Assembly: GCA_024742285.1 (NCBI GenBank) | Contig: JANSYR010000013.1 | Location: 124,001-188,000, forward strand | Reading direction: 5' to 3' | DNA from: a bacterium | GTDB lineage: Bacteria > Myxococcota_A > UBA9160 > UBA4427 | DNA: 64,000 bases | Part shown: in pieces, positions 1 through 64,000 of the stretch | How positions within the stretch are numbered: the first letter of the stretch is position 1 | Layout of the letters: every line of letters starts with the position of its first letter | The notes under the pieces: model-generated | Seen by the model: only the letters and a program-made list of their open reading frames with translations | Told to the model about the DNA's origin: nothing | Database searches by the model: none | Program-made: the position numbers and the translations under genes

Positions 1-621
1 GCGGGGGCCGCCGCCTACCATCTCGTGATCGAGCACCTGCTCGAACGGCTGCTCGCCGCCCCGCTCGGGGACGGACTCTTCGAGCGCTATCTCGAGGCCC
101 CCCACGTCCGGCCCCAGAGCGCCGTCGAACGACTGGTGCTCCGGGCGGCGAAGCTCCGGCAGCCGGGAGGCTGGACCGACGAGGAAGAGGTCACCGCCGC
201 CGCCCGGGCGAGCCTGCGTGACGCCTGGGTCAGCCTGAACCACCGACTCGGGCCGACCCGCGAACGCTGGGCCTGGGGCGAGCTCCACCGGATGCCGCTG
301 CGTCGGTTGGGCGGGTCGGACGAAGTGTTGCGGCGGTTCGCCGTCGCCGGCAGCGGACAGACCCTGGCCTATACGCGCCACCGTCCCGGGGTCTCCTTCG
401 ACGTCGAGCGCGCCGCGCTCTACCGGGTCGCGATCGACCTGGGCGCGCCCGATCGTTTCCTCTCCAGTCTCGCGCCGGGGCAGAGCGAGCACGTCGGACA
501 CACCCACGAGGCCGACGGCCTCGGGCGCTGGCGCAACAACGATCTCGCGCTCCTGGCGACGAGTCGGCTCGTGATCGAGGAGGAGAACGCCGAGCGCCTG
601 GTGCTGGAGCCGGCGCCCTGA
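1..621 (+). CDS. Penicillin acylase family protein, C-terminal part (open at left edge)
   Basis: The frame is open from base 1, so the 5' part lies outside the window. The visible ~206 residues match the C-terminal end of the beta subunit of penicillin-acylase-family (Ntn-hydrolase) enzymes: a W-x-WG-x-LH segment, then a GQSEH segment corresponding to the family GQSGH motif, then W-x-N-N-D-L and a short tail. The family cleaves amide bonds of beta-lactams or acyl-homoserine lactones and is usually exported. The nucleophile serine would be upstream, so activity and substrate cannot be judged. The stop codon shares one base with the next gene's ATG (TGATG), implying co-transcription. Confidence 0.75.
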   Translation, partial: AGAAAYHLVIEHLLERLLAAPLGDGLFERYLEAPHVRPQSAVERLVLRAAKLRQPGGWTDEEEVTAAARASLRDAWVSLNHRLGPTRERWAWGELHRMPLRRLGGSDEVLRRFAVAGSGQTLAYTRHRPGVSFDVERAALYRVAIDLGAPDRFLSSLAPGQSEHVGHTHEADGLGRWRNNDLALLATSRLVIEEENAERLVLEPAP

Positions 622-1688
622 TGGGCCCCGCGACCCTTCCTCCCGTCGGCTTCGCCGAGGTGCCGGAGTTCCACGTCGCGGTCGCGCGCCGGGACCACCC
701 CGCGCTCTCGGATCAGCCGGTCGTCGTCGGGGGCGATCCGGCCAAGCGGGGCAAGGTGGTGGCGGCGAGCAGGTCGCTCCGGGAGCGGGGGATCGTCGAC
801 GGGATGGGTGTCGCGGAGGCGCTCGACCGCGCGCCGGAAGCGCGCTGGGTCCGCACCGACATCCGCCGGGCCCGCGAGGTCTCCGGAGTGTTGCGGGCGG
901 CGGTACGCCGCGAGGTCGAGGCGGTCGAGGTCGAGGGGCTGGCCGGGTTCTACATGCGCGCCCCCGACGCACGACCCGAGGCGCTCGCGTGGGCGGCGCG
1001 GCTCGAGGCGTCGGTGAAGGCCGCGACGGGGCTTCCGCTCCGGCTGGGCGTGGCGCCGGCGCGCTTCGCGGCCCGGCTCGCCGCGGAAGACGCAGGGGAG
1101 GCGGGGGCGACGATCGTCGATGCCGCGGCGTTCGAAGCCTACCTCCTGGCGCTTCCGATCGAGCGGTTGCCAGGGGTGGGGCCCAAGACCGCCTCGCGGT
1201 TGGCCGAGCTCGGTGCCGTGGACGTGCCGGGTCTCCGCGCGCTGGGGCTCGAACGGCTCGACGTCCTGCTCGGCAACCACGGACGGACCCTCTGGCAGCT
1301 GGCGGCGGGGGAAGACCCGAAGCCGCTGCGCACCCGGCGGCATCCCGCATCGCTCTCCCGCGAGGAGACCCTCGAGGTCGAGGGCGCGGACCGCGCGGCG
1401 CTCGAGTCGGCCCTGCTGCGACTCGCGGAGAGCCTCGAGGCGGCTCTGCGGCGGGACGGCCTCTCCGCCGGACGGCTCGCGCTGCGCCTGGCGGGCCCCG
1501 GCGAGCGGACCGTCACCCGGAGCTGCAGTCTGGGCGAGGCGGCCTCCGGCGCAGCGGCCCTGGCTCGGACGGCCCAGGGGCTCCTCGATCGGATCGAGCT
1601 GGAGGGGCATCGCTTCCGCCGCGCAGGTCTGATCCTGAAGGGGCTCGAGGCCGCGGGCGCAGAAGACCGGCAGCTCGACCTGTTCTGA
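621..1688 (+). CDS. Y-family DNA polymerase-like protein lacking catalytic acids (ImuB-like)
   Basis: 355 aa with the DinB/ImuB layout: N-terminal palm and fingers, a helix-hairpin-helix region (LPGVGPKTASRLAELG, about residues 177-192), a little-finger region, and a terminal QLDLF that matches the beta-clamp-binding motif. The catalytic positions are altered. The first metal motif (DMDAF in DinB) reads EVPEF at residues 13-17, and the SIDEA motif reads EVEGL at 103-107, so the D-E pair is E-G. Loss of these acids is the hallmark of ImuB, the non-catalytic Y-family partner in the ImuA-ImuB-DnaE2 mutasome. No imuA or dnaE2 is visible nearby. It could be a divergent DinB using E13 and E105, but the glycine at 106 argues against it. 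Confidence 0.75.
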   Translation: MGPATLPPVGFAEVPEFHVAVARRDHPALSDQPVVVGGDPAKRGKVVAASRSLRERGIVDGMGVAEALDRAPEARWVRTDIRRAREVSGVLRAAVRREVEAVEVEGLAGFYMRAPDARPEALAWAARLEASVKAATGLPLRLGVAPARFAARLAAEDAGEAGATIVDAAAFEAYLLALPIERLPGVGPKTASRLAELGAVDVPGLRALGLERLDVLLGNHGRTLWQLAAGEDPKPLRTRRHPASLSREETLEVEGADRAALESALLRLAESLEAALRRDGLSAGRLALRLAGPGERTVTRSCSLGEAASGAAALARTAQGLLDRIELEGHRFRRAGLILKGLEAAGAEDRQLDLF

Positions 1689-1827
1689 ACGCATCCCGGG
1701 AGCCCGACTGGAGGCGCTCCAGCGCGGCTGCAACCGCCGGGCCGAGCCCGGTGGGGCTCAAGCCACCCTGGCGCGGCGCCGAAACGCTGGCGTGGACACG
1801 GGGAACCCGTGTCCGCCGGAGGGACGG

Positions 1828-2184
1828 ATGCCCGAAAGCCGCAGCGGCGCCGAGCGCCGAAAGTACCACCGGATCGCCACCGATCAGGTCATCTCCTTCG
1901 CCGAGGTCGACCGGTCGGAGCAGCTCGCCGTCTCGAAGAACCTCTCGACCGGCGGCATCAGCTTCGAGGCGGTCGGCATCGAGATCAACCTCGGCGACGT
2001 CCTCCGCGTCACCTTCAACGTGGGCGACCAGACCGTCGTCGCCACCGGGACGGTGGTCTGGGCGACCGATACGGATCCGATCACCCAGGAAGTCGGCATC
2101 GAGTTCCAGGAGATCGACCCGGAAGCGGTCCGCCTCCTCGAGGAGTTCATCGAGCCGGCCCTCGAGCCCGTCGGCCTCTTCTAG
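1828..2184 (+). CDS. PilZ domain protein
   Basis: 118 aa, a stand-alone PilZ domain. It has the two c-di-GMP-binding motifs: an R-x-x-x-R segment in ERRKYHRI near the N-terminus and N-L-S-T-G-G-I, matching D/N-x-S-x-x-G. PilZ proteins sense cyclic di-GMP and control motility, polysaccharide synthesis or type IV pili. The ATG at 1828 was chosen over an upstream one at 1792 because GGAGGG sits about 7 nt before it and the protein then begins just before the RxxxR motif. It stands alone, 140 bp after the polymerase-like gene and upstream of surface-glycan genes. Confidence 0.85.
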   Translation: MPESRSGAERRKYHRIATDQVISFAEVDRSEQLAVSKNLSTGGISFEAVGIEINLGDVLRVTFNVGDQTVVATGTVVWATDTDPITQEVGIEFQEIDPEAVRLLEEFIEPALEPVGLF

Positions 2185-2351
2185 GCCGAGGGGGCGGCCC
2201 CCCGGATCGCCGTGGCGACCGCTCCGATCTCTCAGAGATCGCCGGAACGATCGGTCGAAAGCATCCGGATTGCGTGCGTTTTGCATGTGCCGGGAGTCTC
2301 GCAGCACGGCCTTGCTTGACCCTCGGGAGCCCGGATGCGACCGTCCCGGCC

Positions 2352-3587
2352 ATGGCGGATTTCCACCAGACGGGCGTGATCACGTCGCTGCACCGGCTCG
2401 GCGCGCCCGACCTCGCGCGCCTTGAGCGGGAGCTGCTGTCCTTCGCCTCCGAGCGCCCGATCGCCCTCGTCCTGCCCTCGCTCTACTCGGAGATGCACGG
2501 CCCCGCGCTCAAGCGGATCGTCGAGGAGCTGTCGCAGGTTCCCTACCTGACCCAGTGCGTGCTGAGCCTCTCCGGGGACGCGGATCTCCGCCAGTACCAG
2601 GAGATGTGCGCGCTCTTCGAGCGGGTGCGCTGTCTCGACGGTTCGCCGGGGACGGTGATCTGGAATCAGGGACCGCGGATCCAGCAGCTCTTCGAGCGGC
2701 TGCGAAGCGAGGGACTCGATCCGGGCGACGAGGGCAAGGGCCGCGCCAACTGGCTGGCCTACGGCTACGTCCTGGCGACCCATCGCGCCCGCGTCGTCGC
2801 GACCCACGACTGCGACATCCTCGACTACCGCCGCGATCTGCTCGCGCGCCTCGTCTATCCGACCGCGAGCCCGAACATGGGATACGAGTTCGCGAAGGGG
2901 TACTACAGCCGCGTGTCCGACCGGATGCACGGCCGCGTGACGCGCCTCTTCATGACGCCCCTCATGCGCTCCATGAAGTCGGTGCTCGGGCCCGTGCCGC
3001 TGCTCGACTATCTCGAGTCGTTCCGGTATCCGCTGGCCGGCGAGTGCTCGATGACCATCGAGCTCGCGCGGGCGAATCGGATCCCGGCGGACTGGGGACT
3101 CGAGGTCGGCGTCCTCGCCGAGGTCTATCGCAACTGTTCCCTGAAGCGCATCTGTCAGGTCGAGCTGGTCGAGAACTACGACCACAAGCACCAGGCGCTC
3201 TCGGAACACGACGCGAACGCCGGGCTCCACCGGATGGTGCGCGACATCGCGGCCAGCTTGATCCGGAACCTCGCGAGCTACGGCGTCGAGTTCGACTCGG
3301 GCTTCCTCAACACGATGATCGCCGCGTACGTGCGGACCGCGCAGGATGCGATCGCACGGTACAGCGACGACGCCAAGCTCAATGGGCTGATCTTCGATCG
3401 GCACGAGGAGGAGGTCGCGGTCGAGACCTTCTCGGGGGCGCTGCGAGCCGCAGGACTCGACTTCGTGCGTGATCCGATGGGGGCGCCGCAGATCCCGAAC
3501 TGGAGCCGCGTCGTCTCGGCCATGCCCGAGTTCCTGGACGATCTCGCCGAGGCGGTCCGGGACGACGCGTTGGAAGCGGCGGCCTGA
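2352..3587 (+). CDS. gpgS: Glucosyl-3-phosphoglycerate synthase (GT81)
   Basis: 411 aa. Transfers glucose from NDP-glucose to 3-phosphoglycerate, the first step to the compatible solute glucosylglycerate or to glucosylglycerate-capped polysaccharides. The family signature is clear: a GT-A core with ALVLPSLYSE near residue 40, a GKGRANW segment, the metal-binding HDCDILDY (DxD-type) motif, FRYPLAGE and SDWGLEVG-like (ADWGLEVG) segments, and YDHKHQ near the C-terminal third. The start is the only ATG directly before the conserved N-terminus. No glucosyl-3-phosphoglycerate phosphatase is adjacent, so the second step must be encoded elsewhere. Confidence 0.85.
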   Translation: MADFHQTGVITSLHRLGAPDLARLERELLSFASERPIALVLPSLYSEMHGPALKRIVEELSQVPYLTQCVLSLSGDADLRQYQEMCALFERVRCLDGSPGTVIWNQGPRIQQLFERLRSEGLDPGDEGKGRANWLAYGYVLATHRARVVATHDCDILDYRRDLLARLVYPTASPNMGYEFAKGYYSRVSDRMHGRVTRLFMTPLMRSMKSVLGPVPLLDYLESFRYPLAGECSMTIELARANRIPADWGLEVGVLAEVYRNCSLKRICQVELVENYDHKHQALSEHDANAGLHRMVRDIAASLIRNLASYGVEFDSGFLNTMIAAYVRTAQDAIARYSDDAKLNGLIFDRHEEEVAVETFSGALRAAGLDFVRDPMGAPQIPNWSRVVSAMPEFLDDLAEAVRDDALEAAA

Positions 3588-3685
3588 GCGAGACCGCGAC
3601 GCAGGCGGAGGGAGACGCGAGCGCAGCGGAGACGCCGGCTCGGGTCGTCCTGGCGTTCGGCGCCCTCGCGCTGCTCGCGGTCGCC

Positions 3686-5179
3686 GTGCGCGTGTGGGCG
3701 GCCGGTCGGACCCATGTGATCTTCAACGACGGGCCGGTCTTCCTTGCGCTCGCCGAAGCGATCACCGAAGGCCGGTGGGACGCGGTCCTCGCCCATCCGT
3801 TCCATCCGCTCTATCCGGCGACGATCGCCGGCGTGTCGCGGCTCTTCGGCGTCGGCTTCGAGGCCGCCGCGATCAGCGTCTCGATCGCCGGCGGAACGCT
3901 CTCCGTCCTCGGGGCGACTTGCGCTGCCCGACGGGCCTTCGACTCCGGGCTCGGCTGGCTCGTCGGGATCACCGTCGCGCTCCATCCCTGGGCGGTCGAC
4001 TTCTCGAGCGACGTGATGAGCGACGGCCTGTACGCCGGGCTCTACCTGTCCGGGGTCGCGGTCCTCGCTGGCCTGGTCGCACGCCCGACGATCGGACAGG
4101 CCCTCGCGTGCGGCGCGCTCTCGGCGGGGGCCTATCTCGTGCGGCCGGAGGGCGTCGGGCTCGCGATCGTCGCCGTGTTCCTGCTGGTCGCGCGGGGAAT
4201 GCGCGACCGCGCCTGGCTGCGCGCGTCGCTCGTTGCATGCGTGGCGCTCGCGCTGGCGACCGGGATGCTGATGGCGCCGCTGCTCGGCGCGCTGTCCGAG
4301 GCGCGCGGCACGTTCACGTTGACCCAGAAGAAGAGCGTGGTCGCGCTGGCGGCGGGGGAGTCCGGCGCCGTCGATGTCGCCTCGGACACGAGCTCGCCGG
4401 CGGTGCGGGCGGCACTCCCCCTGCCACGATCGTCGGAGCGCGTGGGCGGGCGGATCGAGCGGCCGCCGACCCGCGATCTCGCGGGGGTGCTCGACGCCTT
4501 GTCCCGGGCCGGTCGGACCTCCCTCGCGAGCTTTCGGTACGAGATGGCGGTCTTCGCTTGTCTCGGTGTCTTCGCGCTCCGGCGTCGCCTCGAGCCGGTG
4601 CGGGAGGCGACGTTCCTGCTGCCGGCGGCCGCCTACGTGGCGGTGCTCGTCCTGCTCGTCTGGGGTGCGGGCTACGTCGCACGACGCCACGCGCTCGCGC
4701 CGCTGCTCCCGCTGACCGTCTATGCCGCCTGGGGCTGGCGCGCGCTGCACGGATGGATCGTCGACCGGTTCGCGCCGGATCGTCCCGACCTGAAGCGCGG
4801 CGTCGTCGTCGGGCTGGTGCTCGCGCTGACGCTCTCCGCGGTCTGGGGCGCGCGCGACCTGCGAGATCGCCGGATCGATCGTGTGCCCGTCCGTCGTGCC
4901 GCCGAGTGGCTCGCGGAGACCGAGGGGAGCGGCCACTTCGTCGCTGCGCAGAAGCTTCGCGTCGCGTACTACGCGCGAGGTCGATTCGTTCCGTTGCCGT
5001 CCGGAAACGGTGCGCCGATTCGCGAGACCCTGCGCGCTCAGGGCACCGAATGGCTCGTGATCGACGAGGCGCGTCTCGATCAGCACGTCGGTCTCGCAGC
5101 CGGTCTGGGGGATTGGCTCCAGCTCGTCCACGTGGAAAGTGGCGCCGGGCGTAGGGCGTTGGTCCTCGCGGTTCGCTGA
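3686..5179 (+). CDS. Multi-pass membrane glycosyltransferase (GT39/ArnT-like)
   Basis: At least 497 aa with about ten hydrophobic segments. The N-terminal FNDGP...ALAEAITEGRW...HPFHPLYP pattern is typical of polyprenyl-phosphate-sugar-dependent GT39/PMT-type transferases that glycosylate lipids or proteins on the periplasmic side. The start is uncertain. The GTG at 3686 lies inside the first membrane helix, and the frame stays open upstream with plausible coding (hydrophilic leader, then a complete helix) to a CTG at 3584 that overlaps the gpgS stop as CTGA. No ATG, GTG or TTG lies between. The true start may therefore be the CTG, translationally coupled to gpgS. Acceptor unknown. Confidence 0.7.
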   Translation: MRVWAAGRTHVIFNDGPVFLALAEAITEGRWDAVLAHPFHPLYPATIAGVSRLFGVGFEAAAISVSIAGGTLSVLGATCAARRAFDSGLGWLVGITVALHPWAVDFSSDVMSDGLYAGLYLSGVAVLAGLVARPTIGQALACGALSAGAYLVRPEGVGLAIVAVFLLVARGMRDRAWLRASLVACVALALATGMLMAPLLGALSEARGTFTLTQKKSVVALAAGESGAVDVASDTSSPAVRAALPLPRSSERVGGRIERPPTRDLAGVLDALSRAGRTSLASFRYEMAVFACLGVFALRRRLEPVREATFLLPAAAYVAVLVLLVWGAGYVARRHALAPLLPLTVYAAWGWRALHGWIVDRFAPDRPDLKRGVVVGLVLALTLSAVWGARDLRDRRIDRVPVRRAAEWLAETEGSGHFVAAQKLRVAYYARGRFVPLPSGNGAPIRETLRAQGTEWLVIDEARLDQHVGLAAGLGDWLQLVHVESGAGRRALVLAVR

Positions 5180-5306
5180 GCGTCCGGAAGGGCCGATTCC
5201 AGCCGCAGGAGGCCTTCACGGGGAACCGATTCGAAATCGGTTCCGGCGCTGCGATTCGAGTGAAGATGCGGCACCCTCCGGTCCCGGGATCGGGGGGACC
5301 GGGCGC

Positions 5307-6689
5307 ATGCTCTACCGCTACAGCGAAGTCTTTCGGACGCTGATCGCCGTCGCGGATGGCGTGCTCGTGGCGTCCGCCTGGCTCGCGGCCTACTGGCTTC
5401 GCTTCGAGACCGGGATGCCGGTGCCCCTGGGTGTCCCCGAGATCGACGGTTACGTCTGGGCCCTCGCGGTCATCGTCCCGCTCTACTTCGTCCTGTTCCA
5501 GACCCACGGTCTCTACGAGGCGCGTCGGATGGATTCGCGGCTCGGCGAGACGTCGGCGGTCCTGCGCGCGACGTTCATGGGGCTGCTGCTGCTGACGGCG
5601 GCTTCGTTCTTCGCGCGGAACTATTCGTACTCCCGCGCGGTGCTCGGGCTCTTCGCGGTGCTCGCGCCGACCTTCGTGATCACGCTGCGCTCGTCGATCC
5701 GCTTCGTGCTCCGGCGGCTGCGCGAGCGGGGCTTGAATCTCCGCTTCGTCGTCGTCGTCGGAACCGGACCGCTCGCCGAGACGATCGTCGCGCGGATCGC
5801 GGGGCGACCGGATGCCGGTCTTCGCGTGCTCGGTGTCGTGTCGGAAGGGGGCCACGGCGGCACGGTGGCGGGGGCGCCGGTGATCGGTAGCGTGGCTGCT
5901 CTCAAGTCGATCCTGCACGGCCAGCGCGTCGATCAGCTGATCATCGCGCTCGGCCGAAACGAGTCCGAGACCTTCGAGAAGGTGACCGCCGAGCTCGCCG
6001 ACGAGGTCGTGAACGTGAAGGTCGTTCCGGATCTGCTCCATGGCTTCAGCCTTCGCAGCACGGTCGAGAGCCTGGACGGCATCCCCGTGATCGGCCTCCA
6101 GGAGACGGCGCTCTCCGGCTGGGGAGTGGTGGCCAAGCGGACCTTCGACGTGGCGGCGAGCACGACGCTCCTCGCGCTGGGGTCTCCGGTCCTCGCTGCG
6201 ATCGCCGCCGGCGTGTGGGCGAGCTCCGGGCGCCCGATCTTCTTCTCGCAGCAGCGCGTGGGGCACGACGGGCGCGTGTTCGAGATGTGGAAGTTCCGTT
6301 CGATGCGGCGGGGCGCGGACGCGGAGGGGCCGGCCTGGACGACCCGGGACGATCCGCGCCGCACGCGATTCGGTCGCTGGCTGCGGCGACACAGCCTGGA
6401 CGAGCTGCCGCAGCTCTGGAACGTGCTCCGCGGCGACATGAGCCTGGTGGGACCGCGGCCGGAGCAGCCCGCCTACATCGAAGAATTCCGCCGTGAGGTC
6501 CCCGGCTACATGCTTCGCCACAAGGTGCGCGCGGGCATGACGGGCTGGGCGCAGGTCCACGGCTGGCGGGGGGACACGTCGATCCACGAGCGCGTCGAGC
6601 ACGACCTCTACTACGTCCAGAAATGGTCGTTCTGGCTCGACCTGCGGATCCTCGCGATGACCCTGGTCCTGCGCGAACGCGGCGAATAG
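5307..6689 (+). CDS. Undecaprenyl-phosphate sugar phosphotransferase (WcaJ/WbaP type)
   Basis: 460 aa, polyisoprenyl-phosphate hexose-1-phosphate transferase that starts a repeat unit of exopolysaccharide or O-antigen. It has four N-terminal membrane helices, a Rossmann-like CoA-binding/flavodoxin-like middle domain with VVVGTGPLAE, a re-entrant hydrophobic helix, and the catalytic bacterial sugar transferase domain: FEMWKFRSM, a TRFGRWLRRHSLDELPQLWN segment, and MSLVGPRPE near the C-terminus. GGGGGGA lies 8-13 nt before the chosen ATG. It is convergent with the DegT/GT4 pair downstream, and together they suggest a surface-polysaccharide locus. Confidence 0.9.
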   Translation: MLYRYSEVFRTLIAVADGVLVASAWLAAYWLRFETGMPVPLGVPEIDGYVWALAVIVPLYFVLFQTHGLYEARRMDSRLGETSAVLRATFMGLLLLTAASFFARNYSYSRAVLGLFAVLAPTFVITLRSSIRFVLRRLRERGLNLRFVVVVGTGPLAETIVARIAGRPDAGLRVLGVVSEGGHGGTVAGAPVIGSVAALKSILHGQRVDQLIIALGRNESETFEKVTAELADEVVNVKVVPDLLHGFSLRSTVESLDGIPVIGLQETALSGWGVVAKRTFDVAASTTLLALGSPVLAAIAAGVWASSGRPIFFSQQRVGHDGRVFEMWKFRSMRRGADAEGPAWTTRDDPRRTRFGRWLRRHSLDELPQLWNVLRGDMSLVGPRPEQPAYIEEFRREVPGYMLRHKVRAGMTGWAQVHGWRGDTSIHERVEHDLYYVQKWSFWLDLRILAMTLVLRERGE

Positions 6690-6743
6690 CCGTGGATCCG
6701 GCGCCGCGATTCCACCGCGGACGCGCGCCGAGACGAACGCGGC

Positions 6744-7913
6744 TCAGCCGCTCAGCACGCGCGTGGTGACCCCGACGACCCGCTCGATCGACTCGACCGG
6801 GAGTTCGGGATAGAGCGGTAGTGCGAGGACTTCGTTCGCGGCGCGTTCGGTCTCGACGAGCGGCGACGTGGGGGCGAATTCCGCGAGCGCCGGCTGCTCG
6901 TGGAGCCCGCGCGCGTAGTAGACCTCGGTCGCGATCCCTTCCTCGGCGAGGGCGGCGACGAGCTCGGCCCGGCGGGCTGCCTCCACGCGAATCACGTAGC
7001 GATGGTAGGTGTGGCGGCCGGGCTCGAGGAGCGGCGCGGGGGTCTGGAGGGGAAGGGGGCCTTCGCCCATCGGCACGCTCGCCGGGGTCGCGCCCCGCTC
7101 GGCGAAGAGGGCGTCGTAGTGGAGGGCGCGCTGTCTCCGCGCGCGGGTCCAGCGTACGAGGTGGCGCAGCTTGATCGACAGGGCGACCGCCTGGAGTGCG
7201 TCCATGCGCGAATTGAGACCGAGCGAGGTGTAGACCCCGGGCTCGGTCTCCCCGTGGACCCGGAGCGACGCGACCCGCCCGGCGAGCGAAGCATCGTTCG
7301 TCACGAGCGCGCCTGCGTCACCTAGGGCGCCGAGGTTCTTCGTCGGATAGAAGCTGAAGCAGGCGAGGCTCGCGCGCGCACCCACCGGGCGCCCGTCGGG
7401 GTCCACGGCGCCGATCGACTGGGCGGCATCTTCGATGATCGGCACGTCGTGCTGGAGGCACCAGTCCTCTAGCGGGCCCAGGTGGGCGATCCGACCGAAG
7501 AGATCGACGGTCAGCACCGCCCGTACGTTCGGCAACGCTTCGGCACGTCGGATCGCATCCTCGGGATCGAGGTTCAGCGTGACGGGGTCGATGTCCGTGA
7601 AGACGGGCGTGGCGCCCGCGCGAACCACCGCGGCCGCCGTCGCGAAGAACGAGAAGGCGGGACAGAGCACGGCGTCGCCCGGGCCGATCCCGAGCGCCTT
7701 CATGGCCAGCCAGAGCGCGTCGGTCCCTGAGTTGCAGGAGAGGGCGTGGCGGATCTCGCAGAGCTTCGCGAGCTCGGTCTCGAAGGCCGTGACCGGCTCG
7801 CCCAGGATGAAGCGCCCCGAGGCCATCACCTCGGCGAAGCCCTGCAGCAGCTCCTCCTCGATCTCCGCGTGCTGAGCGGCGAGGTCGATCATCGGGATGG
7901 CGGTTCGCATCAC
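6744..7913 (-). CDS. DegT/DnrJ/EryC1/StrS sugar aminotransferase
   Basis: 389 aa, PLP-dependent aminotransferase acting on NDP-4-keto or NDP-3-keto sugars. The sequence shows the family landmarks: MIDLAAQ at the N-terminus, SNSGTDAL-like (CNSGTDAL), EDAAQSIGA with the PLP-contacting aspartate, the lysine-bearing FSFYPTKNLGALGD, and the N-S-R-M-D-A-LQA segment. The start codon overlaps the stop of the GT4 gene upstream (4 nt), so the two are translationally coupled. The product is probably an amino sugar for the glycan whose synthesis starts with the neighbouring sugar phosphotransferase. Confidence 0.9.
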   Translation of the reverse strand: MMRTAIPMIDLAAQHAEIEEELLQGFAEVMASGRFILGEPVTAFETELAKLCEIRHALSCNSGTDALWLAMKALGIGPGDAVLCPAFSFFATAAAVVRAGATPVFTDIDPVTLNLDPEDAIRRAEALPNVRAVLTVDLFGRIAHLGPLEDWCLQHDVPIIEDAAQSIGAVDPDGRPVGARASLACFSFYPTKNLGALGDAGALVTNDASLAGRVASLRVHGETEPGVYTSLGLNSRMDALQAVALSIKLRHLVRWTRARRQRALHYDALFAERGATPASVPMGEGPLPLQTPAPLLEPGRHTYHRYVIRVEAARRAELVAALAEEGIATEVYYARGLHEQPALAEFAPTSPLVETERAANEVLALPLYPELPVESIERVVGVTTRVLSG

Positions 7914-9082
7914 GCCTCCCCTCCGGAAGAGATCCGAGCGGAACTCGGGCGGGTCGCGCGGGACTCTCCGAGCGCGATCGCGAGCTCCGCATCGAAGGCG
8001 CGGTCGAAGCGCGCCGGCGAGAAGCGCTCGGCCCAGCGTCGCAAGGCGCGTGGGTCGAAGCGGGCCTCGAACTTCTCGAAGCGCTCGATCGCTTCACAGA
8101 GTGCCTCGGGAGTCTGCTCTTCGAAGTAGACGCCCGTGGCATCGACCGGTGAGGCGCCGTCCGAATCCGAGAGCGGCACCACCGTGTCGAGCAGTCCGCC
8201 GCGGCCGAATCCGATCACCGGCCGCCCGGCCGCCTGGGCTTCGACGGCGACCAGCCCGAAGTCCTCGTGCTGCGGATAGACGAGGGCGCGGGCGTCCCGG
8301 TAGAGCCGGGCCAGTTCCGCGTCGGGAACGCGGCCCACGAAGCGGACGTTGGGTGGGGCGTTTCGTTCGAGCTCGGCGCGTGCGGGACCCTCTCCTGCGA
8401 CGACGAGCGGGCGACGATTGCGTCGGAAGGCCTCGATCACGAGGTCTTCGCGCTTGTAGGGGACGAAGCCGCCGACCAGCAGGTAGAAATCGCCGCCCGG
8501 TGCCTCGGCCGGCTCGATCCACGAGACGTCGACCGGGGGCGGGACGACCCGGGCGCTGCGGCCGTAGTGGCGGGCGATGCGGTCGGCGACGTCGGTCGAG
8601 ATCGCGATGAATCGCGTCACGCGGTCGGGGCCGCTGGTTCGCACGTCGAAGTCGCGTAGGTGCCGCACCAGCGGGGATGCCATCGTCCGGCGTTTCCCTT
8701 CGCCGAGATAGGCATCGATCCGATCCCACACGTACCGCATCGGCGTGAAGCAGTAGTCGACGTGCGGTACGCCTTGCGGCACGCGCACGCTCTTGGCGAC
8801 CGCGTGGCTCGTCGAGATCACGAGGTCGTAGCCCGCGAAGTCGAAGCGCTCGATCGCCCAGGGAAACAGGGGCAGGAGCTTGCGGTAGTGGCGTCCGCGT
8901 CCGGGGATCCGATCGAGCACGCTCGTATGGATCGTGCGGGCTTCGATCGAGTCCGGCACGCTTCCCGGTTCGTGGATCAGCGTGAAGAGGTCCGCCTGCG
9001 GATAGCGCCGGGCGAGATGAGCGAGCACGCGCTCCCCACCCCGATAGCCGGTCAGCCAGTCGTGTACGAGCGCCACTCTCAA
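7910..9082 (-). CDS. GT4-family glycosyltransferase
   Basis: 390 aa, GT-B fold. N-terminal VHDWLTGYRGGERVL is typical of WbaZ/mannosyltransferase-like GT4 enzymes. The C-terminal half carries the nucleotide-sugar site: VGGFVPYKREDL, VVAGEGPARAEL, VRFVGRVPDAEL and the E-x7-E motif in HEDFGLVAVEAQAAGRPVI. The start is TTG at 9082; no better ATG lies upstream. A TAGGAT box 7 nt before this codon suggests a leaderless transcript. First gene of a two-gene operon with the DegT aminotransferase. Confidence 0.85.
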   Translation of the reverse strand: MRVALVHDWLTGYRGGERVLAHLARRYPQADLFTLIHEPGSVPDSIEARTIHTSVLDRIPGRGRHYRKLLPLFPWAIERFDFAGYDLVISTSHAVAKSVRVPQGVPHVDYCFTPMRYVWDRIDAYLGEGKRRTMASPLVRHLRDFDVRTSGPDRVTRFIAISTDVADRIARHYGRSARVVPPPVDVSWIEPAEAPGGDFYLLVGGFVPYKREDLVIEAFRRNRRPLVVAGEGPARAELERNAPPNVRFVGRVPDAELARLYRDARALVYPQHEDFGLVAVEAQAAGRPVIGFGRGGLLDTVVPLSDSDGASPVDATGVYFEEQTPEALCEAIERFEKFEARFDPRALRRWAERFSPARFDRAFDAELAIALGESRATRPSSARISSGGEA

Positions 9083-9089
9083 CGGCCGG

Positions 9090-9095
9090 ATCCTA
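9090..9095 (-). promoter_or_regulatory. Candidate -10 box (TAGGAT) for a leaderless GT4 transcript
   Basis: On the minus strand TAGGAT ends 7 nt before the TTG start codon of the GT4 gene, placing the expected transcription start at or next to the start codon. No good -35 box is visible. One of five similarly placed TANNNT boxes in the window. Confidence 0.4.
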
Positions 9096-9196
9096 GCCCA
9101 ACCGATCCGAGTCCGAGTGGCCGACGCGCCTGATCCTTCGTCGGAAGTGCGTGCTCTCGCTCACCGGCCCGGGGCGCGTGCACGCGTTGGGTCGGT

Positions 9197-11653
9197 TCAA
9201 GCGGAGGTGGGTGTCTCGCTCTCGGGCATTCCACCCAGGGTGAGCGCCAGGGCTTCGTCGATCGTGTCCACCAGATGGATGCCGAGCGTGTCGCGGACTT
9301 CTTCCGGCACCTCTTCGAGATCCTTCGCGTTTCGCTTCGGAATGACGACCGTGTCGATCCCCGCGCGACTCGCGGCGAGCAGCTTGCCCTTGATCCCGCC
9401 CACCGGCAGGACCCGACCGCGCAACGAGATCTCTCCGGTCATCGCGACGTTGCTCTTCGCACTCCGGTTCGAGAGCAGCGAGACGAGCGCCGTCACGAGG
9501 GCGACCCCCGCCGACGGTCCGTCCTTCGGGGTTGCGCCGGCGGGCACGTGCAGGTGGATCTCGCCGGGGGCGAGGGCGTCCTCGCCCAGCCCCAGCTCCT
9601 CCGCGTGAGCGCGGACCCAGGACAGCGCCGCCTCCGCGGACTCGCGCATCACGTCGCCGAGCTGGCCGGTGAGGCGGAGGCGGATGCCCTTGCCGCCGCG
9701 ATTGCCGGCGGCCTCGACGAAGAGGATGTCGCCGCCGTGGGCGGTCACGGCCAGGCCGACCGCCACGCCCGGGATGGACGTTTCTTCCGCGGTCTCCGGC
9801 AGATGGGGCGGGGCGCCGAGGGCCTCGCCGACGAAGTCTGCGTCGACCCGGATCACCGCGTCGCGGTCCTCCGAGACCTTGCGCGCGCACTTCCGCATGA
9901 GCGTGGCGATGTTCCGTTCGAGGTTCCGCACGCCGGCCTCGCGGGTGTACTCGACGACGACCTTGTCGATCGCCGCCTCCTCGAACACCACCTGTTCCGC
10001 TTCGAGGCCATGCGCTTCGAGCTGGCGGGGCACGAGGAACTCCTCGGCGATCACGCGCTTCTCGTTCTCGGTGTATCCCGAGAGCTCGATGACCTCCATC
10101 CGGTCGAGGAGGGCCGGAGGGATCGTCGACAGGGTGTTCGCCGTCGCGATGAAGAGGACCCGGGAGAGGTCGAAGGAGGCTTCGATGTAGTGATCCGCGA
10201 AGGCGTGGTTCTGCTCGGGATCGAGCACCTCGAGCAGCGCCGACGACGGGTCGCCCCGGAAATCGGAACCGACCTTGTCGATCTCGTCGAGCAGGAAGAC
10301 CGGGTTCTTCGAACCCGCGCGCTTCAGGCTCTGCAGGATCCGACCCGGCATCGAGCCCACGTAGGTCCGGCGATGGCCGCGGATCTCGGCTTCGTCGCGC
10401 ACGCCGCCGAGACTCGCTCGGGTGAAGTTGCGGCCCATGCAGCGCGCGATCGACTTGCCGAGACTCGTCTTGCCGACCCCGGGCGGACCCACGAAGCACA
10501 GGATCGGCGCCTTGGCGTCCGGAGCGAGCTTGCGGACCGAGAGGAACTCGAGGATGCGGTCCTTGACCTGGCCGAGGCCGTGGTGATCGGCGTCGAGGAT
10601 CTCGCGGGCCTGGTGGAGGTCGAGATCGTCGTCGGTCTCGATGTTCCAGGGAAGATCGGTCATCCAGTCGAGATAGGTGCGGATGAGATGACGGTCGGGC
10701 GCGTGCTGAGGGAGCGACGACAAGCGACGCAGCTCCCGGTCCGCGAGGATCTCCGCCTCTTCGGGCAGCTCGAGGGCGTCGAGCTTCTCGCGCAGCTCGT
10801 CGATCTCTCTCGCGCCGGCGTCGGTCTCGCCGATCTCCTTCTGGATCTCGCGCATCCGCTGGCGGAGCATCTTTTCGCGTCGCTTCGGGTCCGTCTCGCC
10901 GCCCGCCTCGTCTGCGAGGCTGCGCTGGGTCTCGGCGATCGTCACCTCCTTTTCGAGGTGTTCTTCGACCAGGGCCAGGCGGGCCTCCGGGTCGGGCTCG
11001 GCGAGGATGTCGATCTTCTGTTCGGCCGTGAGCGCGATGTTCGAGGCGACGAGGTCGGCCAGGATGCCCGGCGTGGGGATCCCCTGGATGAAGGCCTTCC
11101 ACTCGTCCGGCATGTCCTCGCGGAGCTCGACGATCCGCTGGGCGAGCATCACGACGCGCCGCCAGGCCGCTTCGAGCTGGGGCGAGGCTTCCTCGGACTC
11201 GACCAGGGGCTGGACCTGGACGCGAAGGGTGGGCCGTACATCGACGGTCCGACTCACGACGGCGCGAGCGAGTCCGACGACGAGGGCCTGCTTGCCTTCG
11301 CGTCGGGCGTCGATGATCCGCATGACGCGAACGATCGTCCCCACCTCGTAGAGGTCGTCGAGGCCGGGGTCTTCGGTCATTGGGTCGCGCTGGGACAGGA
11401 CGAGCAGGAACCCGTCCTGGCCGGCCTCCTCGAGGGCCGCGAGGGAGCGCTCGCGACCGATCGCGAGCGGCATCGTCACGCCGGGGTAGACCACGACGTC
11501 CCGCACGGGCAGGACCGGCAGCACGGCGGGGACCTCGACGATCTCCGATCCCGGCAGCTCGACCACGAGCTGGGCCACGTCGGAGGCGGATCCGCTCTCG
11601 GCCCAGGTGCCGGTCTCTTCGTTCTCGTCGTTGGAGCGGTCGTCGTCGGCCAC
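9197..11653 (-). CDS. lon: ATP-dependent Lon protease
   Basis: 818 aa, full-length LonA. The N-terminal LAN substrate-binding domain begins with [18 protein letters not shown]. It is followed by a coiled-coil region, an AAA+ module with Walker A GPPGVGKT and Walker [10 protein letters not shown], and a C-terminal protease domain with the catalytic serine in [10 protein letters not shown] (about S714) and the lysine in GGIKGK (about K755). It degrades misfolded and regulatory proteins in the cytoplasm. It is monocistronic: a strong sigma70-type promoter lies 63-90 nt upstream and 114 bp separate it from the next gene downstream. Confidence 0.97.
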
Positions 11654-11715
11654 GGATCTCCGATCAGGGGTGCGGGCCCGGCTCTACCGGCCGGGCGTGC
11701 AATTGGACGCCGCGC

Positions 11716-11743
11716 AACATAAGCATGCCCAGCGCCCGGTCAA
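11716..11743 (-). promoter_or_regulatory. Sigma70-type promoter of lon
   Basis: Read on the minus strand: -35 TTGACC, 16-bp spacer, -10 TATGTT. The expected start lies about 55 nt before the lon ATG. I see no clear sigma32-type heat-shock promoter. Confidence 0.6.
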
Positions 11744-11863
11744 CCGGCGGTGTCGAGCGCGTGGGGGATTCCTCAGAGCTCCACTCGAATCGCGGAATTC
11801 GATGTAATCCGCTGAACTGAAAAGGGAATTCTGGTCGAGAACAGGGCTCATTCCTTGGCCCGC

Positions 11864-11869
11864 TAGAAT
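11864..11869 (+). promoter_or_regulatory. Candidate -10 box (TAGAAT), leaderless aldo/keto reductase transcript
   Basis: TAGAAT (5 of 6 matches to TATAAT) ends 6 nt before the ATG at 11876, so transcription would begin at about the start codon. No Shine-Dalgarno sequence is visible. Confidence 0.45.
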
Positions 11870-11875
11870 CGGCGC

Positions 11876-12766
11876 ATGATTTCCACCCTGCCTTTCGGAT
11901 CGACCGGTTTTCACAGCACGCGGATCCTGTTCGGCGCGGCCGCCGTCGCCGGGATGAAGCCCGCCCGGGTCGAGCGGACCCTCGAGACCCTGGAGCGATT
12001 CGGCGTCAACCACATCGACACCGCGGCGCGCTACGGCGACTCGGAGCTCAACCTCGCCGGCTGGCTGCGCTCGAGGCGGGACGCGGTGTTCCTCGCGACC
12101 AAGACGGGGGACCGTGACGGTCCCGCGGCGCGGGCGAGTCTCGAGCGTTCCCTCGAGCGGATGGGCGTCGATCGGGTCGACTGCATCCAGCTGCACAACC
12201 TGACCGACGAAGCGGGGTGGCAGCAGGCGATGGGCAAGGGCGGGGCGCTCGAAGCGCTCATCCAGGCGCGGGACGAAGGGCTCTGCCGCTTCATCGGAGT
12301 GACCGGCCATGGCACCTTCGCCCCGGCGTTCCACCTCCGGAGCCTCGAGGAGTACGCGTTCGCCTCGGTGCTGGTGCCGTACAACTACTCGATGATGGCG
12401 CAGCCGGAATACGCCTCGGACTACGAAGCGCTCGAGCGCGTCTGCGCCGAGCGCGGGGTCGCGCTCCAGACGATCAAGTCCGTCGCGCGGCGGCGTTGGC
12501 GGGACGACGACGAATCGAAACGGTTCAGCTGGTACGAGCCGATCCGCGACATCGAGGCGCTCACCCGCGCCGTCCACTGGGTGCTCTCGCGCGAGGGCGT
12601 CTTCCTCAACACGTCGAGCGACGGCGGGATCCTCGAGGCCACCCTCGAGGCGGCGGTGTCCTTCGAAGGGAACGGCATCCAGCCGACGGATGCGATGATG
12701 CAGGCCGACGCGAGCGCGATGGCGATCGAGCCGCTCTTCGAGCGCGGCGTCAGCGACCAGATCTAG
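11876..12766 (+). CDS. Aldo/keto reductase
   Basis: 296 aa, NADPH-dependent oxidoreductase of the AKR superfamily (TIM barrel). The catalytic tetrad is readable: D and Y in DTAARYGDSE (residues ~47-56), K in ATKTGDR, and H in IQLHNL. FIGVTGHG corresponds to the IGVSNF strand. Its substrate cannot be inferred. The last five codons and the stop lie inside a 17-bp tandem repeat, so the C-terminal SDQI may be a recent addition. Convergent with the enoyl-CoA hydratase. Confidence 0.85.
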   Translation: MISTLPFGSTGFHSTRILFGAAAVAGMKPARVERTLETLERFGVNHIDTAARYGDSELNLAGWLRSRRDAVFLATKTGDRDGPAARASLERSLERMGVDRVDCIQLHNLTDEAGWQQAMGKGGALEALIQARDEGLCRFIGVTGHGTFAPAFHLRSLEEYAFASVLVPYNYSMMAQPEYASDYEALERVCAERGVALQTIKSVARRRWRDDDESKRFSWYEPIRDIEALTRAVHWVLSREGVFLNTSSDGGILEATLEAAVSFEGNGIQPTDAMMQADASAMAIEPLFERGVSDQI

Positions 12767-12823
12767 TCAGCGACCAGATCTAGTCAGCGGCCAGATCCAG
12801 TCCGCGACCCGGTCTAGTCGGCG
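12749..12823. repeat. 17-bp tandem repeat, about 4.4 copies, spanning two convergent stop codons
   Basis: Units of GTCAGCGACCAGATCTA at 12749-12765 and 12766-12782 (identical), 12783-12799 (2 differences), 12800-12816 (more diverged), then a 7-bp partial copy. Each junction reads CTAG or CCAG. The aldo/keto reductase stop is the TAG at 12764-12766, and the enoyl-CoA hydratase stop on the other strand is at 12814-12816, so both stops come from the same repeat register. Confidence 0.9.
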
Positions 12824-13641
12824 TCGGGCCAGTCCGGCCAGTCGCGCGCGACGCGGCCCTTCCACTCGGGTGCGCGGCGCTGGACGTGGGAGACCGGGCC
12901 CTCGATCGCGTCCGGGTGGGGCATCACGACCTTGTGCAGCTCGGTCTCCTTGCGCTCGACCTGGGCCGCGGTCAGCTCCGTCGATTCCCAGAGCAGCTTC
13001 TTCGAGACCGCGATCGAGAGCGGCGCGGCATGGATCGCGGTGTCCCGCGCGATCGCGAGGGCCGTGTCGAGGACGTCGGCCGACGGCACGACCTCGTTCG
13101 CGACGCCGAGACGTTCGATCTCTTCGCCCGTGAACGTCTTGCCCGTCAGCATGATCTCGGCCGCCTTCGCGAGGCCGACCATGCGCACCATCGTCCAGTG
13201 CGAGTAGGCGTCGCCCATCACGCCGCGCCGGACCTGCACGATCCCGTACTTGCCTTCACGGGCGAAGATGCGGAGGTCGCACTGCATCGCGAGGGTCATC
13301 CCGAGCCCGATCGCGTGCCCGTTCACCGCCGCCACGACCAGCTTCCGGATCGAGAACGCCGGGACCGCGCAGCCGGCGGCGCTGAAGTCGTCGAAGCCGC
13401 CGCTCCCGGACACGTCGAAGGTCTTCTCGGCATCGCTCATGTCCGCGCCCGCGCAGAACGCGCGCCCCGCGCCGGTCACGACCACGGCACGGATGTCGTC
13501 GTCCTCGTCGCAGCGCCGATAGGCGTCGGCCAGTCCCTCGAGCAGCTCGCCCGAGCACGCGTTCATCACGTTCGGACGGTTCAGCGTGATCAACGCCACC
13601 CCGTCCGAATCCACCTCGAAGAGAAGGTCCGCTTCACTCAT
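12814..13641 (-). CDS. Enoyl-CoA hydratase/isomerase (crotonase) family protein
   Basis: 275 aa, crotonase fold. Conserved segments: ITLNRPNVMNA, VVTGAGRAFCAGAD (oxyanion hole), and a VNGHAIGLGMTLAMQCDLRI-type helix and strand. At the usual catalytic stretch the sequence reads YGIVQVRRGV-GDAYSHW, where the first hydratase glutamate (PEI) appears to be glutamine, so it may be an isomerase or another crotonase rather than a classical hydratase. The terminal region is PEWKGRVARDWPDW. Short-distance TATAGT 8 nt before the ATG suggests a leaderless transcript. Beta-oxidation role is likely but unproven. Confidence 0.85.
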   Translation of the reverse strand: MSEADLLFEVDSDGVALITLNRPNVMNACSGELLEGLADAYRRCDEDDDIRAVVVTGAGRAFCAGADMSDAEKTFDVSGSGGFDDFSAAGCAVPAFSIRKLVVAAVNGHAIGLGMTLAMQCDLRIFAREGKYGIVQVRRGVMGDAYSHWTMVRMVGLAKAAEIMLTGKTFTGEEIERLGVANEVVPSADVLDTALAIARDTAIHAAPLSIAVSKKLLWESTELTAAQVERKETELHKVVMPHPDAIEGPVSHVQRRAPEWKGRVARDWPDWPDAD

Positions 13642-13649
13642 CGCGCGCC

Positions 13650-13655
13650 ACTATA
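13650..13655 (-). promoter_or_regulatory. Candidate -10 box (TATAGT), leaderless enoyl-CoA hydratase transcript
   Basis: Minus-strand TATAGT (5 of 6 to consensus) ends 8 nt before the ATG at 13641. No Shine-Dalgarno is seen before that ATG. Confidence 0.45.
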
Positions 13656-13767
13656 GCCACCGGCGCGGAGCACTCGGGCAGGATCCCGCCGTCGGGCAGA
13701 AGTGATCGATCGTGCGATCAGGGAGCCGACGGCGTGCGGACCGGGTCGGCATCCAAGTACGACAGAA

Positions 13768-13918
13768 GCACCGAGCGACTCGGCGTCGCTGAGCTGCAAT
13801 CCGCTACGCAGGCGCTCAACGGGAACTTGTCGTAAAAAGTGGCGCCGATCGCGCTCGGCGTCGCTGCGTGCCCCTGCGCAGCGCAGGCGCTCAACGGAAA
13901 CTTGTCGTAACAAAGTGG
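13768..13918 (-). repeat. Two tandem ~75-bp copies forming the tRNA-Leu trailer
   Basis: Copy 1 (13843-13918) abuts the tRNA 3' end; copy 2 (13768-13842) follows. Both share CCACTTT, TACGACAAGTT, CCGTTGAGCGCCTGCG and CAGCGACGCCGAG in order. The last part of each can fold: CGCCGA...TCGGCG in copy 1, followed by CCACTTTTT, and GCCGAG-TCG-CTCGGT in copy 2, followed by GCTTCTGT. The hairpin is kept although loop and flanks differ. The copy 1 hairpin with its T run would serve as an intrinsic terminator for the tRNA. Confidence 0.75.
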
Positions 13919-14002
13919 TGCCCGGGACTGGAGTCGAACCAGCACGTCCTTGCGAACACTGGATTCTGAGTCCAGCGCGTCTACCAATTCCGCCACCCGG
14001 GC
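13916..14002 (-). tRNA. tRNA-Leu (anticodon CAG)
   Basis: 87 nt with encoded CCA (plus-strand TGG at 13916-13918). Acceptor arms GCCCGGG and CCCGGGC pair perfectly with A as discriminator. The D-arm has GGCGGAATTGGTAGACGC; the anticodon stem-loop CTGGACTCAGAATCCAG carries CAG at 13966-13968. A long variable arm (TGTTCGCAAGGACG) marks a class II tRNA, and the T-arm has GGTTCGACTCC. All agree with tRNA-Leu reading CUG codons. Confidence 0.97.
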
Positions 14003-14012
14003 AGCGCGCCGC

Positions 14013-14041
14013 AGGGTACGGTGGGTCTCGGATCGAGTCAA
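14013..14041 (-). promoter_or_regulatory. Promoter of tRNA-Leu
   Basis: Minus strand: -35 TTGACT, 17-bp spacer, -10 TACCCT, then 10 nt to the tRNA 5' end, the classic stable-RNA arrangement. It lies in the divergent gap before the RNase R gene. Confidence 0.7.
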
Positions 14042-14065
14042 ACCGGAATCGGGGGGTCGGAAGCG

Positions 14066-16270
14066 GTGGCGAAGGGCAGGGGGCGAAACGGCGGTCGGCC
14101 GCGCGGTCGCTCCGGGCGTGCACCGCGACCGGGACGACGGGAGCGGTCGGCGCCGAAGGCCGGGAACGGGGCCGGTCCGCGATCGCCGCGCGGGCGATCG
14201 TCCCGGCCCGCGCGCGACGAGGAAGGGCTCGTCCTGACGGCGGAGGACCCGACCTCGGCGGGCCAGTGGCTCGAGGTCGAGACCCGGGACGGCGGGCGCG
14301 TCCGCGTGGAGTGTCTCGGAGAGCCGGTCGCGGTCGGCGCGCGGATCGGATTCGTCCCGACCGGCGAGGGCCACACCCGCCAGGGTGTGCTCACGAGACT
14401 GATCTCCGGCGAGCGAACCACCTGGGTGGCGCGGGTCTTCCGGACCGGCCGGGGAGGCACGCTCCTGCTCGCGCCCTTCGCGGGGCTGGAGGCGCCGCGC
14501 TTCGAGCTCCACGAGCGGGATGCGAAGGGGGCGCGGCCCGGCGACCGGGTGCTGGTCGCGCCGCTCCCGAACGAGCGCGCCGGGAAGCGGGGTGGGCGCC
14601 GCGTGTCTCGCTCGCGTCGTCATCGGGGGCAGTCCGAATCGGGCCTGCGTGTCCGGGTCCTCGAAGTCTTGGGCCCGGCCGGGGCGCCCGATGCGGACCA
14701 TCGCGCCCTGGTCTGGAAGCATCGCCTGCCCACCCAATTCTCGCGCCGAGCGCGCCTCGAAGCCGAGGAGCTCGACGAGGCGCCGCGGTCGGACGAGGCG
14801 AAGCATCGGATCGATCTCCGCCATCTTCCCTTCGTCACCATCGATCCGGCCCGGGCGCGGGACCACGACGACGCGGTCTTCGCCGAAGCGGCGCCGCCCG
14901 CGCCGGTGCAGCCGGTCGACGGTCCGGCGAAGCGACCCGCCTTTGCGACGCGACTCTGGGTGGCGATCGCCGACGTGGCGCATTTCGTCGAGGCGGGGGG
15001 CTTCCTCGACGCCGATGCGCGGCGCCGGGGGAACAGCTTCTACTTTCCGGATCGGGCGCTGCCGATGCTGCCCGAGCGGTTGTCGAGCGATCTCTGCTCG
15101 CTTCGGCCGGACGTCGACCGCCGCGCGATGGTCGTCGAGCTGAGGATCGATCGCGCGGGGCAGGTCGTGGACGCGCTCTTCCACGAGGCATGGATCCGGA
15201 GTCGCGCGCGGCTCGCGTACGAGGACGCGGCGGCCTGGCTCGACCGGGGCACCGCGGATGGAAAGGACGCGCCCGATTGGGGCCCGTCGCTCCGCCTGCT
15301 GGACGAGATCGCCCGGGATTTCTCGGCGGCCCGTCGCCGGGAGGGCGGGCTCGAGCTGCTGCTGCCGGAGGTGGAGCTCGTCGTCGACGACGAGGGGCGG
15401 CCGGTGGATGCGCGGCTTCGCGCGCGCAATCGGGCGCACGTCCTGATCGAGGAGGCGATGCTGGCGGCGAACCGTGCGGTGGCGCGTGCCCTCGTCCGGG
15501 CGGATCGTCCGGCGCCCCACCGCGTTCATCCCCCGCCTTCGGCACGCAAGCTCGATGAGCTCGCGCGACTGCTCGAGCGCTACGGGATCGAAGCGCCGGT
15601 CGACCTCGACGAGCCCGGTGCCCTGGCCCGGGTGCTCGAGGAGGCGGAGGGCGCCCCCTTCGAGGAGCGGCTGCACACGGCAGTGCTTCGGTCCATGAGT
15701 CAGGCGCGCTACGAGGCCGAGAGTCGCGGTCACTACGCGCTTCGCTTCGAGCACTATCTCCATTTCACCTCGCCGATCCGGCGCTATGCGGACCTCGAGG
15801 TCCATCGCGCGCTGCGTCGGCTCATGCGGGGACTGGAGCCGCCGCTCGAGCGGGCCGGCGAGGGCGGGGCCGTGGTCGCGCTCTCGGCGTGGCTCTCCGG
15901 ACGTGAGCGGGTCGCACAGGAAGCGGAGCGGGACGCCGACGCGCTCGCGTCCTGTGCACTGATGGCCGGCCGGGTCGGGGACACCTTCGGCGCAGAGATC
16001 ACCGGTGCCAGCGAGTTCGGCGTGTTCGTGCGACTCGATCGGCCGTCGGTGAGCGGGCTGGTGCCGATGCGACTGCTGGCCGGAGACTGGCGCTTCGACC
16101 CGGCGGAAGACGCGATCCTCCAAGGCGGCGGACGCGCACGCCTGGCGGCGGGCGAAACGATCCAGGTGCGGCTAGCCGACGTCGATCGCGATCGCGGACG
16201 ACTCTCGTTCTCGATCGTCGGCCGCCTCGCCGCAGAAGACGGTCGGCGAGGGCGAACGCGCCGACGCTAG
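14066..16270 (+). CDS. rnr: RNase R / RNase II family exoribonuclease
   Basis: About 734 aa, 3'-5' exoribonuclease. After a basic Arg/Gly-rich tail come cold-shock-like domains, then the RNB catalytic domain with VTIDPARARDHDDAVFAE, whose spaced aspartates match the metal ligands of RNase II/R, and FTSPIRRYADLEVHR. A C-terminal S1 domain covers GAEITGASEFGVFVRL. It would degrade structured mRNA and rRNA. GTG at 14066 was chosen over GTG 14021 because the latter lies inside the tRNA promoter and adds non-conserved residues. The stop shares CTAG with the convergent ABC-F gene. Confidence 0.9.
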   Translation: MAKGRGRNGGRPRGRSGRAPRPGRRERSAPKAGNGAGPRSPRGRSSRPARDEEGLVLTAEDPTSAGQWLEVETRDGGRVRVECLGEPVAVGARIGFVPTGEGHTRQGVLTRLISGERTTWVARVFRTGRGGTLLLAPFAGLEAPRFELHERDAKGARPGDRVLVAPLPNERAGKRGGRRVSRSRRHRGQSESGLRVRVLEVLGPAGAPDADHRALVWKHRLPTQFSRRARLEAEELDEAPRSDEAKHRIDLRHLPFVTIDPARARDHDDAVFAEAAPPAPVQPVDGPAKRPAFATRLWVAIADVAHFVEAGGFLDADARRRGNSFYFPDRALPMLPERLSSDLCSLRPDVDRRAMVVELRIDRAGQVVDALFHEAWIRSRARLAYEDAAAWLDRGTADGKDAPDWGPSLRLLDEIARDFSAARRREGGLELLLPEVELVVDDEGRPVDARLRARNRAHVLIEEAMLAANRAVARALVRADRPAPHRVHPPPSARKLDELARLLERYGIEAPVDLDEPGALARVLEEAEGAPFEERLHTAVLRSMSQARYEAESRGHYALRFEHYLHFTSPIRRYADLEVHRALRRLMRGLEPPLERAGEGGAVVALSAWLSGRERVAQEAERDADALASCALMAGRVGDTFGAEITGASEFGVFVRLDRPSVSGLVPMRLLAGDWRFDPAEDAILQGGGRARLAAGETIQVRLADVDRDRGRLSFSIVGRLAAEDGRRGRTRRR

Positions 16271-18234
16271 TCGGCTTCGAGCTCGGCCAGCTGCTCCGAG
16301 AGTCGTTCCCACTCCTCGTAGCCGGTCGCGATCTCGGCCTCGATCGAAGCCTCCTCCGCCTGGACCTCCTGCACGCGGGCCGGTTCGGCATAGACCTGCG
16401 GATCGGCCAGACGCGCGGTCACGGCTTCCTTGCGCGTCTCGTCCTCGGCGATGCGCTCTTCCAGCTTCGAGATCCGCCTCGCGACGCGGTCGCGCTCCTT
16501 GCGGCGCTCACGGTCCTGCATTCGGGCGGCCTTGTCGGGGCGGGGCCCGGAGTCCTCGGCCGGAATCGCGCGTGGGGTCGCCCGCGCGCCGTCCGCCGCG
16601 GTCGGATCGACGCCGTCGCGACGACGTTTGCGCTCGAGGTAGGCGTCGTAGTTCCCCAGGTGGTCTTCGAGGTGTCCGTGTTCGACCTCGACGACCCGGG
16701 TCGCCAGCGCGTTGATGAACGAGCGGTCGTGGGAAACGAAGAGCAGCGTCCCCTCGAACTGCTGGAAGGCGTCTTCGAGGACCTCGCAGGCCTCGATGTC
16801 GAGGTGGTTCGTCGGCTCGTCCAGGATCAACAGGTTGGCCGGACGCAGCAGCAGCTTCGCGAGGGCGACCCGCGCCTTCTCGCCGCCGGACAGGACGCTG
16901 ATCTTCTTGTCGACGTCGTCGCCGGTGAAGAGCAGGGCGCCGAGCAGTCCGCGCAGGCGGGGCACGTCTTCGGTCCGCGCATCCTTCGCCACTTCTTCAT
17001 GGACCGAGAGCGAGGCGTCGAGGGATTCGAGCTGGTGCTGGGCGAAGAAGGCCGCCTCGACGTTGTGGCCCAGGCCGCGCTCGCCCTCGTCGAAGTCGAG
17101 GGCGCCTGCCGCGATCCGCAGGAGCGTCGACTTGCCCGCGCCGTTCGGGCCGGCGAGGGCGACCTTCTCGCCGCGCTGGACGTGGAAGTCGATGCCTTCG
17201 TAGACCGGATCGTCGCCGTAGCGCTTGTGGATGCCCGCGAGGGTGAGGACCCGTTCGCCGGAGCGCGGCGGCTCGGGAAGGGCCAGGCGCATCGCTCTGC
17301 GTCCCTCCGGCTCGATCTCGATCCGCTCCATCTTCTCGAGGGCCTTGATCCGGCTCTGGGCCTGACGCGCCTTCGTCGCCTTGTAGCGGAATCGCTCGAT
17401 GAAGCGTTCCTGCTCCGCGATCACACGGTCCTGGTTTGCCTTGCGCGCAAGGAGCTCTTCGCGGCGCAGCGCCCGCTGTTCGAGGTACCGGTCGTAGCCG
17501 CCTTCGTACGAGGCAAAGCCCCCGCGGCCGTCGAGCTCGACGATCCGGTTCGTCTGTCGACGCAGGAACGTGCGGTCGTGGGAGACGACGACGACGGCGC
17601 CGGGGAAACGTTCGAGGGTCGTTTCGAAGAACTGGATCGACGGCAGGTCGAGATGGTTGGTCGGCTCGTCGAGCAGCAGGACCTCGGGCTGCCCGAGGAG
17701 CAGCTTCGCGAGCTCGACGCGCATGAGCCAGCCGCCGCTGAACGACGAGAGCGGTCGGTCGAGGTCATCGGTCTCGAATCCGAGCCCGGCGAGGACCTCG
17801 TCGACCCGCGCGTGACGGGCGAATCCGCCACCCTGCTCGAAGCGCAGGCCGAGCGCGTCGTAGCGTTCCGTGAGCGCGCTGGGCAGCGCTTCGCCGGCGG
17901 CGCCGCGTTCGCTCATCTCGGTCTCGATCCGGCGGAGCTCCTCCTCGAGCGCGTCGAGCTCGGCGAGCGCCGTGCGAGCTTCCTCGCGCACGGTGTGACT
18001 CGCGCGGGGGTCGATCTCCTGGCGCAGCAGACCGATCCGGACGTCGCGGGCGCGGTGGATCTCGCCTTCGTCGGGGGGCTCCTCGCCGGTCAGGGTGTGG
18101 AGGAGGGTGGTCTTGCCGGCGCCGTTCGGGCCGACGACGCCGATCCGATCTCCGGCGCGAACGACGATCGACGCGCCGCCGAAGAGCAGGCGCGCCCCGA
18201 TGCGCTTCGACAGATCTTCGAGACGCAGCAGCAA
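16267..18234 (-). CDS. ABC-F family ATP-binding protein (Uup/YheS/EttA-like)
   Basis: 655 aa, soluble duplicated ABC ATPase without membrane domains; ABC-F proteins act on ribosomes. ABC1: Walker A GPNGAGKTT, signature SSFSGGW, Walker B EVLLLDEPTNHLD. Linker with RYKATKARQAQSRIKAL, typical of the P-site tRNA-interacting motif. ABC2: GPNGAGKST, LSGGEK, LLILDEPTNHLD. C-terminal coiled coil (EERIAEDETRKEAV onwards) as in Uup/YheS. TTG at 18234 is preferred: GGAG lies 7 nt upstream and the protein then begins MLLRLEDLSK; an ATG at 18288 would add 18 residues. Divergent from the Rrf2 gene. Confidence 0.9.
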   Translation of the reverse strand: MLLRLEDLSKRIGARLLFGGASIVVRAGDRIGVVGPNGAGKTTLLHTLTGEEPPDEGEIHRARDVRIGLLRQEIDPRASHTVREEARTALAELDALEEELRRIETEMSERGAAGEALPSALTERYDALGLRFEQGGGFARHARVDEVLAGLGFETDDLDRPLSSFSGGWLMRVELAKLLLGQPEVLLLDEPTNHLDLPSIQFFETTLERFPGAVVVVSHDRTFLRRQTNRIVELDGRGGFASYEGGYDRYLEQRALRREELLARKANQDRVIAEQERFIERFRYKATKARQAQSRIKALEKMERIEIEPEGRRAMRLALPEPPRSGERVLTLAGIHKRYGDDPVYEGIDFHVQRGEKVALAGPNGAGKSTLLRIAAGALDFDEGERGLGHNVEAAFFAQHQLESLDASLSVHEEVAKDARTEDVPRLRGLLGALLFTGDDVDKKISVLSGGEKARVALAKLLLRPANLLILDEPTNHLDIEACEVLEDAFQQFEGTLLFVSHDRSFINALATRVVEVEHGHLEDHLGNYDAYLERKRRRDGVDPTAADGARATPRAIPAEDSGPRPDKAARMQDRERRKERDRVARRISKLEERIAEDETRKEAVTARLADPQVYAEPARVQEVQAEEASIEAEIATGYEEWERLSEQLAELEAD

Positions 18235-18366
18235 GCAGGAACTCCGGGTGGGCGGGAGGCCGGGCAGACCTCGAGCGGGCGGTAGCATGACCGCCACGCC
18301 GACGGCGGGCAAGCGCGCCCCCGCCGATGGCAGGGGCGACGCCCCTCGTGCATGCTTGGCCTCGCC

Positions 18367-18816
18367 ATGCGCCTCTCGCGACGTGCACGCTATGCCCTCT
18401 GCGGGATCTTCGACCTCGCCTACAACGGGGGTGGTCATCCCGTTCGCGTCAAGCAGATCGGCGCGCGCCAGGGCATCCCGCACCGCTTCCTCGAGCAGAT
18501 CTTCCAGGATCTGCGCCGCGCCGACCTGGTCTCGGGCAAGCGAGGTCCGGGCGGGGGCTACGTGCTCACACGCTCGCCCGAGGACATCTCCCTCCGTCAG
18601 GTCGTCGAGGCGGTGGAGGGGCCGGAGGCCTTCGCCGCGGAGGCGACGACGGAGGGCTGGGCGCCCTCGGAGCATCGGCCCGACTTCCTGTGGGTCGAGC
18701 TGGCCGAGCGGATGGCGGCGACCCTCGACGGGGTCGCGATCTCGGATCTGTGTCGGGAGGCGGCCTCGCGGTCTCTGGACCGCGAGCTGACGGCCGTGCT
18801 CGACTTCCAGATCTGA
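18367..18816 (+). CDS. Rrf2-family transcriptional regulator
   Basis: 149 aa. The N-terminal MRLSRRARYALCGIFDLA and the winged-helix PHRFLEQIFQDLRRADLVSGKRGPGGGY are the Rrf2/IscR signature. The three cysteines that bind the Fe-S cluster in IscR are absent (that region reads AAEATTEGWAPSEHRP), so it does not sense through an IscR-type cluster. CymR-like cysteine control is conceivable because a sulfate-activation gene lies downstream. ATG 18367 gives the conserved N-terminus; an ATG at 18352 is also in frame. Confidence 0.88.
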   Translation: MRLSRRARYALCGIFDLAYNGGGHPVRVKQIGARQGIPHRFLEQIFQDLRRADLVSGKRGPGGGYVLTRSPEDISLRQVVEAVEGPEAFAAEATTEGWAPSEHRPDFLWVELAERMAATLDGVAISDLCREAASRSLDRELTAVLDFQI

Positions 18817-18923
18817 TTCGGCGCGCCTGGCTGGGCGTGCCCCCAGGGCACCTGTCCATTAGACTCCTGTCGGTCGAACCCCCCGTTCGAGAGAGGCCCG
18901 GCGATCCGGGTGGGGACGAGAGC

Positions 18924-19433
18924 GTGTCCGATCGCGTCGACCTGAAGGCCGAGCTCGAGAGCCGGTCGATCCCGAACGACATCCTGCACGAGATCTGTCA
19001 GCACGCCCTCGACGTGGTGCCGGAGGAATGCTGCGGCCTTCTGCTCGGTGACGAAGAAGGCTGGGCACGAAGGGTCGTGCGCATCACGAACGTCATGACG
19101 AAGATGCACGTTTCCGATCCCGAGGCCTTTCCGCGCGATGCGCGTCATGCCTACTACATGTCCGAGGTCGAGTACCTGAAGGCGGTCCAGGAGGCCGAGG
19201 CACGGAGCGAGCGCGTGACGGCCGTCTACCACTCCCACGTCGGGCACGGCTGCTACCTGTCTCCCGACGACGTGGCTTTCGCGACCCATCCGCTCTTCCC
19301 GTTTCCCGAAGCTGCCCAGATCGTCGTCTCGCTGCTGGACGGGAAGGTCAAGGAGGCGGGGGTCTTCGAGCCGCGCACCACGGCGACGGGCGCGCCGGGC
19401 TTCGTCGGACGCTTCCTCGAGGCGGTGCCGTGA
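18924..19433 (+). CDS. M67 (JAB/MPN) family metallopeptidase
   Basis: 169 aa. The JAMM zinc site is complete: glutamate in [13 protein letters not shown] in VYHSHVGHG, and S-P-D-D eight residues later, matching H-x-H-x7-S-x-x-D. Bacterial M67 enzymes remove molecules from ubiquitin-like carriers; the best-known type (Mec+) releases cysteine from the sulfur carrier CysO. GTG at 18924 follows a GGGGACGAG purine stretch and gives the normal length. The stop overlaps the next gene's GTG by 4 nt (GTGA). Neighbouring ATP sulfurylase and Rrf2 genes suggest sulfur or cysteine metabolism. Confidence 0.85.
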
Positions 19434-20512
19434 GTCGGACGAGCGTATTGCAGGCGGCGGCGGCGCTCGCGGGCTCGGGGCTTCTCGCGGCCGCGTTCAT
19501 GGCCTGCGCGTCCGCGCGACTTCAGGTCGACGACTTGCCGGAGGAGAAGATCGCGCTCCTGCATTGGGAGGACCGCGCCGGGCAGAAGCGGATGGAGATC
19601 TTCGGGAAGCTCGCCGAGATCCCGCCGCTGCCGGAGGACGAGGACGATCCCGAGCGGCAGGAAGAAGCCCAGGTTCGCGCCTACCTGCGCGCCGACGAGC
19701 TCCTCCAGATCCGCCCGCAGACGGCGAAGTACCCGGGACGCGTGATGCTCCTGGACCCGCGGACCGCGGAGCTCGAGCACGTCGAAGAGGCGCCCCGCGA
19801 CGCGATCCCGCTGGCCTGGTCGCCGGATCGGACGCGACTGCTCCTGGCCTCGAGCCATCGCGGGGGCAAGGAGCAGCTCTACGAGCTCCACCTCGAGCGT
19901 CGGGACCTCGCCCCTGTGACGTTCGGCCCCGCCGAGCATCCGCGGGGCGGCTACGGCCCGGACGGGACGATCTATGCTCACCGGGTCCGGCGGACGAAGG
20001 CGATCGGTGCTTCGGCCAACACCCTCCACCGGATCGAGCCCGGAGGTCGCGCGGGTCCGGCCCTCGCGAAGGACGTCTCGCCCGGGACGGTCCGGATCCT
20101 GGCGGATCCGGCCCTGGCGGTCTTCGAGCAGGTCGTTCCGCGCCCCCGGCGCAACGGCCCGACCGTCTTCGAGTCCTTCATTGCGACGGCACCGCTGGCG
20201 GCGCGGGGAGAGAAGACGCTGTTGCTCAAGGGACGGGAGCCGACGCTCACCCCCGATGGGCAGTGGATCGTGTTTGCATCGCCGTCCACGGCGGGCTATC
20301 GACTGCGGCGCATGCGGCCCGACGGCACCTCCCGGGTGCCGATCGGCCCCGGGGGCACCGAGGAGCGGATGCCGACCGTCTCTCCGGACGGCGACTTCGT
20401 CGCTTTCGTGCAGACAGGCTACGGACGCCGCCGATTGACGGTGCGGCGCTTCGACGGCAAGGACGAGCGCGTCCTGCTCACGTCGGGATGGTCCGAGTAT
20501 CCGGTCTGGTAG
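19430..20512 (+). CDS. TolB-like beta-propeller protein, probable exported lipoprotein
   Basis: 360 aa. The hydrophobic N-terminus ends in FMAC-AS, a plausible if imperfect lipobox. The body contains WD40-like/PD40 blades: [44 protein letters not shown], and a last blade ending SEYPVW, as in TolB C-terminal propellers. The role is unknown; such proteins usually serve as envelope protein-interaction scaffolds. Translationally coupled (4-nt overlap) to the metallopeptidase. Confidence 0.75.
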
Positions 20513-20607
20513 CCGAGCCCCCGACCCCGCGCAGAACCGACAGACCCGAAGCAGACGCCCAGGCGCCCGGTGATTCTCCGGGTGGCCCAAGGAAGGATAT
20601 TCGAATC

Positions 20608-21864
20608 ATGAGCCAGAACGATCTCGTCCCGGTCCACGGCGGCCTCGAAGAGCCGGTGGATCGCCTCGTGCCCTTCAAGGACAAGGCCGCCTTCCTCTCG
20701 GAGGCCGAGGGCCTGCCCGCGATTCGGGTGACCGACGCCGACCTGGCCACCGTCTACCGGATCGCCGATGGCGCGCTCTCGCCGCTGACCGGTCCCATGA
20801 AGAAGGCCGCTTTCGATCTGGCCCTCGACGAGAAGGTCGTCGAGTCGAAGGGCGGGCGGTACGCCTGGACGATTCCGATCGCGCTGCCGCTGACCGATGC
20901 CGAAGCCGGCTCGCTCACCGCGGGCGGCGCCTGCGCGGTCAAGACCGAGGACGGCCAGGTCGTCGCGATCCTCTCCGACCTCGAGGTCTTCGACTGGGAC
21001 AAGGCGAAGTACCTGACGAGTGTCTACGGAACCGAGCGCGTCGACCATCCGGGCGGTCGGATCGTCGACAACGACGAGCGCACGAAGCTGATCGGCGGTG
21101 AGCTCCGCGCGCTGCCCCAGCGAGCGAACAAGGAGTACGGCGAGTTCATGCTCTCGCCGAAGATGTGCCGCGCGTTCATCGCGGACAAGAAGTGGGAGCG
21201 CGCCCTCGCGTTCCAGACGCGCAACCCGCTCCACCGCGCCCACGAGTACGCGCTGGTCTACGGCGTCGAGCAGCTGACCGCGGCGGGTCATTTCGCCGGG
21301 GCCGTGCTGAACCCGCTGATGGGCGAGCTCAAGGGCGACGATGTCCCGGCCTCGACCCGGATGCTCTGCTACCGCAAGCTGCACAGCGAGCGCCTGCTGG
21401 GCGAGGGCGACAAGGACGAGGCGATCTGGGAGAAGGCCGGCTACGACATCTCGGACGTGTTCGAGCTGATCGGTCTGGACATCAAGATGTTCTACGGCGG
21501 TCCCGCCGAGGCGATCATGCACGGCATCTACCGCCAGAACTACGGCTTCTCCGACATCGTGATCGGCCGCAAGCACGCCGACGCGCCCTTCGAGGACGGG
21601 GAGGCGATCTGGGGCGACTTCGACGCGCATGACATCTTCGATGCGCTTCCCGGTCAGCTGGCGATCCAGCCCTGCAAGGTTGGCTTCGCGGCGTTCTACG
21701 AGAGCCTGGGACGCGTCGACCTGACCGAGCGCCACCCGGACGAGAAGCCGTTCTCGATCTCGGGCACGAAGGTCCGTTCGATGCTGCAGGAGGGCGAGCG
21801 CCCGGATCCTCGGATCATGCGGCCGGAGACCTCGGACGTGCTGATCGAGGCGTACAGAAACTAG
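20608..21864 (+). CDS. sat: Sulfate adenylyltransferase (ATP sulfurylase, homodimeric type)
   Basis: 418 aa. Makes adenosine 5'-phosphosulfate from ATP and sulfate, or the reverse in sulfur oxidisers. The active-site motif [12 protein letters not shown] (around residues 201-212) matches Q-x-R-N-P-x-H-x-x-H-E. The second nucleotide motif includes [18 protein letters not shown], with [10 protein letters not shown] after it, and the C-terminal [12 protein letters not shown] is also typical. AAGGA lies 13 nt before the ATG. The gene ends in a hairpin terminator. Confidence 0.95.
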
Positions 21865-21884
21865 TCGGCGCTTGCGCGCCGCTC

Positions 21885-21907
21885 GACGCGTCCTTTCTGG
21901 ACGCGTC
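21885..21907 (+). terminator. Hairpin terminator after sat
   Basis: Perfect 9-bp stem GACGCGTCC / GGACGCGTC with a 5-nt TTTCT loop, 20 nt after the sat stop. Only a short TT follows, so termination may be weak or rely on structure. Confidence 0.55.
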
Positions 21908-22024
21908 TTGCGCTGAGGGCTCTGGTCGGGGTCGGCCCCACCGAAGCGCTCGAGGAATCGACGGGGATCGTCCGGGAGGGCGGTCCCCGTTTGCGTTTCG
22001 GTGTCGGATGGCGAGAATCGGGTC

Positions 22025-23137
22025 ATGCGCTTCCTCGGACTTCGACCGATCTTCATGGCGGCCGCGCTCGCGGCGGCGGCTTGTGCCGGGTCCGAAGGGC
22101 CCGTTCGACTCACGCATTCGAGCGAGACACCCTGGGTCGAGCTGCGCAGCGCCCGCGGCTATAACGGGTCGGCCGCGGTGAAGGCCATGCCGACCGAGGT
22201 CGAGCGGATCGACCGGGTGCTGCGCAACCGCGCCGTCTATCGGGAGCCGGGCTTCGGGTTCGGGCACCTGATGCTGGGGTCGGGCGCGCTCTATCCCTAT
22301 CACGCGCACGCGGCGCCCGAGGCCTACCACGTGCTGTCGGGCGTCGCCGAGTGGAGCGTGGACGGCGAGACGCGACGCGTCGGGCCCGGCACGACGATCT
22401 ATCACGCGCCCTACGCGGACCATCGCTGGGTGACGGTCTCCGAAGAGCCGCTGCGCGTGGTCTGGGCGCAGTGGGTCCCGGACGGGGATCGCAGCGGCCT
22501 GATCGCGGACGCGGTTCGCCGGCGCGGAGGATCGACGACCGGCAATTTCTTCGAGGGCGAGCGTCGTTCGGTGTCGCTCCTGCCGACGAAGCTCGCGGCG
22601 CCCGTCGCCGACGTCCCGCCGGGCACCGTGCTCGACGAGATGCGTCGCAAGCGCCTCGAGGCGCGGCACGTGGAGCCGTCCCGGCCGGCGGTCCGCATCT
22701 TCGTCGACAGCTTCGGGATCCCCTGGAACACCGAGCAGGACGGCGTGCGCTGGCGGGCGGTCTTCGGGACGCCGGACCTCGAGTGGGGACACGTCGAGAT
22801 CCGCGGTCCGGGGCAGCGTGAGCTTCCGGCCTCCTCCGCGCCGTGGCTGCTGCACGTGCTCTCGGGCGAGGCGCGGGTGCGGATCGCCGACGGAGGCGAT
22901 CTCCGCGTCTCGGCGGGCTCGTCCGTCGTCGTGCGTCCCGGCGAGCCGCTCGAAGTCGAGTTCGAGAGCGAGGACCGTGACGCCTGGGACCAGGTCCCGC
23001 CGCTGCGCGCGCTCTTCACCCGTTGGGCTCCGGATGGCGACATGAGCTACTGGGCGCGCGACTACTTCCTCGTCGAGCCGATGCCCGAGCCCCCCGCCGA
23101 GGCGACACTCCCGAAGGACGTGTCGTTCTTTCCCTAG
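22025..23137 (+). CDS. Bicupin lipoprotein with DMSP-lyase-like N-terminal cupin
   Basis: 370 aa. N-terminal signal ending in LAAAACAGS (lipobox-like). The first cupin (about residues 70-165) has YPYHAHAAPEAYHVLSGVAEW, then DGETRRVGPGTTIYHAPYADHRW and a W-x-Q-W segment. The H-x-H-x4-E...H metal set and layout resemble the DddL/DddQ/DddW dimethylsulfoniopropionate lyase cupin family. The second cupin (LHVLSGEARVRI...) has lost the histidines and is probably structural. Lyase activity is only a suggestion; a sugar- or nutrient-binding cupin is equally possible. ATG 22025 starts the signal peptide directly. Confidence 0.65.
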   Translation: MRFLGLRPIFMAAALAAAACAGSEGPVRLTHSSETPWVELRSARGYNGSAAVKAMPTEVERIDRVLRNRAVYREPGFGFGHLMLGSGALYPYHAHAAPEAYHVLSGVAEWSVDGETRRVGPGTTIYHAPYADHRWVTVSEEPLRVVWAQWVPDGDRSGLIADAVRRRGGSTTGNFFEGERRSVSLLPTKLAAPVADVPPGTVLDEMRRKRLEARHVEPSRPAVRIFVDSFGIPWNTEQDGVRWRAVFGTPDLEWGHVEIRGPGQRELPASSAPWLLHVLSGEARVRIADGGDLRVSAGSSVVVRPGEPLEVEFESEDRDAWDQVPPLRALFTRWAPDGDMSYWARDYFLVEPMPEPPAEATLPKDVSFFP

Positions 23138-23204
23138 GCGCGCGGCAGGGTCGCTTCGCCCGCGCGCGGGATCGCGCGGGGAACGCGCGGTTCGAGGCGC
23201 GTCG

Positions 23205-23232
23205 TTGACACGCCCTGGTGTCGCTGTACTCT
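23205..23232 (+). promoter_or_regulatory. Sigma70-type promoter of the WS/DGAT operon
   Basis: Perfect -35 TTGACA, 16-bp spacer, -10 TACTCT. The expected start is near 23239, the first base of the palindromic operator. The 5' leader to the first start codon is about 225 nt. Confidence 0.7.
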
Positions 23233-23238
23233 GGGAAG

Positions 23239-23266
23239 GCGCTACTGATAGATCTATCAGTAGCGC
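23239..23266. promoter_or_regulatory. 28-bp perfect palindrome, probable TetR operator
   Basis: Half site GCGCTACTGATAGA followed by its exact reverse complement, with no spacer and no mismatch. It starts 6 bp after the -10 box, so a bound dimer would block initiation. The operon it precedes encodes a TetR regulator as its second gene, the natural candidate ligand. As RNA it could also form a 5' hairpin. Confidence 0.75.
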
Positions 23267-23463
23267 TGGGTGGTCCGATTCTCCCGACTCGGATCGCCTG
23301 CCTGCCTCGAGACGGTCGGTCGGCCGTCACCAACAGGTCTTCACGCCCATCGACCCGAAGCCGCGCTGCGGCAAGGCGGTGAGGTCCACGTGGACGGCCT
23401 TCGGATTGCGAGCGACGCCCGAGCGGGCGCGAGCGCGCGATCCGGTACCAGGGGAGACGCGCG

Positions 23464-24897
23464 ATGAGCGACGTGAAGACGAACGGGATCGAGTTCGACG
23501 AGTTCATGAGTGAAGCCGACACGGTCATGTGGGTCGGCGAGCGGGACCCGCGCCTGCGTTCGACGATGGTGAGCGTGTGGGTGCTCGATCGAATGCCTGC
23601 GATCGAGGACTTCGAAGCGATGCTCGCGGATTCGGTCGAACAGATTCCGCGCCTGCGTCAGCGCGTCGTTCGCGACGCCTACGAGATCGCGCCGCCGCGA
23701 TGGGAGTTCGATCCCAACTTCGACCCCGGCTTCCACTTCCGGAGGTCCCATCTCGGCGGGGAAGGCGAGCTCCGCGACCTGCTCGACCTCGCCGAGCCGA
23801 TCGCGATGCAGGCCTTCGACAAGGATCGTCCGCTCTGGGAGTTCTACCTCGTCGACGGGCTCAGCGGCGGCCGCGCCGGCGTGATCATGAAGCTCCACCA
23901 CGCCGTGTCGGACGGCGTCGGTCTCGTGAACATGACGAAGAGCATGATCGAGCGGACTCCGGACGAGGGCCGAAAGCGGCGGACCGGGCGACGCCTGGCC
24001 GACCTCGAGGTGCCCGAGCCGGCGACCCGGCGGGAGCTCGTTCGCGGGGCGATCAAGCACCGCGTGCGCCGGGCGACGGAGAACGCGGGGCGGGTGCTTC
24101 GCGGTGCAGCGGATCTGGCGGCGGATCTCGTGACGAAGCCGTCGGAGACGGTCGGTCGCGCGAGCGACATGGTCGGTTCGATCGGACGGCTGCTCGAGCC
24201 GATCACGGAGCCGAAGTCGCCGGTCATGCGCGATCGCGGCATGGCGCTCTCGCTCAGCGGCTTCACGGCCTCGCTCGCCGGCATGAAGAAGACCGGTCGC
24301 GCGATGGGCGGGTCGGTCAATGACGTCTTCGTGACGGCCGTGGCGGGTGGCCTCCGGCGCTATCACGAGCACTTCGGCGCGAGCGTCGACGAGCTCAACA
24401 TGATGATGCCGATCAACATGCGAGCGAAGGACGAGAGCGGTCGGAAGGCCGGCAATCAGTTCGTGCCGTCGCGCTTTCTCGTTCCCGTCGGGATCGAGGA
24501 TCCCCTCGACCGGATGGAAGCGATCCAGGACCGAATTCGGGAGCAGCGGGGCGAGTCGGCCCTCGGCTACGTCGAAGACATCATGACCGTGATGAACCAG
24601 CTCCCCGACGCCGTCATGCAGGGCGTGATGGAGGGGATGACGACCGCCGTCGATTTCGTGACGAGCAACGTTCCGGGCCCCCGGTCCGCGACCTACACCG
24701 CCGGCGCGAAGATCGAGCAGATGTTCCCCTTCGGCCCTCCCGCCGGTGCGGCCGTCAACATCACCCTGTTCAGCTACGACGGCACCTGCCACGTCGGCAT
24801 CAACGCCGACCGCGCGGCAGTCGAATCCCCCGAGCTCCTGCGCGAGTGCATCGAGAAGAGCATGGTGGAGCTGCTGTCGAACTACCACGAGGAGTAG
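23464..24897 (+). CDS. Wax ester synthase/diacylglycerol acyltransferase (WS/DGAT), first copy
   Basis: 477 aa, bifunctional acyltransferase making wax esters or triacylglycerol from acyl-CoA. The catalytic HHxxxDG motif reads HHAVSDG at about residue 144. Other family blocks: DRPLWEFYLVDGL before it, SVNDVFVTAVAGGLRRY, MMPINMR, and SNVPGPRSATYTAGAKIEQMFPFGP in the C-terminal half. Typical length. The first gene of a four-gene operon under the palindromic operator. It differs clearly from the second WS/DGAT, so the two may prefer different alcohol or diacylglycerol acceptors. Confidence 0.95.
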   Translation: MSDVKTNGIEFDEFMSEADTVMWVGERDPRLRSTMVSVWVLDRMPAIEDFEAMLADSVEQIPRLRQRVVRDAYEIAPPRWEFDPNFDPGFHFRRSHLGGEGELRDLLDLAEPIAMQAFDKDRPLWEFYLVDGLSGGRAGVIMKLHHAVSDGVGLVNMTKSMIERTPDEGRKRRTGRRLADLEVPEPATRRELVRGAIKHRVRRATENAGRVLRGAADLAADLVTKPSETVGRASDMVGSIGRLLEPITEPKSPVMRDRGMALSLSGFTASLAGMKKTGRAMGGSVNDVFVTAVAGGLRRYHEHFGASVDELNMMMPINMRAKDESGRKAGNQFVPSRFLVPVGIEDPLDRMEAIQDRIREQRGESALGYVEDIMTVMNQLPDAVMQGVMEGMTTAVDFVTSNVPGPRSATYTAGAKIEQMFPFGPPAGAAVNITLFSYDGTCHVGINADRAAVESPELLRECIEKSMVELLSNYHEE

Positions 24898-24902
24898 CCG
24901 CC

Positions 24903-25550
24903 TTGGCAGCGCGTCGTACGAAGAGGAAGAAGGCGGCGTCTCCGCGGACACGGATGTCGCCGGATCAGCGTCGCGCGCAGCTGCTGCGCTGCGCGCTCGA
25001 GGTGTTCGCGAACAAGGGCATCCGGCGCGCCGGCCACGCCGAGGTGGCGAAGCTGGCGGGCTGCGCCGTGTCGACCGTGTTCCTCTACTTCGACACGCGG
25101 GAGGCGCTCGTCGACGCCGTGCTCGACGAGGTCGAGACCTTCTACACCGACCTCGCCGGCCGCGCGCACGCGTCCGCGCGGCCCGCGACGGAGGTCCTGC
25201 TCGATCACGGGCGCCGCTTCCGCGCCTCGATCGAGTCGCATCCCGAGCACGCGCTCGTCCTGCTGAACTGGGCGGCGAATGCGCGCAGCCGGGTCTGGCC
25301 CCGCTACATCGCGCTGATCGAAGACATGGTGGAGAACCACCGCAAGACGATCGAGCGCGGGATCGCCGAGGGCGACCTCGACCCCGCCGTCGATGCCGAG
25401 TCCGCAGCGCGCATCATCATCGGGTACGCGCACATGACGATCCAATTGCGCCTCGCGGACTTCGAGCCGGAGCGCGCAGAGCAGATTTCCCAGAGGATGG
25501 TCTCCGCCGTCCTGTCTCCGCCCAACCCCCTGAAGGACGCCGCCGCCTGA
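24903..25550 (+). CDS. TetR-family regulator within the WS/DGAT operon
   Basis: 215 aa from TTG 24903, or 198 aa from ATG 24954. TTG is preferred because GAGGAG lies 9 nt before it, at the end of the preceding gene; it adds a basic tail (ARRTKRKK). The N-terminal HTH reads RRAQLLRCALEVFANKGIRRAGHAEVAKLAGCAVSTVFLYFDTREALVDAV, here given as a region, typical of TetR. The ligand domain is unassigned; acyl-CoA would suit the context. Likely represses its own operon through the palindrome at 23239-23266. Confidence 0.88.
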   Translation: MAARRTKRKKAASPRTRMSPDQRRAQLLRCALEVFANKGIRRAGHAEVAKLAGCAVSTVFLYFDTREALVDAVLDEVETFYTDLAGRAHASARPATEVLLDHGRRFRASIESHPEHALVLLNWAANARSRVWPRYIALIEDMVENHRKTIERGIAEGDLDPAVDAESAARIIIGYAHMTIQLRLADFEPERAEQISQRMVSAVLSPPNPLKDAAA

Positions 25551-25577
25551 CGCGCGTCGTCGAGGAGTCCGCCATCC

Positions 25578-27053
25578 ATGGATCAGCTCACGGGTCTCGA
25601 CAACAGCTTCCTGCTGATGGAGACCGGCGCGGCCCTCGGCCATGTCGGCTCCTACGCGACGTTCGATGCGTCCGATCTCGCCCAGGGCGAGTTCTACGCC
25701 GCGTTCCGCAAGACGCTCGAGGAGCGCCTCCACCTGCTCCCCCCGTATCGCCGCAAGCTCGCGGAGGTCCCGCTCGGGCTCGATCGGCCCTACTGGGTGG
25801 AGGACGAGGACTTCGACCTCGACTTCCACGTCCGACACATCGCCGTCCCGGCGCCGGGTGATCGCGAGCAGCAGGCGGCGCTCGTGGCGCGCCTCCACAG
25901 TCGTCCCCTCGACCGCGCCCGACCGCTCTGGGAGGTCTACGTGATCGAAGGGCTCGCCGACGGCCGGGTGGGGTTCTACTCGAAGGTCCACCACGCCACC
26001 ATCGATGGGGTCTCGGGTTCGCAGATGATGGAGAAGCTCCTCGACCGCGATCCGAACGGGGATGTCGTCGAGCCGCCGAAGACGCCCTGGGTGGCGGATG
26101 CGACCCCGAGCCAGGGAGAGATGCTCATGCGGGGCGCCGCCGGCGCCGCGACCCATCCGGGCCGCATGGCGCGGACCCTCTACCGGACGGCCCGCGGCGT
26201 GTGGGAGAGCAACGAGCTGCTCGCCTCCGCGGCGCAAGGGCTCGGCCTCGATCGGCTACCGCTGACCCGGTCGATTCTCAAGCGGCGTGGGGCCGAGATC
26301 GACGCCGATCGGATCCCGCAGGCGCCGGCACCGCGGGCCCCCTGGAACCTCTCGATCACGCCGCACCGACGCGTGGCCTGCTTCTCGCAGCCCCTCGCCG
26401 ACTACAAGCACGTGAAGAAGGCCTTCGGGACGACGCTGAACGACGTCGTCATGGCCGTGACCGGCGGCGCCCTGCGGCGCTACCTCGAGTCGCACAGCTC
26501 GCTCCCGGAGGATCCGTTGAAGGCGATGGTGCCGGTCTCGGTGCGCAGCGAGTCGGAGGCCGAGGTCTACTCGAACCGGGTGGCCAGCGTGATCTCCGAG
26601 CTCGCGACCGACGAGAAGGACCCGGTCGAACGGCTGATGCGGATTCATCGCGCGATGCAGGCGGCGAAGCGCATGCACGCGGCGACGCCGGCGACGTTGC
26701 TCCAGGACTGGACGGAGTTCGCGATGCCTGCGCTCCTCGGGCAGGCCCAGCGGATCGCCGCTCGGACCAAGATCCTGGATCGGCTGAACCCGCCCTTCAA
26801 CGTGATCATCTCGAACGTGCCCGGGCCGCGAGAGCCGCTCTATCTGGCAGGCGCCGAGATGAAGGACTACTTCCCGGTCTCCGCGATCACCGACGGTCAG
26901 GGTCTCAACGTCACGGTGATCAGCTACCTCGATCATCTCGACTTCGGGCTGATCGCCTGTCGCGAGCTCGTCCCCGATCTCCACGACCTGGAGTCGGACT
27001 TCGACGAGTCTCTCGCCGAGCTCGTGCGACTCGCGGGCGAGGCCCGGAACTGA
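25578..27053 (+). CDS. Wax ester synthase/diacylglycerol acyltransferase (WS/DGAT), second copy
   Basis: 491 aa. The N-terminal LTGLDNSFLLMET matches the usual WS/DGAT start better than the first copy. The catalytic motif is HHATIDG at about residue 138. Further blocks: DRARPLWEVYVIEGL, TLNDVVMAVTGGALRRYL, MVPVSVR, ISNVPGPREPLYLAGA. GAGGAG about 15 nt before the ATG acts as ribosome site. It lies 27 bp after the TetR gene and before the lysine-rich gene. Product: storage wax ester or triacylglycerol at the membrane and lipid-droplet surface. Confidence 0.95.
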   Translation: MDQLTGLDNSFLLMETGAALGHVGSYATFDASDLAQGEFYAAFRKTLEERLHLLPPYRRKLAEVPLGLDRPYWVEDEDFDLDFHVRHIAVPAPGDREQQAALVARLHSRPLDRARPLWEVYVIEGLADGRVGFYSKVHHATIDGVSGSQMMEKLLDRDPNGDVVEPPKTPWVADATPSQGEMLMRGAAGAATHPGRMARTLYRTARGVWESNELLASAAQGLGLDRLPLTRSILKRRGAEIDADRIPQAPAPRAPWNLSITPHRRVACFSQPLADYKHVKKAFGTTLNDVVMAVTGGALRRYLESHSSLPEDPLKAMVPVSVRSESEAEVYSNRVASVISELATDEKDPVERLMRIHRAMQAAKRMHAATPATLLQDWTEFAMPALLGQAQRIAARTKILDRLNPPFNVIISNVPGPREPLYLAGAEMKDYFPVSAITDGQGLNVTVISYLDHLDFGLIACRELVPDLHDLESDFDESLAELVRLAGEARN

Positions 27054-27090
27054 CATCTTCTCGACAACGCCAACTGGAGAGGAACCCACC

Positions 27091-27471
27091 ATGGCCGTAC
27101 GCAAGAAGGCCGCCCGCAAGGCGGCGAAGAAGAAGACCACCCGACGTTCGCGCATCGGCGCCGACGCGATCGACGACGCCCTCTCCGGCCTCGAAAAGGA
27201 GATTCCGCGCTTGATCCGGAGGCTCCGGAAGAATCTCCGGGACCTCGAGAAGCAGGCGGACCGCGCGCGCAAGGACGGCGAGAAGCGCTGGCGCGACGCC
27301 GAGAAGCAGTTCCGATCGGATGCCGACGAGCTCCGGAAGCGGATCGAGGAGCTCGTGGGCGTCTCGAGTGGTACGAAGCGCAAGGGGGCCGCGAAGAAGA
27401 AGAGCGCCAAGCGGAAGGCAGCGAAGAAGTCGACGCGGAAGGCGCCGAAGAAGCGCGCGTCCGGCCGCTAG
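27091..27471 (+). CDS. Small lysine/alanine-rich protein with histone-H1-like tails
   Basis: 126 aa in three parts. Residues 1-22 and about 92-126 are Lys/Ala/Arg-rich (AKKKTTRR, AAKKKSAKRKAAKK), like histone H1 and bacterial HctB/AlgP-type DNA-binding tails. Residues 25-90 are a charged amphipathic helix or coiled coil (LEKEIPRLIRRLRKNLRDLEKQ, quoted here as two halves: LEKEIPRLIRR and LRKNLRDLEKQ) with a phasin-like character. GGAGAGGAA precedes the ATG. As the last gene of a WS/DGAT operon it may coat lipid inclusions or tie them to DNA, comparable to MLDS of Rhodococcus. That is inference; a general nucleoid protein is the alternative. Confidence 0.75.
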   Translation: MAVRKKAARKAAKKKTTRRSRIGADAIDDALSGLEKEIPRLIRRLRKNLRDLEKQADRARKDGEKRWRDAEKQFRSDADELRKRIEELVGVSSGTKRKGAAKKKSAKRKAAKKSTRKAPKKRASGR

Positions 27472-27490
27472 GCTCGGGCCAGGCGGTCGC

Positions 27491-29791
27491 CTAGACCATC
27501 CGGATCCGGGGCTCGCGGGCGTGGGCGAGGAGCGCGTCTCGCTCGTCGCCATCGGCCGGGTGGACGCCGTACCCGAACGCGAGGCCGATGCGGACCGGCT
27601 GGTTCAGGTTCTCGTCCTTCGACACGACGTCGGCCACCGCGCGAGCGAGCTCGAAGACGCGCTCGCCGGGGGTGCGCCCCGGTTCCGGCATCAGGACCGC
27701 GAACTCGTCGCGATCGATTCGAGCCAGCACGTCGAACTCGCGCAGGTGGGTCTGGAGCGCTTCGGCGAGCAGGCGGGCCACGTCGGACGCGTGGTCCGCG
27801 CCGGCCTCCGCGGTCAGCTCTGCCCGGTTCTCGAGCTTGCAGACGCAGAGGGCGAGGGCGTCCTCACGACCCGCCGCGCGCGCGATCTCCTCGCCGAGGC
27901 GCTTGTCGAGGTAGGAGACGTTCGGGAGCCCCGTCTCGTCGTCGAAGTTCCGGTTCTGTCGGTTCTCGCGGTGGCTCATCGCGTGGTCGAGCGCGCGCTC
28001 GACGTAGGACACGAAGCGACCGAAGACCTGCAGATCCTCGTCGTCGAAGCGGCTCGCGAAGAAGCGGTCGAGGGCGACCTTGTCGTAGATGGCGATCGAG
28101 CCGATGACCTCGCCGTTGCGCTTGAGGGGCGCCGAGAGGACGGAGCGCATCTCGTCCACGTGCTCCGAGAGGTTCGGGTCGAGGCTCGCGTCCTGGGTCA
28201 GATGAGCCGTCCGGCGGCGGATGGCGTCGACGGTGACGGCCTTGTCGAGGCGAAAGAGCGCCTCCTGCGCCGGTCCGTCGGCGGCTCCGAAGTACGAGCG
28301 GATCGAATAGCGTCGGGTCGTGGGGTCCTGAAGGCGCAGGATCGCGTGATCGGCCTCGAGGATCATCGACGCCGACGAGGTGGCGAGCCTCGCGACTTCG
28401 TTGGGCTCGGTGCACGAGAGCATGCGGATCGAGGTCTCGTTGATCGCGTTCACGCGCTCGGCCTGGCTGGCCATGCGCGCTTCCTTGTCGCTGGCCGCGA
28501 TCGTGTCGGCGGCTGCGGCGGCGATCTCCTGCCAGCTCTCGAGGTTCCGGTGGCTCGGGCTGCTGCCGGCTCCCGAGGCGGCGGGCTTCGCGCCCATCTG
28601 CAGGGAGAGCAGACCGACGAGGTGGTTCCCGGCGAGGAGGGGCAGGGCGGCGTAGCCGATCCGCCCGTCTTCGTGCCGGAGAACGGCGGCGCGCTGGTTG
28701 CGGAGGGCTTCGCCGTCGACGCCGATGCCCGCCTCGAGGCGGTACTCGCCGCCGAAGCCGCCTCCGGTGAGCGAGGTGGCGACCATGCGGAGTCCGCCGT
28801 CGGCCTCGCGGAGGTAGAGATGGGCGATCCCGCCCGCGGCGCGCTCTGCGACGAAGCGGCAGAACTCCTCGAGACGGTCGTTCAGGATCGCGGGGCCGCG
28901 CAGGATGCGCTGGACCTCGCGGACCGCGTCGTAGCGCGCGGCCTGGGTCCGCAGGCTCTCGTGCTCCTGGGCGCGGGCGATGATCTGCGCGTCGAGGCTC
29001 GCGAGCTGCTCCATGAACTGGAGATCTTCGTCGCCGAAGACGTCGGCACGATGGGAGTGGTGGACGTTGAGGACGCCGAGGACCTTCCCGTGGTGGATCA
29101 GCGGGACGCAGAGCGCGGACTCGACGTCGACGCGCTCGCGCACGAGGTCGTAGCTCGAGGGCTCCGCCTGGCCGCGGATGTGGATGGGCCGCCCTTCGGC
29201 GGCGACGCGACCCGAGATGCCCTGACCGAGCGCGACGCGGATCTTGGGCCAGAGCTCGGGCTCGACACCCTTGGCGACGCGGATGCGGAGCACCCCGGCT
29301 TCGGGATCGAGCAGCATCAGACTGCCGCCTTCCGCCCCGGTCACGCCGACGGCGATTTCGAGCATCCGCTCGAAGAGCTCGTCGGCTTCGACGGTCAGGT
29401 CGACGCTCTCGACCACTTCGTGGAGGGCCTGGAGCAGCTCCGCCTTGCGGTCGCGCGGCGCGACGCCGTAGCCCCAGAGGAGACGGGCGGTGAGCGGCGT
29501 GACCACCTGGAGGGCGGTACGCGGGCCGGCGGGGACGTGCGCTGCGAAGTCTCCGCTCGAATCGATGATCGCGTCGAAGTCCTGCTCGGCGAAGAACGCC
29601 GTGGCGTCGTCGACGAGGAGCGGAGCCACCGCGTGGGCGAGGGCGGTCCCGATCCCGCGCGCGCGCTCGAGGGCGTCGGCCGCGTTCGGATCGTAGATCC
29701 GCGAGACCTCGACTCCGGGATTGCCCGACAGGAGGCGCAGGAGTCGCAGGGACTCCTCGCTGGCGCCCCAGATGCCGAGCCGGCGCCGCAT
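27491..29791 (-). CDS. Multi-GAF sensor with Rossmann-like N-terminus and degenerate GGDEF-like C-terminus
   Basis: 766 aa. Residues 1-110 resemble a nucleotide-binding Rossmann fold (LGIWGASEESLRLLRLL, IIDSSGDFA). Two or three GAF domains follow, the first with GGSLMLLDPEAGVLRIRVAKG and LGQGISGRVAAEGRPIHI. The C-terminus has the GGDEF-domain order (DDETGLPNVSYLDKRL ... LARIDRDEFAVL), but the two glycines of GGDEF are D-R, so cyclase activity is doubtful. The ATG shares one base with the stop of the GTPase gene (TGATG). A cytoplasmic small-molecule or redox sensor acting with the GTPase is plausible. Confidence 0.75.
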   Translation of the reverse strand: MRRRLGIWGASEESLRLLRLLSGNPGVEVSRIYDPNAADALERARGIGTALAHAVAPLLVDDATAFFAEQDFDAIIDSSGDFAAHVPAGPRTALQVVTPLTARLLWGYGVAPRDRKAELLQALHEVVESVDLTVEADELFERMLEIAVGVTGAEGGSLMLLDPEAGVLRIRVAKGVEPELWPKIRVALGQGISGRVAAEGRPIHIRGQAEPSSYDLVRERVDVESALCVPLIHHGKVLGVLNVHHSHRADVFGDEDLQFMEQLASLDAQIIARAQEHESLRTQAARYDAVREVQRILRGPAILNDRLEEFCRFVAERAAGGIAHLYLREADGGLRMVATSLTGGGFGGEYRLEAGIGVDGEALRNQRAAVLRHEDGRIGYAALPLLAGNHLVGLLSLQMGAKPAASGAGSSPSHRNLESWQEIAAAAADTIAASDKEARMASQAERVNAINETSIRMLSCTEPNEVARLATSSASMILEADHAILRLQDPTTRRYSIRSYFGAADGPAQEALFRLDKAVTVDAIRRRTAHLTQDASLDPNLSEHVDEMRSVLSAPLKRNGEVIGSIAIYDKVALDRFFASRFDDEDLQVFGRFVSYVERALDHAMSHRENRQNRNFDDETGLPNVSYLDKRLGEEIARAAGREDALALCVCKLENRAELTAEAGADHASDVARLLAEALQTHLREFDVLARIDRDEFAVLMPEPGRTPGERVFELARAVADVVSKDENLNQPVRIGLAFGYGVHPADGDERDALLAHAREPRIRMV

Positions 29792-30846
29792 CAGTCGGTG
29801 CCGTCCTGGCTCGCCAGCGCGTCGAGTCGCAACGAGAGAACGACGCTTCGCGAAGTCCCGTCCTCGTCGCCGAGCACGAGCGGCAGGCGAACGCCGCCGT
29901 CGGCCTCGACCGTGGCCTGGCCGACCGACACGACGCGCAGAGCGCCTTCGGTGGGCTTGGAGGCCGACGCATCCTCGGCCCATTCGGCCTGCCCCCCGTC
30001 GAGGTCGAGCTCGACGGCGGCCAGCGTCTGGAAGTTCTGGTCCTCACCTTCCGCGAGGATCGCGCTCTCGAGCAGCTCGGCCGTCGAAGTCGCGTTCGGA
30101 TCGTCGTCGAGCGCCACGGCCTCGAGGGTGGGTTCGAGCTCGAGCGCTTCGACCTCGGAGGATTCGTCGATCGCGATCTCTTCGATCTGGGGCAGGGCCT
30201 CGGGCTCGGGGGGCGCGGCCGGCCTTTCCGGGGCCGCGGCGCCCTGCGCCGCCTCGGCCGCCACCTGCGGATCGATTTCGCCGCTGCTGCCGCGGCGCGC
30301 GCGCACGACATGCTTCGAGATGGTGGTCAGCGTCGGGAGGATGCCGTGGCCGGTCGTCGCGATGGTCTCGAAGACGGCGGCCTGATCGAGTCCGATCTGG
30401 CGATGGAGGTCTTCGATCGCGAAGGGATCGGCGACGTCGCGCTTGTTGTATTGGAGCACCAGGGGGAACGCGTCGAGTCGCCGGCCGTAGGCGGCGAGGG
30501 ACTTCTTCAGCTCCTCGAGGGCCGGGCCGTTCTCCCGGATCTTCTCGGGCGAACAGTCGAGGACGAGCACGATCCCGTCGACCTCGTCGAGGAGCTGCTT
30601 GCGGGTCATCGCCTGGTCCGGCGCGCCCGGGACGGCGACCAGCTCGATCTGGGTGCCGACGCCACCGACCTCGCCGAGGGTGATCGGCAAGGCTTCGTAT
30701 TGGACGGTGGGGTCGAGGCGGGTGGGCTCGCGCCGCAGCTCGCCGCGAAGGTCCTCGCGGAGCTTCGCGTGGATCGTCTCGAGGGTCGTCGTCTTGCCCG
30801 AACCTTCGATGCCCCAGAGCAGGATGCGTGCGTTGACTTCGGACAT
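29791..30846 (-). CDS. MglA/Arf-like small GTPase with long C-terminal extension
   Basis: 351 aa. The first ~190 residues form a Ras/MglA-type GTPase: P-loop GIEGSGKTT at 12-20, a switch II region VPGAPDQ in place of DxxG (MglA proteins have a similar divergent motif), and NKRD for guanine specificity. The rest is an acidic, proline/alanine-rich linker ending in a beta-rich segment (LPLVLGDEDGTSRSVVLSL). MglA-type GTPases set polarity or control motility. It lies 2 nt after the HEAT-like gene and overlaps the GAF gene, so the three form one operon. Confidence 0.82.
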   Translation of the reverse strand: MSEVNARILLWGIEGSGKTTTLETIHAKLREDLRGELRREPTRLDPTVQYEALPITLGEVGGVGTQIELVAVPGAPDQAMTRKQLLDEVDGIVLVLDCSPEKIRENGPALEELKKSLAAYGRRLDAFPLVLQYNKRDVADPFAIEDLHRQIGLDQAAVFETIATTGHGILPTLTTISKHVVRARRGSSGEIDPQVAAEAAQGAAAPERPAAPPEPEALPQIEEIAIDESSEVEALELEPTLEAVALDDDPNATSTAELLESAILAEGEDQNFQTLAAVELDLDGGQAEWAEDASASKPTEGALRVVSVGQATVEADGGVRLPLVLGDEDGTSRSVVLSLRLDALASQDGTD

Positions 30847-30848
30847 CT

Positions 30849-31922
30849 TCAGACCTTGCCCTTCTTCGTGAGAATGCGGCGCGCCTGGGCGCTGATGTTG
30901 CTGGACACGTCCTTGCTCTTCATGAGCGTGCGAAGGTCCTTGTCTTGGAGGTAGTTGATGAACTTGATCGCGACCGGCTGCGGCGTCTTCGGGTTCGTCA
31001 CGAGCGCGACCTTGATCTGGTAGTTCTTGGTCCAGTCCCGGTTGCCGGAGATGATGCGCAGGAGCTCCTCTCCGATGGAGCGGTTCTGGGCGAAGCCGAT
31101 GACCTCGGTCTCGGTGATCTTGGGGCTGCCGAGAACCGAGGTCGAAACGATCTTGTTGCGGTCCTTGATGAGCAGCGCGCGGGCTTCCTTTCCGCCGACC
31201 CGGGAGAGCTTGATCTTCTGCATCACGGTCATCTTCTGGACCGCGGCGTAGAGGCTGCTCTCGAGCTCTTCGTCCTCGAGGTCGTCGTCGTTCTCCTGGG
31301 CGAGGAGCTTGGCGACGTCGCTCATGCCCTCGCCGAGCATCTCGAGGACGGCGGCCTCGGCGTCGGCCTCGTCGATCTCTTCCTCTTCGGTGGTCTCGCG
31401 TTCCTCGAGTCCCAGGAAGGTGAGGATCCGTTCGATGACGGCGCGTCCGGTCAGCGGGTTCGCGCCGAGGGCGTCGACGATCTCCTCGCAGCGCATCATG
31501 CGCTCCTGGTTCTGACTGATGATATCCACGACCCGGCTGTGGGGCAGCGTGGCGAGCCAGGCGATCGTCGTGTCGTCCGTCGCCGGATTGAGCGAGAGCG
31601 CTTCGCACCACTGCTCGTTCTCCTCGTGGACCCGGGCGAGGACCGAGAGCAGGGCGGGGTGGGCGGGGCCGGAGACCACGGTGCCGAGGACGTGCTCCGG
31701 GAGCTCCTCGAGGCTCTTTCGTGCCCTGTCCTTGACCGAGGTATCGGGATCGTTCGCGAGCACGAAGAGGACCGTCGCGAGCTCGATCGGCTCGAGGGGC
31801 AGGGCGCCGCGTGCCGCCATCTGGCGGGCCTCGAGGGGCGCGTCCCGCCGGGCGTACTTCTCCGCCTGGGCGGAGAGCTTGAGCTTCACCTTGACCGAAT
31901 GGTCCTGAGTCTCTTCCGACAA
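30849..31922 (-). CDS. HEAT-like helical-repeat protein, first gene of GTPase module
   Basis: 357 aa, almost all alpha-helical, with repeated degenerate segments around N-P-x-T and LLxxLA-type helices (LNPATDDTTIAWLATLPHSR, GANPLTGRAVIERILTF, VTNPKTPQPVAIKFINYL). An acidic middle (TEEEEIDEADAEA) separates two helical halves; the tail is basic (RRILTKKGKV). TTG is the start, with GGGAG upstream. I do not recognise a catalytic motif. A scaffold or effector for the adjoining GTPase is likely from position alone. Confidence 0.7.
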   Translation of the reverse strand: MSEETQDHSVKVKLKLSAQAEKYARRDAPLEARQMAARGALPLEPIELATVLFVLANDPDTSVKDRARKSLEELPEHVLGTVVSGPAHPALLSVLARVHEENEQWCEALSLNPATDDTTIAWLATLPHSRVVDIISQNQERMMRCEEIVDALGANPLTGRAVIERILTFLGLEERETTEEEEIDEADAEAAVLEMLGEGMSDVAKLLAQENDDDLEDEELESSLYAAVQKMTVMQKIKLSRVGGKEARALLIKDRNKIVSTSVLGSPKITETEVIGFAQNRSIGEELLRIISGNRDWTKNYQIKVALVTNPKTPQPVAIKFINYLQDKDLRTLMKSKDVSSNISAQARRILTKKGKV

Positions 31923-32046
31923 CGCGCGTCACTCCCGACCGCGTCCTCCCGGAGTCCGCGGCGATCCGACGCCACGGAGTACTCCGCGGCGCATTCGTCC
32001 GGAGAGTGCATCGGTCAGGCAAGAAGCCGACTTGATGGCGAGGGGA

Positions 32047-32847
32047 TCAACCCTCGGGTCGGTTCTTCTCGAAGAGGATCCGCAGGCCGTCCAGGGTCAG
32101 GAAGGGCACGACCTGGTCGATGGCCTTGCTCTCCTCCGCGATCCGCCGGGCCAGGCCCCCGGTCGCCACGACCCGGGCGTTCGCCCCGAGCTCCTCGCGG
32201 ATCCGCCCGATCATGGAGTCGACGAGCCCCGAGTAGCCGTAGAGGAGGCCCGATTGCAGTGCGCCCGTCGTCGTTCGACCGATGACGGACTTCGGCCGCG
32301 CGATCTCGACCCGGTGGAGCTTCGAGGCGCGCTCGAAGAGGGCCTCCATCGAGATGTGGATGCCCGGCGTGATCACGCCGCCGAGGTACTCGCCGCGCTC
32401 GGAGATGCAGTCGAAGGTGGTCGCGGTCCCGAAATCGACGGCGATGATCGGACCTCCGAAGAGCTCGTAGGCGGCGACCGCGTTCACGATCCGGTCGGCA
32501 CCGACCTCGTGCGGGTTCTCGTAGCGGACCGGCATGCCGGTTCGCATGCCGGGGCCGACGATCTGCGGGGGCTGGCCGAAGAGCTTGGCCGAGACGCGCT
32601 CCCAGATCGGGACGACGGGCGGGACCACGCTCGAGAGGATCACGTCGGTGATCTCGCTCGTCCGTCGGTTCTCGGTCGCGAAGAGCGCGGAGAGGGAGAT
32701 CACCAGCTCGTCGGAGGTCTGCTCGCGATGGGTGGAGACGCGCCAGTGCTGGGAGAGTGTGCCTTCCCCCTGCTCGTCGTAGTCGTAGACGCCGAGGGAC
32801 ACGTTCGTGTTGCCGACGTCGATCACCAGGAGAACGGGGGAGCTCAC
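32047..32847 (-). CDS. coaX: Type III pantothenate kinase
   Basis: 266 aa, ASKHA-fold kinase, first step of coenzyme A synthesis. VIDVGNTNVSLGVYD is the N-terminal phosphate motif, with GADRIVNAVAAYELFG and IIAVDFGTATTFDCI in the core and GGVITPGIHIS after it, all diagnostic for CoaX. GTG start with GAGAGGAAA 5-7 nt upstream. It is the last gene of the nadC-birA-coaX cofactor cluster; coaD and coaBC occur later in this window. Confidence 0.95.
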   Translation of the reverse strand: MSSPVLLVIDVGNTNVSLGVYDYDEQGEGTLSQHWRVSTHREQTSDELVISLSALFATENRRTSEITDVILSSVVPPVVPIWERVSAKLFGQPPQIVGPGMRTGMPVRYENPHEVGADRIVNAVAAYELFGGPIIAVDFGTATTFDCISERGEYLGGVITPGIHISMEALFERASKLHRVEIARPKSVIGRTTTGALQSGLLYGYSGLVDSMIGRIREELGANARVVATGGLARRIAEESKAIDQVVPFLTLDGLRILFEKNRPEG

Positions 32848-32982
32848 GGGATTTCCTCTCGCGGGGCGTGTTCGGGAGACGGGGCGCGTTCCGGGAAGGG
32901 GCGAATCGGGGGGACGGCGCCACCGGGCCGGGAGTTTTGCGGGCCAGGGGGGGCTTCGCCAGCGGCAGCCGAGAGAGCCGTC

Positions 32983-34005
32983 TCAGGCGCCGCCGGAGCC
33001 GCGCCGGCGCTTCGAAAGGGTGACGTCCCCCGCCATCACCCGGATCGTTTCGCCGGTTCGGGGCCCCTCGGTGATCTCGACCTCGAGCGCACCGTCCGGC
33101 GCGATCCGCCGGGCGAGCCCCTCCACGCGACCGCCGCCGATCTCCTCCACCCCGATCGCTTCGTCGGTCATGCGGAAGAAGGCCTCGAAGCGCGGCCGGA
33201 TCGCTTCGAAGCCGCCGCGGGCATGGAGCTCGAGCTGGGCCTCGAGGCGCTCGAAGAGGTGGCGCGTGAAGGCGACCCGGTCGACCGGCGCGCCGATCTC
33301 ACTCGAGAGGCTGGTGGCCAGCTCGCGGAACTCGTCGGGGAAGGTCTCGCGGTCGACGTTCAGGTTCACGCCGATGCCCAGGACCGCGAAGGCGATCCGC
33401 GTCCCTTCGGCGCTGCTTTCCATCAGGATGCCGGAGGTCTTGCGTCGGCGGATGAGCACATCGTTCGGCCACTTGATCTCGACTGCGTCCTCGTCGCCGA
33501 GGAAATGCGCCACGCTCTCGGCGACGGCGACCGCGGCGCAGAAGATCAACGTCGGTGCATCGGCGATCGAGCCGGTCGGCCGGAGCAGGATCGAGGTGTA
33601 GAGGTTCTGATTCGGCGGCGAGTAGAAGGTGCGGCCGAGGCGACCGCGGCCCGCGGACTGGGCCTCCGCGACGACGACGGTCCCGGCCCGAGCGCCCTCG
33701 CGCCCGAGATCGAAGGAGACCCGGTTGGTCGAGTCCGTGTCGTCGAGGTGCTCGTAGGTCCGGCCGACCCAGCGCGTGTCCAGGCCCCGCTGGACTTCGT
33801 CGGCGAAGAGTCGGTCGGGCACGCCCGTCAGCCGGTAGCCGCCGCCACGCTCGCCCTCGATCGCGTAGCCTCGCTTGCGCAGCGCGCCGACGTGCTTCCA
33901 CACCTGCGCTCGGGTCACGCCGAGCTGCGTCGAGAGCGTCTCGCCGGAGAGCGGCTCGTCGCCCGCTTCCCGAAGCGCTGCGAGCACCGATTCCGCACCG
34001 GTCAT
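32983..34005 (-). CDS. birA: Biotin-protein ligase / biotin operon repressor
   Basis: 340 aa, bifunctional BirA. N-terminal winged helix (LSGETLSTQLGVTRAQVWKH, residues ~15-50), then the ligase domain with DSTNRVSFDL, AEAQSAGRGRLGRTFYSP (biotinyl-AMP-binding GRGRxGR), IKWPNDVL and KTSGILMESS, and an SH3-like C-terminal domain. It attaches biotin to acyl-CoA carboxylases; the DNA-binding domain implies repression of biotin genes. The ATG overlaps the nadC stop (ATGA). 135 bp separate it from coaX. Confidence 0.95.
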   Translation of the reverse strand: MTGAESVLAALREAGDEPLSGETLSTQLGVTRAQVWKHVGALRKRGYAIEGERGGGYRLTGVPDRLFADEVQRGLDTRWVGRTYEHLDDTDSTNRVSFDLGREGARAGTVVVAEAQSAGRGRLGRTFYSPPNQNLYTSILLRPTGSIADAPTLIFCAAVAVAESVAHFLGDEDAVEIKWPNDVLIRRRKTSGILMESSAEGTRIAFAVLGIGVNLNVDRETFPDEFRELATSLSSEIGAPVDRVAFTRHLFERLEAQLELHARGGFEAIRPRFEAFFRMTDEAIGVEEIGGGRVEGLARRIAPDGALEVEITEGPRTGETIRVMAGDVTLSKRRRGSGGA

Positions 34006-34898
34006 CTCGTGCCGCCGTCCTCGTCGACGAGGTCGATCTCGAGGGCGACGTCCGCGGAATCGACCGAGTGGGTGAGGGCGCCCATCGAGATCCGCGCGAC
34101 ACCGGTCTCGGCGTAGGCGCGCAGATTGTCTTCGTGGATGCCACCGGAGGCTTCGAGGACGACGTCCTTCGCGTGCTTCTCGACGATGCGTCGAATGGTG
34201 TCCGGGTCGAGGTTGTCGAGGAGGAGGAAACGCGCGCCGAGCTCGATGGCCCGGTCGGCCATCGCCTCGCTCTCGACCTCGATCTGGACCGGAACGCCGG
34301 CGGGCGCCTTTCGGACGGCGCGTTCCACCGCGGCGTCGAGGCTGCCGGCGGCGGCGATGTGGTTGTCCTTCACGAGCAGCGCGTCGAAGAGGCCGATCCG
34401 GTGGTTCACGCCGCCGCCGACCGCGACGGCGTACTTCTCGAGCATCCGCCATCCGGGCGTCGTCTTGCGGGTGTCGACGAGATCGACGGGACAGTCGGCG
34501 ACGAGATCGACCAGTCGGCGGGTCTGGCTCGCGATCCCGCAGAGGCGTCCCATGAAGTTGAGGGCGGTCCGCTCGGCGGTCAGGATCGATCCGTAGCGTC
34601 CATGGATCCGCAGCAGCGGCTGTCCGGGCGAGGCGAGGCTCCCGTCCTCGACGTCCGGGGCGACGATGACTTCGAGATCCCCGTCGACGCGACGGAAGAC
34701 CTCGCGCGCAACGTCGAGGCCGCAGACCACGAGCGACTGTCGGGCCTCGATCCGAGCACGTCCTTCGCGGGCCGCGTCGACCGTCAGCTCGCTCGTGAGA
34801 TCGCCGGAACCGACGTCTTCGGCGAGCGCGAGGTCGAGCAGCACGGACCAGTCGTCGACCGACGGCGGCGAGGGGCGGGGATGCGCGGGGATGGACAA
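34002..34898 (-). CDS. nadC: Nicotinate-nucleotide diphosphorylase (carboxylating)
   Basis: 298 aa. Converts quinolinate and PRPP to nicotinate mononucleotide in de novo NAD synthesis. Motifs: EDVGSGDLTS, ERTALNFMGRLCGIAS, DTRKTTPGWRMLEKYAVAVGGGVNHR and LVKDNHIAAAGS (each characteristic of the quinolinate phosphoribosyltransferase active site). The start is TTG at 34898, with GGAGAG about 10 nt upstream. First gene of the cofactor cluster. Confidence 0.95.
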   Translation of the reverse strand: MSIPAHPRPSPPSVDDWSVLLDLALAEDVGSGDLTSELTVDAAREGRARIEARQSLVVCGLDVAREVFRRVDGDLEVIVAPDVEDGSLASPGQPLLRIHGRYGSILTAERTALNFMGRLCGIASQTRRLVDLVADCPVDLVDTRKTTPGWRMLEKYAVAVGGGVNHRIGLFDALLVKDNHIAAAGSLDAAVERAVRKAPAGVPVQIEVESEAMADRAIELGARFLLLDNLDPDTIRRIVEKHAKDVVLEASGGIHEDNLRAYAETGVARISMGALTHSVDSADVALEIDLVDEDGGTR

Positions 34899-34975
34899 GG
34901 GACGGGCTCTCCGTGCGACCTGTCGTGATCGCGCGGCGAGTCTATCGCAGGCCAGCGGCCATTCCCGCCGAGCGC

Positions 34976-35108
34976 GAGCCCCCTTCGCCGAGCGCCCGCA
35001 GGCGAAGCACGAAACCTCCCGAGCAGGAGCCCCCTTCGCCGAGCGCCCGCAGGCGAAGCACGAAACCTCCCGGGCGGGAGCCCCCTTCGCCGAGCGCCCG
35101 CAGGCGAA
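34976..35108 (-). repeat. 51-bp tandem repeat, 2.6 copies, directly after a stop codon (dispersed family)
   Basis: Units start at 34976, 35027 and 35078 (partial). Each has a 23-nt core (34984-35006, 35035-35057, 35086-35108) with TTCGCC/GGCGAA arms. Read in the direction of the neighbouring receiver gene, the array begins 3 nt after that gene's TAG with TTCGCCTGCGGGCGCTCGGC, then AAGGGGGCTCC and GGGAGGTTTCG. The same element follows the coaD stop at 60768. Nothing else is visible in this 213-bp gap. Confidence 0.9.
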
Positions 35109-35111
35109 AAC

Positions 35112-37340
35112 CTAGTCGCCTTCGCCCTTCATTTTGCGGATCTCTTCGCGGACCAGGGTCTCGGCCATCTCGGGGATGACCTCCCACGCGATCTGCTCCA
35201 CCCGGCCGATGACCTGCTTCACGATCGTCTCGGAGAGGTCCGAGAACGCTTCCCAGGCGACCTTCTCGAGGGTCTCCTGGATACGCTGCTCGACCATCGG
35301 CGAGAGGTCGGCGATCCGCGCGTCGGGCGCCGTCGCCGGCGGCGCGCCGATGGCGAAGTCGTCTCCGGCCGGCTCCTCGTCCGCGTCGATCGCGGGCGGC
35401 GTGAAGGGTTCCGCCTCGAGGGGCGAGGCGTCTTCTTCCTCGATCTCGAGGGCGTCGGTCGGATCCGCCGCCTCGGACTCGTCCTCGAGATCCGACTCGA
35501 GATCGGGCGCGAGCAGATCGTCGTCGACGTCGAGGTCCTGGCCTGCGCCGAAGGTGATGTCGGCCGGATCCGCCGTGGCCGTCGGAAGCTCGTCCAGCGG
35601 CGAGCCGGTGGCCAGGTCATCGAAGAGGTCGGTGTTCCCCGTGATCGGCGCAGCGGACCTGGATTCGGCCGGCGTCGCGACGGCGGGCCGATAGGCCTCC
35701 GGAAGCTCCGGGACCTCGACGAGGGCCTCGGGCTCCGGGATCGGCGCGGGGCGGGCTTCGTCTTCTTCATCGGCCGTCGGCGCCGTGGCGAGGTCGCTCG
35801 ACGAGACGTCGTAGCCGGCGACGATCGTCTCCGCGGCGGCTTCGCGCGCGACGGCGGCGGGTTTCTCGGTCGGGGAGTCGATCGCGTCGTCGGGGATCGG
35901 CGCCTCGGTCGCCCCGAGGATCGCCGACTCCGAGATGTCCATCAGCGAGGAGAACGAATCTTCGCCGATGTCCGCGGGCGGCGGCTCGGCGGCCACCTGC
36001 TCGGAGACGTCGAAGGCGAAGTCGACGGAGCCGCCGGTCACGCTCGAGGGCGCGAGTCCCAACGGATCCTCGTCGTCGAGGCCCTGGACGACCGTCGCGT
36101 CCGGCTCCGGCGTCTTCGGCAGGTCGAAGGGGTCGCGGGCGGGCGGTGTCCCGAAGTCGGGCGCCTTCCTCGAAGAGGGGGCTTCTTCTTCGAGGGCCGC
36201 GTCGAGATCGGCCACGACCGTCGTGTCGGCCGGAATCGCGGTGTCGGAGATCACATCCGGCGAGGGCGCCGTTGCGCGATCCTGATCGATGTCCGCCGAG
36301 GGGACGTGGACGGTCAGGTCCTCGAAGCCGCCGGACGGTTCGTCGCCCGCCGCATCCCCGAGATTCGGGGAGGTCGAGGCATTGAGCTCGTCGGTGGCCA
36401 CGAGGATGGTCGGCTCCCCCTCGGTCGGGACGGCATCGAGGGCCGCGTCGAGGTCCACCGGGCGCGCTGCAGGCAGCGGGTCGGCGGGTCGTTCTCCGAC
36501 GGCAGGGCGCTCGAAGGGATCGGAGGAAGCAGAAGAGGTGGCGGAACGCGGCGCTAGGGGCGCCATCGGCGGGAGATCCTCGTCGGGCAGGACGGCGACG
36601 GTCGCGTCGTCCAGCTCCTCGCCGGCGGAATCGCGCTCTTCGTCCATCGACGCGCCGAGCGCCATCGTGCCGCCCGCCTGGTCGAGCTCCTCGGCGGCGC
36701 CGTCACCCGGCGCCCCGAAGAAATCGCTTCCGGGGGCGTCTTCGGCATCGAGCTGCGGCGTCAGGTCGAGGCTCGGCGCGGCGGTGGAGGTGTCGCCGCC
36801 GAGCTTCCCGTCGTTGGCGCCGAAGAGGTCCTTGGAGGCGGGGGTGCTGCCGAGGGAGGTCACGACCGTCTCTTCGCCGTCGCTTTCTGCGGGGGGCGCG
36901 GGCTTGGCCTCGGCCTCGATGACCGGGCTGGACTTGGCAGCCCGAACGGGAGGCGGTGACGGGGCCGCGGCCGCTTCCGTGATGACCTCGTTCACGCGCT
37001 CGACGAGGGCCTGGGCCTCGAAGGGCTTGGTGATCTGCCCGTTCGCACCGGCGGCGGTCGCGCGCGCCTCGTCGAACGCCTCGAAGGTTCCTGTCAGGAG
37101 GAGGACCGGGGTGCCGGCGAGGGCGGGATCCTGCTTGATCGCCTCGCAGACCTCGTACCCGGACTTGCCGGGCATCACCACGTCCGCGAGCACGACGTCG
37201 GGCTGGATTTCCCGGGCCATGGTCACGGCGTCGTCGCCGTTGTCGGTCGAGACGATCTCGATCGACTCGTTGGCGAATGACAGACCGACCAGCTTCTGGA
37301 TGACGACCGAATCGTCGGCCAGCAAGAGCTTCTTGGACAT
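35112..37340 (-). CDS. Response regulator with long acidic linker and amphipathic C-terminus
   Basis: 742 aa. Residues 1-120 are a receiver domain: D9/D10, phosphoacceptor D53 in VVLADVVMPG, and K in QITKPFEA. About 550 residues of acidic, proline/alanine-rich low complexity follow. The last ~65 residues hold two related helical segments, VEQRIQETLEKVAWEAFSDL and VIGRVEQIAWEVIPEMAETL, ending REEIRKMKGEGD. A tail of this kind occurs on receiver proteins of myxobacteria and relatives and is probably an interaction module. No DNA-binding domain. Confidence 0.8.
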   Translation of the reverse strand: MSKKLLLADDSVVIQKLVGLSFANESIEIVSTDNGDDAVTMAREIQPDVVLADVVMPGKSGYEVCEAIKQDPALAGTPVLLLTGTFEAFDEARATAAGANGQITKPFEAQALVERVNEVITEAAAAPSPPPVRAAKSSPVIEAEAKPAPPAESDGEETVVTSLGSTPASKDLFGANDGKLGGDTSTAAPSLDLTPQLDAEDAPGSDFFGAPGDGAAEELDQAGGTMALGASMDEERDSAGEELDDATVAVLPDEDLPPMAPLAPRSATSSASSDPFERPAVGERPADPLPAARPVDLDAALDAVPTEGEPTILVATDELNASTSPNLGDAAGDEPSGGFEDLTVHVPSADIDQDRATAPSPDVISDTAIPADTTVVADLDAALEEEAPSSRKAPDFGTPPARDPFDLPKTPEPDATVVQGLDDEDPLGLAPSSVTGGSVDFAFDVSEQVAAEPPPADIGEDSFSSLMDISESAILGATEAPIPDDAIDSPTEKPAAVAREAAAETIVAGYDVSSSDLATAPTADEEDEARPAPIPEPEALVEVPELPEAYRPAVATPAESRSAAPITGNTDLFDDLATGSPLDELPTATADPADITFGAGQDLDVDDDLLAPDLESDLEDESEAADPTDALEIEEEDASPLEAEPFTPPAIDADEEPAGDDFAIGAPPATAPDARIADLSPMVEQRIQETLEKVAWEAFSDLSETIVKQVIGRVEQIAWEVIPEMAETLVREEIRKMKGEGD

Positions 37341-37592
37341 CAGGACCCCCCCCTAATCGGGCCCTGAGGACCCGAATCCAGCGGCGAGCGTACCGCTCGA
37401 TGGGCTTATCGTCGCGATGTTGCGCATGATTGAATGGTTTTTTGCCGGTCGGTGAGGGAAAACCTGGGGGCCCCGGACCGATCCGGCCGCGCGAACGGGA
37501 CGGGGGCTTCTCGGAGTCAAGCCCCTTCGATTCCCCTCCGATAGGACCCGAATGAGCGCCACGCTGCCCGTGGCCCGAGGAGAAACGACCGG

Positions 37593-38324
37593 ATGCTGCT
37601 TCGCTCGGCTGCGAGCACCCACGTCGGCATGCGCCGTGAGGCGAACGAGGATCGGTACGCGATCGTGCCGGAGCTCGGGCTCTATCTGGTGGCGGACGGG
37701 ATGGGCGGCCACAAGGCCGGGCAGGTGGCGAGTCACCTCGCCGCAGAAGGGGCGATCCGCGCAATCGATGCGCTCCAGGGGGCTTCGGTCAGTCTCGCCG
37801 AGCGACTTCGCCACGCGGTGGCCTGCGCCAACCGGGAGATCTTCACCGCGGCTCAGGCCAAGCCCGAGCTCGGCGGGATGGGCACGACCTTCGTGGGCAT
37901 GCTCTTCGGGGGCGAGCGTCTGGCCCTCGCCCACGTGGGAGACAGCCGCGCGTACCTCCTCCGGCAGGGCCGGCTGCGCGGTCTGACCGACGACCACTCG
38001 ATCGTCGGCGAGCTGCTCCGGCGCCACGAGATCTCAGAAGAGGATGCTGCCCAACACCCCCACCGTCACGTGCTGACGCGCGCCCTGGGCGTTCGCCCGC
38101 GCACCGAGCCGGACCTCGCGGAGATGACGCCTCAGGAGGGGGACGTCTTCGTACTCTGCAGCGACGGACTGACCGGGCACATCGACGACGAAGAGATCGC
38201 CGAGCGCATCGCGAACGAGGACGACCTCGAGGCCGCGGCCGCGGGCCTCGTCGACGCCGCCAACCGCGCTGGGGGCCAGGACAACATCACCGTCCTGCTC
38301 GTCCGCTACGAAAAGGACGACTGA
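37593..38324 (+). CDS. PP2C-type Ser/Thr protein phosphatase
   Basis: 243 aa, metal-dependent phosphatase of the Stp1/PrpC group. N-terminal STHVGMRREANEDRY with the metal-binding ED, LVADGMGGHKAG, GMGTTFVGMLF, HVGDSRAYLLR, SDGLTG and NRAGGQDNITVLLV are the family motifs in order. It removes phosphates from proteins modified by Hanks-type kinases; none is encoded next door. GAGGAG about 10 nt before the ATG. Divergent from the long receiver protein, with 252 bp between them in which I found no strong promoter. Confidence 0.93.
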   Translation: MLLRSAASTHVGMRREANEDRYAIVPELGLYLVADGMGGHKAGQVASHLAAEGAIRAIDALQGASVSLAERLRHAVACANREIFTAAQAKPELGGMGTTFVGMLFGGERLALAHVGDSRAYLLRQGRLRGLTDDHSIVGELLRRHEISEEDAAQHPHRHVLTRALGVRPRTEPDLAEMTPQEGDVFVLCSDGLTGHIDDEEIAERIANEDDLEAAAAGLVDAANRAGGQDNITVLLVRYEKDD

Positions 38325-38725
38325 GCGCGCTCTCGCACGGGTGCCGATGGAGGCCGTGCTTCGTCTGGGGGCGGACGGGCACCGTGCTCAAACATCCTCG
38401 GCGCGAAGAAAGGCGTGCTCGGACGGGTTTCTCGTCGCGCCTGCGGAACTGCGCGCGGCACCCGTCCGCCCCCAGCCTGCGGGCGCTTGCGCTGGGCGCT
38501 GTGGACACGCTCCCTCGTTGGGAATCAGGGGGACGCGCCGTGCCGACTCGACCGCCTGCGATCCCCGTCGGTCGGGGTTGGGGGAGCGCGTGCGCCGCGC
38601 GCAGTTTCGCAGCGCGCGCTCGATCGCCGATCAGAGACGGGCCCCCTGCGCGCGAGACTGTTTGAGCACGGTGTGCGTGCTCCCCCAGCGTTGGCACGGC
38701 ACCCAGCGGCGGTGGGACGCGAGAA
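38325..38725. repeat. Non-coding 400-bp gap rich in long inverted repeats
   Basis: No convincing gene. Three long inverted pairs: 38365-38379 with 38461-38475 (15 bp, CTGGGGGCGGACGGG), 38380-38394 with 38659-38673 (15 bp, CACCGTGCTCAAACA), and 38442-38459 with 38594-38611 (17 of 18 bp, TGCGGAACTGCGCGCGGC). A shorter TGGGGGAGC/GCTCCCCCA pair is also present. The pairs interleave, so not all can form at once. It may be a structured RNA or decayed repeats. Confidence 0.6.
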
Positions 38726-39520
38726 TCAGCGGTCGACCATGCCCTTGAGCTTGGAGCGAAGCCGCATGACCGCCTTCGTGTGGATCTGGCACACGCGTGA
38801 CTCGGTGATGCCGAGGATCCCGCCGATCTCCTTCATGTTGAGATCTTCGTAGTAGTAGAGCGAGACCACGAGGCGCTCCTTCTCGGGGAGCGAGCCGATC
38901 GTGTCGGAGATGACGTGCTTCGTCTCCATCAGCTTGAGGGAGGCGAAGGGGTTCTCCGAGTTCACGTCCTCGATGATGTCCGCGAAGGTCCCGGCGCGCT
39001 CGCCGTCGGAGTTCGTGCCGCGGATCTCTTCCAGGTTGACGAGGCTGATGCCGCGAACCTGGTTGATCAGCGTGTGGAACTTGTCGATCTCGAGTCCGAG
39101 GGAGTCGGCCACCTCGTCTTCGCTCGCCTGGCGACCGAGTCGCTGCTCGACCTCTCCGTAGGCGCGTTCGAGCTTGCGTCCCTTCTGGCGAACCGATCGC
39201 GGCACCCAGTCGAGGGAGCGGAGCTGGTCGAGGATCGCGCCCTTGATCCGAAACTCCGCGTAGGTCTTGAACTTGCAGTTCTTCTCGTGGTCGTACTTCT
39301 CGATCGCGTCCATCAAGCCGATCACGCCGGTGTTGTGGAGATCGTCGAGGTCGATGTGCGACGGGAGCCGGACGGCGATCCGGTTCACGATGTACCGGAT
39401 GAGCGGGGTGTGCTCGAGGACGATCTCTTCTTTGAGGGGCGGCGGGATCTCGTCGAACTGCTCCCGGGCGTCGCGCATCCGAAGTTCCATTTCGCCCATC
39501 TCGACCGTCTTCTCAGTCAT
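38726..39520 (-). CDS. FliA/WhiG-type sigma factor (sigma28 group)
   Basis: 264 aa, group 3 sigma factor lacking region 1. Region 2: YIVNRIAVRLPSHIDLDDL, GVIGLMDAIEKYD, FKTYAEFRIKGAILDQLRSLDWVPRSVR, the classic FliA block. Region 3 includes RLGRQASEDEVADSLGL. Region 4: LPEKERLVVSLYYYEDLNMKEIGGILGITESRVCQIHTKAVMRLR. It would direct flagellar, motility or chemotaxis promoters, but no flagellar genes are in view. The ATG at 39520 starts the conserved protein; upstream codons are not conserved. Confidence 0.92.
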   Translation of the reverse strand: MTEKTVEMGEMELRMRDAREQFDEIPPPLKEEIVLEHTPLIRYIVNRIAVRLPSHIDLDDLHNTGVIGLMDAIEKYDHEKNCKFKTYAEFRIKGAILDQLRSLDWVPRSVRQKGRKLERAYGEVEQRLGRQASEDEVADSLGLEIDKFHTLINQVRGISLVNLEEIRGTNSDGERAGTFADIIEDVNSENPFASLKLMETKHVISDTIGSLPEKERLVVSLYYYEDLNMKEIGGILGITESRVCQIHTKAVMRLRSKLKGMVDR

Positions 39521-40144
39521 GTGCCGCCCGTTTTCTGCTGCGAGGGGGGAGTCGCAGCACCGCCCGAATCGAAACCGAGGCGGAAAATGAATTGGTGAGC
39601 CTGCGATCGTTCGCGCTCGGTCTTGCACGAGCGCTGCGATACGGACGCACCAAGAAGCACGGGACGTGCCAACGCATGCGGCTTTCTGGGGGAAAACCTC
39701 GATTTCGCAGCCACTTGCACTCGGCTGGAAAGCGCGGACGGGGAAAGCCGAGCGATCCTCGACGCTTGCCGTGGAAAGCGCATTCCGCCGGAGCGCACGT
39801 TCGTCGATCGGCTGCCTGCCAATCCGGATGGCGGCTCTCGGCGGCCGCCGGCAGAAGCGTCAAGGACCCGACGATTCGCCGTTTCTTGCATTGCAGATTG
39901 ATTCAGGGTGAAAGGGCCTTCGGGGTTCGACGAGCCCGGTGGTGCATCGACCCCCGAGGTTCGCCGGAACGTTCCGATCCACCTTTGCTCGCGTCCCACG
40001 CGAATGGATCCAATCGGATCGCAAGGCGAACCGGCCGAATCCCATGCCGATGGAGGGGCGGGGGCGTGGGAGGGGCCCGGTGTTCCGGGCTAGAGAAAGC
40101 GAAGCGGCGCGGTGCGGGACGAGGAGACCACGGCGGGAGGAGGG
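39521..40144. other. 624-bp gap without a recognisable gene
   Basis: Lies upstream of the sigma factor and downstream of the NtrC-type gene. Several open frames cross it but none shows a ribosome site or a protein family. Base composition is less GC-rich than the flanks. I found no tRNA, no convincing sigma70 or sigma54 promoter, and no terminator with a T run. Confidence 0.4.
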
Positions 40145-41593
40145 CTAGCCGCCCTCGGGCGGGACGATGCCCCGCTTCTTGATCTTCTCGATCAGCGTCG
40201 TGCGGTTGAGCCCGAGGAGTCCGGCGGCGCGGTTCTTGTTCCAGTGGGTGTGGTCGAGGGCCTGCTCGATCAGCTCGGTCTCGAAGCGTCCGACGACGGC
40301 GTTGAAGTCGACGCCGGTCGACGGCACCCGCGGCGCAAGGGTCTGGGAGATCGGTTCCGCCCGGATCTGGGCGGGGAGGTCCTCGACCTCGATGTCCCCT
40401 TCGCCGACGAGGACGGTCAGGCGCTCGGTGACGTTCTCGAGCTCGCGCACGTTGCCCGGCCAGTGGTAGTCCATCATCTGCTGCATCGCTTCGTCGGTGA
40501 TGCCCGCGACCCGGGTGCCTCGTTCGGACCGGGCCCGGTCGAGGAAATGGTGGACGAGCAGCGGCAGGTCCTCGATCCGCTCGCGCAGGGGCGGGACCTC
40601 GACCGGCAGGACGTTCAGGCGGTAGAAGAGGTCCTCCCGGAACTCGCCGGTCTCGATCATGTGCGAGAGGTCGCGATGGGTCGCCGCGATCACGCGGACG
40701 TCGACCTTCTGCGTCTTGGACGAACCGACCGGCTCGAAGGTCCGCTCCTGCAGCACGCGCAGGAGCTTGACCTGCAGGCTCGGGCTCATGTCGCCGATCT
40801 CGTCGAGGAAGATCGTGCCGCCGTGGGCGAGGGCGAAGCGCCCCTCGCGATGGTTCACGGCGTTCGTGAACGCGCCCTTCACGTGTCCGAAGAGCTCGGA
40901 CTCGAGGAGCTCTTCGGGGATCGCACCGCAGTTGACGGTGACGAGCGGTCGCTCGGCGCGACGACTGTTGAAGTGGAGCGCACGCGCCACGAGTTCCTTG
41001 CCCGTGCCGCTCTCGCCGGTGATCAGGACCGTACTCTCGGTGTCCGCGACCTTCTCGACGACCGAGAGGGTCCGGCCGAGGCTCGGGCTCTTGCCGATGA
41101 TGCTGTCGAACTTGTGGCGGGACTGGAGCTGGCGGTGGAGTGTCCGGTTCTCGCTCTTGAGGCGGCCGTGCTCGATCGCCTTGTCGACGAGCTTGCGCAC
41201 GACGTCGAGCCGTTCCTGCTCGAAGGGCTTCTCGAGGTACCAGAAGGCGCCGGCCTGCAGGGCTTCGAGGGAATTCTCGGGCGTGTTGTACCCGGTCATC
41301 ACGATGCACGGCAGGTCGGGAGCGACGTCATGGATCTGGCGCACGAGCTCGAGCCCGTTGATGCCCGGCATCTGGATGTCGCAGAGGACGAGGTCGATCC
41401 GCTCGCTGGCGACGAGGGTCAAGGCCTCTGCGGCGTCGGGGGCCGTGACCACCTGGTGGCCGACGCGCAGCAGGATGCGTTCGAGGGCACGGCGATACAG
41501 CTCCTCGTCGTCGACGACGAGGACGGTCGAAGGGGACAGGGACTGCAGGGTGGTTCTCCGCCTGGCGGAGGGGGCTGCCGAAGTGTAACGCAA
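40145..41593 (-). CDS. NtrC-family sigma54-dependent response regulator (variant GAFTNA motif)
   Basis: 482 aa. Receiver domain with phosphoacceptor D72 (LVLCDIQMPG) and K in LEKPFEQ; AAA+ domain with Walker A GESGTGKE, Walker B GGTIFLDEIGD and arginine finger region DLFYRLNVLPVEVPPLRER; C-terminal Fis-type HTH (NKNRAAGLLGLNRTTLIEKIKKRG). The sigma54-contact loop reads GAFTNA, not GAFTGA. TTG 41593 is the only start in frame before the receiver apart from a CTG 45 nt later. The kinase at 41787, transcribed divergently, is the obvious partner. Confidence 0.9.
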   Translation of the reverse strand: MRYTSAAPSARRRTTLQSLSPSTVLVVDDEELYRRALERILLRVGHQVVTAPDAAEALTLVASERIDLVLCDIQMPGINGLELVRQIHDVAPDLPCIVMTGYNTPENSLEALQAGAFWYLEKPFEQERLDVVRKLVDKAIEHGRLKSENRTLHRQLQSRHKFDSIIGKSPSLGRTLSVVEKVADTESTVLITGESGTGKELVARALHFNSRRAERPLVTVNCGAIPEELLESELFGHVKGAFTNAVNHREGRFALAHGGTIFLDEIGDMSPSLQVKLLRVLQERTFEPVGSSKTQKVDVRVIAATHRDLSHMIETGEFREDLFYRLNVLPVEVPPLRERIEDLPLLVHHFLDRARSERGTRVAGITDEAMQQMMDYHWPGNVRELENVTERLTVLVGEGDIEVEDLPAQIRAEPISQTLAPRVPSTGVDFNAVVGRFETELIEQALDHTHWNKNRAAGLLGLNRTTLIEKIKKRGIVPPEGG

Positions 41594-41786
41594 CCGTTTC
41601 GCGGGTCACCCGTCCGTCGGAGCGCAGGGGACCGACCCGTCGCGATGCCGCGGCGACGGGGATCGGCTAGTCTGGGCGTCCCCCGCGCAGGAAGCGTGGT
41701 CTCCGGACCGACGCGAAGGAGATTCCTGCACCAGCGATGGCATCTGGAAGCCGTCTCGAGAACGTCGAAGCGACGAGGGGGACGCG

Positions 41787-43856
41787 GTGAGCGTGATGGC
41801 GCCGACGGTCCGCGACACGGGTGCGCCCGCGCACGACGGCGTGATCAGGATCATCGTTCTCACACCCGGTGAGGATCCCCTCGGCGGCCCCGCCCCCATG
41901 TCCGTCGAGACGACGGCGGCACTCGCGCGCCTGGGCGATCCGGTGGAGCTGCTGCGCGCCCTCGATGCGGACGAGCTCGCCGAGCAGGTTCGCGATCCGT
42001 CGATCGATGGCGTGCTCTTCGACCGGCTACCGGCGACCGCCGTCGCGGAAGGCCTCGATCGGATTCCTTCCGAGGGACCGCCGGGCATCGTGGTGATCGA
42101 AGGGGACGGCGAGGCCGAGGCGCTCGAGGCCTTCCGGTCCGGCGCCTCCGACTGCGTCCACTTCGGACCGGACTACGAGAACGTGCTTCCGGTCGTGCTT
42201 CTCGAGCAGGTCCAGCGTTGGCGCGGGGATCGGCAGCGGCGCTTGTCCGAGGAGCGCATCCGTTTCCTCGAGGACCTGAACACCGGGATCGTCTCGGCGA
42301 TGCCGGCCGGTCTCGTCGTCGTCGACGGCGGCGGGCTGATCGTCTCCGAGAATCCCGAGTTCGCGCGGCGTTTTCCGTCCCGCTCGCATGGGGGCGCGGC
42401 CGAGTTCCTGGCCGCTCGCCTCCCCGCCGAGCTCGTCGAGGCGTTCGATGCGCTCGTTCGCGGCGAGTCGGCGGACGCGCCGCCGCTCCGCCTCGTCCGC
42501 GTCTCCGACGAGGACGGCACGGCCAGGGCCTACGAGATCCGGCACCGGATCCTCGACGACGCCGATCGCACGCTGCTCGTCCTTTCGGACGTGACGGAGA
42601 GCGAGTGGCTCTCGGAGCGACTCGAAGTGCTGCGCCGGGACACCCGCGACATCATCGAGAACATCAACAGCGCGCTCATCGTCGTCGATCTGGGCGGGCG
42701 GATCAGCTTCGCGAATCCGGCGGCCGAGCGGATCCTCGGTGGGCAGGACGGGGACCTCGGAGGGCGCCAGATCGAGGACTGGTTCGGACCGCCGGGCGAC
42801 GGACCGCATCCGATCGAGGCCTGCCTCCACGACGGGACCCGAAGCCGGGGCGCGGAGACGCTGCTGCGTCGCGCGGACGGGACGTGGATTCCGGTCGGGA
42901 TCTCCTGCTCGCCGCGACTCGACGGCGCCGGGCTGTCGCGCGGCGTCGTGGCTGTCTTCCAGGACCTGTCCGAGATCAAGGAACTCGAGCTCCATGTCCG
43001 GCAGACGGAGAAGATGGCGTCGATCGGTCAGCTCGCCGCCGGCGTCGCTCACGAAGTCAACAACCCGATGGGGTTCATCCACGCGAACCTGCATCAGATG
43101 TCGGAGTACCTGACGGACCTCGAGAAGTATTTCGAGGCGACCGATCGGCTCCAGCGCGCGGCGGTCGAAGGGGACCTCGAGGTGGTCCGCGCGGCGGCGG
43201 AAGACGTGCAGACGGTCGCTCGGGAGATCGACCTCGAGTTCGTTCGCTCCGACTTCGAGAAGGCGTTGATGGAGTCGGGGGAGGGCGCGGAACGCATCCG
43301 CCACATCGTGAAGGATCTTCGGGACTTCTCGCGACCAGACCTGCCCGCCCGCTCCGAGGCCGACGTGAACCAGGCGATCGATTCGACCGCGAACATCGTC
43401 TACACGATGATGAAGCACGACGTCGTGCTCGAGAAGGACTACCGCGAGCTGCCGAAGATCGAGGCCTATCCGATGCAGCTCAAGCAGGTGTTCATGAACC
43501 TGCTGGTGAACGCGCACCAGGCGATCGAGGCGCGAGCGGATCGCGGCCAGGGCGACCAGAAAGGCATCATCCGGATCGAGACGGAGGAGGTCGGAGCCGA
43601 GATCTGCATCCGGATCGCAGACACGGGCGTCGGGATTCCCGAAGACGCTCGCGCCCGGATCTTCGAGCCCTTCTTCACGACCAAGCCCGTCGGGACCGGC
43701 ACGGGACTCGGACTCTCGACCTCCTTCAATATCATCGAGCGCCACGGCGGTCGGATCACCGTGGAGAGCGAGGAAGGGGCAGGCACCGTCTTCGAGGTCT
43801 GGCTGCCGATCGCTCCGCCGGGAACCGAGCGGCGCTCTCCGGCGGACGAGGTGTGA
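41787..43856 (+). CDS. PAS-containing sensor histidine kinase with receiver-like N-terminus
   Basis: 689 aa, cytoplasmic (no membrane segment). Residues ~15-145 look like a receiver-type fold with a degenerate site (DGVLFDRLPAT). Two PAS-type domains follow (NINSALIVVDLGGRISFANPAAERI-type). The H-box is AAGVAHEVNNPMGFIHANLHQM with H at about 422, then a long DHp insertion, and a HATPase domain with N-box NLLVNAHQAIEA, DTGVGIPEDARARIFEPFFTTK and GTGLGLS. This is an NtrB-like class. GTG start; it overlaps the next receiver gene by 4 nt. Confidence 0.9.
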   Translation: MSVMAPTVRDTGAPAHDGVIRIIVLTPGEDPLGGPAPMSVETTAALARLGDPVELLRALDADELAEQVRDPSIDGVLFDRLPATAVAEGLDRIPSEGPPGIVVIEGDGEAEALEAFRSGASDCVHFGPDYENVLPVVLLEQVQRWRGDRQRRLSEERIRFLEDLNTGIVSAMPAGLVVVDGGGLIVSENPEFARRFPSRSHGGAAEFLAARLPAELVEAFDALVRGESADAPPLRLVRVSDEDGTARAYEIRHRILDDADRTLLVLSDVTESEWLSERLEVLRRDTRDIIENINSALIVVDLGGRISFANPAAERILGGQDGDLGGRQIEDWFGPPGDGPHPIEACLHDGTRSRGAETLLRRADGTWIPVGISCSPRLDGAGLSRGVVAVFQDLSEIKELELHVRQTEKMASIGQLAAGVAHEVNNPMGFIHANLHQMSEYLTDLEKYFEATDRLQRAAVEGDLEVVRAAAEDVQTVAREIDLEFVRSDFEKALMESGEGAERIRHIVKDLRDFSRPDLPARSEADVNQAIDSTANIVYTMMKHDVVLEKDYRELPKIEAYPMQLKQVFMNLLVNAHQAIEARADRGQGDQKGIIRIETEEVGAEICIRIADTGVGIPEDARARIFEPFFTTKPVGTGTGLGLSTSFNIIERHGGRITVESEEGAGTVFEVWLPIAPPGTERRSPADEV

Positions 43857-44230
43857 GCGGCGGACGTCCCATCGTGCTCCTCGTCGACGACGAGCCGGGG
43901 GTGCTCTCGGCGCTCCGGCGGACGCTCCGGCGCGAAGGCCTCGCGATCGAAACCGCCACGAACGGGACGGAGGCGCTCGACCGCGTGCGCACCGGCGCGC
44001 CGGTCGACCTCGTGATCTCCGATCACAAGATGCCCGGCCGGACCGGCGTCGAGCTGTTGACCACGATCCGTGCGGAGTCACCGGGCACGGCGCGCATCCT
44101 GCTGAGTGGCTGGACGTCGGAGATCGATCCCGCTGAGCTGCGAGCAGCGGACTGCGCGGCGGTGCTCTCGAAGCCCTGGGACGACGAGGAGCTCAAGACC
44201 GGGATCCAGGCGGCGCTCGGGCGCGACTAG
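43853..44230 (+). CDS. Single-domain response regulator
   Basis: 125 aa, a lone receiver: VDDEP at 11-15, phosphoacceptor D57 in VISDHKMPG, T/S in LLSGW, and K in LSKPWDDEEL. The SDHKMPG and KPWDDEEL pattern is typical of receivers that pair with HD-GYP or hybrid kinase systems. GTG start inside the kinase stop (GTGA overlap) implies stoichiometric expression with the kinase. No output domain, so it acts by protein contact or as a phosphate sink. Confidence 0.92.
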   Translation: MSGGRPIVLLVDDEPGVLSALRRTLRREGLAIETATNGTEALDRVRTGAPVDLVISDHKMPGRTGVELLTTIRAESPGTARILLSGWTSEIDPAELRAADCAAVLSKPWDDEELKTGIQAALGRD

Positions 44231-44236
44231 CCCGCC

Positions 44237-45544
44237 TCAGTCTTCCGGCGTGAGCCCGCGCAGGGTCTCCAGGTCGGTCGACTGCGTGTTCTTCGCACCG
44301 ACGAGCAGGATCCGGAAGCGTCGCGCCTTGCCGCGTCCGTAGTAGATGCGTCCCTTGCCCGCGAAACCGAGCTCGAAGACCTGCACGCGGTCGGGCAGGC
44401 CGCCGACCTTGCGACGGACGGCGACGTTCTCGGCTTCGTCGGCGAGGCGCTTGATCGCTTCCTCGGCCCTCAACTTCTGGGCTTCGTCGCCGAGCGCGGC
44501 GATCCCGTCGAGGGCGCGGTCGTCGATCTCGATCGTCTTGTAGAGGGTGCGGAAACGGCGCGCGATCCGCTCCGCTTCCCGCGTGCGGCCGCGTCCCGCG
44601 CCGCGCGTCACCCGCTTGAGGTTCTGCTCGAGTCGATCGATCTCGCCGTCCTTCGCCTCGAGGTCGGTCGTCGCCTCTTCGAGCAGATCCTCGAGGGCCC
44701 GGACCTCCTGGGCGAGGCCGACCGCGCTCTCCGCTTCGGTGCGAAGTGCCTCTTCGCGCTCGGCGAGGGAGGCCAGCCGATCGCGCAGGGACGCGCGCTC
44801 CCGCTCGAGTGCCTCGATCTCTTCGCCGTGCTCCCGCTCGAGCGGCTCGACCTGGCCCAGGCGGGCGCGGGTCTCACGAAGCTCGGCCTCGATCTCGGCG
44901 GCGCGCCCGGCGGCGGCGTTCCGATCCGAGAGAGCGAGGCCCAGGCGTTCGCGTTCGCGTCCGGTGACCCGGTGGTTCGCGACGTAGACGACGACGATCA
45001 GGATCGTCGAGTAGAGGATCAGGACGAGGTTCGAGGCCAGGGCGTTGTGGGGCAGCGTCACGCTCACCCGCGCCGTCGCGGGGAGGAACTCCATCCATTC
45101 GCTCGCGGAACCGGTGCCCGGAAGGGTCGGAGTGAGGGCCTCGCGGCCGTAGCCGCCGACGTAGAGCCAGGTCTCCCCGTCCTGAGCGAGGACCAGCGTC
45201 GTTACGTCGAGGCCGCCGAGCCAGACCCAGGCGGACGCGTCGACCGCGGCATGGATCCCCTCGGCGAGCTGCGCCTCGAGGGGGCGGGTATGCGAGAGCA
45301 GCGCGACGGACCGGTCGACGCGGTTCTGGAAAGCGGTCTCGAGGAACGCCTCGGCGATCCAGACCGTGATCAGGTACGCGAAGAGCAGGGCGAAGAGGCC
45401 GACGTAGAACGCATAGAAGGCGCCGAATCGATCGTGCACGCCGTCGACGGCCGGGTCGCGGACCCGATCGGTCGCCGCGAGTCCGCTGCGCGAGGCGGCG
45501 TCGTTCGCTTCTTCCCGGGGATCGGTTCGCGGCATCGCGCGCAT
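44237..45544 (-). CDS. Membrane-anchored coiled-coil protein with C-terminal RelE/HigB-like domain
   Basis: 435 aa. TM1 about 44-66; an extracytoplasmic region of about 100 residues; TM2 about 170-190; a cytoplasmic coiled coil about 200-312; then residues 340-431 with the order and spacing of RelE/ParE/HigB toxins: a helical hairpin (LDGIAALGDEAQKLRAEEAI), a VFELG strand, GKGRIYYGRG, FRILLVGAKNTQSTD. No antitoxin gene is adjacent. It could be a membrane sensor controlling an RNase-like domain or a domestic protein-binding use of the fold. A second ATG at 45535 is possible. It is convergent with the receiver gene, 6 bp apart. Confidence 0.7.
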   Translation of the reverse strand: MRAMPRTDPREEANDAASRSGLAATDRVRDPAVDGVHDRFGAFYAFYVGLFALLFAYLITVWIAEAFLETAFQNRVDRSVALLSHTRPLEAQLAEGIHAAVDASAWVWLGGLDVTTLVLAQDGETWLYVGGYGREALTPTLPGTGSASEWMEFLPATARVSVTLPHNALASNLVLILYSTILIVVVYVANHRVTGRERERLGLALSDRNAAAGRAAEIEAELRETRARLGQVEPLEREHGEEIEALERERASLRDRLASLAEREEALRTEAESAVGLAQEVRALEDLLEEATTDLEAKDGEIDRLEQNLKRVTRGAGRGRTREAERIARRFRTLYKTIEIDDRALDGIAALGDEAQKLRAEEAIKRLADEAENVAVRRKVGGLPDRVQVFELGFAGKGRIYYGRGKARRFRILLVGAKNTQSTDLETLRGLTPED

Positions 45545-45600
45545 TGTACCCCCGGGACGCAGGTCCGCCCGGGTCGCGCCGCGAAGCGTCGCCGACCCGC

Positions 45601-45606
45601 TACCGT
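45601..45606 (+). promoter_or_regulatory. Candidate -10 box (TACCGT), leaderless methyltransferase transcript
   Basis: TACCGT ends 7 nt before the ATG at 45614. A weaker match than the other boxes of this kind in the window. Confidence 0.3.
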
Positions 45607-45613
45607 CCCGGCC

Positions 45614-46414
45614 ATGCGCGTCGTCGACCTCGACCGAGACATGAGTGACGTCATCCCGACCGGGATGTCGCCCGACAGTGAATTCCTCTTCGATCGCATG
45701 ACCGAAGCCACGCTCTACGCGACCTGTGCGGATCCGGGGCGGCTCGTGCTCGACGTCGCGAGTGGCGTGGGCCAGGACTCCGTCGCACTCGCGAAGGACG
45801 GCGCGACGGTGATCGGCGCGGAGCCGTCCGCTCGCATGACGGAGATGGCGAAGCTCTTCAGCGCCGAGAGAGTCGCTCCGGACGAGGTCGGTCCGGAGTG
45901 GGTGAGCGGCTGGGCGGACGCGCTCCCCTTCGCGGCGGACGCCTTCGATGCCTCGTTCTGCAAGGGCGCCCTGGACCACTTCGACGACCCGGAATCGGCG
46001 ATCGCCGAGATGGCGCGAGTGACGAAGCGCGACGGACGCGTCGTCCTCGCGATCGCGAATTTCGATTCGCTGGCGTGCCGCGTGACGCGCGCGATCGATG
46101 CGTTTCGCGAAGACTGGCTCGGCTGGCCGCCGCTCCGCGGACGGCGCGGCTACGACACGCCGAGCGATCACTTCACCCGCTACGAGCTCGCGCTGATGAA
46201 GGAGCAGGCCTCGCGACACGTCGACATCGAGACGGCCCTCGGTGTCTCGATCGGCTGGGGACTGCCCGGTTGGGCGACCCTCGTCTGTCACCTGCCGCGC
46301 CCGTTGGCCTTCGCGCTCCTGCGCGGTCTGGATGCGCTCGCGCGGCACTTTCCGACCCTGGCGGACGTCGTCGTGATCGTGGGCCGGCCGAGACCCTCGC
46401 GGCGGGCGGCCTAG
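45614..46414 (+). CDS. SAM-dependent methyltransferase (class I, UbiE-like)
   Basis: 266 aa. Motif I LVLDVASGVGQDSVAL, motif II VIGAEPSARM, and SGWADALPFAADAFDASFCKGALDHFDDP with the post-II acidic signature typify Methyltransf_11 enzymes. After VTKRDGRVVLAIANFDSL the C-terminal part is hydrophobic (WGLPGWATLVCHLPRPLAFALL), suggesting a membrane-bound or lipid substrate. The stop is the same CTAG that ends the convergent glycosyltransferase gene. Confidence 0.85.
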   Translation: MRVVDLDRDMSDVIPTGMSPDSEFLFDRMTEATLYATCADPGRLVLDVASGVGQDSVALAKDGATVIGAEPSARMTEMAKLFSAERVAPDEVGPEWVSGWADALPFAADAFDASFCKGALDHFDDPESAIAEMARVTKRDGRVVLAIANFDSLACRVTRAIDAFREDWLGWPPLRGRRGYDTPSDHFTRYELALMKEQASRHVDIETALGVSIGWGLPGWATLVCHLPRPLAFALLRGLDALARHFPTLADVVVIVGRPRPSRRAA

Positions 46415-47700
46415 CGGCGTCCGGCGCGGTTGCGATCGACGACTTCCTGGTAGACGTCGGCGGTCGCCGCGGCCACGCGAGGCCAGGACAGGGACTCGAG
46501 AACCCGCTCGCGGCCGCGCTTGGCCATCATCGCGCGCGCCTCGGTGTTCTCGAGCAGGGTGCGGACCCCGCGTGCAATCGAATCGGGATCGTCCCGCTCG
46601 GCCAGGACTCCACCCTCGGTCAGCTGCATGACTTCCGTCAGCGCGCCCGCGCGCGTCGCGACGACCGGGGTCCCGCAGGCCATCGCCTCCACCGCGGGAA
46701 GTCCGAATCCCTCGTACCGCGACGGCACGACCACGACCGCAGCCTCCCGGTAGAGCCGCACGAGCTCGTCGGACTCGACCCGGCCGGTGAGTCGAAGTCG
46801 ATCGAGTACGCCGACCTCCTGCGCCCACGCGCGGACCTGATTGTCCGGGCTGTCGTCGTCGACCAACGTGAGCGTGACGTGCTCCGGGAGCTTCGCGAGG
46901 GACCGGATCAGGGTTCGGATGCCCTTGTTCGGATCCGTCGAGCGGCCGACCGTCAGGAGGTTCGCATCACGCTTCGCGACCGTCGGATCCGGCGAGAAGA
47001 GCTCGACGTCGAGTCCGTTGCGCACGTTGCGGAGACGCTCCGGGCGCACGCCGAAGTCCTGGACGATCTGGCGACCGCTCACCTCGGAGGACGTGAAGAC
47101 GGTATCGAGCCGGCGCGCGACGAAGGCCTGCATGCCGATCGGGTAGAACTTCATGGTCCCGACGGCGTCCTTGAACGTCTCGTCCCGCACGAACGACGCC
47201 CGTCGGTCGACGGTCAGCGGGTGGTGCACGGTCGTCACGACCGGCAGCCCCATCGCCTTGAGGCCGAGCAGTCCGTAGCCGAGACACTGGACGTCGTGGA
47301 CGATGTCGAACTGCCGACCCGCTCGGAGGAGGTCGGCCATCCGGCGGAAGACCCGCACGCTGAAGGCGAAGGGCTCGGGAAGGAAGCCGATTCGACTGGC
47401 GGCGAGCTCGTAGAAGTCGAGCGGTCGCAGGATCTGGAGCGGGTCCTTCTCCGGCACGATCTGGTCGAACTGCTCGAGGACCCACTTCGCCCAGAACTGC
47501 TGGTTGGGGAAGCGCTCGACGGTGGCCCACGGCATGTCATCGGGATAGGGCGGGCCGACGAGGACGTGGACGTCGTGTCCCATCCGCGCCATCTCGCGGG
47601 CGAGGAACCAGAGGTAGATCCCCTGGCCGCCGGAGTTCATGTTGCCGCGGTAGGCGACGAACGCGATCCGGAGCTTGCGGTCGCTCGCTCCCCGGGCCAT
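46411..47700 (-). CDS. GT4 glycosyltransferase (RGNMxSGGQGIY type), paralogue A
   Basis: 429 aa, GT-B fold. N-terminal VAYRGNMNSGGQGIYLWFLA; then HVLVGPPYP, FDIVHDVQCLGYGLLGLKAM, VVTTVHHPLTVDRR; C-terminal nucleotide-sugar site with LLTVGRSTDPNKGI and SRYEGFGLPAVEAMACGTPVVAT (the E-x7-E motif). It shares its whole layout with the gene at 48441-49733, and they bracket a methyltransferase, so the cluster arose by duplication. Start ATG at 47700, 10 nt after the methyltransferase stop. Acceptor unknown. Confidence 0.88.
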   Translation of the reverse strand: MARGASDRKLRIAFVAYRGNMNSGGQGIYLWFLAREMARMGHDVHVLVGPPYPDDMPWATVERFPNQQFWAKWVLEQFDQIVPEKDPLQILRPLDFYELAASRIGFLPEPFAFSVRVFRRMADLLRAGRQFDIVHDVQCLGYGLLGLKAMGLPVVTTVHHPLTVDRRASFVRDETFKDAVGTMKFYPIGMQAFVARRLDTVFTSSEVSGRQIVQDFGVRPERLRNVRNGLDVELFSPDPTVAKRDANLLTVGRSTDPNKGIRTLIRSLAKLPEHVTLTLVDDDSPDNQVRAWAQEVGVLDRLRLTGRVESDELVRLYREAAVVVVPSRYEGFGLPAVEAMACGTPVVATRAGALTEVMQLTEGGVLAERDDPDSIARGVRTLLENTEARAMMAKRGRERVLESLSWPRVAAATADVYQEVVDRNRAGRR

Positions 47701-47710
47701 CGGAGCAGCC

Positions 47711-48472
47711 CTAGGCCGCGGCCGAGAGCGCGTCGCTCCCGGTCGATTCGTGCCCGGCGGCGACCGTCCCGTCCGCGCGCTTGTCACCGTAGAGGATGAT
47801 GCTCTTCGGACATACGAAGTTGAGCGCGCGCTCGAGCCTGGCCATCAGCGGCGAGCCCGTCGCCCGGATCAGGAACTCGCGATAGGCACGAACGAGGGCG
47901 CTGTCGTCCGCATCGGGGAGGTGCATCACGCTTCGCAGCACCCAGTAGGGGGTGTGGAAGCCGTGGGCGAAGCCACACCCGACGGTGTCGAAGCCGGCGG
48001 CGGCCATTCCTTCCGCGAGGTCGCGGGGCCGGAAGATCCGGATGTGGCCGCCCGGGCTCTCGAAATACTCGTCGCCCAGCCGCAGATAGAGGTGCTCGCT
48101 GGTCGCGGTCGGAATCGTGATCGCCACCTTCGCGCCGGGCTTCGCCACGCGGTAGAGCTCGCGGATCGCGGCGCGGTAGTCGTGGACGTGCTCCATGACC
48201 TCGCTGCAGATGATCCGGTCGAAGGAGGCGTCGGCGAAGGGCAGGTGGAACGCGTCGCCCTGGAGCATCGCGCCCATCCGGCCGTGCTCCTCGCCGCGCT
48301 GCCGCAGGTTCTTCGAGGCCTCGCGCATCGCGTCGAGATCGAGGTCGAGGCCGACCACCGTCGCGCCGCGATAGAGCGAGCCGAAGCAGTGGCGGCCTTC
48401 GCCGCAGCCCGCGTCGAGCAGCCGGTGCCCCGGCTGGATGTCAAGCCGCTCGAGATCGACGGTCAGCAGCAT
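47711..48472 (-). CDS. SAM-dependent methyltransferase between two glycosyltransferases
   Basis: 253 aa. Motif I LLDAGCGEGRHCFGSL, motif II VVGLDLDLDAM, then GDAFHLPFADASFDRIICSEVMEHV and VAKPGAKVAITIPT mark a class I Methyltransf_11 enzyme. The start overlaps the end of paralogue B by 32 nt and the stop is 10 nt before paralogue A, so all three are one transcript. It probably methylates a sugar or lipid made by the two glycosyltransferases. Confidence 0.88.
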   Translation of the reverse strand: MLLTVDLERLDIQPGHRLLDAGCGEGRHCFGSLYRGATVVGLDLDLDAMREASKNLRQRGEEHGRMGAMLQGDAFHLPFADASFDRIICSEVMEHVHDYRAAIRELYRVAKPGAKVAITIPTATSEHLYLRLGDEYFESPGGHIRIFRPRDLAEGMAAAGFDTVGCGFAHGFHTPYWVLRSVMHLPDADDSALVRAYREFLIRATGSPLMARLERALNFVCPKSIILYGDKRADGTVAAGHESTGSDALSAAA

Positions 48473-49733
48473 GGCTCGCCCCTCGTCTGGCTCCGCTTCG
48501 CGAAGCGTGGATCACCTCCTCGAAGACGCCGACCATCTCGGCGGCGGCCTGGTCCCACTGGAAGAGCTTCTCGACGCGCGCACGGGCGGCCCGGCCCATG
48601 CGTTCGGTCTCGTCGGGGTCGCGAAGGATCTGCCACATCGCGTCGGCCATCGCGGGCGCGTCGCGCTGGGGCACGAGGCGACCGGCATGGCCGTCGGTCC
48701 CGACGACCTCCGGAAGCGCGCCGGCGGCGTTCGCGATCACGGACAGGCCACACGCCATCGCCTCGCTGGCCGGGAAGCCGAAGCCCTCGAAGAAGGACGG
48801 GACGAGGGCGACCTTCGCCGTCGAGTACTGCTCGACGAGCTCGGGCACGGTCAGCATCCGGTCGATGATCTGGATGCGGTCCTTCAGCCCGTACTGCTTC
48901 GTGAGTCGCGGGACGAGGCCGTGGGACGGGATCCGACCGTCGACGATCTTGAGCGTCACGTGCTCGGGCAGCATCGAGAGCGCCTCGAACATCGTGCCGA
49001 TGCCCTTCTTTCGGTCCTCGGTCCGGCCCACGAAGAGCAGGTCCGCCTCCTTGGGCTTGTCGATCGGGTGGAAGATGTCCGTGTCGGTTCCGTTGTAGAC
49101 GACCGAGACGTTCTTCTGCGAGATCTTGAAGTACTTCTCGATGGCTTCGCGGGAAGCCTGCGAGACCGTGACGATCTTCGAGAGTCGCGGGGCGACGAAT
49201 TGCTGCATCGTCAGCGGGAAGTAGAGGGTTCGTTCGACCCGCTTGCGGAGAGAGGGGTCGATCGTGAAGTCGGCTTCGCGGTCGATGTGGAGCGGGTGGT
49301 GGATGACCGAGACGACCGGGACGCCCATCGCCTGGATCCCGAGCAGGCCCCAGGACAGGCACTGGTTGTCGAAGACGACGTCGAAGCGATAGCGCTTCTG
49401 GATCTCCCGCCAGCGCCGCATCAGGCGGAAGCCGAAGGTCTGCATCTCGGGGAAGACGCCGAAGCGCGACACGCCGAGCTCCCAGAGCGAGAGCGGCTTG
49501 AGGAGCGAGAAGGGCCGCTCGGGGTCGAAGGCCTCTTCCGTCGTGTTCCCGAAGACATTGTCGTTCGGGATCTCGTGGAGCGGAATGCCTTCCTCGAGAT
49601 CCGGGAAGGGCGGGCCGGCGAAGACGTGGACGTCGTGGCCGGCGCGCTTCCACTCGCGCGCGAGGTAGGCCGCGTAGATGCCCTGGCCGCCGCAGAACAT
49701 GTTGCCGCGGTAGGTGAGGAGAGCGATGCGCAT
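48441..49733 (-). CDS. GT4 glycosyltransferase (RGNMxCGGQGIY type), paralogue B
   Basis: 430 aa, GT-B fold. N-terminal LLTYRGNMFCGGQGIYAAYLA; VFAGPPFPDLEEG; FDNQCLSWGLLGIQAMG; VIHHPLHIDREADF; C-terminal VGRTEDRKKGIGTM and SFFEGFGFPASEAMACGLSVIAN. It carries a longer, basic C-terminal tail (SRSGARRGASHAADRR) that overlaps the methyltransferase start and may not be conserved. First of the three glycan-tailoring genes and 24 bp after the small membrane protein gene. Confidence 0.88.
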   Translation of the reverse strand: MRIALLTYRGNMFCGGQGIYAAYLAREWKRAGHDVHVFAGPPFPDLEEGIPLHEIPNDNVFGNTTEEAFDPERPFSLLKPLSLWELGVSRFGVFPEMQTFGFRLMRRWREIQKRYRFDVVFDNQCLSWGLLGIQAMGVPVVSVIHHPLHIDREADFTIDPSLRKRVERTLYFPLTMQQFVAPRLSKIVTVSQASREAIEKYFKISQKNVSVVYNGTDTDIFHPIDKPKEADLLFVGRTEDRKKGIGTMFEALSMLPEHVTLKIVDGRIPSHGLVPRLTKQYGLKDRIQIIDRMLTVPELVEQYSTAKVALVPSFFEGFGFPASEAMACGLSVIANAAGALPEVVGTDGHAGRLVPQRDAPAMADAMWQILRDPDETERMGRAARARVEKLFQWDQAAAEMVGVFEEVIHASRSGARRGASHAADRRSRAA

Positions 49734-49757
49734 GGCGTGGATGGGGGCGCCGTTCGG

Positions 49758-50042
49758 CTATGCGGCGTTGCTGGCCGCATCGTCGGCCGACTTGGTCACC
49801 GCGCCGGACTCGTCGGTCGGCTCGTCCTCGCCGGAGGCGAGAGCGATGTCGGCCTCGACCTGGATCGTGGCGATCGTGTACCCGACCCACGCCACGAGTC
49901 CGAGCGCGAAGAGGGTGAGGATCGCGACCGGGATCGCGAGGGCGAGGTAGCTGCCGTTCAGGATGCCGATCACGAAGAGCAGCGCGGCGATGCCGGCGGC
50001 GGCCGTGATCGCCCAACCCTGGTTGCGGGAGGTCTGGTTCAT
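49758..50042 (-). CDS. Small two-helix membrane protein
   Basis: 94 aa. Two hydrophobic helices (about residues 10-30 and 34-58) separated by a short loop with N-G-S-Y, then an acidic 35-residue tail (SGEDEPTDESG). No catalytic motif; I do not recognise the family. It heads the GT4/methyltransferase operon, behind a TTGACA promoter, so it may anchor or assist these enzymes. Confidence 0.65.
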   Translation of the reverse strand: MNQTSRNQGWAITAAAGIAALLFVIGILNGSYLALAIPVAILTLFALGLVAWVGYTIATIQVEADIALASGEDEPTDESGAVTKSADDAASNAA

Positions 50043-50225
50043 GGGGGCCTCTTCTGGGGATGGTCTGGAGATGAGGATTGTGTCGGACCGCCACGCTTCA
50101 CGCGCAGAGCGGTCGACGGCCGCGCCACCTGGACCGACCGACCGCTGGGCAGTCCAGCACGGCCCGCGATCGCGGCTTTCGAGCATCGCAGAAAGATTGT
50201 GGGGCCGGGGGGCCGCAGCGGCCGG

Positions 50226-50253
50226 AGTATTCCGGATTCCCCTTCACTGTCAA
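50226..50253 (-). promoter_or_regulatory. Sigma70-type promoter of the GT4/methyltransferase operon
   Basis: Minus strand: -35 TTGACA (perfect), 16-bp spacer, -10 AATACT. Expected start near 50218, giving a leader of about 175 nt before the small membrane protein gene. Confidence 0.6.
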
Positions 50254-50332
50254 CCAGTTGAACCCATCGCGGCGGGCGGCCCAGCGGGCGCGGGATTCCT
50301 GTTCGAGAGGGTGCGTACGCGCCCTTCCGGCC

Positions 50333-50338
50333 TAATCT
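50333..50338 (+). promoter_or_regulatory. Candidate -10 box (TAATCT), leaderless anmK transcript
   Basis: TAATCT ends 7 nt before the anmK ATG at 50346. No Shine-Dalgarno is visible in the 20 nt before that ATG. Confidence 0.4.
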
Positions 50339-50345
50339 CCCGCCC

Positions 50346-51497
50346 ATGCGAGTCGTGGGATTGATGTCGGGGACCTCGGCGGACGGGATCGATGCCGCGG
50401 TGGTCGACTGGCCCGACGACGGACGGGCGACGCCCTTCGAGCTGGTTGCCTACCGGGAGACGCCCCATCCCGCCGATCTCCAGCAGGCGATCCACCGATT
50501 GGCCGCCCTGGAGCTACCCGCCGGGGAGGTCCTCGCCGAGCAGCTTCGGCTCGATGCGATCCTGGGCGACGCCTTTTCGGAGGCGACGCGGGCGCTGCTC
50601 GCGGAGGCGGGGCTCGATCTCGCGTCCGTCGACGCGATCGCATCCCATGGCCAGACGATTGCCCACCACCCCGAGCACGGCGGCACGCTCCAGATCGGCT
50701 GCCCCGATCGGATCGCCGATCGGCTCGAGCGCCCGGTGGTCGCCGACTTCCGCCGCCGGGACATGGCGAACGGCGGGGAGGGCGCACCGCTCGCGCCGTT
50801 CTTCCATCACGCGGTCTTCAGCGACCCGAGCGAGCCGCGCGGCGTGCTGAATCTCGGGGGGATCGCGAACCTCACCTGGCTTCCCGCCGGCGGCGCGCCC
50901 GACGACGTGATCGCCTACGACGTCGGACCCGCCAACGCCCTGGTCGATGGGGTGATCGCCCTCGCGACCGACGGCGCGGAGCGCTTCGACCGAGACGGTG
51001 CCCGGGCGTCCGCCGGTCGCGTCCGTCGGGACTGGCTCGACGAGATGCGGGCGGATCCCTATCTCCATCGCTCGCCCCCCAAGTCGACGGGTCGGGAGCA
51101 CTACGGGGCGGCGGAGGCGGCGGGCTGGTGGGCGCGGGCCCGGCGCGAAGACGTCCCACTCGAGGACGTGCTCGCGACGCTGGTCGCCGGGAGCGTCGAG
51201 CCGATCGCCAACGCCTGGCGGGACCACGCCGGGGACGGCGCGGGCGGGCGGCTGCTCGTCGGCGGCGGCGGCGCACGCAACGCCTTCGTGATGGCCGAGC
51301 TCGCCCGGTTGCTTCCGGGGGTGGCCGTCGAGTCGATGGACGCGATGGGCGTTCCGTCGGATGCCGCGGAGGCGATGGCGTTCTCATTGATGGGCCGCAA
51401 CGCGCTGCTCGGGATTCCGAACCAGCTGGCGCGGGTGACCGGTGTCGACCGGGCGCGGGTGCTCGGTGTGATCCACGGACGCGAGTGGCTGCGTTAG
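50346..51497 (+). CDS. anmK: Anhydro-N-acetylmuramic acid kinase
   Basis: 383 aa. Opens and phosphorylates 1,6-anhydro-MurNAc released by lytic transglycosylases, giving MurNAc-6-phosphate. Diagnostic motifs: VVGLMSGTSADGIDAAVVDW at the N-terminus, SHGQTIAHHPEHGGTLQIG, ADFRRRDMANGGEGAPLAP, NLGGIANLT, YDVGPANALVDG, and VGGGGARNAFVM near the C-terminus. It stands convergent to a minus-strand operon that encodes the MurU-like and AmgK-like salvage enzymes. Confidence 0.95.
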   Translation: MRVVGLMSGTSADGIDAAVVDWPDDGRATPFELVAYRETPHPADLQQAIHRLAALELPAGEVLAEQLRLDAILGDAFSEATRALLAEAGLDLASVDAIASHGQTIAHHPEHGGTLQIGCPDRIADRLERPVVADFRRRDMANGGEGAPLAPFFHHAVFSDPSEPRGVLNLGGIANLTWLPAGGAPDDVIAYDVGPANALVDGVIALATDGAERFDRDGARASAGRVRRDWLDEMRADPYLHRSPPKSTGREHYGAAEAAGWWARARREDVPLEDVLATLVAGSVEPIANAWRDHAGDGAGGRLLVGGGGARNAFVMAELARLLPGVAVESMDAMGVPSDAAEAMAFSLMGRNALLGIPNQLARVTGVDRARVLGVIHGREWLR

Positions 51498-51506
51498 GCG
51501 AACGCC

Positions 51507-52244
51507 CTAGAGCTTGACGGCCATCCCGTCGTCCGCCGTCTCGATCTCGAGCTTGCCGCGCTCCCGCGCCATCTCTTCGCCGAGATGCGTCAGGATGAGT
51601 CGGCCGCAGTCGAGGTCGTCGCGGTGCTCCCGGATTTCGTCCAGGCTCAGGTGGAAGTCGAGCTCGGCGTGGCAGAGCGTGCACTCGCAGATGAAGAGAT
51701 CGGAGTCCGCGATGTGGCGCGGGAGCCCGTCGAACCAGCCGGTATCGCCGGAGTAGGTGATGCGCTCGCGGCCGAGCTGGACGCGGTAGCCCTGGGGGTT
51801 CGCTTCGGGCTGGTGCTGCGTCGCGAAGGCTTCGACCTCGGCAGGCCCGCAGGCGAGGCGTTCTCCGGCATGGATCTCACGGTAGTGGACGGGGAAGGTC
51901 CACTCGCGATCGCCCAGGTGGTGGCCCATGGCGTCGGCGAGGGCGTAGACGCGCTCCTGGATCTCGGGCGGGCCGACGATTTCGAGTGGGTGCTTGCGGT
52001 GGTCGGTGTAGAGCGCGGCGTAGAGGAAGGCGGGGATCCCGCCGAAATGGTCGCCGTGGAAATGGGACACGAGGATCACGTCGATCTCGTCGCGCGAGAG
52101 AGCGAGCGCGGACAGGCCGGTGTTGGTCGTGCCTCCGCAGTCGAAGAGCATGCCGCCTCGTTCGCCGCGGGCGAAGATCGCCGACTGTCGCCGACCGCCG
52201 GCGCCGAACGCGTCACTGGTTCCGATGAAAACGACTTCGCTCAC
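51507..52244 (-). CDS. Metallo-beta-lactamase-fold hydrolase (RNase Z-like)
   Basis: 245 aa. N-terminal FIGTSDAFGAGGRRQSA, the zinc motif SHFHGDHFGG, a later ITYSGDTGW and ILTHLGEEM give the RNase Z/ElaC-type layout (H-x-H-x-D-H plus distal D and H). It lacks an obvious long exosite arm for tRNA, so it may act on another phosphodiester or a lactone. GTG start overlaps the stop of the MurU-like gene (GTGA). Last gene of the spm-amgK-murU operon; its role in salvage is not evident. Confidence 0.82.
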   Translation of the reverse strand: MSEVVFIGTSDAFGAGGRRQSAIFARGERGGMLFDCGGTTNTGLSALALSRDEIDVILVSHFHGDHFGGIPAFLYAALYTDHRKHPLEIVGPPEIQERVYALADAMGHHLGDREWTFPVHYREIHAGERLACGPAEVEAFATQHQPEANPQGYRVQLGRERITYSGDTGWFDGLPRHIADSDLFICECTLCHAELDFHLSLDEIREHRDDLDCGRLILTHLGEEMARERGKLEIETADDGMAVKL

Positions 52245-53233
52245 TGGGCGCTCCCGATCGCCGTTCCGACCGTCGCTCCCGGCTCGGATCCTTCGCAGGG
52301 ATGGAACGTGCCCCCCGCATATACACCGTCCCGCCCTCGGAAGCCCGCGGGAACGCTCTCTTCGTCCCAGACGACGCATCGTTCGAGGTCCGCGTCGGCC
52401 GCGACGCGCGCCGATCGGGCGATCACGTTTCCCGACCGCTCGGATTCGTTCGAGAGCGCGCCGGACCAGGCCGACGCCCCGCCGCCCAGCCGCGGCAGAT
52501 CCGGCGGCGCCAGATTCGCGGCGAGGTACTCCGCGGGGGTCCCGACCGGCTCCCAGACGCAGTCCGCGGCCGGAACGATCAACGCCCCGAGCGTCACCGA
52601 CCCCGCCTCCACTCGCGGAATCAGCCAGTCTCGGAGATCCTCGAAGGCCGGACCGCCCGCGTCGGGCCAGCCGTCGATCGACTCGGTGCGAAAGAAGCGC
52701 ACGCTCGTGAAGAGTCCGGCGGCGACTTCGCGCCCGGCGTCCTTCGCGTCGATGCGGGTCTCGCCGATCCGGACAACCCGTCCGTCGGCGTCCACGCCGA
52801 TCGAGCCGAAGGTCCCGATTCGCGGGTCGTCTCGCAGCACGACGGTCACGTCCCAGGGCGACGCCCGGTGGCGGGCGCGCAGGGACGGGAGGTCGAGGTC
52901 GAGCAGCATGTCTCCCGCCAGGACGAGGCAGTCTTCGCTCCCGCGTAGGAAGTCGGCGGCGCGGCGGATCCCGCCGCCGGTGCCGAGGGGCTCGTCCTCG
53001 ACGGACCAGGCGAGGACGAGGCCGGCCGGGTGATCCTGATCGACGGCGCGGCGGATCGAATCGGGCCGATGATGGAGATTGATCAACACCTCGCGGATCC
53101 CGGACGCCGCGAGCAGCTCGAGGAGCAGGCTCACGACCGGGCGTCCGCGAACGGGGAGCGCCGGCTTCGCGCGGTGGTCGGTGAGTGGCGCCATGCGCGT
53201 GCCGAGACCCGCCGCGAGAATCATCGCGCGCAT
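52241..53233 (-). CDS. murU: MurU-like sugar-1-phosphate nucleotidylyltransferase
   Basis: 330 aa. N-terminal MILAAGLGTRMAPLTDHRAKPALPV matches the NTP-transferase motif GxGTRxxPLT-x7-KP. VEDEPLGTGGGI and VLAGDMLLDLD follow. Next to an AmgK-like kinase this fits MurU (MurNAc-1-phosphate uridylyltransferase). The protein is ~100 residues longer than typical MurU, with a C-terminal part (VIARSARVAADADLERCVVW) like a short hexapeptide/left-handed helix, so a GDP-mannose-type enzyme is an alternative. ATG 53233 was chosen; an in-frame GTG lies at 53251. Confidence 0.75.
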   Translation of the reverse strand: MRAMILAAGLGTRMAPLTDHRAKPALPVRGRPVVSLLLELLAASGIREVLINLHHRPDSIRRAVDQDHPAGLVLAWSVEDEPLGTGGGIRRAADFLRGSEDCLVLAGDMLLDLDLPSLRARHRASPWDVTVVLRDDPRIGTFGSIGVDADGRVVRIGETRIDAKDAGREVAAGLFTSVRFFRTESIDGWPDAGGPAFEDLRDWLIPRVEAGSVTLGALIVPAADCVWEPVGTPAEYLAANLAPPDLPRLGGGASAWSGALSNESERSGNVIARSARVAADADLERCVVWDEESVPAGFRGRDGVYAGGTFHPCEGSEPGATVGTAIGSAQ

Positions 53234-53289
53234 TTCCGCCCCGTCCGGCACTCGTTCCCCCTCCTGGTCCCACGGGTCATCGGCCCGTC

Positions 53290-54393
53290 CTACGCTTCCC
53301 GGTTCCCACTATCGGCCGATTCGAGGGCCGCCGTAAGGGCAGCCGTCACCGAAGTGAGTGCCCGCAGCCCCGGAAGGGTGTGTGCTCGCCGCCCCGCTAT
53401 CCGATCGATCAGGTGCAGGCCGCGGGGAATCTCATGCCAGCGGCGTCGATCGCCCCGGGCGACCCCGGCGTGGACCACGTGCGAGACGTCCTTGCAGAGA
53501 CGCGCGAGCGCCAGGGCATCGAAGCGGGCGCGAAACGTCGATGCGTCCGGGGCGTCGGGGAGCGCGGGCCGCGTCCGGTCCAGCGCTTCGTCGACGAAGG
53601 CCTCTTCGTGGTCGACCTGGAGGTCGTAGAGCAGGCAGGCGAGGTCGTACTCCGGCGGGGCCAGGAAGGCGCCCTGGACGTCGATCATGACGAGCCGCGG
53701 CCCCCGGTCCTCGTCGGGGACGAGGTGGAGGTTCTCCGCCTTGTAGTCGCGGTGGGCGAGGCGCCGAGGAGCGGCCTCCGCGAGGTCCGCGATCGCTTCG
53801 AAGAGCGCGTGCGTCTCGGCCGTCTCTTCGTCGGTGCTCTCGCGACCCAGGAGCATCGGCACCGTCCAATGGAGCCATTTCCAGGCCTTGGTCGACACGA
53901 GGCGGCGGTCGTAGCGGCGCCCGAACGCCGGGATCGTGTCGGCCGACGCGTGGAGGGCCTGCAGTCGGGGAAGCCAGCCGCAGGCTTCGAGGGTACGACG
54001 GCGTCGCTCTTCCCCGGAGACCTGGAGCAGGTTCGTCCCGCCCACGTCCTCGAGCAGGTCGACACCCTCGTCGGAGAGTTGGAGGACGCTGTCGGGGACG
54101 GGGAGGCCGGCGTCGGCGAGGAAGCCGCGGAGCGGCTCGAGCGCCGGCTCGTCGAGCCAGGCCGGGGCGTTCGGCCAGTCGCTGGTCTTCGGCGGCACCG
54201 CTCCGTCGTCCTCGATGCGCGCGACGAGGGTCGGCGGGCCCGCGCCATCGTCGAAGAAGAGTCGGTGGAAGCGGCGGGTGCCGAGTCCCGCCGGCATCGC
54301 CTCCGCCCGCACGACCGGGCGTCCGAGGTGGCGCCCCACGAGTCGGGCGAGGCGCTCGTGGTCGCGTGCGACGACCGCGTCGTCGGGGGTCAT
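53290..54393 (-). CDS. amgK: AmgK-like N-acetylmuramate/N-acetylglucosamine kinase
   Basis: 367 aa, aminoglycoside phosphotransferase (APH) fold. Catalytic loop AHRDYKAENLHL with H214, D216 and N221; metal-binding D238 in VMIDVQGA. The N-terminal G-L-G-T-R-R-F-H-R-L region serves as nucleotide-binding loop, as in AmgK (S-x-R-R-Y). AmgK phosphorylates MurNAc at C1 for MurU to convert to UDP-MurNAc, bypassing de novo synthesis. The MurU-like gene is 56 bp downstream, which supports the call over an antibiotic kinase. Confidence 0.82.
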   Translation of the reverse strand: MTPDDAVVARDHERLARLVGRHLGRPVVRAEAMPAGLGTRRFHRLFFDDGAGPPTLVARIEDDGAVPPKTSDWPNAPAWLDEPALEPLRGFLADAGLPVPDSVLQLSDEGVDLLEDVGGTNLLQVSGEERRRRTLEACGWLPRLQALHASADTIPAFGRRYDRRLVSTKAWKWLHWTVPMLLGRESTDEETAETHALFEAIADLAEAAPRRLAHRDYKAENLHLVPDEDRGPRLVMIDVQGAFLAPPEYDLACLLYDLQVDHEEAFVDEALDRTRPALPDAPDASTFRARFDALALARLCKDVSHVVHAGVARGDRRRWHEIPRGLHLIDRIAGRRAHTLPGLRALTSVTAALTAALESADSGNREA

Positions 54394-54432
54394 CGGGTGG
54401 GAGCCGCGCGCTGGACCGTCATCGTCTCGTGA

Positions 54433-55758
54433 CTAGCCGAAGAAGAAGTGGCAGGCGGCCACCGCCCCGAAGAACCCGGCGGTGTCGCCGGCCAGGCAGC
54501 AGAAGAGGGCGTGGCGCCCGTCGACGACCCCCGCGGCGCCGAGATAGACGGCGAGCACGTAGAAGGTCGTCTCGGTCGAGCCCATGAGCGTGGAGGTCAG
54601 CAGGCCGATGAACGAATCCGGCCCGTGGGTCTCGAGGATCTCGCTCATCACGCCGAGGGCCCCGCTCCCCGAGAGCGGGCGCATCAGGGCCATCGGCAGC
54701 ACCTCGGCGGGGACGCCGAGCAGGCGGGTCGCGGGATCGATCCAGCCGACGACGACGTCGAGGGCGCCGGAGGCGCGGAACATGCCGAGGGCCACGAGGA
54801 TGACGACGAGGTAGGGCACGATCGTCGTCGCCACCGAGAGGGCGTCGCGTCCGCCCGCGACCATCGCGTCGTAGATCCGAACGCGCTTCGAGAAGCCGTA
54901 GGTGAGCGCGGCGATGAGCAGCGCCGGCAGGGCCCAGTCGCGCAGGGTGTCGCGAAGTGCCGCGACGAGGCCTCCGCTCGCGAATGAAGCGACCGCGCTC
55001 GAACCGATGGCGAAGACCGTCACGGCCCCGATCGCGTAGACGGCGACCCGGCGTGCCGTCGCGCGGCCCGCGGACTCCGGCTCCGCCGGTAGGGCAGTCG
55101 GGGCGCCGTCGGTCTCGATGTCGCCCACGCTCGGCGCGTTCGGATCCCCGGGGAGCTCCGGGTGATGGCGGAAGATCGGGAAGCGGGAGAGGAGGTAGTA
55201 GGTCGTGACCGCGGTCGTCGTCGAGCAGATCGTCGCGAAGAGGGTGGGCATCCAGATCGCCCAGGGGTCGCTCGAGTTCGCGGCCGCGCGCACGCCGATC
55301 GTGCCGAGGGGCGGGAGGATCGTGACCGCCGAGGCGTTGATCGCCAGGAAGAGGACCATCGCGTTCGAAGCCGAGCCCGAGCCCCGGTTCAGCTTCGACA
55401 GCTCGCTCATCGCCTTCAGGCCGAAGGGCGTCGCGGCATTCGCCATGCCGAGCATGTTCGACGCCATGTTCATGATCATCGCGCCCATCGCCGGATGGTC
55501 CGGGGGCACCTCGGGGAACAGACGGCGCGTGATCGGGGTCAGCGTGCGTGCGACCACGTCCCGAAGACCGGCGTCGAAGACGACGCGCATGAGTCCCAGG
55601 AAGAAGACCATGACGCCGATCAGGCCGATCACGAGCTGCACGGCACTCTTCGCGCTCGAGAAGAGCGAGCCCATCACGAGCGAGAGCTGCTCGGGTCCGT
55701 TCCAGGCCGCGACGAGCAGCGCGGTGAGCGCGATCACCAGCCAGATGGCGTTGAGCAT
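54433..55758 (-). CDS. SpmA-SpmB fusion (nucleoside-recognition/Gate domain membrane protein)
   Basis: 441 aa with about eight membrane segments and two Gate-type domains. N-terminal half like SpmA: GLIGVMVFFLGLMRVVFDAG, MIMNMASNMLGMANAATPFGL. C-terminal half like SpmB: TTIVPYLVVILVALGMFRASG, MRPLSGSGALGVMSEI, LMGSTETTFYVLAVYLGAAG. SpmA and SpmB are separate proteins in endospore formers, where they affect spore core dehydration; fusions occur in non-sporulating Gram-negatives with unknown role. GGGGGGA lies before the ATG. Head of the amgK-murU-MBL operon. The 296-bp gap to the next gene upstream shows no clear promoter. Confidence 0.85.
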   Translation of the reverse strand: MLNAIWLVIALTALLVAAWNGPEQLSLVMGSLFSSAKSAVQLVIGLIGVMVFFLGLMRVVFDAGLRDVVARTLTPITRRLFPEVPPDHPAMGAMIMNMASNMLGMANAATPFGLKAMSELSKLNRGSGSASNAMVLFLAINASAVTILPPLGTIGVRAAANSSDPWAIWMPTLFATICSTTTAVTTYYLLSRFPIFRHHPELPGDPNAPSVGDIETDGAPTALPAEPESAGRATARRVAVYAIGAVTVFAIGSSAVASFASGGLVAALRDTLRDWALPALLIAALTYGFSKRVRIYDAMVAGGRDALSVATTIVPYLVVILVALGMFRASGALDVVVGWIDPATRLLGVPAEVLPMALMRPLSGSGALGVMSEILETHGPDSFIGLLTSTLMGSTETTFYVLAVYLGAAGVVDGRHALFCCLAGDTAGFFGAVAACHFFFG

Positions 55759-56054
55759 CGGTCCCCCCGGTCTCGTCTCTTCGAAGCTCGAAGGCGAGAC
55801 ACCCCGAAGCCCGCGGCGGATCCCCCCTGATCGGCCGCGATTGCTCGCCCGCAGGCTCCCCGATAACCTCGTCGGCGTCAAGCGTGCGCAGCCGTTCCGA
55901 CCGGGGACGTCAAGTGAGCGCGGGCCCCCCCGACAAGATCCATGGTTGGACGCTGCGCCGGCGACCGGGACCGGCCCGGACCCGGCACGGCGGATCCGGT
56001 TTCAGCGAGGATCGCGGTCGGCGTGAAGCGCCGCTCGCGGGGGAGATCGAGGGC

Positions 56055-57596
56055 TTGCGTCGATTCGCGCTTCTGATCACGGCAATGGTGACGCTGACGT
56101 CGCTTCCGGCAGCGGCCGTCGACTCCGCGCCGGCGGCCGAGCCGGTTCCCGTCCGGTCGCCTCTCGCGAAGCGGCTCGACCGGCTGATCCAGCGCGAGCG
56201 GCCGCTCGCTCGAGCGAGCGTGGGCATGCTCGTGGTCCGCGCGTCGGACGGGGCGGTGGTCTACGCGCACGGCGCGGACCGCCTGATGATCCCCGCCTCG
56301 AACCAGAAGATCCTGACGGCCCTCGCGGCGCTCTCGCGGTTCGGACCGACGCATACGTTCAAGACCCGCATCTGGTCGAACGCGCCGCCGGACGCGGACG
56401 GACTGGTCGACACGCTCCTCGTCGAGGGCGGCGGCGACCCGGCGACCAACTCCGAGGACTGGTGGCGGCTCGCCGCGGACCTGCGTCGCCAAGGGCTGCG
56501 CGGGGTGCGTGGGGATCTTCGGGTCGACGATACGCTCTTCGACGGTCCCGGGTGGCATCCGAGCTGGGGAAAGGTGTCGTCCCGCGCCTACCACGCCCCG
56601 GTCGGTGCGCTGACGGCGAACTACGGCTCCTTCATGGTCGCGATCGGCCCCGCGAAGGCGGCCGGGGCGCCGGCGAGCGTGACCGTCGACCCGCCCGTCG
56701 ACTATCTACGGGTGCGCAACCGTGCGACGACGGGGAAGCCCGGCGGGCGCGCGCGGCTCTCCGTGGATCGCTCGCAGGGGCGGAAGAACGAGGGGCCCGC
56801 CGACGAGATCGTCGTCGTGGACGGGACCGCTCGACTCGGCGACGAGATCGACGTGGTCGCAAAGAGCGTGATCGATCCCGGCCTCTATGCCGGCGCCGTC
56901 TTCGCGTACCAGCTGGAAGCGAACGAGGTCTTCGTCGACGGCGACGTCGCTCGAGCGCCGCGGCGCGACGAAGAGTCGTGGTATCTGCTCCACGAGCACA
57001 AATACGGCCGGCGGCTCGACGAGATCGTGAAGCTGTTCATGAAGTACAGCAACAACGCGATCGGCGAATCGCTGCTGAAGAACCTCGCCGCGTGGGACGG
57101 TGCTTCCCTCGATGGGGAGCCGGCGCGCCAGGGGAACTGGCCGGGAGGCGTCCGGGCTCTGCGGCGCCAGATGGAGATCCTCGGCATCGACCTCGGCGAC
57201 GCGAACCTGGTCGACGGCTCCGGGCTCTCGACCCAGAACCGGCTCGCGCCGCGGACCCTCGTTCGCGCGCTCCAGGTGGGACGCAGCCATTTCTCGCTCG
57301 CCCCCGAGTTCATGGCCTCGATGCCGATCGCCCAGCTCGACGGGACCCTCGAGAAGCGTCTGCCCGGCCGACTCGGCCGGATCCGCGCGAAGACGGGGTT
57401 GCTGGCGGACGCCGCGTCGACTTCGCTCTCGGGCTACGCGGAGCGCGACGACGGGGAGACTCTCATCTTCTCGATCGTGGTGAACGGCTTCAGCGGCGGG
57501 GCTGGGAAGGCGATGGACTCGGTCGACCGGCTGGCGGGCGCGCTCCTCGAGGCGCCCCGGGTCGCCGTCGTCGACGAAACGGGGCGACGCCGCTAG
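56055..57596 (+). CDS. dacB: D-alanyl-D-alanine carboxypeptidase/endopeptidase (PBP4 family)
   Basis: 513 aa from TTG 56055, which follows GGGAG and GAGGG and gives an intact signal peptide (RRFALLITAMVTLTSLPAAA). Active-site triad of the penicillin-binding fold: S82-x-x-K85 in ASNQKI, S-N-N in KYSNNAIGE, K-T-G in RAKTGLL. An insert between the first two motifs is characteristic of class C PBP4. It trims and cleaves peptidoglycan cross-links in the periplasm. The stop shares its CTAG with the convergent lytic transglycosylase. Confidence 0.92.
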   Translation: MRRFALLITAMVTLTSLPAAAVDSAPAAEPVPVRSPLAKRLDRLIQRERPLARASVGMLVVRASDGAVVYAHGADRLMIPASNQKILTALAALSRFGPTHTFKTRIWSNAPPDADGLVDTLLVEGGGDPATNSEDWWRLAADLRRQGLRGVRGDLRVDDTLFDGPGWHPSWGKVSSRAYHAPVGALTANYGSFMVAIGPAKAAGAPASVTVDPPVDYLRVRNRATTGKPGGRARLSVDRSQGRKNEGPADEIVVVDGTARLGDEIDVVAKSVIDPGLYAGAVFAYQLEANEVFVDGDVARAPRRDEESWYLLHEHKYGRRLDEIVKLFMKYSNNAIGESLLKNLAAWDGASLDGEPARQGNWPGGVRALRRQMEILGIDLGDANLVDGSGLSTQNRLAPRTLVRALQVGRSHFSLAPEFMASMPIAQLDGTLEKRLPGRLGRIRAKTGLLADAASTSLSGYAERDDGETLIFSIVVNGFSGGAGKAMDSVDRLAGALLEAPRVAVVDETGRRR

Positions 57597-58249
57597 GACC
57601 GGCTCGTACTCGTGGCGGCGTAGCGGTCGGCCGCCCGACGGACCTGCTCGACGTAGAGCTTCGGGACCGACTTGCCGCGGGCGAGTCGTCGGTCGATGCG
57701 CCCCGGGCCCCAGTTGTAGGCGGCGAGGGCGGTGTTCACGTTGCCCTCGTACTTGTCGGCCAGCTCGCGCAGATAGGCCGTTCCGAGACGGACGTTGATC
57801 ACGGGGTCGAAGAGCGTGTCCGGGCCCTTCCAGTCGATGCCGACCCGCTCGGCCATCTCCTTGCCGGTCGGGGGGAGCAGCTGCATAAGGCCGAGCGCGC
57901 CGACGTGGGACTCGGCCAGGTGATAGCCCGCGCTCTCCACCTCGATCACGGCCATCACCAGATCGGGATCGAGGTCGTGGGCGCGCGCTTCCGCGACGAT
58001 CACGCGGGCGAGTCGCCGCCGTTCGCGCTCCGGGAGCGCCGTATGGCGGACCGAGAAACGCTCGAGAATCTGCCGGACGACGACTGCGTCCGCGTCCTCT
58101 TCGGGGGCTGGCGCCGAGACCGCGGGCAGCGACGCCTGCGCCGGCACGGCGACGGCGGACGCGGAACCCGGTTGCGGTTCGGGCGGGCTCGAGAGACTCG
58201 CGCCGATCAGGGCGCAGGCCGCGAGCAGGGCGACGAAGAAGCGATCCAT
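57593..58249 (-). CDS. Lytic transglycosylase (Slt/MltE-like SLT domain)
   Basis: 218 aa. Signal peptide at residues 1-20, a proline/alanine-rich linker to about 50, then an SLT domain: catalytic glutamate in VIEVESAGYH, GALGLMQLLPPTG, FDPVINVRLGTAYLREL, ALAAYNWGPGRID. It cleaves the MurNAc-GlcNAc bond to give 1,6-anhydro-muropeptides, the source of the substrate for AnmK encoded 7 kb away. Gene is 20 nt downstream of a small membrane protein gene and probably co-transcribed with it. Confidence 0.93.
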   Translation of the reverse strand: MDRFFVALLAACALIGASLSSPPEPQPGSASAVAVPAQASLPAVSAPAPEEDADAVVVRQILERFSVRHTALPERERRRLARVIVAEARAHDLDPDLVMAVIEVESAGYHLAESHVGALGLMQLLPPTGKEMAERVGIDWKGPDTLFDPVINVRLGTAYLRELADKYEGNVNTALAAYNWGPGRIDRRLARGKSVPKLYVEQVRRAADRYAATSTSRS

Positions 58250-58269
58250 TTCAGCGGAGCCCCGGCATG

Positions 58270-58608
58270 TCAGGCGAGCCCCGGCCAGGGCGAGAGCCCC
58301 ATGCGCTGGATCGCGTCGACGTTGTTGGCGACGGCGTAGCCCGTCGCGCACGTGATCACGGCGAGCAAACCGATCTTCACCACGCGGTCGAAGACCGAGG
58401 TCGTGAGGACGAAGGCCACGGCACCGAGGGTGACCAGCGAGTCGATCATGAGTCCGCCGGACAGGCCCGCCCATTGGAAGAGCCAGTCGGCGACGGGATT
58501 CGCTTCCGAGACGTTCCAGCCCGAGACCGGTGCCTTCAGGCAGAGCCAGGTCGTCCAGTGGTCTGCGCAGGTCAGCAGGATCGTCGTGAAGGCGAAGAAG
58601 CGCAGCAT
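58270..58608 (-). CDS. Small membrane protein of unknown function
   Basis: 112 aa with three or four hydrophobic helices (LRFFAFTTILLTCADHWTTW, GLMIDSLVTLGAVAFVL, VVKIGLLAVITCATGYAVANN). The first helix holds D-H-W-T-T-W and a following E-A-N-P, a pattern seen in short DUF5658-type membrane proteins of unknown role. ATG 58608 was chosen because upstream codons are not hydrophobic. Leads the lytic transglycosylase gene. Confidence 0.7.
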   Translation of the reverse strand: MLRFFAFTTILLTCADHWTTWLCLKAPVSGWNVSEANPVADWLFQWAGLSGGLMIDSLVTLGAVAFVLTTSVFDRVVKIGLLAVITCATGYAVANNVDAIQRMGLSPWPGLA

Positions 58609-58927
58609 CGTCTTGCTCCGGACTCGGGTGGCGCGGGCGGACCCGCGTGCGTCGACCCGGTATATGAGCAAGGGGCGTGCCCGGCGCCGCGCGCAGGCTG
58701 GAGAGTGGAGCGCGTACGGGCGTCTTCGGCTCTCGATGCCGATGTGTGTCCGCTCCGTCTGGAAGGGCAGTGGAAGTGGAGTTCCCTTCCTGGGTCGTTC
58801 GTGTTCGTCGCTTCGACCGGCAGCGCGAACGAAGAAGACCCGCAAGCGAACGCGTGCGGGTCTTCTCGAGAAGCAGTTTCGTGCGACGGAGCGCGGGCGC
58901 GGGGCCGGCCTCGCTTTGCGTGGTCGT
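58609..58927. other. 319-bp gap, no gene recognised
   Basis: Between the small membrane protein gene and the XRE gene, both on the minus strand. A minus-strand CATATACC about 50 nt before the membrane protein gene may be a -10 region, without a clear -35. An 84-codon plus-strand frame here is arginine-rich and shows no family features. Confidence 0.35.
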
Positions 58928-59167
58928 CTAGCGGGGTCGCCGCATTCGTCCCTTGCCGAAGAGCAGCCAGTCGAGGGAGACGTTCTCCTTCGTGCAGAGC
59001 GTGATCAGGAAGTCCGTGTGGGGCGTCGTCCCGTTCTCGTAGCGGTTGACGTTCTGCTGGAACACGCCGAGGTCGCGCGCGAACTGGCGTTGCGATCGGT
59101 CACCGCGCACTTCGGCGAGGCGTTCGGGGAGCTTCTTCTTGATCCGCTTGACGGCGGCACTCGACAT
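58928..59167 (-). CDS. Small XRE-family helix-turn-helix regulator
   Basis: 79 aa, essentially one HTH_3 domain: RGDRSQRQFARDLGVFQQNVNRYENGTTPH, where SQRQFARDLG and QQNVNRYENG are the two recognition helices, then FLITLCTKENVSLDWLLFGKG, the common XRE C-terminal helix. A GGAAAGG ribosome site precedes the ATG. No toxin gene is next to it, so an antitoxin role is not supported. It could bind the CGGTG/CACCG sequences upstream. Confidence 0.85.
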   Translation of the reverse strand: MSSAAVKRIKKKLPERLAEVRGDRSQRQFARDLGVFQQNVNRYENGTTPHTDFLITLCTKENVSLDWLLFGKGRMRRPR

Positions 59168-59626
59168 GGACGTGGAACCCTTTCCTGGTCGGAGCCGACC
59201 CGGCTCCTTCCGTCTGTGCTGCTGGGAGGTTGGAGTCGATTCATCGCTGACGGCACCGTCTCGACATTCGAGGTCGGGCGCCGCTCGCCCGGTCGTCTCG
59301 TTCCTGCTGATCCGCGTCGCCTTCCCGGGTCTTCCGAACTCGGCGCGAAGGAATCAGGCGGTGTCCGACGAGAAACTTCGTCGGTGACACCGTAATGCGT
59401 AATGAAGGCGACCTTTGATTTGGAACGCGCCGAGTCTATAGAGGGGGCTCTTGAGCGGCAACCCCAATCCCGGCTTCGTGCACAGGTTCGATCGTCCGCG
59501 TTCGCAAACGGTGTGACGAGTGACACCGACGCGGCGCGTTCGGTTAGTCTCGTGCACACTTTTCGACGACCCGTCGACGCCCGTCGTCGTCATCCGGGTC
59601 GTCGTCCTGATGGGTGGGTTCATCGA
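59168..59626. promoter_or_regulatory. Regulatory gap between XRE gene and rsmD with CGGTG/CACCG inverted repeats
   Basis: 459 bp without a gene. Features seen: CGGTGACACCG, a perfect odd palindrome near 59382-59392; a hairpin with CGACGA and TCGTCG arms just before it; and CGGTGT-N8-ACACCG near 59508-59527. The shared CGGTG/CACCG half sites are plausible operators for the neighbouring XRE protein. Directly after the second site GTGACA-N17-GTTAGT could be an rsmD promoter. Confidence 0.35.
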
Positions 59627-60220
59627 GTGCGGATCATCAGCGGTCGGCTTCGCGGTCGCGACCTCGGTCGCGTGCCCGATGGCGTTCGTCCGACGACGGA
59701 CCGCGTGCGCGAGTCCTTGTTCTCCGCGCTCGGTGGCCTCGAGGGCTGCAGGGTGCTCGATCTCTTCGCCGGGACCGGTGCGCTCGGCCTCGAAGCATAT
59801 TCCCGTGGGGCCGAGCGGGTCGTGTTCGTCGAACGCTCGAAGGGCGTCGCGCGTGCTCTGCAGAAGCGATTGTCGATGCTCGGGCTCGAGGACGACGAGG
59901 CGCTTCGCCTCGTGGTCAGCGACGCGCGACGTGCTCTCAGACGCCTGACCGACGGCGATGAAACGCCGTTCGATCTCGCCTTCGTGGACCCGCCCTACGT
60001 CGAGGGCGGGGAGAGCGAGCGCGAGCCGATTCTCGAGGCCCTCTTCGGCGCCGAACTGCTGGGACCGGAGGCGATGGTGGTCGTCGAGGGCCCGACACGT
60101 CATCCTCTTCGGCCCCTGCCCGGGATCCGGGTGGTGGACGAACGTCGCTACGGCGACACTCTGTTGACCTGGCTCACCCCCGGCGAACCGCCGGAGGTCG
60201 CCGATCCTGAAGACCGATGA
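59627..60220 (+). CDS. rsmD: 16S rRNA (guanine966-N2)-methyltransferase
   Basis: 197 aa. Starts directly with VRIISGRLRGR, the typical RsmD N-terminus, from GTG at 59627. RPTTDRVRESLFSAL, VLDLFAGTGALGLEAYSRGA (SAM motif I), VVFVERS and the catalytic FVDPPY follow. It methylates G966 of 16S rRNA. As in many bacteria, coaD lies immediately downstream (43 bp), supporting the assignment and co-transcription. Confidence 0.95.
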   Translation: MRIISGRLRGRDLGRVPDGVRPTTDRVRESLFSALGGLEGCRVLDLFAGTGALGLEAYSRGAERVVFVERSKGVARALQKRLSMLGLEDDEALRLVVSDARRALRRLTDGDETPFDLAFVDPPYVEGGESEREPILEALFGAELLGPEAMVVVEGPTRHPLRPLPGIRVVDERRYGDTLLTWLTPGEPPEVADPEDR

Positions 60221-60263
60221 CGAAGTCGTTCCGCGCTTCGTCGCATCCGGAGTGAATCGAACG

Positions 60264-60767
60264 ATGTCGGACCGGCAGCCGGGCCATCGCCTGGCGCTCT
60301 TTCCCGCGAGCTTCGACCCGATCACGAACGGCCACCTCGACCTGATCGAGCGGAGTCGGGCGCTCTTCGACGAGACGGTGATCGCGGTGGCGCGAAACGT
60401 CTCGAAGAGCGCGACCTTCGACGCCGACGAGCGCATGGAGATCCTGCTCTCGGTGACGCAGGGGATGGACGACGTCTCGGTCCAGGTCTTCGACGGCCTC
60501 GTCGTCCATCACGCCCAACAGATCGGCGCCAACGCGATCATCCGTGGCCTGCGAGCCATGTCGGATTTCGAATACGAGTTCGAGATGGCGCTGATGAACA
60601 AGCACCTCGCGCCGGACGTCGAGATCCTCTTCTTCATGACGAGCCAGGAATATCTCTACGTGAGCTCGTCTCGACTCAAGGAGCTCGTCCGATTCGGGGC
60701 CAGCGTGGACGAGTTCGTGCCGCCGGTCGTCGCGGATGCGCTCAAGCGAAAGCTCGCGTCTAAGTAG
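60264..60767 (+). CDS. coaD: Phosphopantetheine adenylyltransferase
   Basis: 167 aa. Fourth step of coenzyme A synthesis. ALFPASFDPITNGHLDLIERS holds the T/H-x-G-H nucleotidyl motif; IIRGLRAMSDFEYEFEMALMN and YVSSSRLKELVRFGASV are the other CoaD signatures. ATG 60264 was preferred over an in-frame GTG at 60252; GGAG lies 11 nt before the ATG. The stop is directly followed by the dispersed repeat element. Confidence 0.95.
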   Translation: MSDRQPGHRLALFPASFDPITNGHLDLIERSRALFDETVIAVARNVSKSATFDADERMEILLSVTQGMDDVSVQVFDGLVVHHAQQIGANAIIRGLRAMSDFEYEFEMALMNKHLAPDVEILFFMTSQEYLYVSSSRLKELVRFGASVDEFVPPVVADALKRKLASK

Positions 60768-60863
60768 TCGCCTGCGGGCGCTCGGCGACAGGGGGGCTGG
60801 TTCGGAAGGGTTTCGCCTCGACAGGGGGGCTGGCTCGGAAGGCTTTCGCGTGCGGGCGCTAGA
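60768..60863 (+). repeat. Dispersed repeat element directly after the coaD stop
   Basis: Begins at the base after the TAG with TCGCCTGCGGGCGCTCGGCG, then two 33-bp tandem units (60787-60819, 60820-60852) built on GACAGGGGGGCTGG and TTCGGAAGG-type segments, and ends in a partial core TGCGGGCGCTAG. Same order and orientation as the element at 34976-35108 relative to its upstream gene. Core arms TCGCC/GGCGA can form a hairpin. Confidence 0.8.
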
Positions 60864-60995
60864 GTCGGATCGCGGGGTGCCGATGAAGCGGTTGGGCCCC
60901 GTCTGCACGGGCCTGAACTCGCCCCCGACCGGGGGACCGGGTACCCTTGGGGGCAACGTCTGCCCGGAAGGGACCGGGACGGAGGACCGACCGGT

Positions 60996-62201
60996 ATGGA
61001 GCCGCGCCGAATCCTGCTCGCCATCTCCGGGGGCATCGCCGCCTACAAGGCGCCGGAGCTCGTTCGCACGCTGAAGCGCGCCGGACACGAGGTCCGCTGC
61101 ATGCTGACGCCGGAGGCCGAGCGCTTCGTCTCTGCGCTCTCGCTTCAGGCGGTCTCCGGAGAATCCGTTCGGCGCGATCTCTTCGACGCCGGGGAAGAGG
61201 GCGAGATCGACCACATCGGCCTCGCCGACTGGGCCGATCTGGCTCTGGTCGCGCCGGCCACCGCCAATCTCCTGGCGAAGATGGCCCACGGCCTGGCGGA
61301 CGATCTCGTGACGGCGGTGCTCCTCGCGACCCGGGCGCCGATCCTGGTGGCGCCCGCGATGAACGTGAACATGTGGAGCCACCCGGCGACCCAGGCGAAT
61401 CTCGAGACCCTGCGCAGCCGAGGCGTCGCGACCGTCGGCCCGGACGCCGGCGAGCTGGCGTGCGGCTGGGAAGGACTCGGGCGGATGAGCGATCCGGCGG
61501 TGATCGCCGAGGCCGCAGCGAGTCGACTCGTACCCACCAGCCTCGAGGGGCTGCGGGTGCTGGTCACCGCCGGGGGGACCGCCGAACCGATCGACGCGGT
61601 CCGCTCCGTGACGAACCGTTCTTCCGGGAAGATGGGCTTCGCGATCGCGGCCGAAGCGGCGCGTCGCGGGGCCGAGGTGACCCTCGTGGCCGGCGTCACG
61701 AGCCTGCCGACGCCTCACGGCGTGGAGCGGGTCGACGTCGGCAGCGCGCTCGAGATGCGCGACGCCGTCCTCGCGGCTTTCGACGAGAGCGCGATCGTCG
61801 TGAAGGCCGCGGCCGTGGCGGATTTTCGTCCGATCGAGGCGAGCGATCGAAAGATCAAGAAGGAGCAGATGGCCGAGGGCGAGCGCATGACCCTCGAGCT
61901 GGTCCAGAACCCGGACATCCTCCAGGAGATCAGCGCAAAGAAGGGCGATCGCACGATCGTCGGCTTCGCTGCCGAGAGCCACGACGTCGTTGCCGCAGCG
62001 AAGCGGAAGCTCGCGCGAAAGGGCTGCGACCTGATCGTCGCGAACGACATCTCCCGGGCCGACGCGGGCTTCGAGGTCGACGAGAACGCCGTCCTCTTCG
62101 TGTGGCCGAGCGGCGAGGTAGAGGAGCTGCCGCTGCTTCCCAAGACCGGGGTCGCGGCGCAGCTCTTCGATCGGATCGAGAAGCTGAGAGAGGGGCGATG
62201 A
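60996..62201 (+). CDS. coaBC: Bifunctional phosphopantothenoylcysteine decarboxylase / phosphopantothenate-cysteine ligase
   Basis: 401 aa, two-domain Dfp. N-terminal flavoprotein CoaC: LLAISGGIAAYKAPELVR, the catalytic histidine in IDHIGLADWADL, APAMNVNMWSHPATQ, and the ACGWEGLGRMSDP lid. C-terminal CoaB from about residue 185: VLVTAGGTAEPIDAVRSVTNRSSGKMG, KAAAVADFRP, KIKK and VGFAAESHD. It joins cysteine to phosphopantothenate and decarboxylates the product, feeding CoaD. Overlaps nfeD by 4 nt. Confidence 0.97.
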   Translation: MEPRRILLAISGGIAAYKAPELVRTLKRAGHEVRCMLTPEAERFVSALSLQAVSGESVRRDLFDAGEEGEIDHIGLADWADLALVAPATANLLAKMAHGLADDLVTAVLLATRAPILVAPAMNVNMWSHPATQANLETLRSRGVATVGPDAGELACGWEGLGRMSDPAVIAEAAASRLVPTSLEGLRVLVTAGGTAEPIDAVRSVTNRSSGKMGFAIAAEAARRGAEVTLVAGVTSLPTPHGVERVDVGSALEMRDAVLAAFDESAIVVKAAAVADFRPIEASDRKIKKEQMAEGERMTLELVQNPDILQEISAKKGDRTIVGFAAESHDVVAAAKRKLARKGCDLIVANDISRADAGFEVDENAVLFVWPSGEVEELPLLPKTGVAAQLFDRIEKLREGR

Positions 62202-63604
62202 CGCGGGATCGAGAGCGGTCGCGGGTTGCAGGGCTGCGTCTTCTCGGCGCGCTCCTGGTGGCGCTGCTCACACCCTCGCTCGCGTTCGCGGGCGACGTGT
62301 ACGTCGTCACGATCGACGGCTCCATCAATCCGGCGAGCGCCGACTACCTGATCGGTGCGATCGAGCAGGCGGAGGCCGGGAACGCGGCCGCGATCCTGAT
62401 CGAGCTCGATACCCCGGGTGGACTGGTCTCGTCGACCCAGGACATCATCCAGGCGATGCTCAATGCGACGGTGCCGACGATCGTGTTCGTCACGCCGCGT
62501 GGGGCGACCGCGACGTCGGCGGGCACGTTCATCACGCTCGCCGCGAACGTCGCCGCGATGATGCCGGGCACGAGCATCGGCGCGGCCCATCCCGTGAGTC
62601 TCTTCGGCGGGGCGCCGCCGCCGGCCGAAGGGCAGGACGGGGAGGGACAGGGCGGCGGTCCGCCCCGGGACGTCGTGACCGAGAAGATGGAGAACTATCT
62701 CGCGGCGTACGTCGAGTCGATCGCCGCTCAGCGCGAGCGCAACGTCGAGTGGGCGCAGGATGCCGTGCGGCGTTCGGTCGCGGTGACCGCCGAGAAAGCC
62801 CTCGAGCTGAACGTGATCGACCTCGTGGTCGATGGTCGCGAAGCGCTCCTGGCCGCCGTGGAAGGGCGTGAGGTGAAGCTCGGCGGCGACACTGCGACGA
62901 TCTCCGTGGCGGGGGCGCGTGAGATCCGGGTCGAGAAGACGCTGCTGCAGGCGATCTTCGACTTCCTGTCCGACCCCAACGTCGCCACGATCCTGCTCGC
63001 GATCGGGGCCCTCGGCCTCTACATGGAGTTCCAGAGCCCGGGCCTGATCGTGCCGGGCGCGATCGGCGTCTCCGCCTTCGTGCTGCTTGGCTTCGCCCTC
63101 CAGATCCTGCCCTTCAGCTGGGTCGGCATGCTCTTCATGCTGCTCGGAATCGGGCTGCTGATCGCGGAGCTCTTCGTGGCGTCCTTCGGTCTGCTCTTCG
63201 CCGCGGGGGTCACGTGCTTCCTGATCGGCGGGACGATGGTCTTCGATCGGCCCGAGGTGTCGGACCTGACCGTCGATTTCTGGCAGGTGCTGTTTCCGAT
63301 GACGATCGCGATGTCGCTCTTCGGCGCGGTGATCGCCTACAGTCTCGGGCGGACCCTGTTCTCCCAGCAGACGGCCGGCGTGGACGAGATGATCGGGCTC
63401 GTCGGCCGCTGCGAGTCGGCGATCCCCGCTGGCGCCGAGGGAGCCGGGAAGGGAAAGGTCTTCGTGCGCGGTGAGTACTGGAACTGCACGTCCGAGGAGT
63501 CGATCGGCGTCGGCGACGCCGTCGAGGTGGTCCAGATCGACGGGCTGACGTTGCGGGTGAGACCCGCCTCAGGCACATCGTCCGGAATCTCGTCCAGCGA
63601 CTAG
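62198..63604 (+). CDS. nfeD: NfeD-family membrane-bound serine protease (ClpP-class)
   Basis: 468 aa, long-form NfeD. Signal peptide (LLGALLVALLTPSLAFAG); ClpP-like protease domain with LIELDTPGGLVSSTQDI and the nucleophile region GATATSAGTFI, and a lysine later in AEKALELN; then four or five membrane helices (VATILLAIGALGLYMEF to FGLLFAAGVTCFLIGG); and a C-terminal OB fold (VGRCESAIPAGAEGAGKGKVFVRGEYW). NfeD proteins cleave or organise SPFH proteins; an SPFH gene follows 63 bp downstream. Confidence 0.92.
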   Translation: MTRDRERSRVAGLRLLGALLVALLTPSLAFAGDVYVVTIDGSINPASADYLIGAIEQAEAGNAAAILIELDTPGGLVSSTQDIIQAMLNATVPTIVFVTPRGATATSAGTFITLAANVAAMMPGTSIGAAHPVSLFGGAPPPAEGQDGEGQGGGPPRDVVTEKMENYLAAYVESIAAQRERNVEWAQDAVRRSVAVTAEKALELNVIDLVVDGREALLAAVEGREVKLGGDTATISVAGAREIRVEKTLLQAIFDFLSDPNVATILLAIGALGLYMEFQSPGLIVPGAIGVSAFVLLGFALQILPFSWVGMLFMLLGIGLLIAELFVASFGLLFAAGVTCFLIGGTMVFDRPEVSDLTVDFWQVLFPMTIAMSLFGAVIAYSLGRTLFSQQTAGVDEMIGLVGRCESAIPAGAEGAGKGKVFVRGEYWNCTSEESIGVGDAVEVVQIDGLTLRVRPASGTSSGISSSD

Positions 63605-63667
63605 ACCGCCGGTCGCCCGGTAGGGGCGACAGCACGCAGAACGCTATTCAGCGGAAAGAGAGGGGCT

Positions 63668-64000
63668 GTGCTCGGCATTCTCATCGTCTTCTTCATGACG
63701 ATCGTCCTGTTCATGTTCGGAATCCGGATCCTGAACGAGTACGAGCGCGGCGTCGTGTTCCGACTCGGTCGCTACGTCGGGATCCGCGAAGCGGGCTTCC
63801 GCTGGATCATTCCCGGCGTGGACCGGATGGTTCGGATCAGCCTGCGCGAGATCGTGATGGACGTCCCGGCGCAGGAGGTGATCACCCTCGACAACGTCTC
63901 GGTCAAGGTGAACGCGGTGCTCTACTTCCGCGTGCTGCACCCGGACAAGTCGGTGATCCAGGTCGAGAACTACCTCTACGGCACGTCCCAGCTCGCCCAG
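63668..64000 (+). CDS. SPFH/stomatin-like (slipin) protein, N-terminal part (runs off right edge)
   Basis: 111 codons are visible from GTG 63668, which follows GAGAGGGG. An N-terminal membrane hairpin (FFMTIVLFMFGIRIL) is followed by EYERGVVFRLGRYVG, GFRWIIPGVDRMVRISLRE, DVPAQEVITLDNVSVKVNAV and LYFRVLHPDKSV, the prohibitin-homology start of bacterial slipins. Such proteins form membrane microdomains with NfeD. The C-terminal coiled coil lies outside the window. Confidence 0.92.
   Translation, partial: MLGILIVFFMTIVLFMFGIRILNEYERGVVFRLGRYVGIREAGFRWIIPGVDRMVRISLREIVMDVPAQEVITLDNVSVKVNAVLYFRVLHPDKSVIQVENYLYGTSQLAQ

Follow-up and report, generated by a model that had tools for sequence, protein, structure and literature searches.

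The window, as we call the whole 64-kb stretch of DNA analyzed here, comes from an uncultured Myxococcota-type bacterium and carries four genes on the forward strand in the order WS/DGAT-1, TetR, WS/DGAT-2 and a Lys/Arg-rich gene, with gaps of 5, 27 and 37 bp (Table 1), and the ORF coordinates reproduce exactly the arrangement described in a first-pass annotation of this DNA. A simple scan found no terminator-like site within the array, even in its largest gap of 37 bp. The 5-bp gap between WS/DGAT-1 and TetR hinges on the TTG start of the latter, for which an alternative in-frame ATG exists at 24954; the basic N-terminal arm given by the TTG start is common to the relatives of the regulator.

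Table 1. Positions in the window of the four genes and of the sites preceding them.
Feature	Position	Strand	Basis
Putative promoter: TTGACA (23205-23210), 16 bp, TACTCT (23227-23232)	23205..23232	+	Read directly
28-bp perfect palindrome, predicted LuxR/HapR-type operator (22-bp core 23242-23263)	23239..23266	.	HapR matrix, conservation
WS/DGAT-1, of a clade regularly linked to a HapR-like TetR	23464..24897	+	TIGR02946, HHAVSDG, tree
TetR-family regulator, LuxR/HapR/SmcR type	24903 (TTG start)..25550	+	Sequence and fold matches
WS/DGAT-2, of a clade different from WS/DGAT-1	25578..27053	+	TIGR02946, HHATIDG, tree
Lys/Arg-rich protein, candidate for inclusion coating or DNA tethering	27091..27471	+	Function inferred

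Both acyltransferases scored above the cut-off of the wax ester/TAG synthase model TIGR02946 (332.5 bits for WS/DGAT-1 and 488.2 bits for WS/DGAT-2), matched WS/DGAT by Pfam as well, and contained the HHxxxDG and NVPGP motifs of these enzymes. They fell into separate clades in the tree, and the earlier reading of two distinct HHxxxDG acyltransferases stands. Unlike the known synthases, WS/DGAT-1 belongs to a divergent, long-branch clade (support 100/100). The description of the operon as self-contained does not hold at the level of the cell, whose genome contains nine WS/DGAT genes including the two of the array. As part of our best overall explanation, the array is probably a locally regulated neutral-lipid locus with wax ester or triacylglycerol as its predicted product.

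The TetR gene had been recognized correctly in the first-pass annotation, but the kind of regulator that it encodes and the type of its operator had been overlooked. Its top NCBIfam model was LuxR/HapR/OpaR (NF040929), at 86.9 bits against an equivalog cut-off of 350. The best 18 PDB sequence matches were all LuxR/HapR/OpaR/SmcR proteins (3e-24 to 1e-20), the next kind following at 1e-10, and the first 39 fold matches of the AlphaFold2 model (mean pLDDT 92) were LuxR/HapR/SmcR structures, DNA-bound LuxR among them. On the LuxR/HapR family model, the window protein reached about 86 bits, while the other TetR proteins of the genome reached at most 29 bits. In sequence and fold, the regulator thus resembles LuxR/HapR more closely than it does other TetR proteins, and is of the LuxR/HapR/SmcR type; at about 27-31% identity in structure alignments and below the equivalog cut-off, it is a distant relative of the Vibrionaceae proteins and not an orthologue.

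The palindrome GCGCTACTGATAGATCTATCAGTAGCGC upstream of WS/DGAT-1 is symmetric at 28 of 28 positions, as first noted. With up to three mismatches, its 22-bp core is expected 0.00 times per 64 kb, and its 20-bp core (IUPAC form, again with up to three mismatches) occurred once in the 6.5-Mb genome. A published box has the form TATTGATAAA-TTTATCAATA (PMC3323551). We scored the window with a matrix built solely from the 29 ChIP-seq sites printed for V. cholerae HapR (PMC10328515), which is independent of the sequences studied here; the palindrome ranked first in the 64 kb with 25.7 bits, the runner-up had 7.5 bits, and the maximum in 100 first-order Markov sequences was 15.7 bits. The core CTACTGATAGATCTATCAGTAG differs from the matrix consensus TTATTGATAAATTTATCAATAA by transitions only. 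Judged by its letters, the palindrome is a LuxR/HapR-type box and the predicted operator of the locus, the same operator type as in Vibrionaceae.

The strong promoter proposed earlier held in part: the TTGACA element is perfect, but the -10-like TACTCT agrees at only three of six positions and a promoter scan reported nothing. TTGACA or TTGACT was present at a similar position in the related loci L037 and L038. In relatives as in the window, the box overlies the promoter region. In the window, it directly follows the putative -10, and several relatives have a TTGACA inside their first box. As this is the placement of a repressor, autogenous repression is favored. LuxR/HapR proteins can, however, act as activators or repressors (PMC2628434), so the sign of the regulation is not fixed by the placement.

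Conservation was followed in 80 sampled genomes of the order, the window's own included. WS/DGAT-1 and TetR were linked in ten further genomes (G003, G005, G007, G008, G058, G059, G067, G069, G073, and G074), and the TetR proteins of these loci were 39-68% identical to that of the window. Another WS/DGAT gene lies between the two in G058, and in G073 WS/DGAT-1, TetR and another WS/DGAT are packed in the same order as in the window. The linked loci have one to three boxes directly upstream, often as tandem copies at 25-30 bp. Of the TetR-linked WS/DGAT-1 loci whose upstream sequence was available, 10 of 10 (counting that of the window) had a box scoring at least 22 bits, vs. 0 of the 19 unlinked WS/DGAT-1 homologues found in the order (best 9.9 bits), although the related loci in this comparison are not independent samples. 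Among the unlinked, box-free loci is a 66%-identical WS/DGAT-1 fragment in G046, where TetR had no match. The contrast also exists within one genome: in G003 the linked copy has the box, and the unlinked copy, which shares 54% identity with the WS/DGAT-1 of the window, lacks it. We therefore rejected the idea that every WS/DGAT-1 gene has a box, which is restricted to TetR-linked copies. These results support a strict co-occurrence of regulator, box and linked WS/DGAT-1; the palindromic operator that the first-pass annotation had placed before these genes was thus supported as an autogenous TetR operator, and its conservation in relatives, suggested there as a check, was found.

The link of the regulator to lipid genes is not universal: for four TetR relatives within the order, a box is present and a WS/DGAT neighbor is not. 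A single-sequence contig search with TetR gave no match, and a search with a 13-row TetR alignment gave 19 loci. The matching contigs are labeled as Myxococcota or Deltaproteobacteria metagenome assemblies, and more distant relatives were found in MAGs labeled Binatota and Gammaproteobacteria. Several of these distant relatives have a box before TetR and no WS/DGAT match in the flanks examined, which indicates a greater age or a wider spread for the regulator and box than for their link to lipid genes.

The closest solved relatives of this TetR are quorum regulators of Vibrio and Photobacterium, and LuxR can activate or repress (PMC2628434), so a quorum-sensing or growth-phase regulator, with lipid storage activated or repressed by cell density and not by a lipid ligand, has to be considered. 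The number of sites argues against it. The strict pattern YTANTGAY-N6-RTCANTAR was found exactly once in each of nine of the 80 genomes, and a reversed-control pattern in none of the 80; in seven of the nine the site is at this TetR locus, and in the other two it precedes TetR-family-like genes of other kinds. By the strict pattern and by the 20-bp core alike, the window genome has a single site and not a many-site global regulon, compared with 32 HapR peaks in V. cholerae (PMC10328515). The score of 86.9 bits is far below the HapR cut-off of 350, and an AHL synthase was sought and not found in a search that had no positive control. We consider control by cell density very improbable. As the strict box occurs at most once per genome, and lies upstream of the putative target genes of the TetR itself, the switch looks local, a private switch of the lipid locus instead of a global quorum regulator. 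In this and in the position of its gene inside the operon under its predicted control, the window TetR differs from Vibrionaceae LuxR/HapR. The apparent private switch of a lipid gene by a LuxR/HapR-type regulator and box is the point that the first reading of the sequence had missed.

The full four-gene order was found in none of the other 79 genomes, and TetR with WS/DGAT-1 and the Lys-rich gene with a WS/DGAT form two modules at separate loci in G003, G058, G059, and G067. The four-gene composition is therefore not supported as a conserved unit, nor as an ancestral set. With the HapR matrix, no box was detected at the Lys-rich loci adjoining WS/DGATs in relatives, and control of those genes by the operator as well was rejected. 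On the evidence of gene order, two modules that relatives keep apart have been joined in this lineage to give the array. The separate loci and the missing box would also fit a regulated unit consisting only of operator, WS/DGAT-1 and TetR, with WS/DGAT-2 and the Lys-rich gene lying downstream by chance as an independent module under a promoter of its own. This division is unlikely in the window, where the genes run in the same direction with gaps of 27 and 37 bp and where simple scans detected no terminator- or promoter-like site between the modules; the G073 locus, with another WS/DGAT packed behind TetR, also speaks for a single unit.

The Lys/Arg-rich protein has 126 aa and a net charge of +30, and is predicted to form a single long helix (residues 4-88) followed by a low-confidence basic tail. 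The amphipathicity of residues 27-59 was above that of all 500 shuffles, and the long amphipathic helix with a Lys-rich tail is the architecture of the phasin PhaF. The protein was earlier called histone-like, a label taken from composition, and it has no Pfam or NCBIfam match; searches of PDB, NCBIfam and Pfam with Lys-rich sequences returned nothing, or weak low-complexity and coiled-coil matches, and for this reason no family name is claimed. The phasin model PF05597 did not match the window protein and weakly matched two of 13 family members (best 0.00026), and weak HC2 matches were found in three of 13.

In a single-sequence search, the family was present in 21 of the 80 genomes, the last few weakly. 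In nine relatives, the gene directly adjoins a WS/DGAT gene (G001, G003, G004, G058, G059, G065, G066, G067, and G070), upstream or downstream of it and in some pairs with an overlap of 1-4 bp. The adjoining WS/DGATs belong to at least three clades of the tree, none of them the WS/DGAT-1 clade. The genomes with this adjacency have about 7-17 WS/DGAT genes each, which among roughly 5000 genes gives an estimated chance adjacency of about 1% or less per genome. The gene is not adjacent to a WS/DGAT in G006, G008, and G069, and no WS/DGAT is present on the readable side in G063 and G064; the contigs of G025, G029, and G060 are too short for the neighborhood to be read. A repeated neighborhood of Lys-rich and WS/DGAT genes is thus supported, and the association with WS/DGAT genes in relatives, the lack of which the first-pass annotation would have taken as a refutation, held for TetR and for the Lys-rich gene, each on its own. 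The Lys-rich composition, the weak HC2 matches and the three genes without a WS/DGAT neighbor are what a general nucleoid protein of the histone-H1/HC2 kind, with no role at lipid inclusions, would lead one to expect. We doubt this interpretation, because the gene adjoins WS/DGATs of at least three clades in nine genomes with about 7-17 such genes each, the helix is strongly amphipathic, and some family members have weak phasin matches. We regard the protein instead as a candidate for inclusion coating or DNA tethering.

Several features of the array recall the Pseudomonas mcl-PHA cluster (phaC1ZC2D and phaIF), which encodes the synthases PhaC1 and PhaC2, the TetR-like PhaD and the histone-like phasin PhaF (PMC9049629). 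Both have two storage synthases, a TetR-type gene and a protein with an amphipathic helix and a basic tail. In contrast to the pha cluster, the array has WS/DGATs instead of PHA synthases and no depolymerase. The two TetR proteins are of different subgroups, PhaD acts as an activator, phaIF forms an operon of its own, and the Lys-rich protein has no detectable homology to PF05597. In Rhodococcus jostii (PMC5504291), the lipid-storage protein MLDS has a Lys-rich DNA-binding tail and its operon-encoded autoregulator MLDSR binds a palindrome, features that are predicted for the Lys-rich protein and the TetR of the array. MLDSR differs as a predicted XRE-type HTH protein with another box, and the description of the mldsr-mlds operon considered here names no WS/DGAT; the exact MLDS-type PAKKA motif was absent from the translated window protein. 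The resemblance to both systems is a likeness in design, as the defining PF05597 and PAKKA features are absent. A word search of the open-access literature turned up no published example of a WS/DGAT operon controlled by a LuxR/HapR-type TetR.

Considering the above results, we propose a plausible model in which a TetR dimer would bind the palindrome immediately after the putative -10 and block transcription of WS/DGAT-1 and of tetR itself, and, by read-through on a single predicted transcript, of WS/DGAT-2 and the Lys-rich gene. Pathway logic suggests a hydrophobic or acyl effector, most likely acyl-CoA or a fatty acid, which would release TetR when lipid precursors accumulate, and both acyltransferases would then produce storage lipid. 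The Lys-rich protein may coat the inclusion by its amphipathic helix, and its basic tails may tie the inclusion to the nucleoid. The joining of the two modules would place inclusion synthesis and coating under one switch, as in Pseudomonas pha and partly in Rhodococcus MLDS/MLDSR. We consider this model, a TetR-repressed and effector-released lipid operon with a Lys-rich inclusion coat, more likely than not. Only tentatively do we extend it to a Gram-negative wax/TAG counterpart of Pseudomonas pha, with a dedicated, self-controlled LuxR/HapR-type lipid switch and a Lys-rich coat or tether.

Quorum sensing in Vibrio is the main setting in which regulators of the LuxR/HapR type and their operator are known. 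The present locus places such a pair in a distant phylum with a predicted role at a single operon, which bears on the origin of the Vibrio master regulators and on the first ligand of their pocket. Furthermore, inclusion coating and DNA tethering are so far known from PhaF on PHA granules and from MLDS on Rhodococcus droplets, and the Lys-rich family provides a testable candidate for either function in Gram-negative lipid accumulators.

LuxR/HapR-type boxes occur in tandem in many relatives, at a spacing of 25-30 bp (41 in the relative locus L039), and this arrangement suggests cooperative binding in those relatives. The window has a single box only, which is more symmetric than the tandem boxes. 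The closest orthologue of WS/DGAT-2 (77%) was found in genome G003 about 3 kb from a second HapR-like TetR (about 34% identical), and the boxes 5' of this TetR were weak (14-15 bits).

Coordinates of boxes and genes in the window and in relatives
Feature	Locus	Position	Strand	Remark
JAB/MPN-domain protein (Prok-JAB)	window	18327-19433	+	upstream of ATP-sulfurylase
ATP-sulfurylase, then two-cupin protein	window	20600-23137	+	PF01747, PF14306 (Pfam, ATP-sulfurylase)
Two-cupin protein	window	22001-23137	+	
Multi-GAF GGDEF protein, putative diguanylate cyclase	window	27491-29983	-	downstream of array and convergent with it
Two tandem boxes	L020	9170/9195		
Two tandem boxes	L022	9147/9177		
Two tandem boxes	L040	8799/8825		
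Two tandem boxes	L043	8557/8587		
Two tandem boxes	L042	6996/7026		
Two tandem boxes	L039	9123/9164		
Three tandem boxes	L044	5343/5373/5403		
Second HapR-like TetR	L024 (G003)	6659-7291		
WS/DGAT-2 orthologue	L024 (G003)	10439-11944		
Off-locus strict box	L146 (G022)	1501		
Off-locus strict box	L151 (G079)	1501		

Upstream of the window array, the two-cupin protein matched Pfam DMSP_lyase at 34.2 bits, above the cut-off of 27, and together with ATP-sulfurylase it is possibly involved in sulfur-compound metabolism. In each of L070 (G059) and L078 (G058), a WS/DGAT-2 orthologue (66-67%) is placed next to a WS/DGAT and Lys-rich pair, in divergent orientation, and the downstream half of the window array may have come from such an arrangement.

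TetR relatives in MAGs labelled Proteobacteria, Gammaproteobacteria and Binatota (L095, L096 and L097) have a strong upstream box of 25-30 bits, but no WS/DGAT match was obtained in the TetR flanks of these loci; the regulator and box thus occur without the lipid gene. Each of the two off-locus strict matches is situated where a TetR-family-like gene of another kind begins, a hint that other TetR subgroups use related boxes as self-operators.

Follow-up and report, generated by a model that had tools for sequence, protein, structure and literature searches.

A small protein with histone H1-like tails is encoded beside wax-ester/diacylglycerol acyltransferases in uncultured Myxococcota and may tether lipid droplets to DNA

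The window analyzed here, a stretch of 64,000 nucleotides from a genome of uncultured Myxococcota (G000), contains an open reading frame for a small protein (termed SP), which starts with ATG behind a ribosome-binding site graded as good and clear by sequence reading (Table 1). SP follows two genes for wax-ester/diacylglycerol acyltransferases (WS/DGATs), WSD1 and WSD2, which share 26% identity and lie on either side of a TetR-type regulator. The initial annotation had placed SP in a lipid-storage operon, and this gene setting held up: WSD1 and WSD2 match the family model TIGR02946 at 332 and 488 bits, respectively (cut-off, 310 bits). A two-cupin gene, a putative member of the operon, opens the segment, while the convergent GAF-GGDEF gene begins a flank that is syntenic in relatives of the same genus.

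Table 1 Features of the SP locus and of related loci.
Feature	Position	Strand	Basis
SP, small protein, group A member, 126 aa	27091-27471	+	translation
Ribosome-binding site of SP, GGAGAGGAA	27076-27084	+	sequence reading; 6 bases ahead of ATG
N-terminal basic tail of SP, residues 1-25, Lys/Arg/Ala-rich	27091-27165	+	composition, net charge
Conserved helical core of SP, residues 26-90, amphipathic, near charge-neutral	27166-27360	+	family alignment, AlphaFold2 helix, periodicity
C-terminal H1/HctB-like tail of SP, residues 91-126, net +17	27361-27468	+	composition
WSD2, WS/DGAT directly upstream of SP, 37-base gap	25578-27053	+	PF03007 1e-73, PF06974 2.6e-39, TIGR02946 488 bits
TetR-type regulator (alternative start 24846)	24954-25550	+	PF00440 1.2e-8; start from simple gene calling
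WSD1, second WS/DGAT	23464-24897	+	PF03007 4.2e-45, TIGR02946 332 bits
Two-cupin protein, opens variable segment, putative operon member	22001-23137	+	PF07883, two stretches
GAF-GGDEF gene, convergent, begins conserved flank (probable start near 29791)	27491-29983	-	PF13185, PF00990
Variable segment between conserved flanks	window 22001-27471; L193 near 6150-6350; L194 near 12940-13380		
~207-aa protein downstream of SP relatives	L034:6097-6720, L040:6961-7578, L041:3416-4072, L042:640-1263, L043:6147-6770		
L147, phasin-like protein	G000:C9:138294-138596	-	PF05597 29.9 bits

SP had been described as Lys/Ala-rich ends around a charged amphipathic core, a layout that is borne out by composition, AlphaFold2 and hydrophobic periodicity. 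Residues 1-22 have a net charge of +11, consist of 50% Lys/Arg and lack Leu; Lys makes up 33% of the C-terminal tail, and both tails are almost devoid of Pro. Residues 23-90 carry a net charge of only +2 (19 Lys/Arg versus 17 Asp/Glu). Within a window of ~69% G+C, SP contains 19.8% Lys, compared to a median of 2.6% for the genes called nearby, and up to 12 Lys fall within 36 consecutive residues, where the next best of the 19 surrounding called genes reaches six. AlphaFold2, employed on 15 family members, predicts that SP is helical from residue 4 to 12 and from 16 to 89, the block-mean pLDDT being 87-96 over residues 31-90. The outer tails score 52-56 (residues 1-20, 55-56) and are thus predicted to be largely disordered.

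Along residues 25-90, hydrophobicity recurs every 3.62 residues, with a strength that none of 2000 shuffles equaled, and each of the 30 rows of the alignments (A1, A4) of the two related groups described below has its repeat at 3.60-3.66 residues. Since the power at 3.5 remained below that of the best period in 30 of 30 rows, we rejected a canonical heptad coiled coil in one continuous register; a length of 65-80 residues does not separate periods of 3.60 and 3.67, and coils that are stuttered or built on 11 residues remain compatible with the data. Placed on an 11/3 repeat, seven gap-free rows of SP's own group show 107 of 125 large hydrophobic residues within 60° of the stripe center, 57 of 85 acidic residues at 60-120° and 91 of 131 basic residues at 120-180°. 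The helix would thus present a greasy face opposite a basic face, which suits a rod between a hydrophobic partner and a polyanion. The class A pattern of lipid-surface helices differs from that of SP, where acidic residues flank the stripe and basic residues lie opposite. Because this pattern is not typical of phospholipid-seeking helices, we consider it equally plausible that the helix oligomerizes, docks on an enzyme or binds a surface directly, and droplet binding by SP is accordingly something that we infer.

A search of 97 relatives returned matches in 22 genomes. When 79 genomes of the order were scanned with a profile of the core, the hits fell into a strong set (group A) and a weaker one (group B). 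Group A comprises 18 copies, SP included, in 17 of the 79 genomes of this order of uncultured Myxococcota, and the family carries no name. Among 377 genomes sampled from the phylum, 25 contained a match, all of them from SP's own order. SP alone as query found no match in 84,980 species genomes; a pattern-limited scan of the same 84,980 species with a conserved subset yielded seven loci, all in metagenome-assembled genomes titled Myxococcota, Myxococcales or Deltaproteobacteria. Group B consists of 49 loci (L045, L049, L090-L103, L114-L146) in 40 genomes, counted without G060, G054 and G052, whose matches are group A copies, and combines the same kind of Lys/Ala tails with a longer helical core. 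Both groups are related as judged from profile comparison (probability 98.8%, E 5.9e-17), which also revealed a 22-residue insertion in group B; being two 11-residue units long, it would keep the hydrophobic stripe in register. In a tree of 48 of the 67 loci, from which cores shorter than 55 residues (L038 among them) and the near-copy L035 were omitted, a branch with full support separates group A (16 rows) from the rest. Tail lengths in 15 proteins range from 15 to 56 residues at the N-terminus and from 17 to 70 at the C-terminus; the tails are basic in all 15, and the total net charge amounts to +24 to +50. L047 and L048 were dropped as SP homologs because they are phasin-like (27.0 bits for L047 against the cut-off of 28.8), and L052 was dropped as a chance match. 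L035 and L050, both from G054, are nearly identical SP copies on two contigs with no WS/DGAT in the sequence read, and represent either a recent duplication or an assembly artefact. The neighbors of group B are varied and include FAD oxidases, an FtsX/ABC transporter and PPDK-like genes; its proteins may tether other cargoes or simply be nucleoid proteins.

The surroundings of the 18 group A copies and the 49 group B loci were compared, with WS/DGATs placed by a custom profile of such enzymes. A WS/DGAT was the next neighbor on the same strand for 10 of the 18 group A copies (the window, L034, L037, L038, L039, L040, L041, L043, L044 and L046) and for none of the 49 group B loci. The possibility that homologs never lie near lipid genes, which the initial annotation had named as refuting its idea, thus does not hold for group A. 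Three further copies (L032, L036, L050) lack a WS/DGAT although 1 kb or more of sequence flanks them on either side; for the other five (L031, L033, L035, L042, L051), a contig end is no more than 300 bases away and the other side shows no WS/DGAT. Group B was rejected as lipid-linked, though a complete or partial WS/DGAT lies within 1.5 kb of three of its loci (L096, L100, L129) on the opposite strand. Fisher's exact test gave 1.8e-7 for 10/18 versus 0/49 and 4.1e-8 when restricted to loci flanked by 1 kb or more on each side (9/12 versus 0/42), values to be read with the relatedness of the genomes in mind, which are not independent, although the positives span five genera. The chance of a same-strand adjacent WS/DGAT, calculated from WS/DGAT counts and an assumed ~950 genes per Mb, is ~0.2% per locus. 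Group B serves as an internal control: its tails are of the same kind, yet it has no WS/DGAT placed in this way, so the tails alone cannot account for the linkage. From the contrast between the groups, a role of SP in neutral-lipid storage is well supported, and we hold it with high confidence.

The pairing itself is not uniform. SP and WS/DGAT are spaced by +2, -4, -4 and -1 bases in L034, L040, L041 and L043, respectively, where translational coupling is likely. In gene order, the loci divide into those with the WS/DGAT ahead of SP, the codons of the two genes touching or set apart by a gap, and those with it behind SP, and the adjacent enzymes fall into at least three subfamilies that are 30-45% identical to each other. 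Two other genes recur in these surroundings. A beta-lactamase-family serine hydrolase (cluster C4) is found near the SP-WS/DGAT pair in L033, L034, L040, L041 and L043, and could be a lipase or esterase of the lipid store. Directly downstream of SP, five loci encode a nameless, mostly beta-sheet protein of ~207 residues, for which we obtained no Pfam match (L041 copy), no PDB match by sequence and no Foldseek match at E <= 0.001. Its model (pLDDT 68) gave LptG, LptF and BPI as top rows in VIA-align at Z 6.2-6.6, which is below the telling level, and possibly adopts a lipid-binding fold.

Our comparison of the locus covers four genomes of the same genus (G001, G002, G005, G006); matches in G003, G007 and G008 were partial, and G004 had none. 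In all four, the gene order of the flanks is kept and the segment with WSD1, WSD2 and SP is missing, so that neither SP nor an intact WSD2 occurs at any of the four loci. In G005, which keeps no SP there, a relic of 171 bases of WSD2 (74% identity) persists next to the GGDEF gene, and G002 retains the cupin gene in an internally shortened form. This fits a joint loss of SP and enzyme at this locus, the alternative being a gain in the lineage of the window. G006 encodes a protein 63-64% identical to WSD2 elsewhere, with no SP beside it. In the tree, SP is closest to L031 from G008, a genome of the same genus; there the genes on the 5' side are divergent and unrelated, and the contig ends on the 3' side.

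WS/DGATs (PF03007) are present in 72 of the 79 genomes of the order, with nine copies in G000, and the N-terminal domain of PHA synthase (PhaC_N, PF07167) was found in two of the 79 and not in G000; these counts point to lipid rather than PHA as the stored material. Group A is found in none of the seven genomes without WS/DGAT, group B in three of them. Group A hosts contain on average 10.2 WS/DGATs (n=17) compared to 5.2 in the others (n=62), and group B hosts 8.6 compared to 3.9 in non-hosts. As group B hosts are enriched despite being unlinked, this co-occurrence is weak evidence and may mainly reflect lineage and genome size. Moreover, six of nine genomes of the genus contain WS/DGATs and no SP, showing that SP is dispensable for having the pathway.

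Phasins were considered in the same genomes. At E <= 0.001, the phasin model PF05597 (Pfam gathering cut-off, 28.8 bits) has hits in 65 of the 79 genomes, with 29 above the cut-off; among the hits are proteins whose N-terminus is PhaR-like and, below the cut-off, a few group A copies. G000 itself encodes L147, a better phasin candidate than SP. Phasin-like proteins occur in most genomes of the order, and in G000 with no detected PHA synthase, and phasins may serve neutral lipid here. The PhaR-like proteins L106-L108, L151 and L153 start with KRYANRKLYNT, presumably the DNA-binding domain of the PHA repressor PhaR, and likewise occur in genomes with no detected PHA synthase.

SP reached no curated family model in Pfam or NCBIfam, and searching the PDB by sequence gave weak matches alone (best E 0.0032). 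Against PF05597, SP had no match at E <= 1, while the group A stretches of G027 and G022 scored 21.8 and 21.1 bits, below the cut-off. Among 15 family members, phasin models matched four at E <= 0.05 (best 2.6e-4, Pfam), PHA_granule_1 two (best 0.0026, NCBIfam), apolipoprotein one (3.5e-3, Pfam), HC2 (PF07382) two (best 6.5e-7), an H1-like model two (best 2.4e-4, NCBIfam) and the AlgP N-terminal model (NF038178) one, weakly (0.025). Long charged helices with Lys/Ala tails draw such matches, which we therefore treat as leads only. The proposed likeness to HctB shows at the level of the family, in the two members with HC2 matches, and not in SP itself, which had no HC2 match at E <= 0.05. HctB/HC2 and H1-like proteins share the Lys/Ala/Arg composition of the SP tails; to our knowledge, a conserved helical core and linkage to WS/DGAT are no features of HctB. 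Aligned by hhalign to the phasin-like proteins of the order (A7), group A reached a probability of 27% over 12 columns and group B one of 2.7%. We thus rejected SP as an ordinary phasin, as it stays below the PF05597/TIGR01837 cut-off, is unrelated by hhalign and belongs to a genome without PhaC_N.

How might SP act in lipid storage? Encoded beside a WS/DGAT on the same strand, with stop and start codons that touch or overlap in several relatives, SP would be made together with the lipid-making enzyme. The predicted layout is one long amphipathic helix flanked by two disordered basic tails. The hydrophobic stripe would face the surface of a nascent wax-ester or triacylglycerol (TAG) droplet, other SP helices or the WS/DGAT, and the tails would bind DNA independently of sequence, so that droplets would be distributed over the nucleoid and passed on to both daughter cells; perhaps SP would also shield DNA in starvation, as reported for MLDS. 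Droplet and DNA binding are here deduced from architecture and precedents, and our confidence differs between the parts. It appears probable that in the living cell the tails bind DNA, or else some other polyanion, and we somewhat favor a direct association of SP with droplets. The complete arrangement, in which SP tethers droplet to nucleoid and is made together with the acyltransferase, is our tentative proposal. It draws on the linkage to WS/DGAT, the repeated pairing, the joint absence with WSD2, the conserved helix with disordered tails, on the weak matches within the family, in which HC2 and H1-like models reflect the type of the tails and phasin and apolipoprotein models that of the core, and on precedents of the same design (MLDS, PhaF, PhaM/PhaH/AlgP, HBHA). 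Against it stand L032, L036 and L050, which have no WS/DGAT, the unrelated 5' genes of the closest relative L031, the charge pattern of the helix, the genomes of the genus with WS/DGATs and no SP, and the better phasin candidate of G000, L147, which is unrelated to SP by profile comparison.

Other explanations share parts of this evidence. SP might be a partner of the enzyme, with its helix docking on the WS/DGAT to activate it, recruit it or set the start of a droplet, and its tails placing the enzyme at the nucleoid. The touching or overlapping genes in four loci and the pairing with several WS/DGAT subfamilies agree with this, as does PhaM, which complexes with PhaC and activates it according to a 2025 review of bacterial organelle positioning (PMC13052382). 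However, a single docking surface would have to be general to serve such divergent subfamilies, three group A copies stand alone, and most WS/DGATs have no SP, G000 encoding nine of them and one SP; we consider this explanation rather unlikely. SP might also coat droplets without binding DNA, as an HBHA- or phasin-like surfactant that rests its tails on anionic phospholipid and controls droplet size. The lysine-rich tail of HBHA is described as required for phosphoinositide binding and inclusion formation (PMC6176652), and the weak matches to phasin (4/15 members) and apolipoprotein (1/15) point the same way. H1/HctB-like tails at both ends with the net charges found here, however, exceed the needs of a coat, the charge pattern of SP is not class A, and HBHA itself is described as binding DNA through that tail (PMC10665949), which leaves a mere coat improbable.

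A plain nucleoid protein, i.e. an H1-like DNA compactor of the order that has no lipid function and merely lies near WS/DGATs in group A, would account for the 49 unlinked group B loci with the same core and tails, for the three genomes with group B and no WS/DGAT, and for the HC2 and H1-like matches. It does not explain the 10/18 versus 0/49 contrast at a chance of ~0.2% per locus, and five genera with differing gene orders and partners do not amount to one inherited neighborhood, so that we rate it a shade less probable still. An organizer of polyphosphate granules, co-expressed with lipid storage in a joint starvation response, finds a model in AlgP, which has a helical N-terminal domain and an H1-like tail and is described as spacing such granules, the tail being required (PMC9239181), and in the single weak AlgP match at E 0.025. 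The linkage is to lipid synthesis, however, and the scanned neighbors contained no polyphosphate gene, making this very improbable.

Returning to the tether reading, little is known about how neutral-lipid droplets are positioned and inherited in Gram-negative bacteria, and the 2025 review contains neither 'lipid droplet' nor 'triacylglycerol' (PMC13052382). A 2023 survey of WS/DGAT clusters gives wax ester or TAG synthesis as not reported in Deltaproteobacteria, could not analyze synteny there, and lists a single putative phasin that shares a scaffold with a WS/DGAT, in Pseudomonadota (PMC10351704); TAG lipid bodies have nevertheless been described in Myxococcus xanthus. Searching openly licensed literature, we found no SP-like gene paired with a WS/DGAT among the papers listed, judged by titles and abstract openings. 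SP beside WS/DGAT offers a direct handle on droplet positioning. If the tether reading is true, neutral lipid would be the third storage material for which Gram-negatives use the H1-tail tether design, suggesting repeated invention of the same solution.

The known systems show how far the parallel reaches. The 2025 review names PhaM, PhaF, PhaH and AlgP as tethers, the first three acting on PHA granules and AlgP on polyphosphate granules (PMC13052382). PhaF combines an amphipathic helix with a leucine zipper and binds DNA through its C-terminal domain (PMC3574117). It resembles SP in that an H1-like basic tail follows the long amphipathic helix, and it tethers granule to nucleoid; unlike SP, it serves PHA granules, contains a leucine zipper and has a C-terminal tail only. 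PhaM, compared here by description, links granule and nucleoid through a histone-like domain and works with the granule's own synthase, paralleling the role proposed for SP, but serves PHB and PhaC. AlgP shares the helical N-terminal domain and H1-like tail, but is 352 residues long with KPAA repeats, against 126 residues and nearly Pro-free tails in SP. A genetic link to the granule-making enzyme, as expected of such tethers, is present in group A (10 of 18).

Closer in cargo are the actinobacterial proteins: MLDS of Rhodococcus links inclusions to genomic DNA (PMC5504291) and is a homolog of mycobacterial HBHA, which is involved in lipid inclusions (PMC6176652) and reported to be nucleoid-associated, binding DNA via its AKKA tail (PMC10665949). 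MLDS, TadA and HBHA share with SP a helical rod and a Lys/Ala-rich C-terminal tail, and they are located on TAG inclusions or involved with them. HBHA has a single C-terminal tail and a short hydrophobic N-terminal stretch, whereas SP is tailed at either end and lacks a hydrophobic N-terminus; MLDS shares an operon with its regulator, whereas SP adjoins a WS/DGAT. SP is set apart from HBHA and MLDS by their descriptions, the NCBIfam scans having returned no HBHA-named model. Thus, the job proposed for SP in the initial annotation, a droplet-to-DNA tether in a Gram-negative lineage, gains from the lipid link of group A, while its kind is not new given PhaF, PhaM, PhaH and AlgP. A bolder and more doubtful extension is that a separate, undescribed double-tailed family ties wax-ester/TAG droplets to the Gram-negative nucleoid, re-paired with different WS/DGATs, within a larger family of groups A and B whose H1-tailed helical rods might supply tethers for several cargoes. 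Taken together, the best reading by analogy is that SP would be the neutral-lipid counterpart of PhaF/PhaM and of MLDS/HBHA, a new sequence family with a known tether design.

Follow-up and report, generated by a model that had tools for sequence, protein, structure and literature searches.

A predicted inner-membrane sensor is joined through a long coiled coil to a C-terminal domain of the RelE/ParE fold in a single protein encoded within the 64,000-nucleotide stretch of Myxococcota DNA analysed here (the window), and the gene stands without an antitoxin. RelE-type toxins normally stop protein synthesis, and RelE domains usually belong to toxin-antitoxin modules. We propose, with the balance of probability lying about even, that this protein is a one-component, antitoxin-free inner-membrane receptor whose RelE output is directed at the ribosome or at mRNA. 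The architecture and the RelE-type fold, as modelled, are well supported. The gene and its parts, with residue numbers following the 435-amino-acid form (start at 45544), are as follows.

44237..45535, minus strand: whole gene, 432 aa counted from the conserved ATG, or 435 aa from the ATG at 45544.
44972..45424, minus strand: predicted sensor part, with TM1 (residues ~41–63), an outer domain of ~104 residues and TM2 (~168–191), from hydropathy, the charge pattern and AlphaFold2.
44579..44959, minus strand: predicted cytoplasmic coiled coil, residues 196–322, from the 3.5-residue period and conservation.
44240..44578, minus strand: predicted RelE/ParE-fold domain, residues 323–435, from AlphaFold2, Foldseek, VIA-align, TIGR02683 and PHROG matches, and column counts.

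The original prediction had placed the gene at 44237–45544, and the reading frame is indeed open on the minus strand over that interval; its start, however, is more probably the second ATG, at 45535, since the closest orthologues keep a Met and align there whilst the 45544 position is not Met-conserved, making 432 aa the likelier length. From the N-terminus the protein comprises a short tail, TM1, an outer domain of ~100 residues, TM2, a coiled coil of ~125 residues and the C-terminal RelE/ParE-fold domain.

The C-terminal domain was modelled with AlphaFold2 from an alignment of 58 orthologous domains (alignment A3), giving a model with pLDDT 88.5 and pTM 0.82, a succession of elements H-E-H-H-E-E-E-H and, within it, the BECR fold (beta-alpha-alpha-beta-beta-beta plus a C-terminal helix). 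The best Foldseek match in the PDB was T. thermophilus RelE (2khe; probability 1.00, TM 0.57/0.70), though with an E value of 5e-3, and the leading matches were mostly RelE, HigB, YafQ, YoeB and ParE. With VIA-align, 50 of 50 among the matches listed were RelE/ParE family members or chains containing such a domain; the best had Z 9.1 (rmsd 2.7, 83 aligned), and as a Z of 8–9 is by itself moderate, it is the uniformity of this list that carries more weight. The predicted fold thus matches RelE and agrees with the earlier assignment of the domain to the RelE/ParE/HigB type.

Family profiles pointed the same way at lower scores. TIGR02683 (HI1419-type RelE/ParE) matched 26 of 29 orthologues, with a best E value of 4.7e-5 that lies under the curated cut-off (16.7 bits for the window protein against 62.85), Gp49 matched weakly, as did Pfam ParE_toxin (6/29 members), and none of these three curated families gave a match above cut-off for the C-terminal domain. 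A PHROG family annotated ‘toxin’ matched 46 of the 58 domains (best 1.7e-4), and an independent whole-genome search with TIGR02683, made without reference to this gene, also picked up three of these proteins. In a profile-profile comparison the domain matched seven real HI1419-type toxins of related genomes at E 7.1e-5 and probability 63, with 34% identity over 76 columns and the motifs in register. PADLOC returned weak matches only across the domain set (Csx1, 2/58; HEC-07, 1/58). Sequence searches of the PDB with the domain and its profile gave chance matches only, and the RelE assignment therefore rests on the fold together with the family HMMs.

The two membrane helices first read from the window sequence around an outer domain of ~100 residues were borne out by hydropathy and charge. 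The window protein has hydrophobic segments at residues 45–63 and 168–186, exactly two such segments occur in 55 of 61 sequences, and the mean number of Lys and Arg is 2.4 before TM1, 0.07 before TM2 and 3.7 after TM2, a charge pattern which predicts that both ends of the protein face the cytoplasm, with the ~104-residue loop outside. In the AlphaFold2 model of the sensor (residues 34–215; pLDDT 85.2, pTM 0.73) the outer domain appears as a small mixed alpha/beta sheet. Structure searches with this model gave no significant match to any known ligand-binding fold; on comparison with Cache/PAS domains, PctC, KinD, Tlp3 and CdgS9 scored Z 4.6–6.0, tied with unrelated rows. The coiled coil proposed earlier between TM2 and the C-terminal domain also held up, since residues 195–318 have a hydrophobic period of 3.5 residues, as expected of a coiled coil from sequence (power 2.16, against 0.15 +/- 0.15 and a maximum of 0.98 in 2000 shuffles), and Pro234 within it is invariant in a 29-row alignment. 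At ~0.15 nm per residue such a coil could span up to about 19 nm between the membrane and the C-terminal domain.

The genes on either side are as follows.

43850..44230, plus strand: single-domain response regulator (Pfam Response_reg, 2.4e-24), convergent with the gene, stop codons 6 bp apart.
41787..43856, plus strand: PAS histidine kinase, a syntenic neighbour given for context.
45614..46414, plus strand: SAM methyltransferase, divergent neighbour, ~80 bp intergenic.
46411..49733, minus strand: GT4 glycosyltransferase, methyltransferase and GT4 glycosyltransferase, neighbours given for context.

The block of regulator and kinase lies directly downstream in 51 of the 54 loci long enough to show it; upstream, 37 of 44 have GT4 glycosyltransferases, both counts using gene calls from a simple GC-based selection. 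The locus holds no adjacent antitoxin or free toxin, nor space for one between gaps of 6 bp and ~80 bp, and most orthologous loci share this layout; the host genome as a whole gave no match to TIGR02683, Gp49 or ParE_toxin at E ≤ 0.001, in keeping with the original statement that neither gene is present. Searches of the locus found no Rfam family and no promoter or terminator consensus. Further along the window, beyond the kinase (35544–41593), lie genes for an NtrC-type regulator, a sigma-70-family factor (regions 2–4), a PP2C phosphatase and a long-tailed response regulator, which occur in many relatives, and the same syntenic block holds an AnmK-like kinase and a nucleotidyltransferase (50346–53251), possibly for cell-wall sugar recycling. 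Two orthologous copies (loci L085 and L091) share another context, with mechanosensitive-channel-like, WS/DGAT-like and TetR-like regulator genes upstream and a MATE-like transporter gene downstream (named by eye in L091).

Of 97 relatives searched with the whole protein, 67 carry the gene, and all 67 belong to a set of 79 genomes from one uncultured Myxococcota order; the genomes searched from other classes of the phylum, and from another family of the same class, gave no orthologue. Among 282 genomes across the phylum the domain profile picked out 44, likewise in this order only, and a scan of 84,980 species genomes yielded 60 loci, most of them labelled as Myxococcota or Deltaproteobacteria assembled from metagenomes, with UBA9160 and UBA4427 among the labels, so that the order is probably UBA9160 of GTDB. 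The orthologues retain the domain and share the fused architecture, the RelE-fold domain being part of a longer protein at all 60 loci, four of which have only a partial N-terminal part owing to a contig end or broken frame. In two orthologues (L076 and L077) the open reading frame begins well past the expected N-terminus in a frame-shift-like manner, reflecting sequencing error or decay. Mean column identity was 73% in the RelE domain against 50% in the sensor part, and in the close pairs with usable dS, among 11 pairs, dN was well below dS in all three parts of the protein; judged from these sequences, conservation is highest in the RelE domain, which is under purifying selection.

The gene is dispensable and self-contained and needs no local partner, because it is missing from two congeners (G001 and G002) in which the flanking block is whole. 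Most genes of that block are about 69–90% identical, the small regulator is 58–65% identical, the gap between methyltransferase and regulator is under ~90 bp, and whole-protein search found no copy elsewhere in either genome. As the order-wide layout includes the gene, we take these absences as losses. In G055 a diverged regulator adjoins the methyltransferase, and there too the gene is missing; in three small genomes (G039, G050 and G072) neither the gene nor the kinase and regulator follow the methyltransferase; five further order members without a match (G004, G008, G021, G042 and G043) lay outside this comparison of context, the contig end being near or the site unread. In G031 the gene's usual slot between methyltransferase and regulator seems to hold a PilZ-like reading frame (L139, ~6584–7327, minus strand; RRRFPRAP...DLSPGGIG by motif). 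An obligatory partnership with the kinase and regulator was also considered, and has synteny in its favour, but was rejected because G001 and G002 keep both without the gene.

Whether the domain is likely to be catalytic can be judged against HigB-TAC, in which toxicity is inhibited when Ala replaces K58, R68, R77, K95 or K99, the effect of N73A is strong and those of E66A and Q98A are partial or mild; possible RelE counterparts of R68, R77 and K95 are K54, R61 and R81 (PMC9098466). By motif alignment, E391, Gly393, R399, K418 and Q421 of the window protein are equivalent to E66, R68, R77, K95 and Q98 of HigB-TAC. The catalytic residues fared unevenly: E391, R399, K418 and Q421, the putative active site, are invariant in 58/58 domains, whereas position 393, equivalent to HigB-TAC R68 and RelE K54, is Gly in 54 of 58 (Ala in three, Ser in one), and this makes catalysis uncertain. 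The K99 position is Lys in 36/58 and Ser in the window copy, and the beta2-beta3 loop, which bears N73 in HigB-TAC, is shortened in this family. The invariant residues of the RelE-fold domain are R330, L334, Y335, R377, R378, K379, E391, K397, R399, Y401, K418 and Q421, of which R377, R378, K379 and K397 are additional basic residues that bring extra positive charge; K397, which lies in the shortened turn between beta2 and beta3, might stand in for HigB R68. Position 427 is Tyr in 56/58 and Thr in the window copy. On sequence grounds the putative active site is strongly constrained yet is not that of a textbook RelE. The earlier suggestion that envelope signals may control an RNase-like or ribosome-binding domain is weakened by the near-invariant glycine and supported by the invariance of the other putative active-site residues. 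The shortened beta2-beta3 loop and the Thr at 427 in the window copy also tell against the receptor reading, as do the family scores under cut-off and the absence of a significant fold match for the sensor.

The same glycine, standing where a catalytic Arg or Lys is expected, also fits a different account, in which the RelE-fold domain is non-catalytic and serves as a binding module on a membrane-anchored coil, for example tethering ribosomes or mRNA to the membrane or binding a protein such as the neighbouring response regulator. The length of the coiled coil, the conservation over the whole domain and the close linkage of a response regulator and kinase in nearly all loci would all suit such a module; invariance of E391, R399, K418 and Q421 would be unexpected for a plain scaffold, however, and the persistence of kinase and regulator without the gene in two congeners means that these partners are not obligatory. 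We consider this account somewhat doubtful. Inhibition of DNA gyrase on a membrane signal, as a ParE-type output, is highly improbable: ParE toxins have the same fold without the RNase residues, and ParE chains appear in the structural matches alongside the weak ParE_toxin hits, but HI1419/Gp49-type toxins account for the commonest sequence matches, and the K..Q motif that follows beta4 shows no variation. A toxin-antitoxin module with its antitoxin elsewhere or lost, and with the membrane part a chance fusion, is barely credible despite the fold, the weak toxin-family matches and the real HI1419-type toxins that a few members of the order carry (in L116 with a probable antitoxin), given that the fusion is conserved order-wide with stable synteny, no antitoxin is adjacent, the congeners lack this gene alone and cleanly, and searches of phages, plasmids and viral contigs gave no match that would indicate a phage or mobile-element origin. 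The free-standing HI1419-type toxins themselves (L112–L118, L123 and L124) occur in a few genomes of the order and class, and the L116 toxin gene is overlapped at its end by the probable antitoxin gene, of 122 aa.

The HI1419-type (TIGR02683) and Gp49-type HigB toxins (PF05973; HigB-TAC and S. pneumoniae HigB) have the same fold as the domain described here, their F-E-L, G-x-R-x-Y and K-x-x-Q motifs are in register with it, and their K-R-V-G resembles the R377/R378/K379-V-G-G segment of this family. They are, however, free-standing proteins of ~90–140 aa with an antitoxin, whereas the present protein, at 432 aa, includes a membrane receptor and a coil, and the position of Gly393 in this family is Arg in theirs. 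The nearest relatives are Cami1 and ToxM, neither of which shares this architecture. In Cami1, a CARF-RelE effector of type III CRISPR systems, a CARF sensor takes the place of antitoxin control over RelE (PMC11229360), and an N-terminal sensor, a C-terminal RelE and the lack of an antitoxin are common to both proteins; Cami1 was also among the structural matches, as the apo form (8phb) and the ribosome complex (8phj), at Z 8.1 (rmsd 3.2/3.8, 93/97 aligned). Cami1 is nevertheless soluble, CRISPR-associated and equipped with a CARF domain for cA4, whilst here there is a membrane-spanning sensor with an outer domain and a long coil; Pfam and NCBIfam scans of the whole protein found no CARF match, and the loci read contained no CRISPR neighbours but instead glycosyltransferases, methyltransferases and a two-component system. 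ToxM/ToxR, transmembrane BECR toxins described in 2025 by Gerdes (PMC11980606), are likewise inner-membrane proteins bearing a BECR/RelE-fold domain, with RelE on the cytoplasmic side. In ToxM, however, RelE is N-terminal, followed by a central TM and a C-terminal outer domain, the reverse of the order found here, where there are two TM helices and a coil, and ToxM is co-transcribed with an RHH/HTH antitoxin (toxR, upstream), whereas the present loci have neither toxR nor an antitoxin. The ToxM study excluded many multidomain proteins for which no antitoxin could be identified (PMC11980606), and we found no account of the present architecture in the open-licence literature. A RelE output on an antitoxin-free sensor (Cami1) and membrane-anchored BECR toxins (ToxM), neither of them named in the original prediction, are thus already known, and what is added here is a membrane receptor without an antitoxin.

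In the antitoxin-free receptor that we favour, the small outer domain between the two TM helices would sense something in the envelope or periplasm, and the signal would pass via TM2 and the long, probably dimeric coiled coil to the cytoplasmic RelE-fold domain, which would act on the translating ribosome or its mRNA, either by cleaving mRNA in the A site or by binding the site and slowing translation. Receptor and coil would together replace the antitoxin as the means of control, as the CARF sensor does in Cami1. We infer dimerisation, signalling, the ribosome or mRNA target and activity. The more specific version, that the receptor passes an envelope signal straight to the ribosome through a catalytically active RelE, with no antitoxin, second messenger or transcription factor, and has been widely kept in this form in one order, we think unlikely. 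The invariant residues make the reading testable in ordinary laboratory strains and, if true, it would represent either a distinct coupling of envelope to translation by a widely kept antitoxin-free fusion or the domestication of a toxin.
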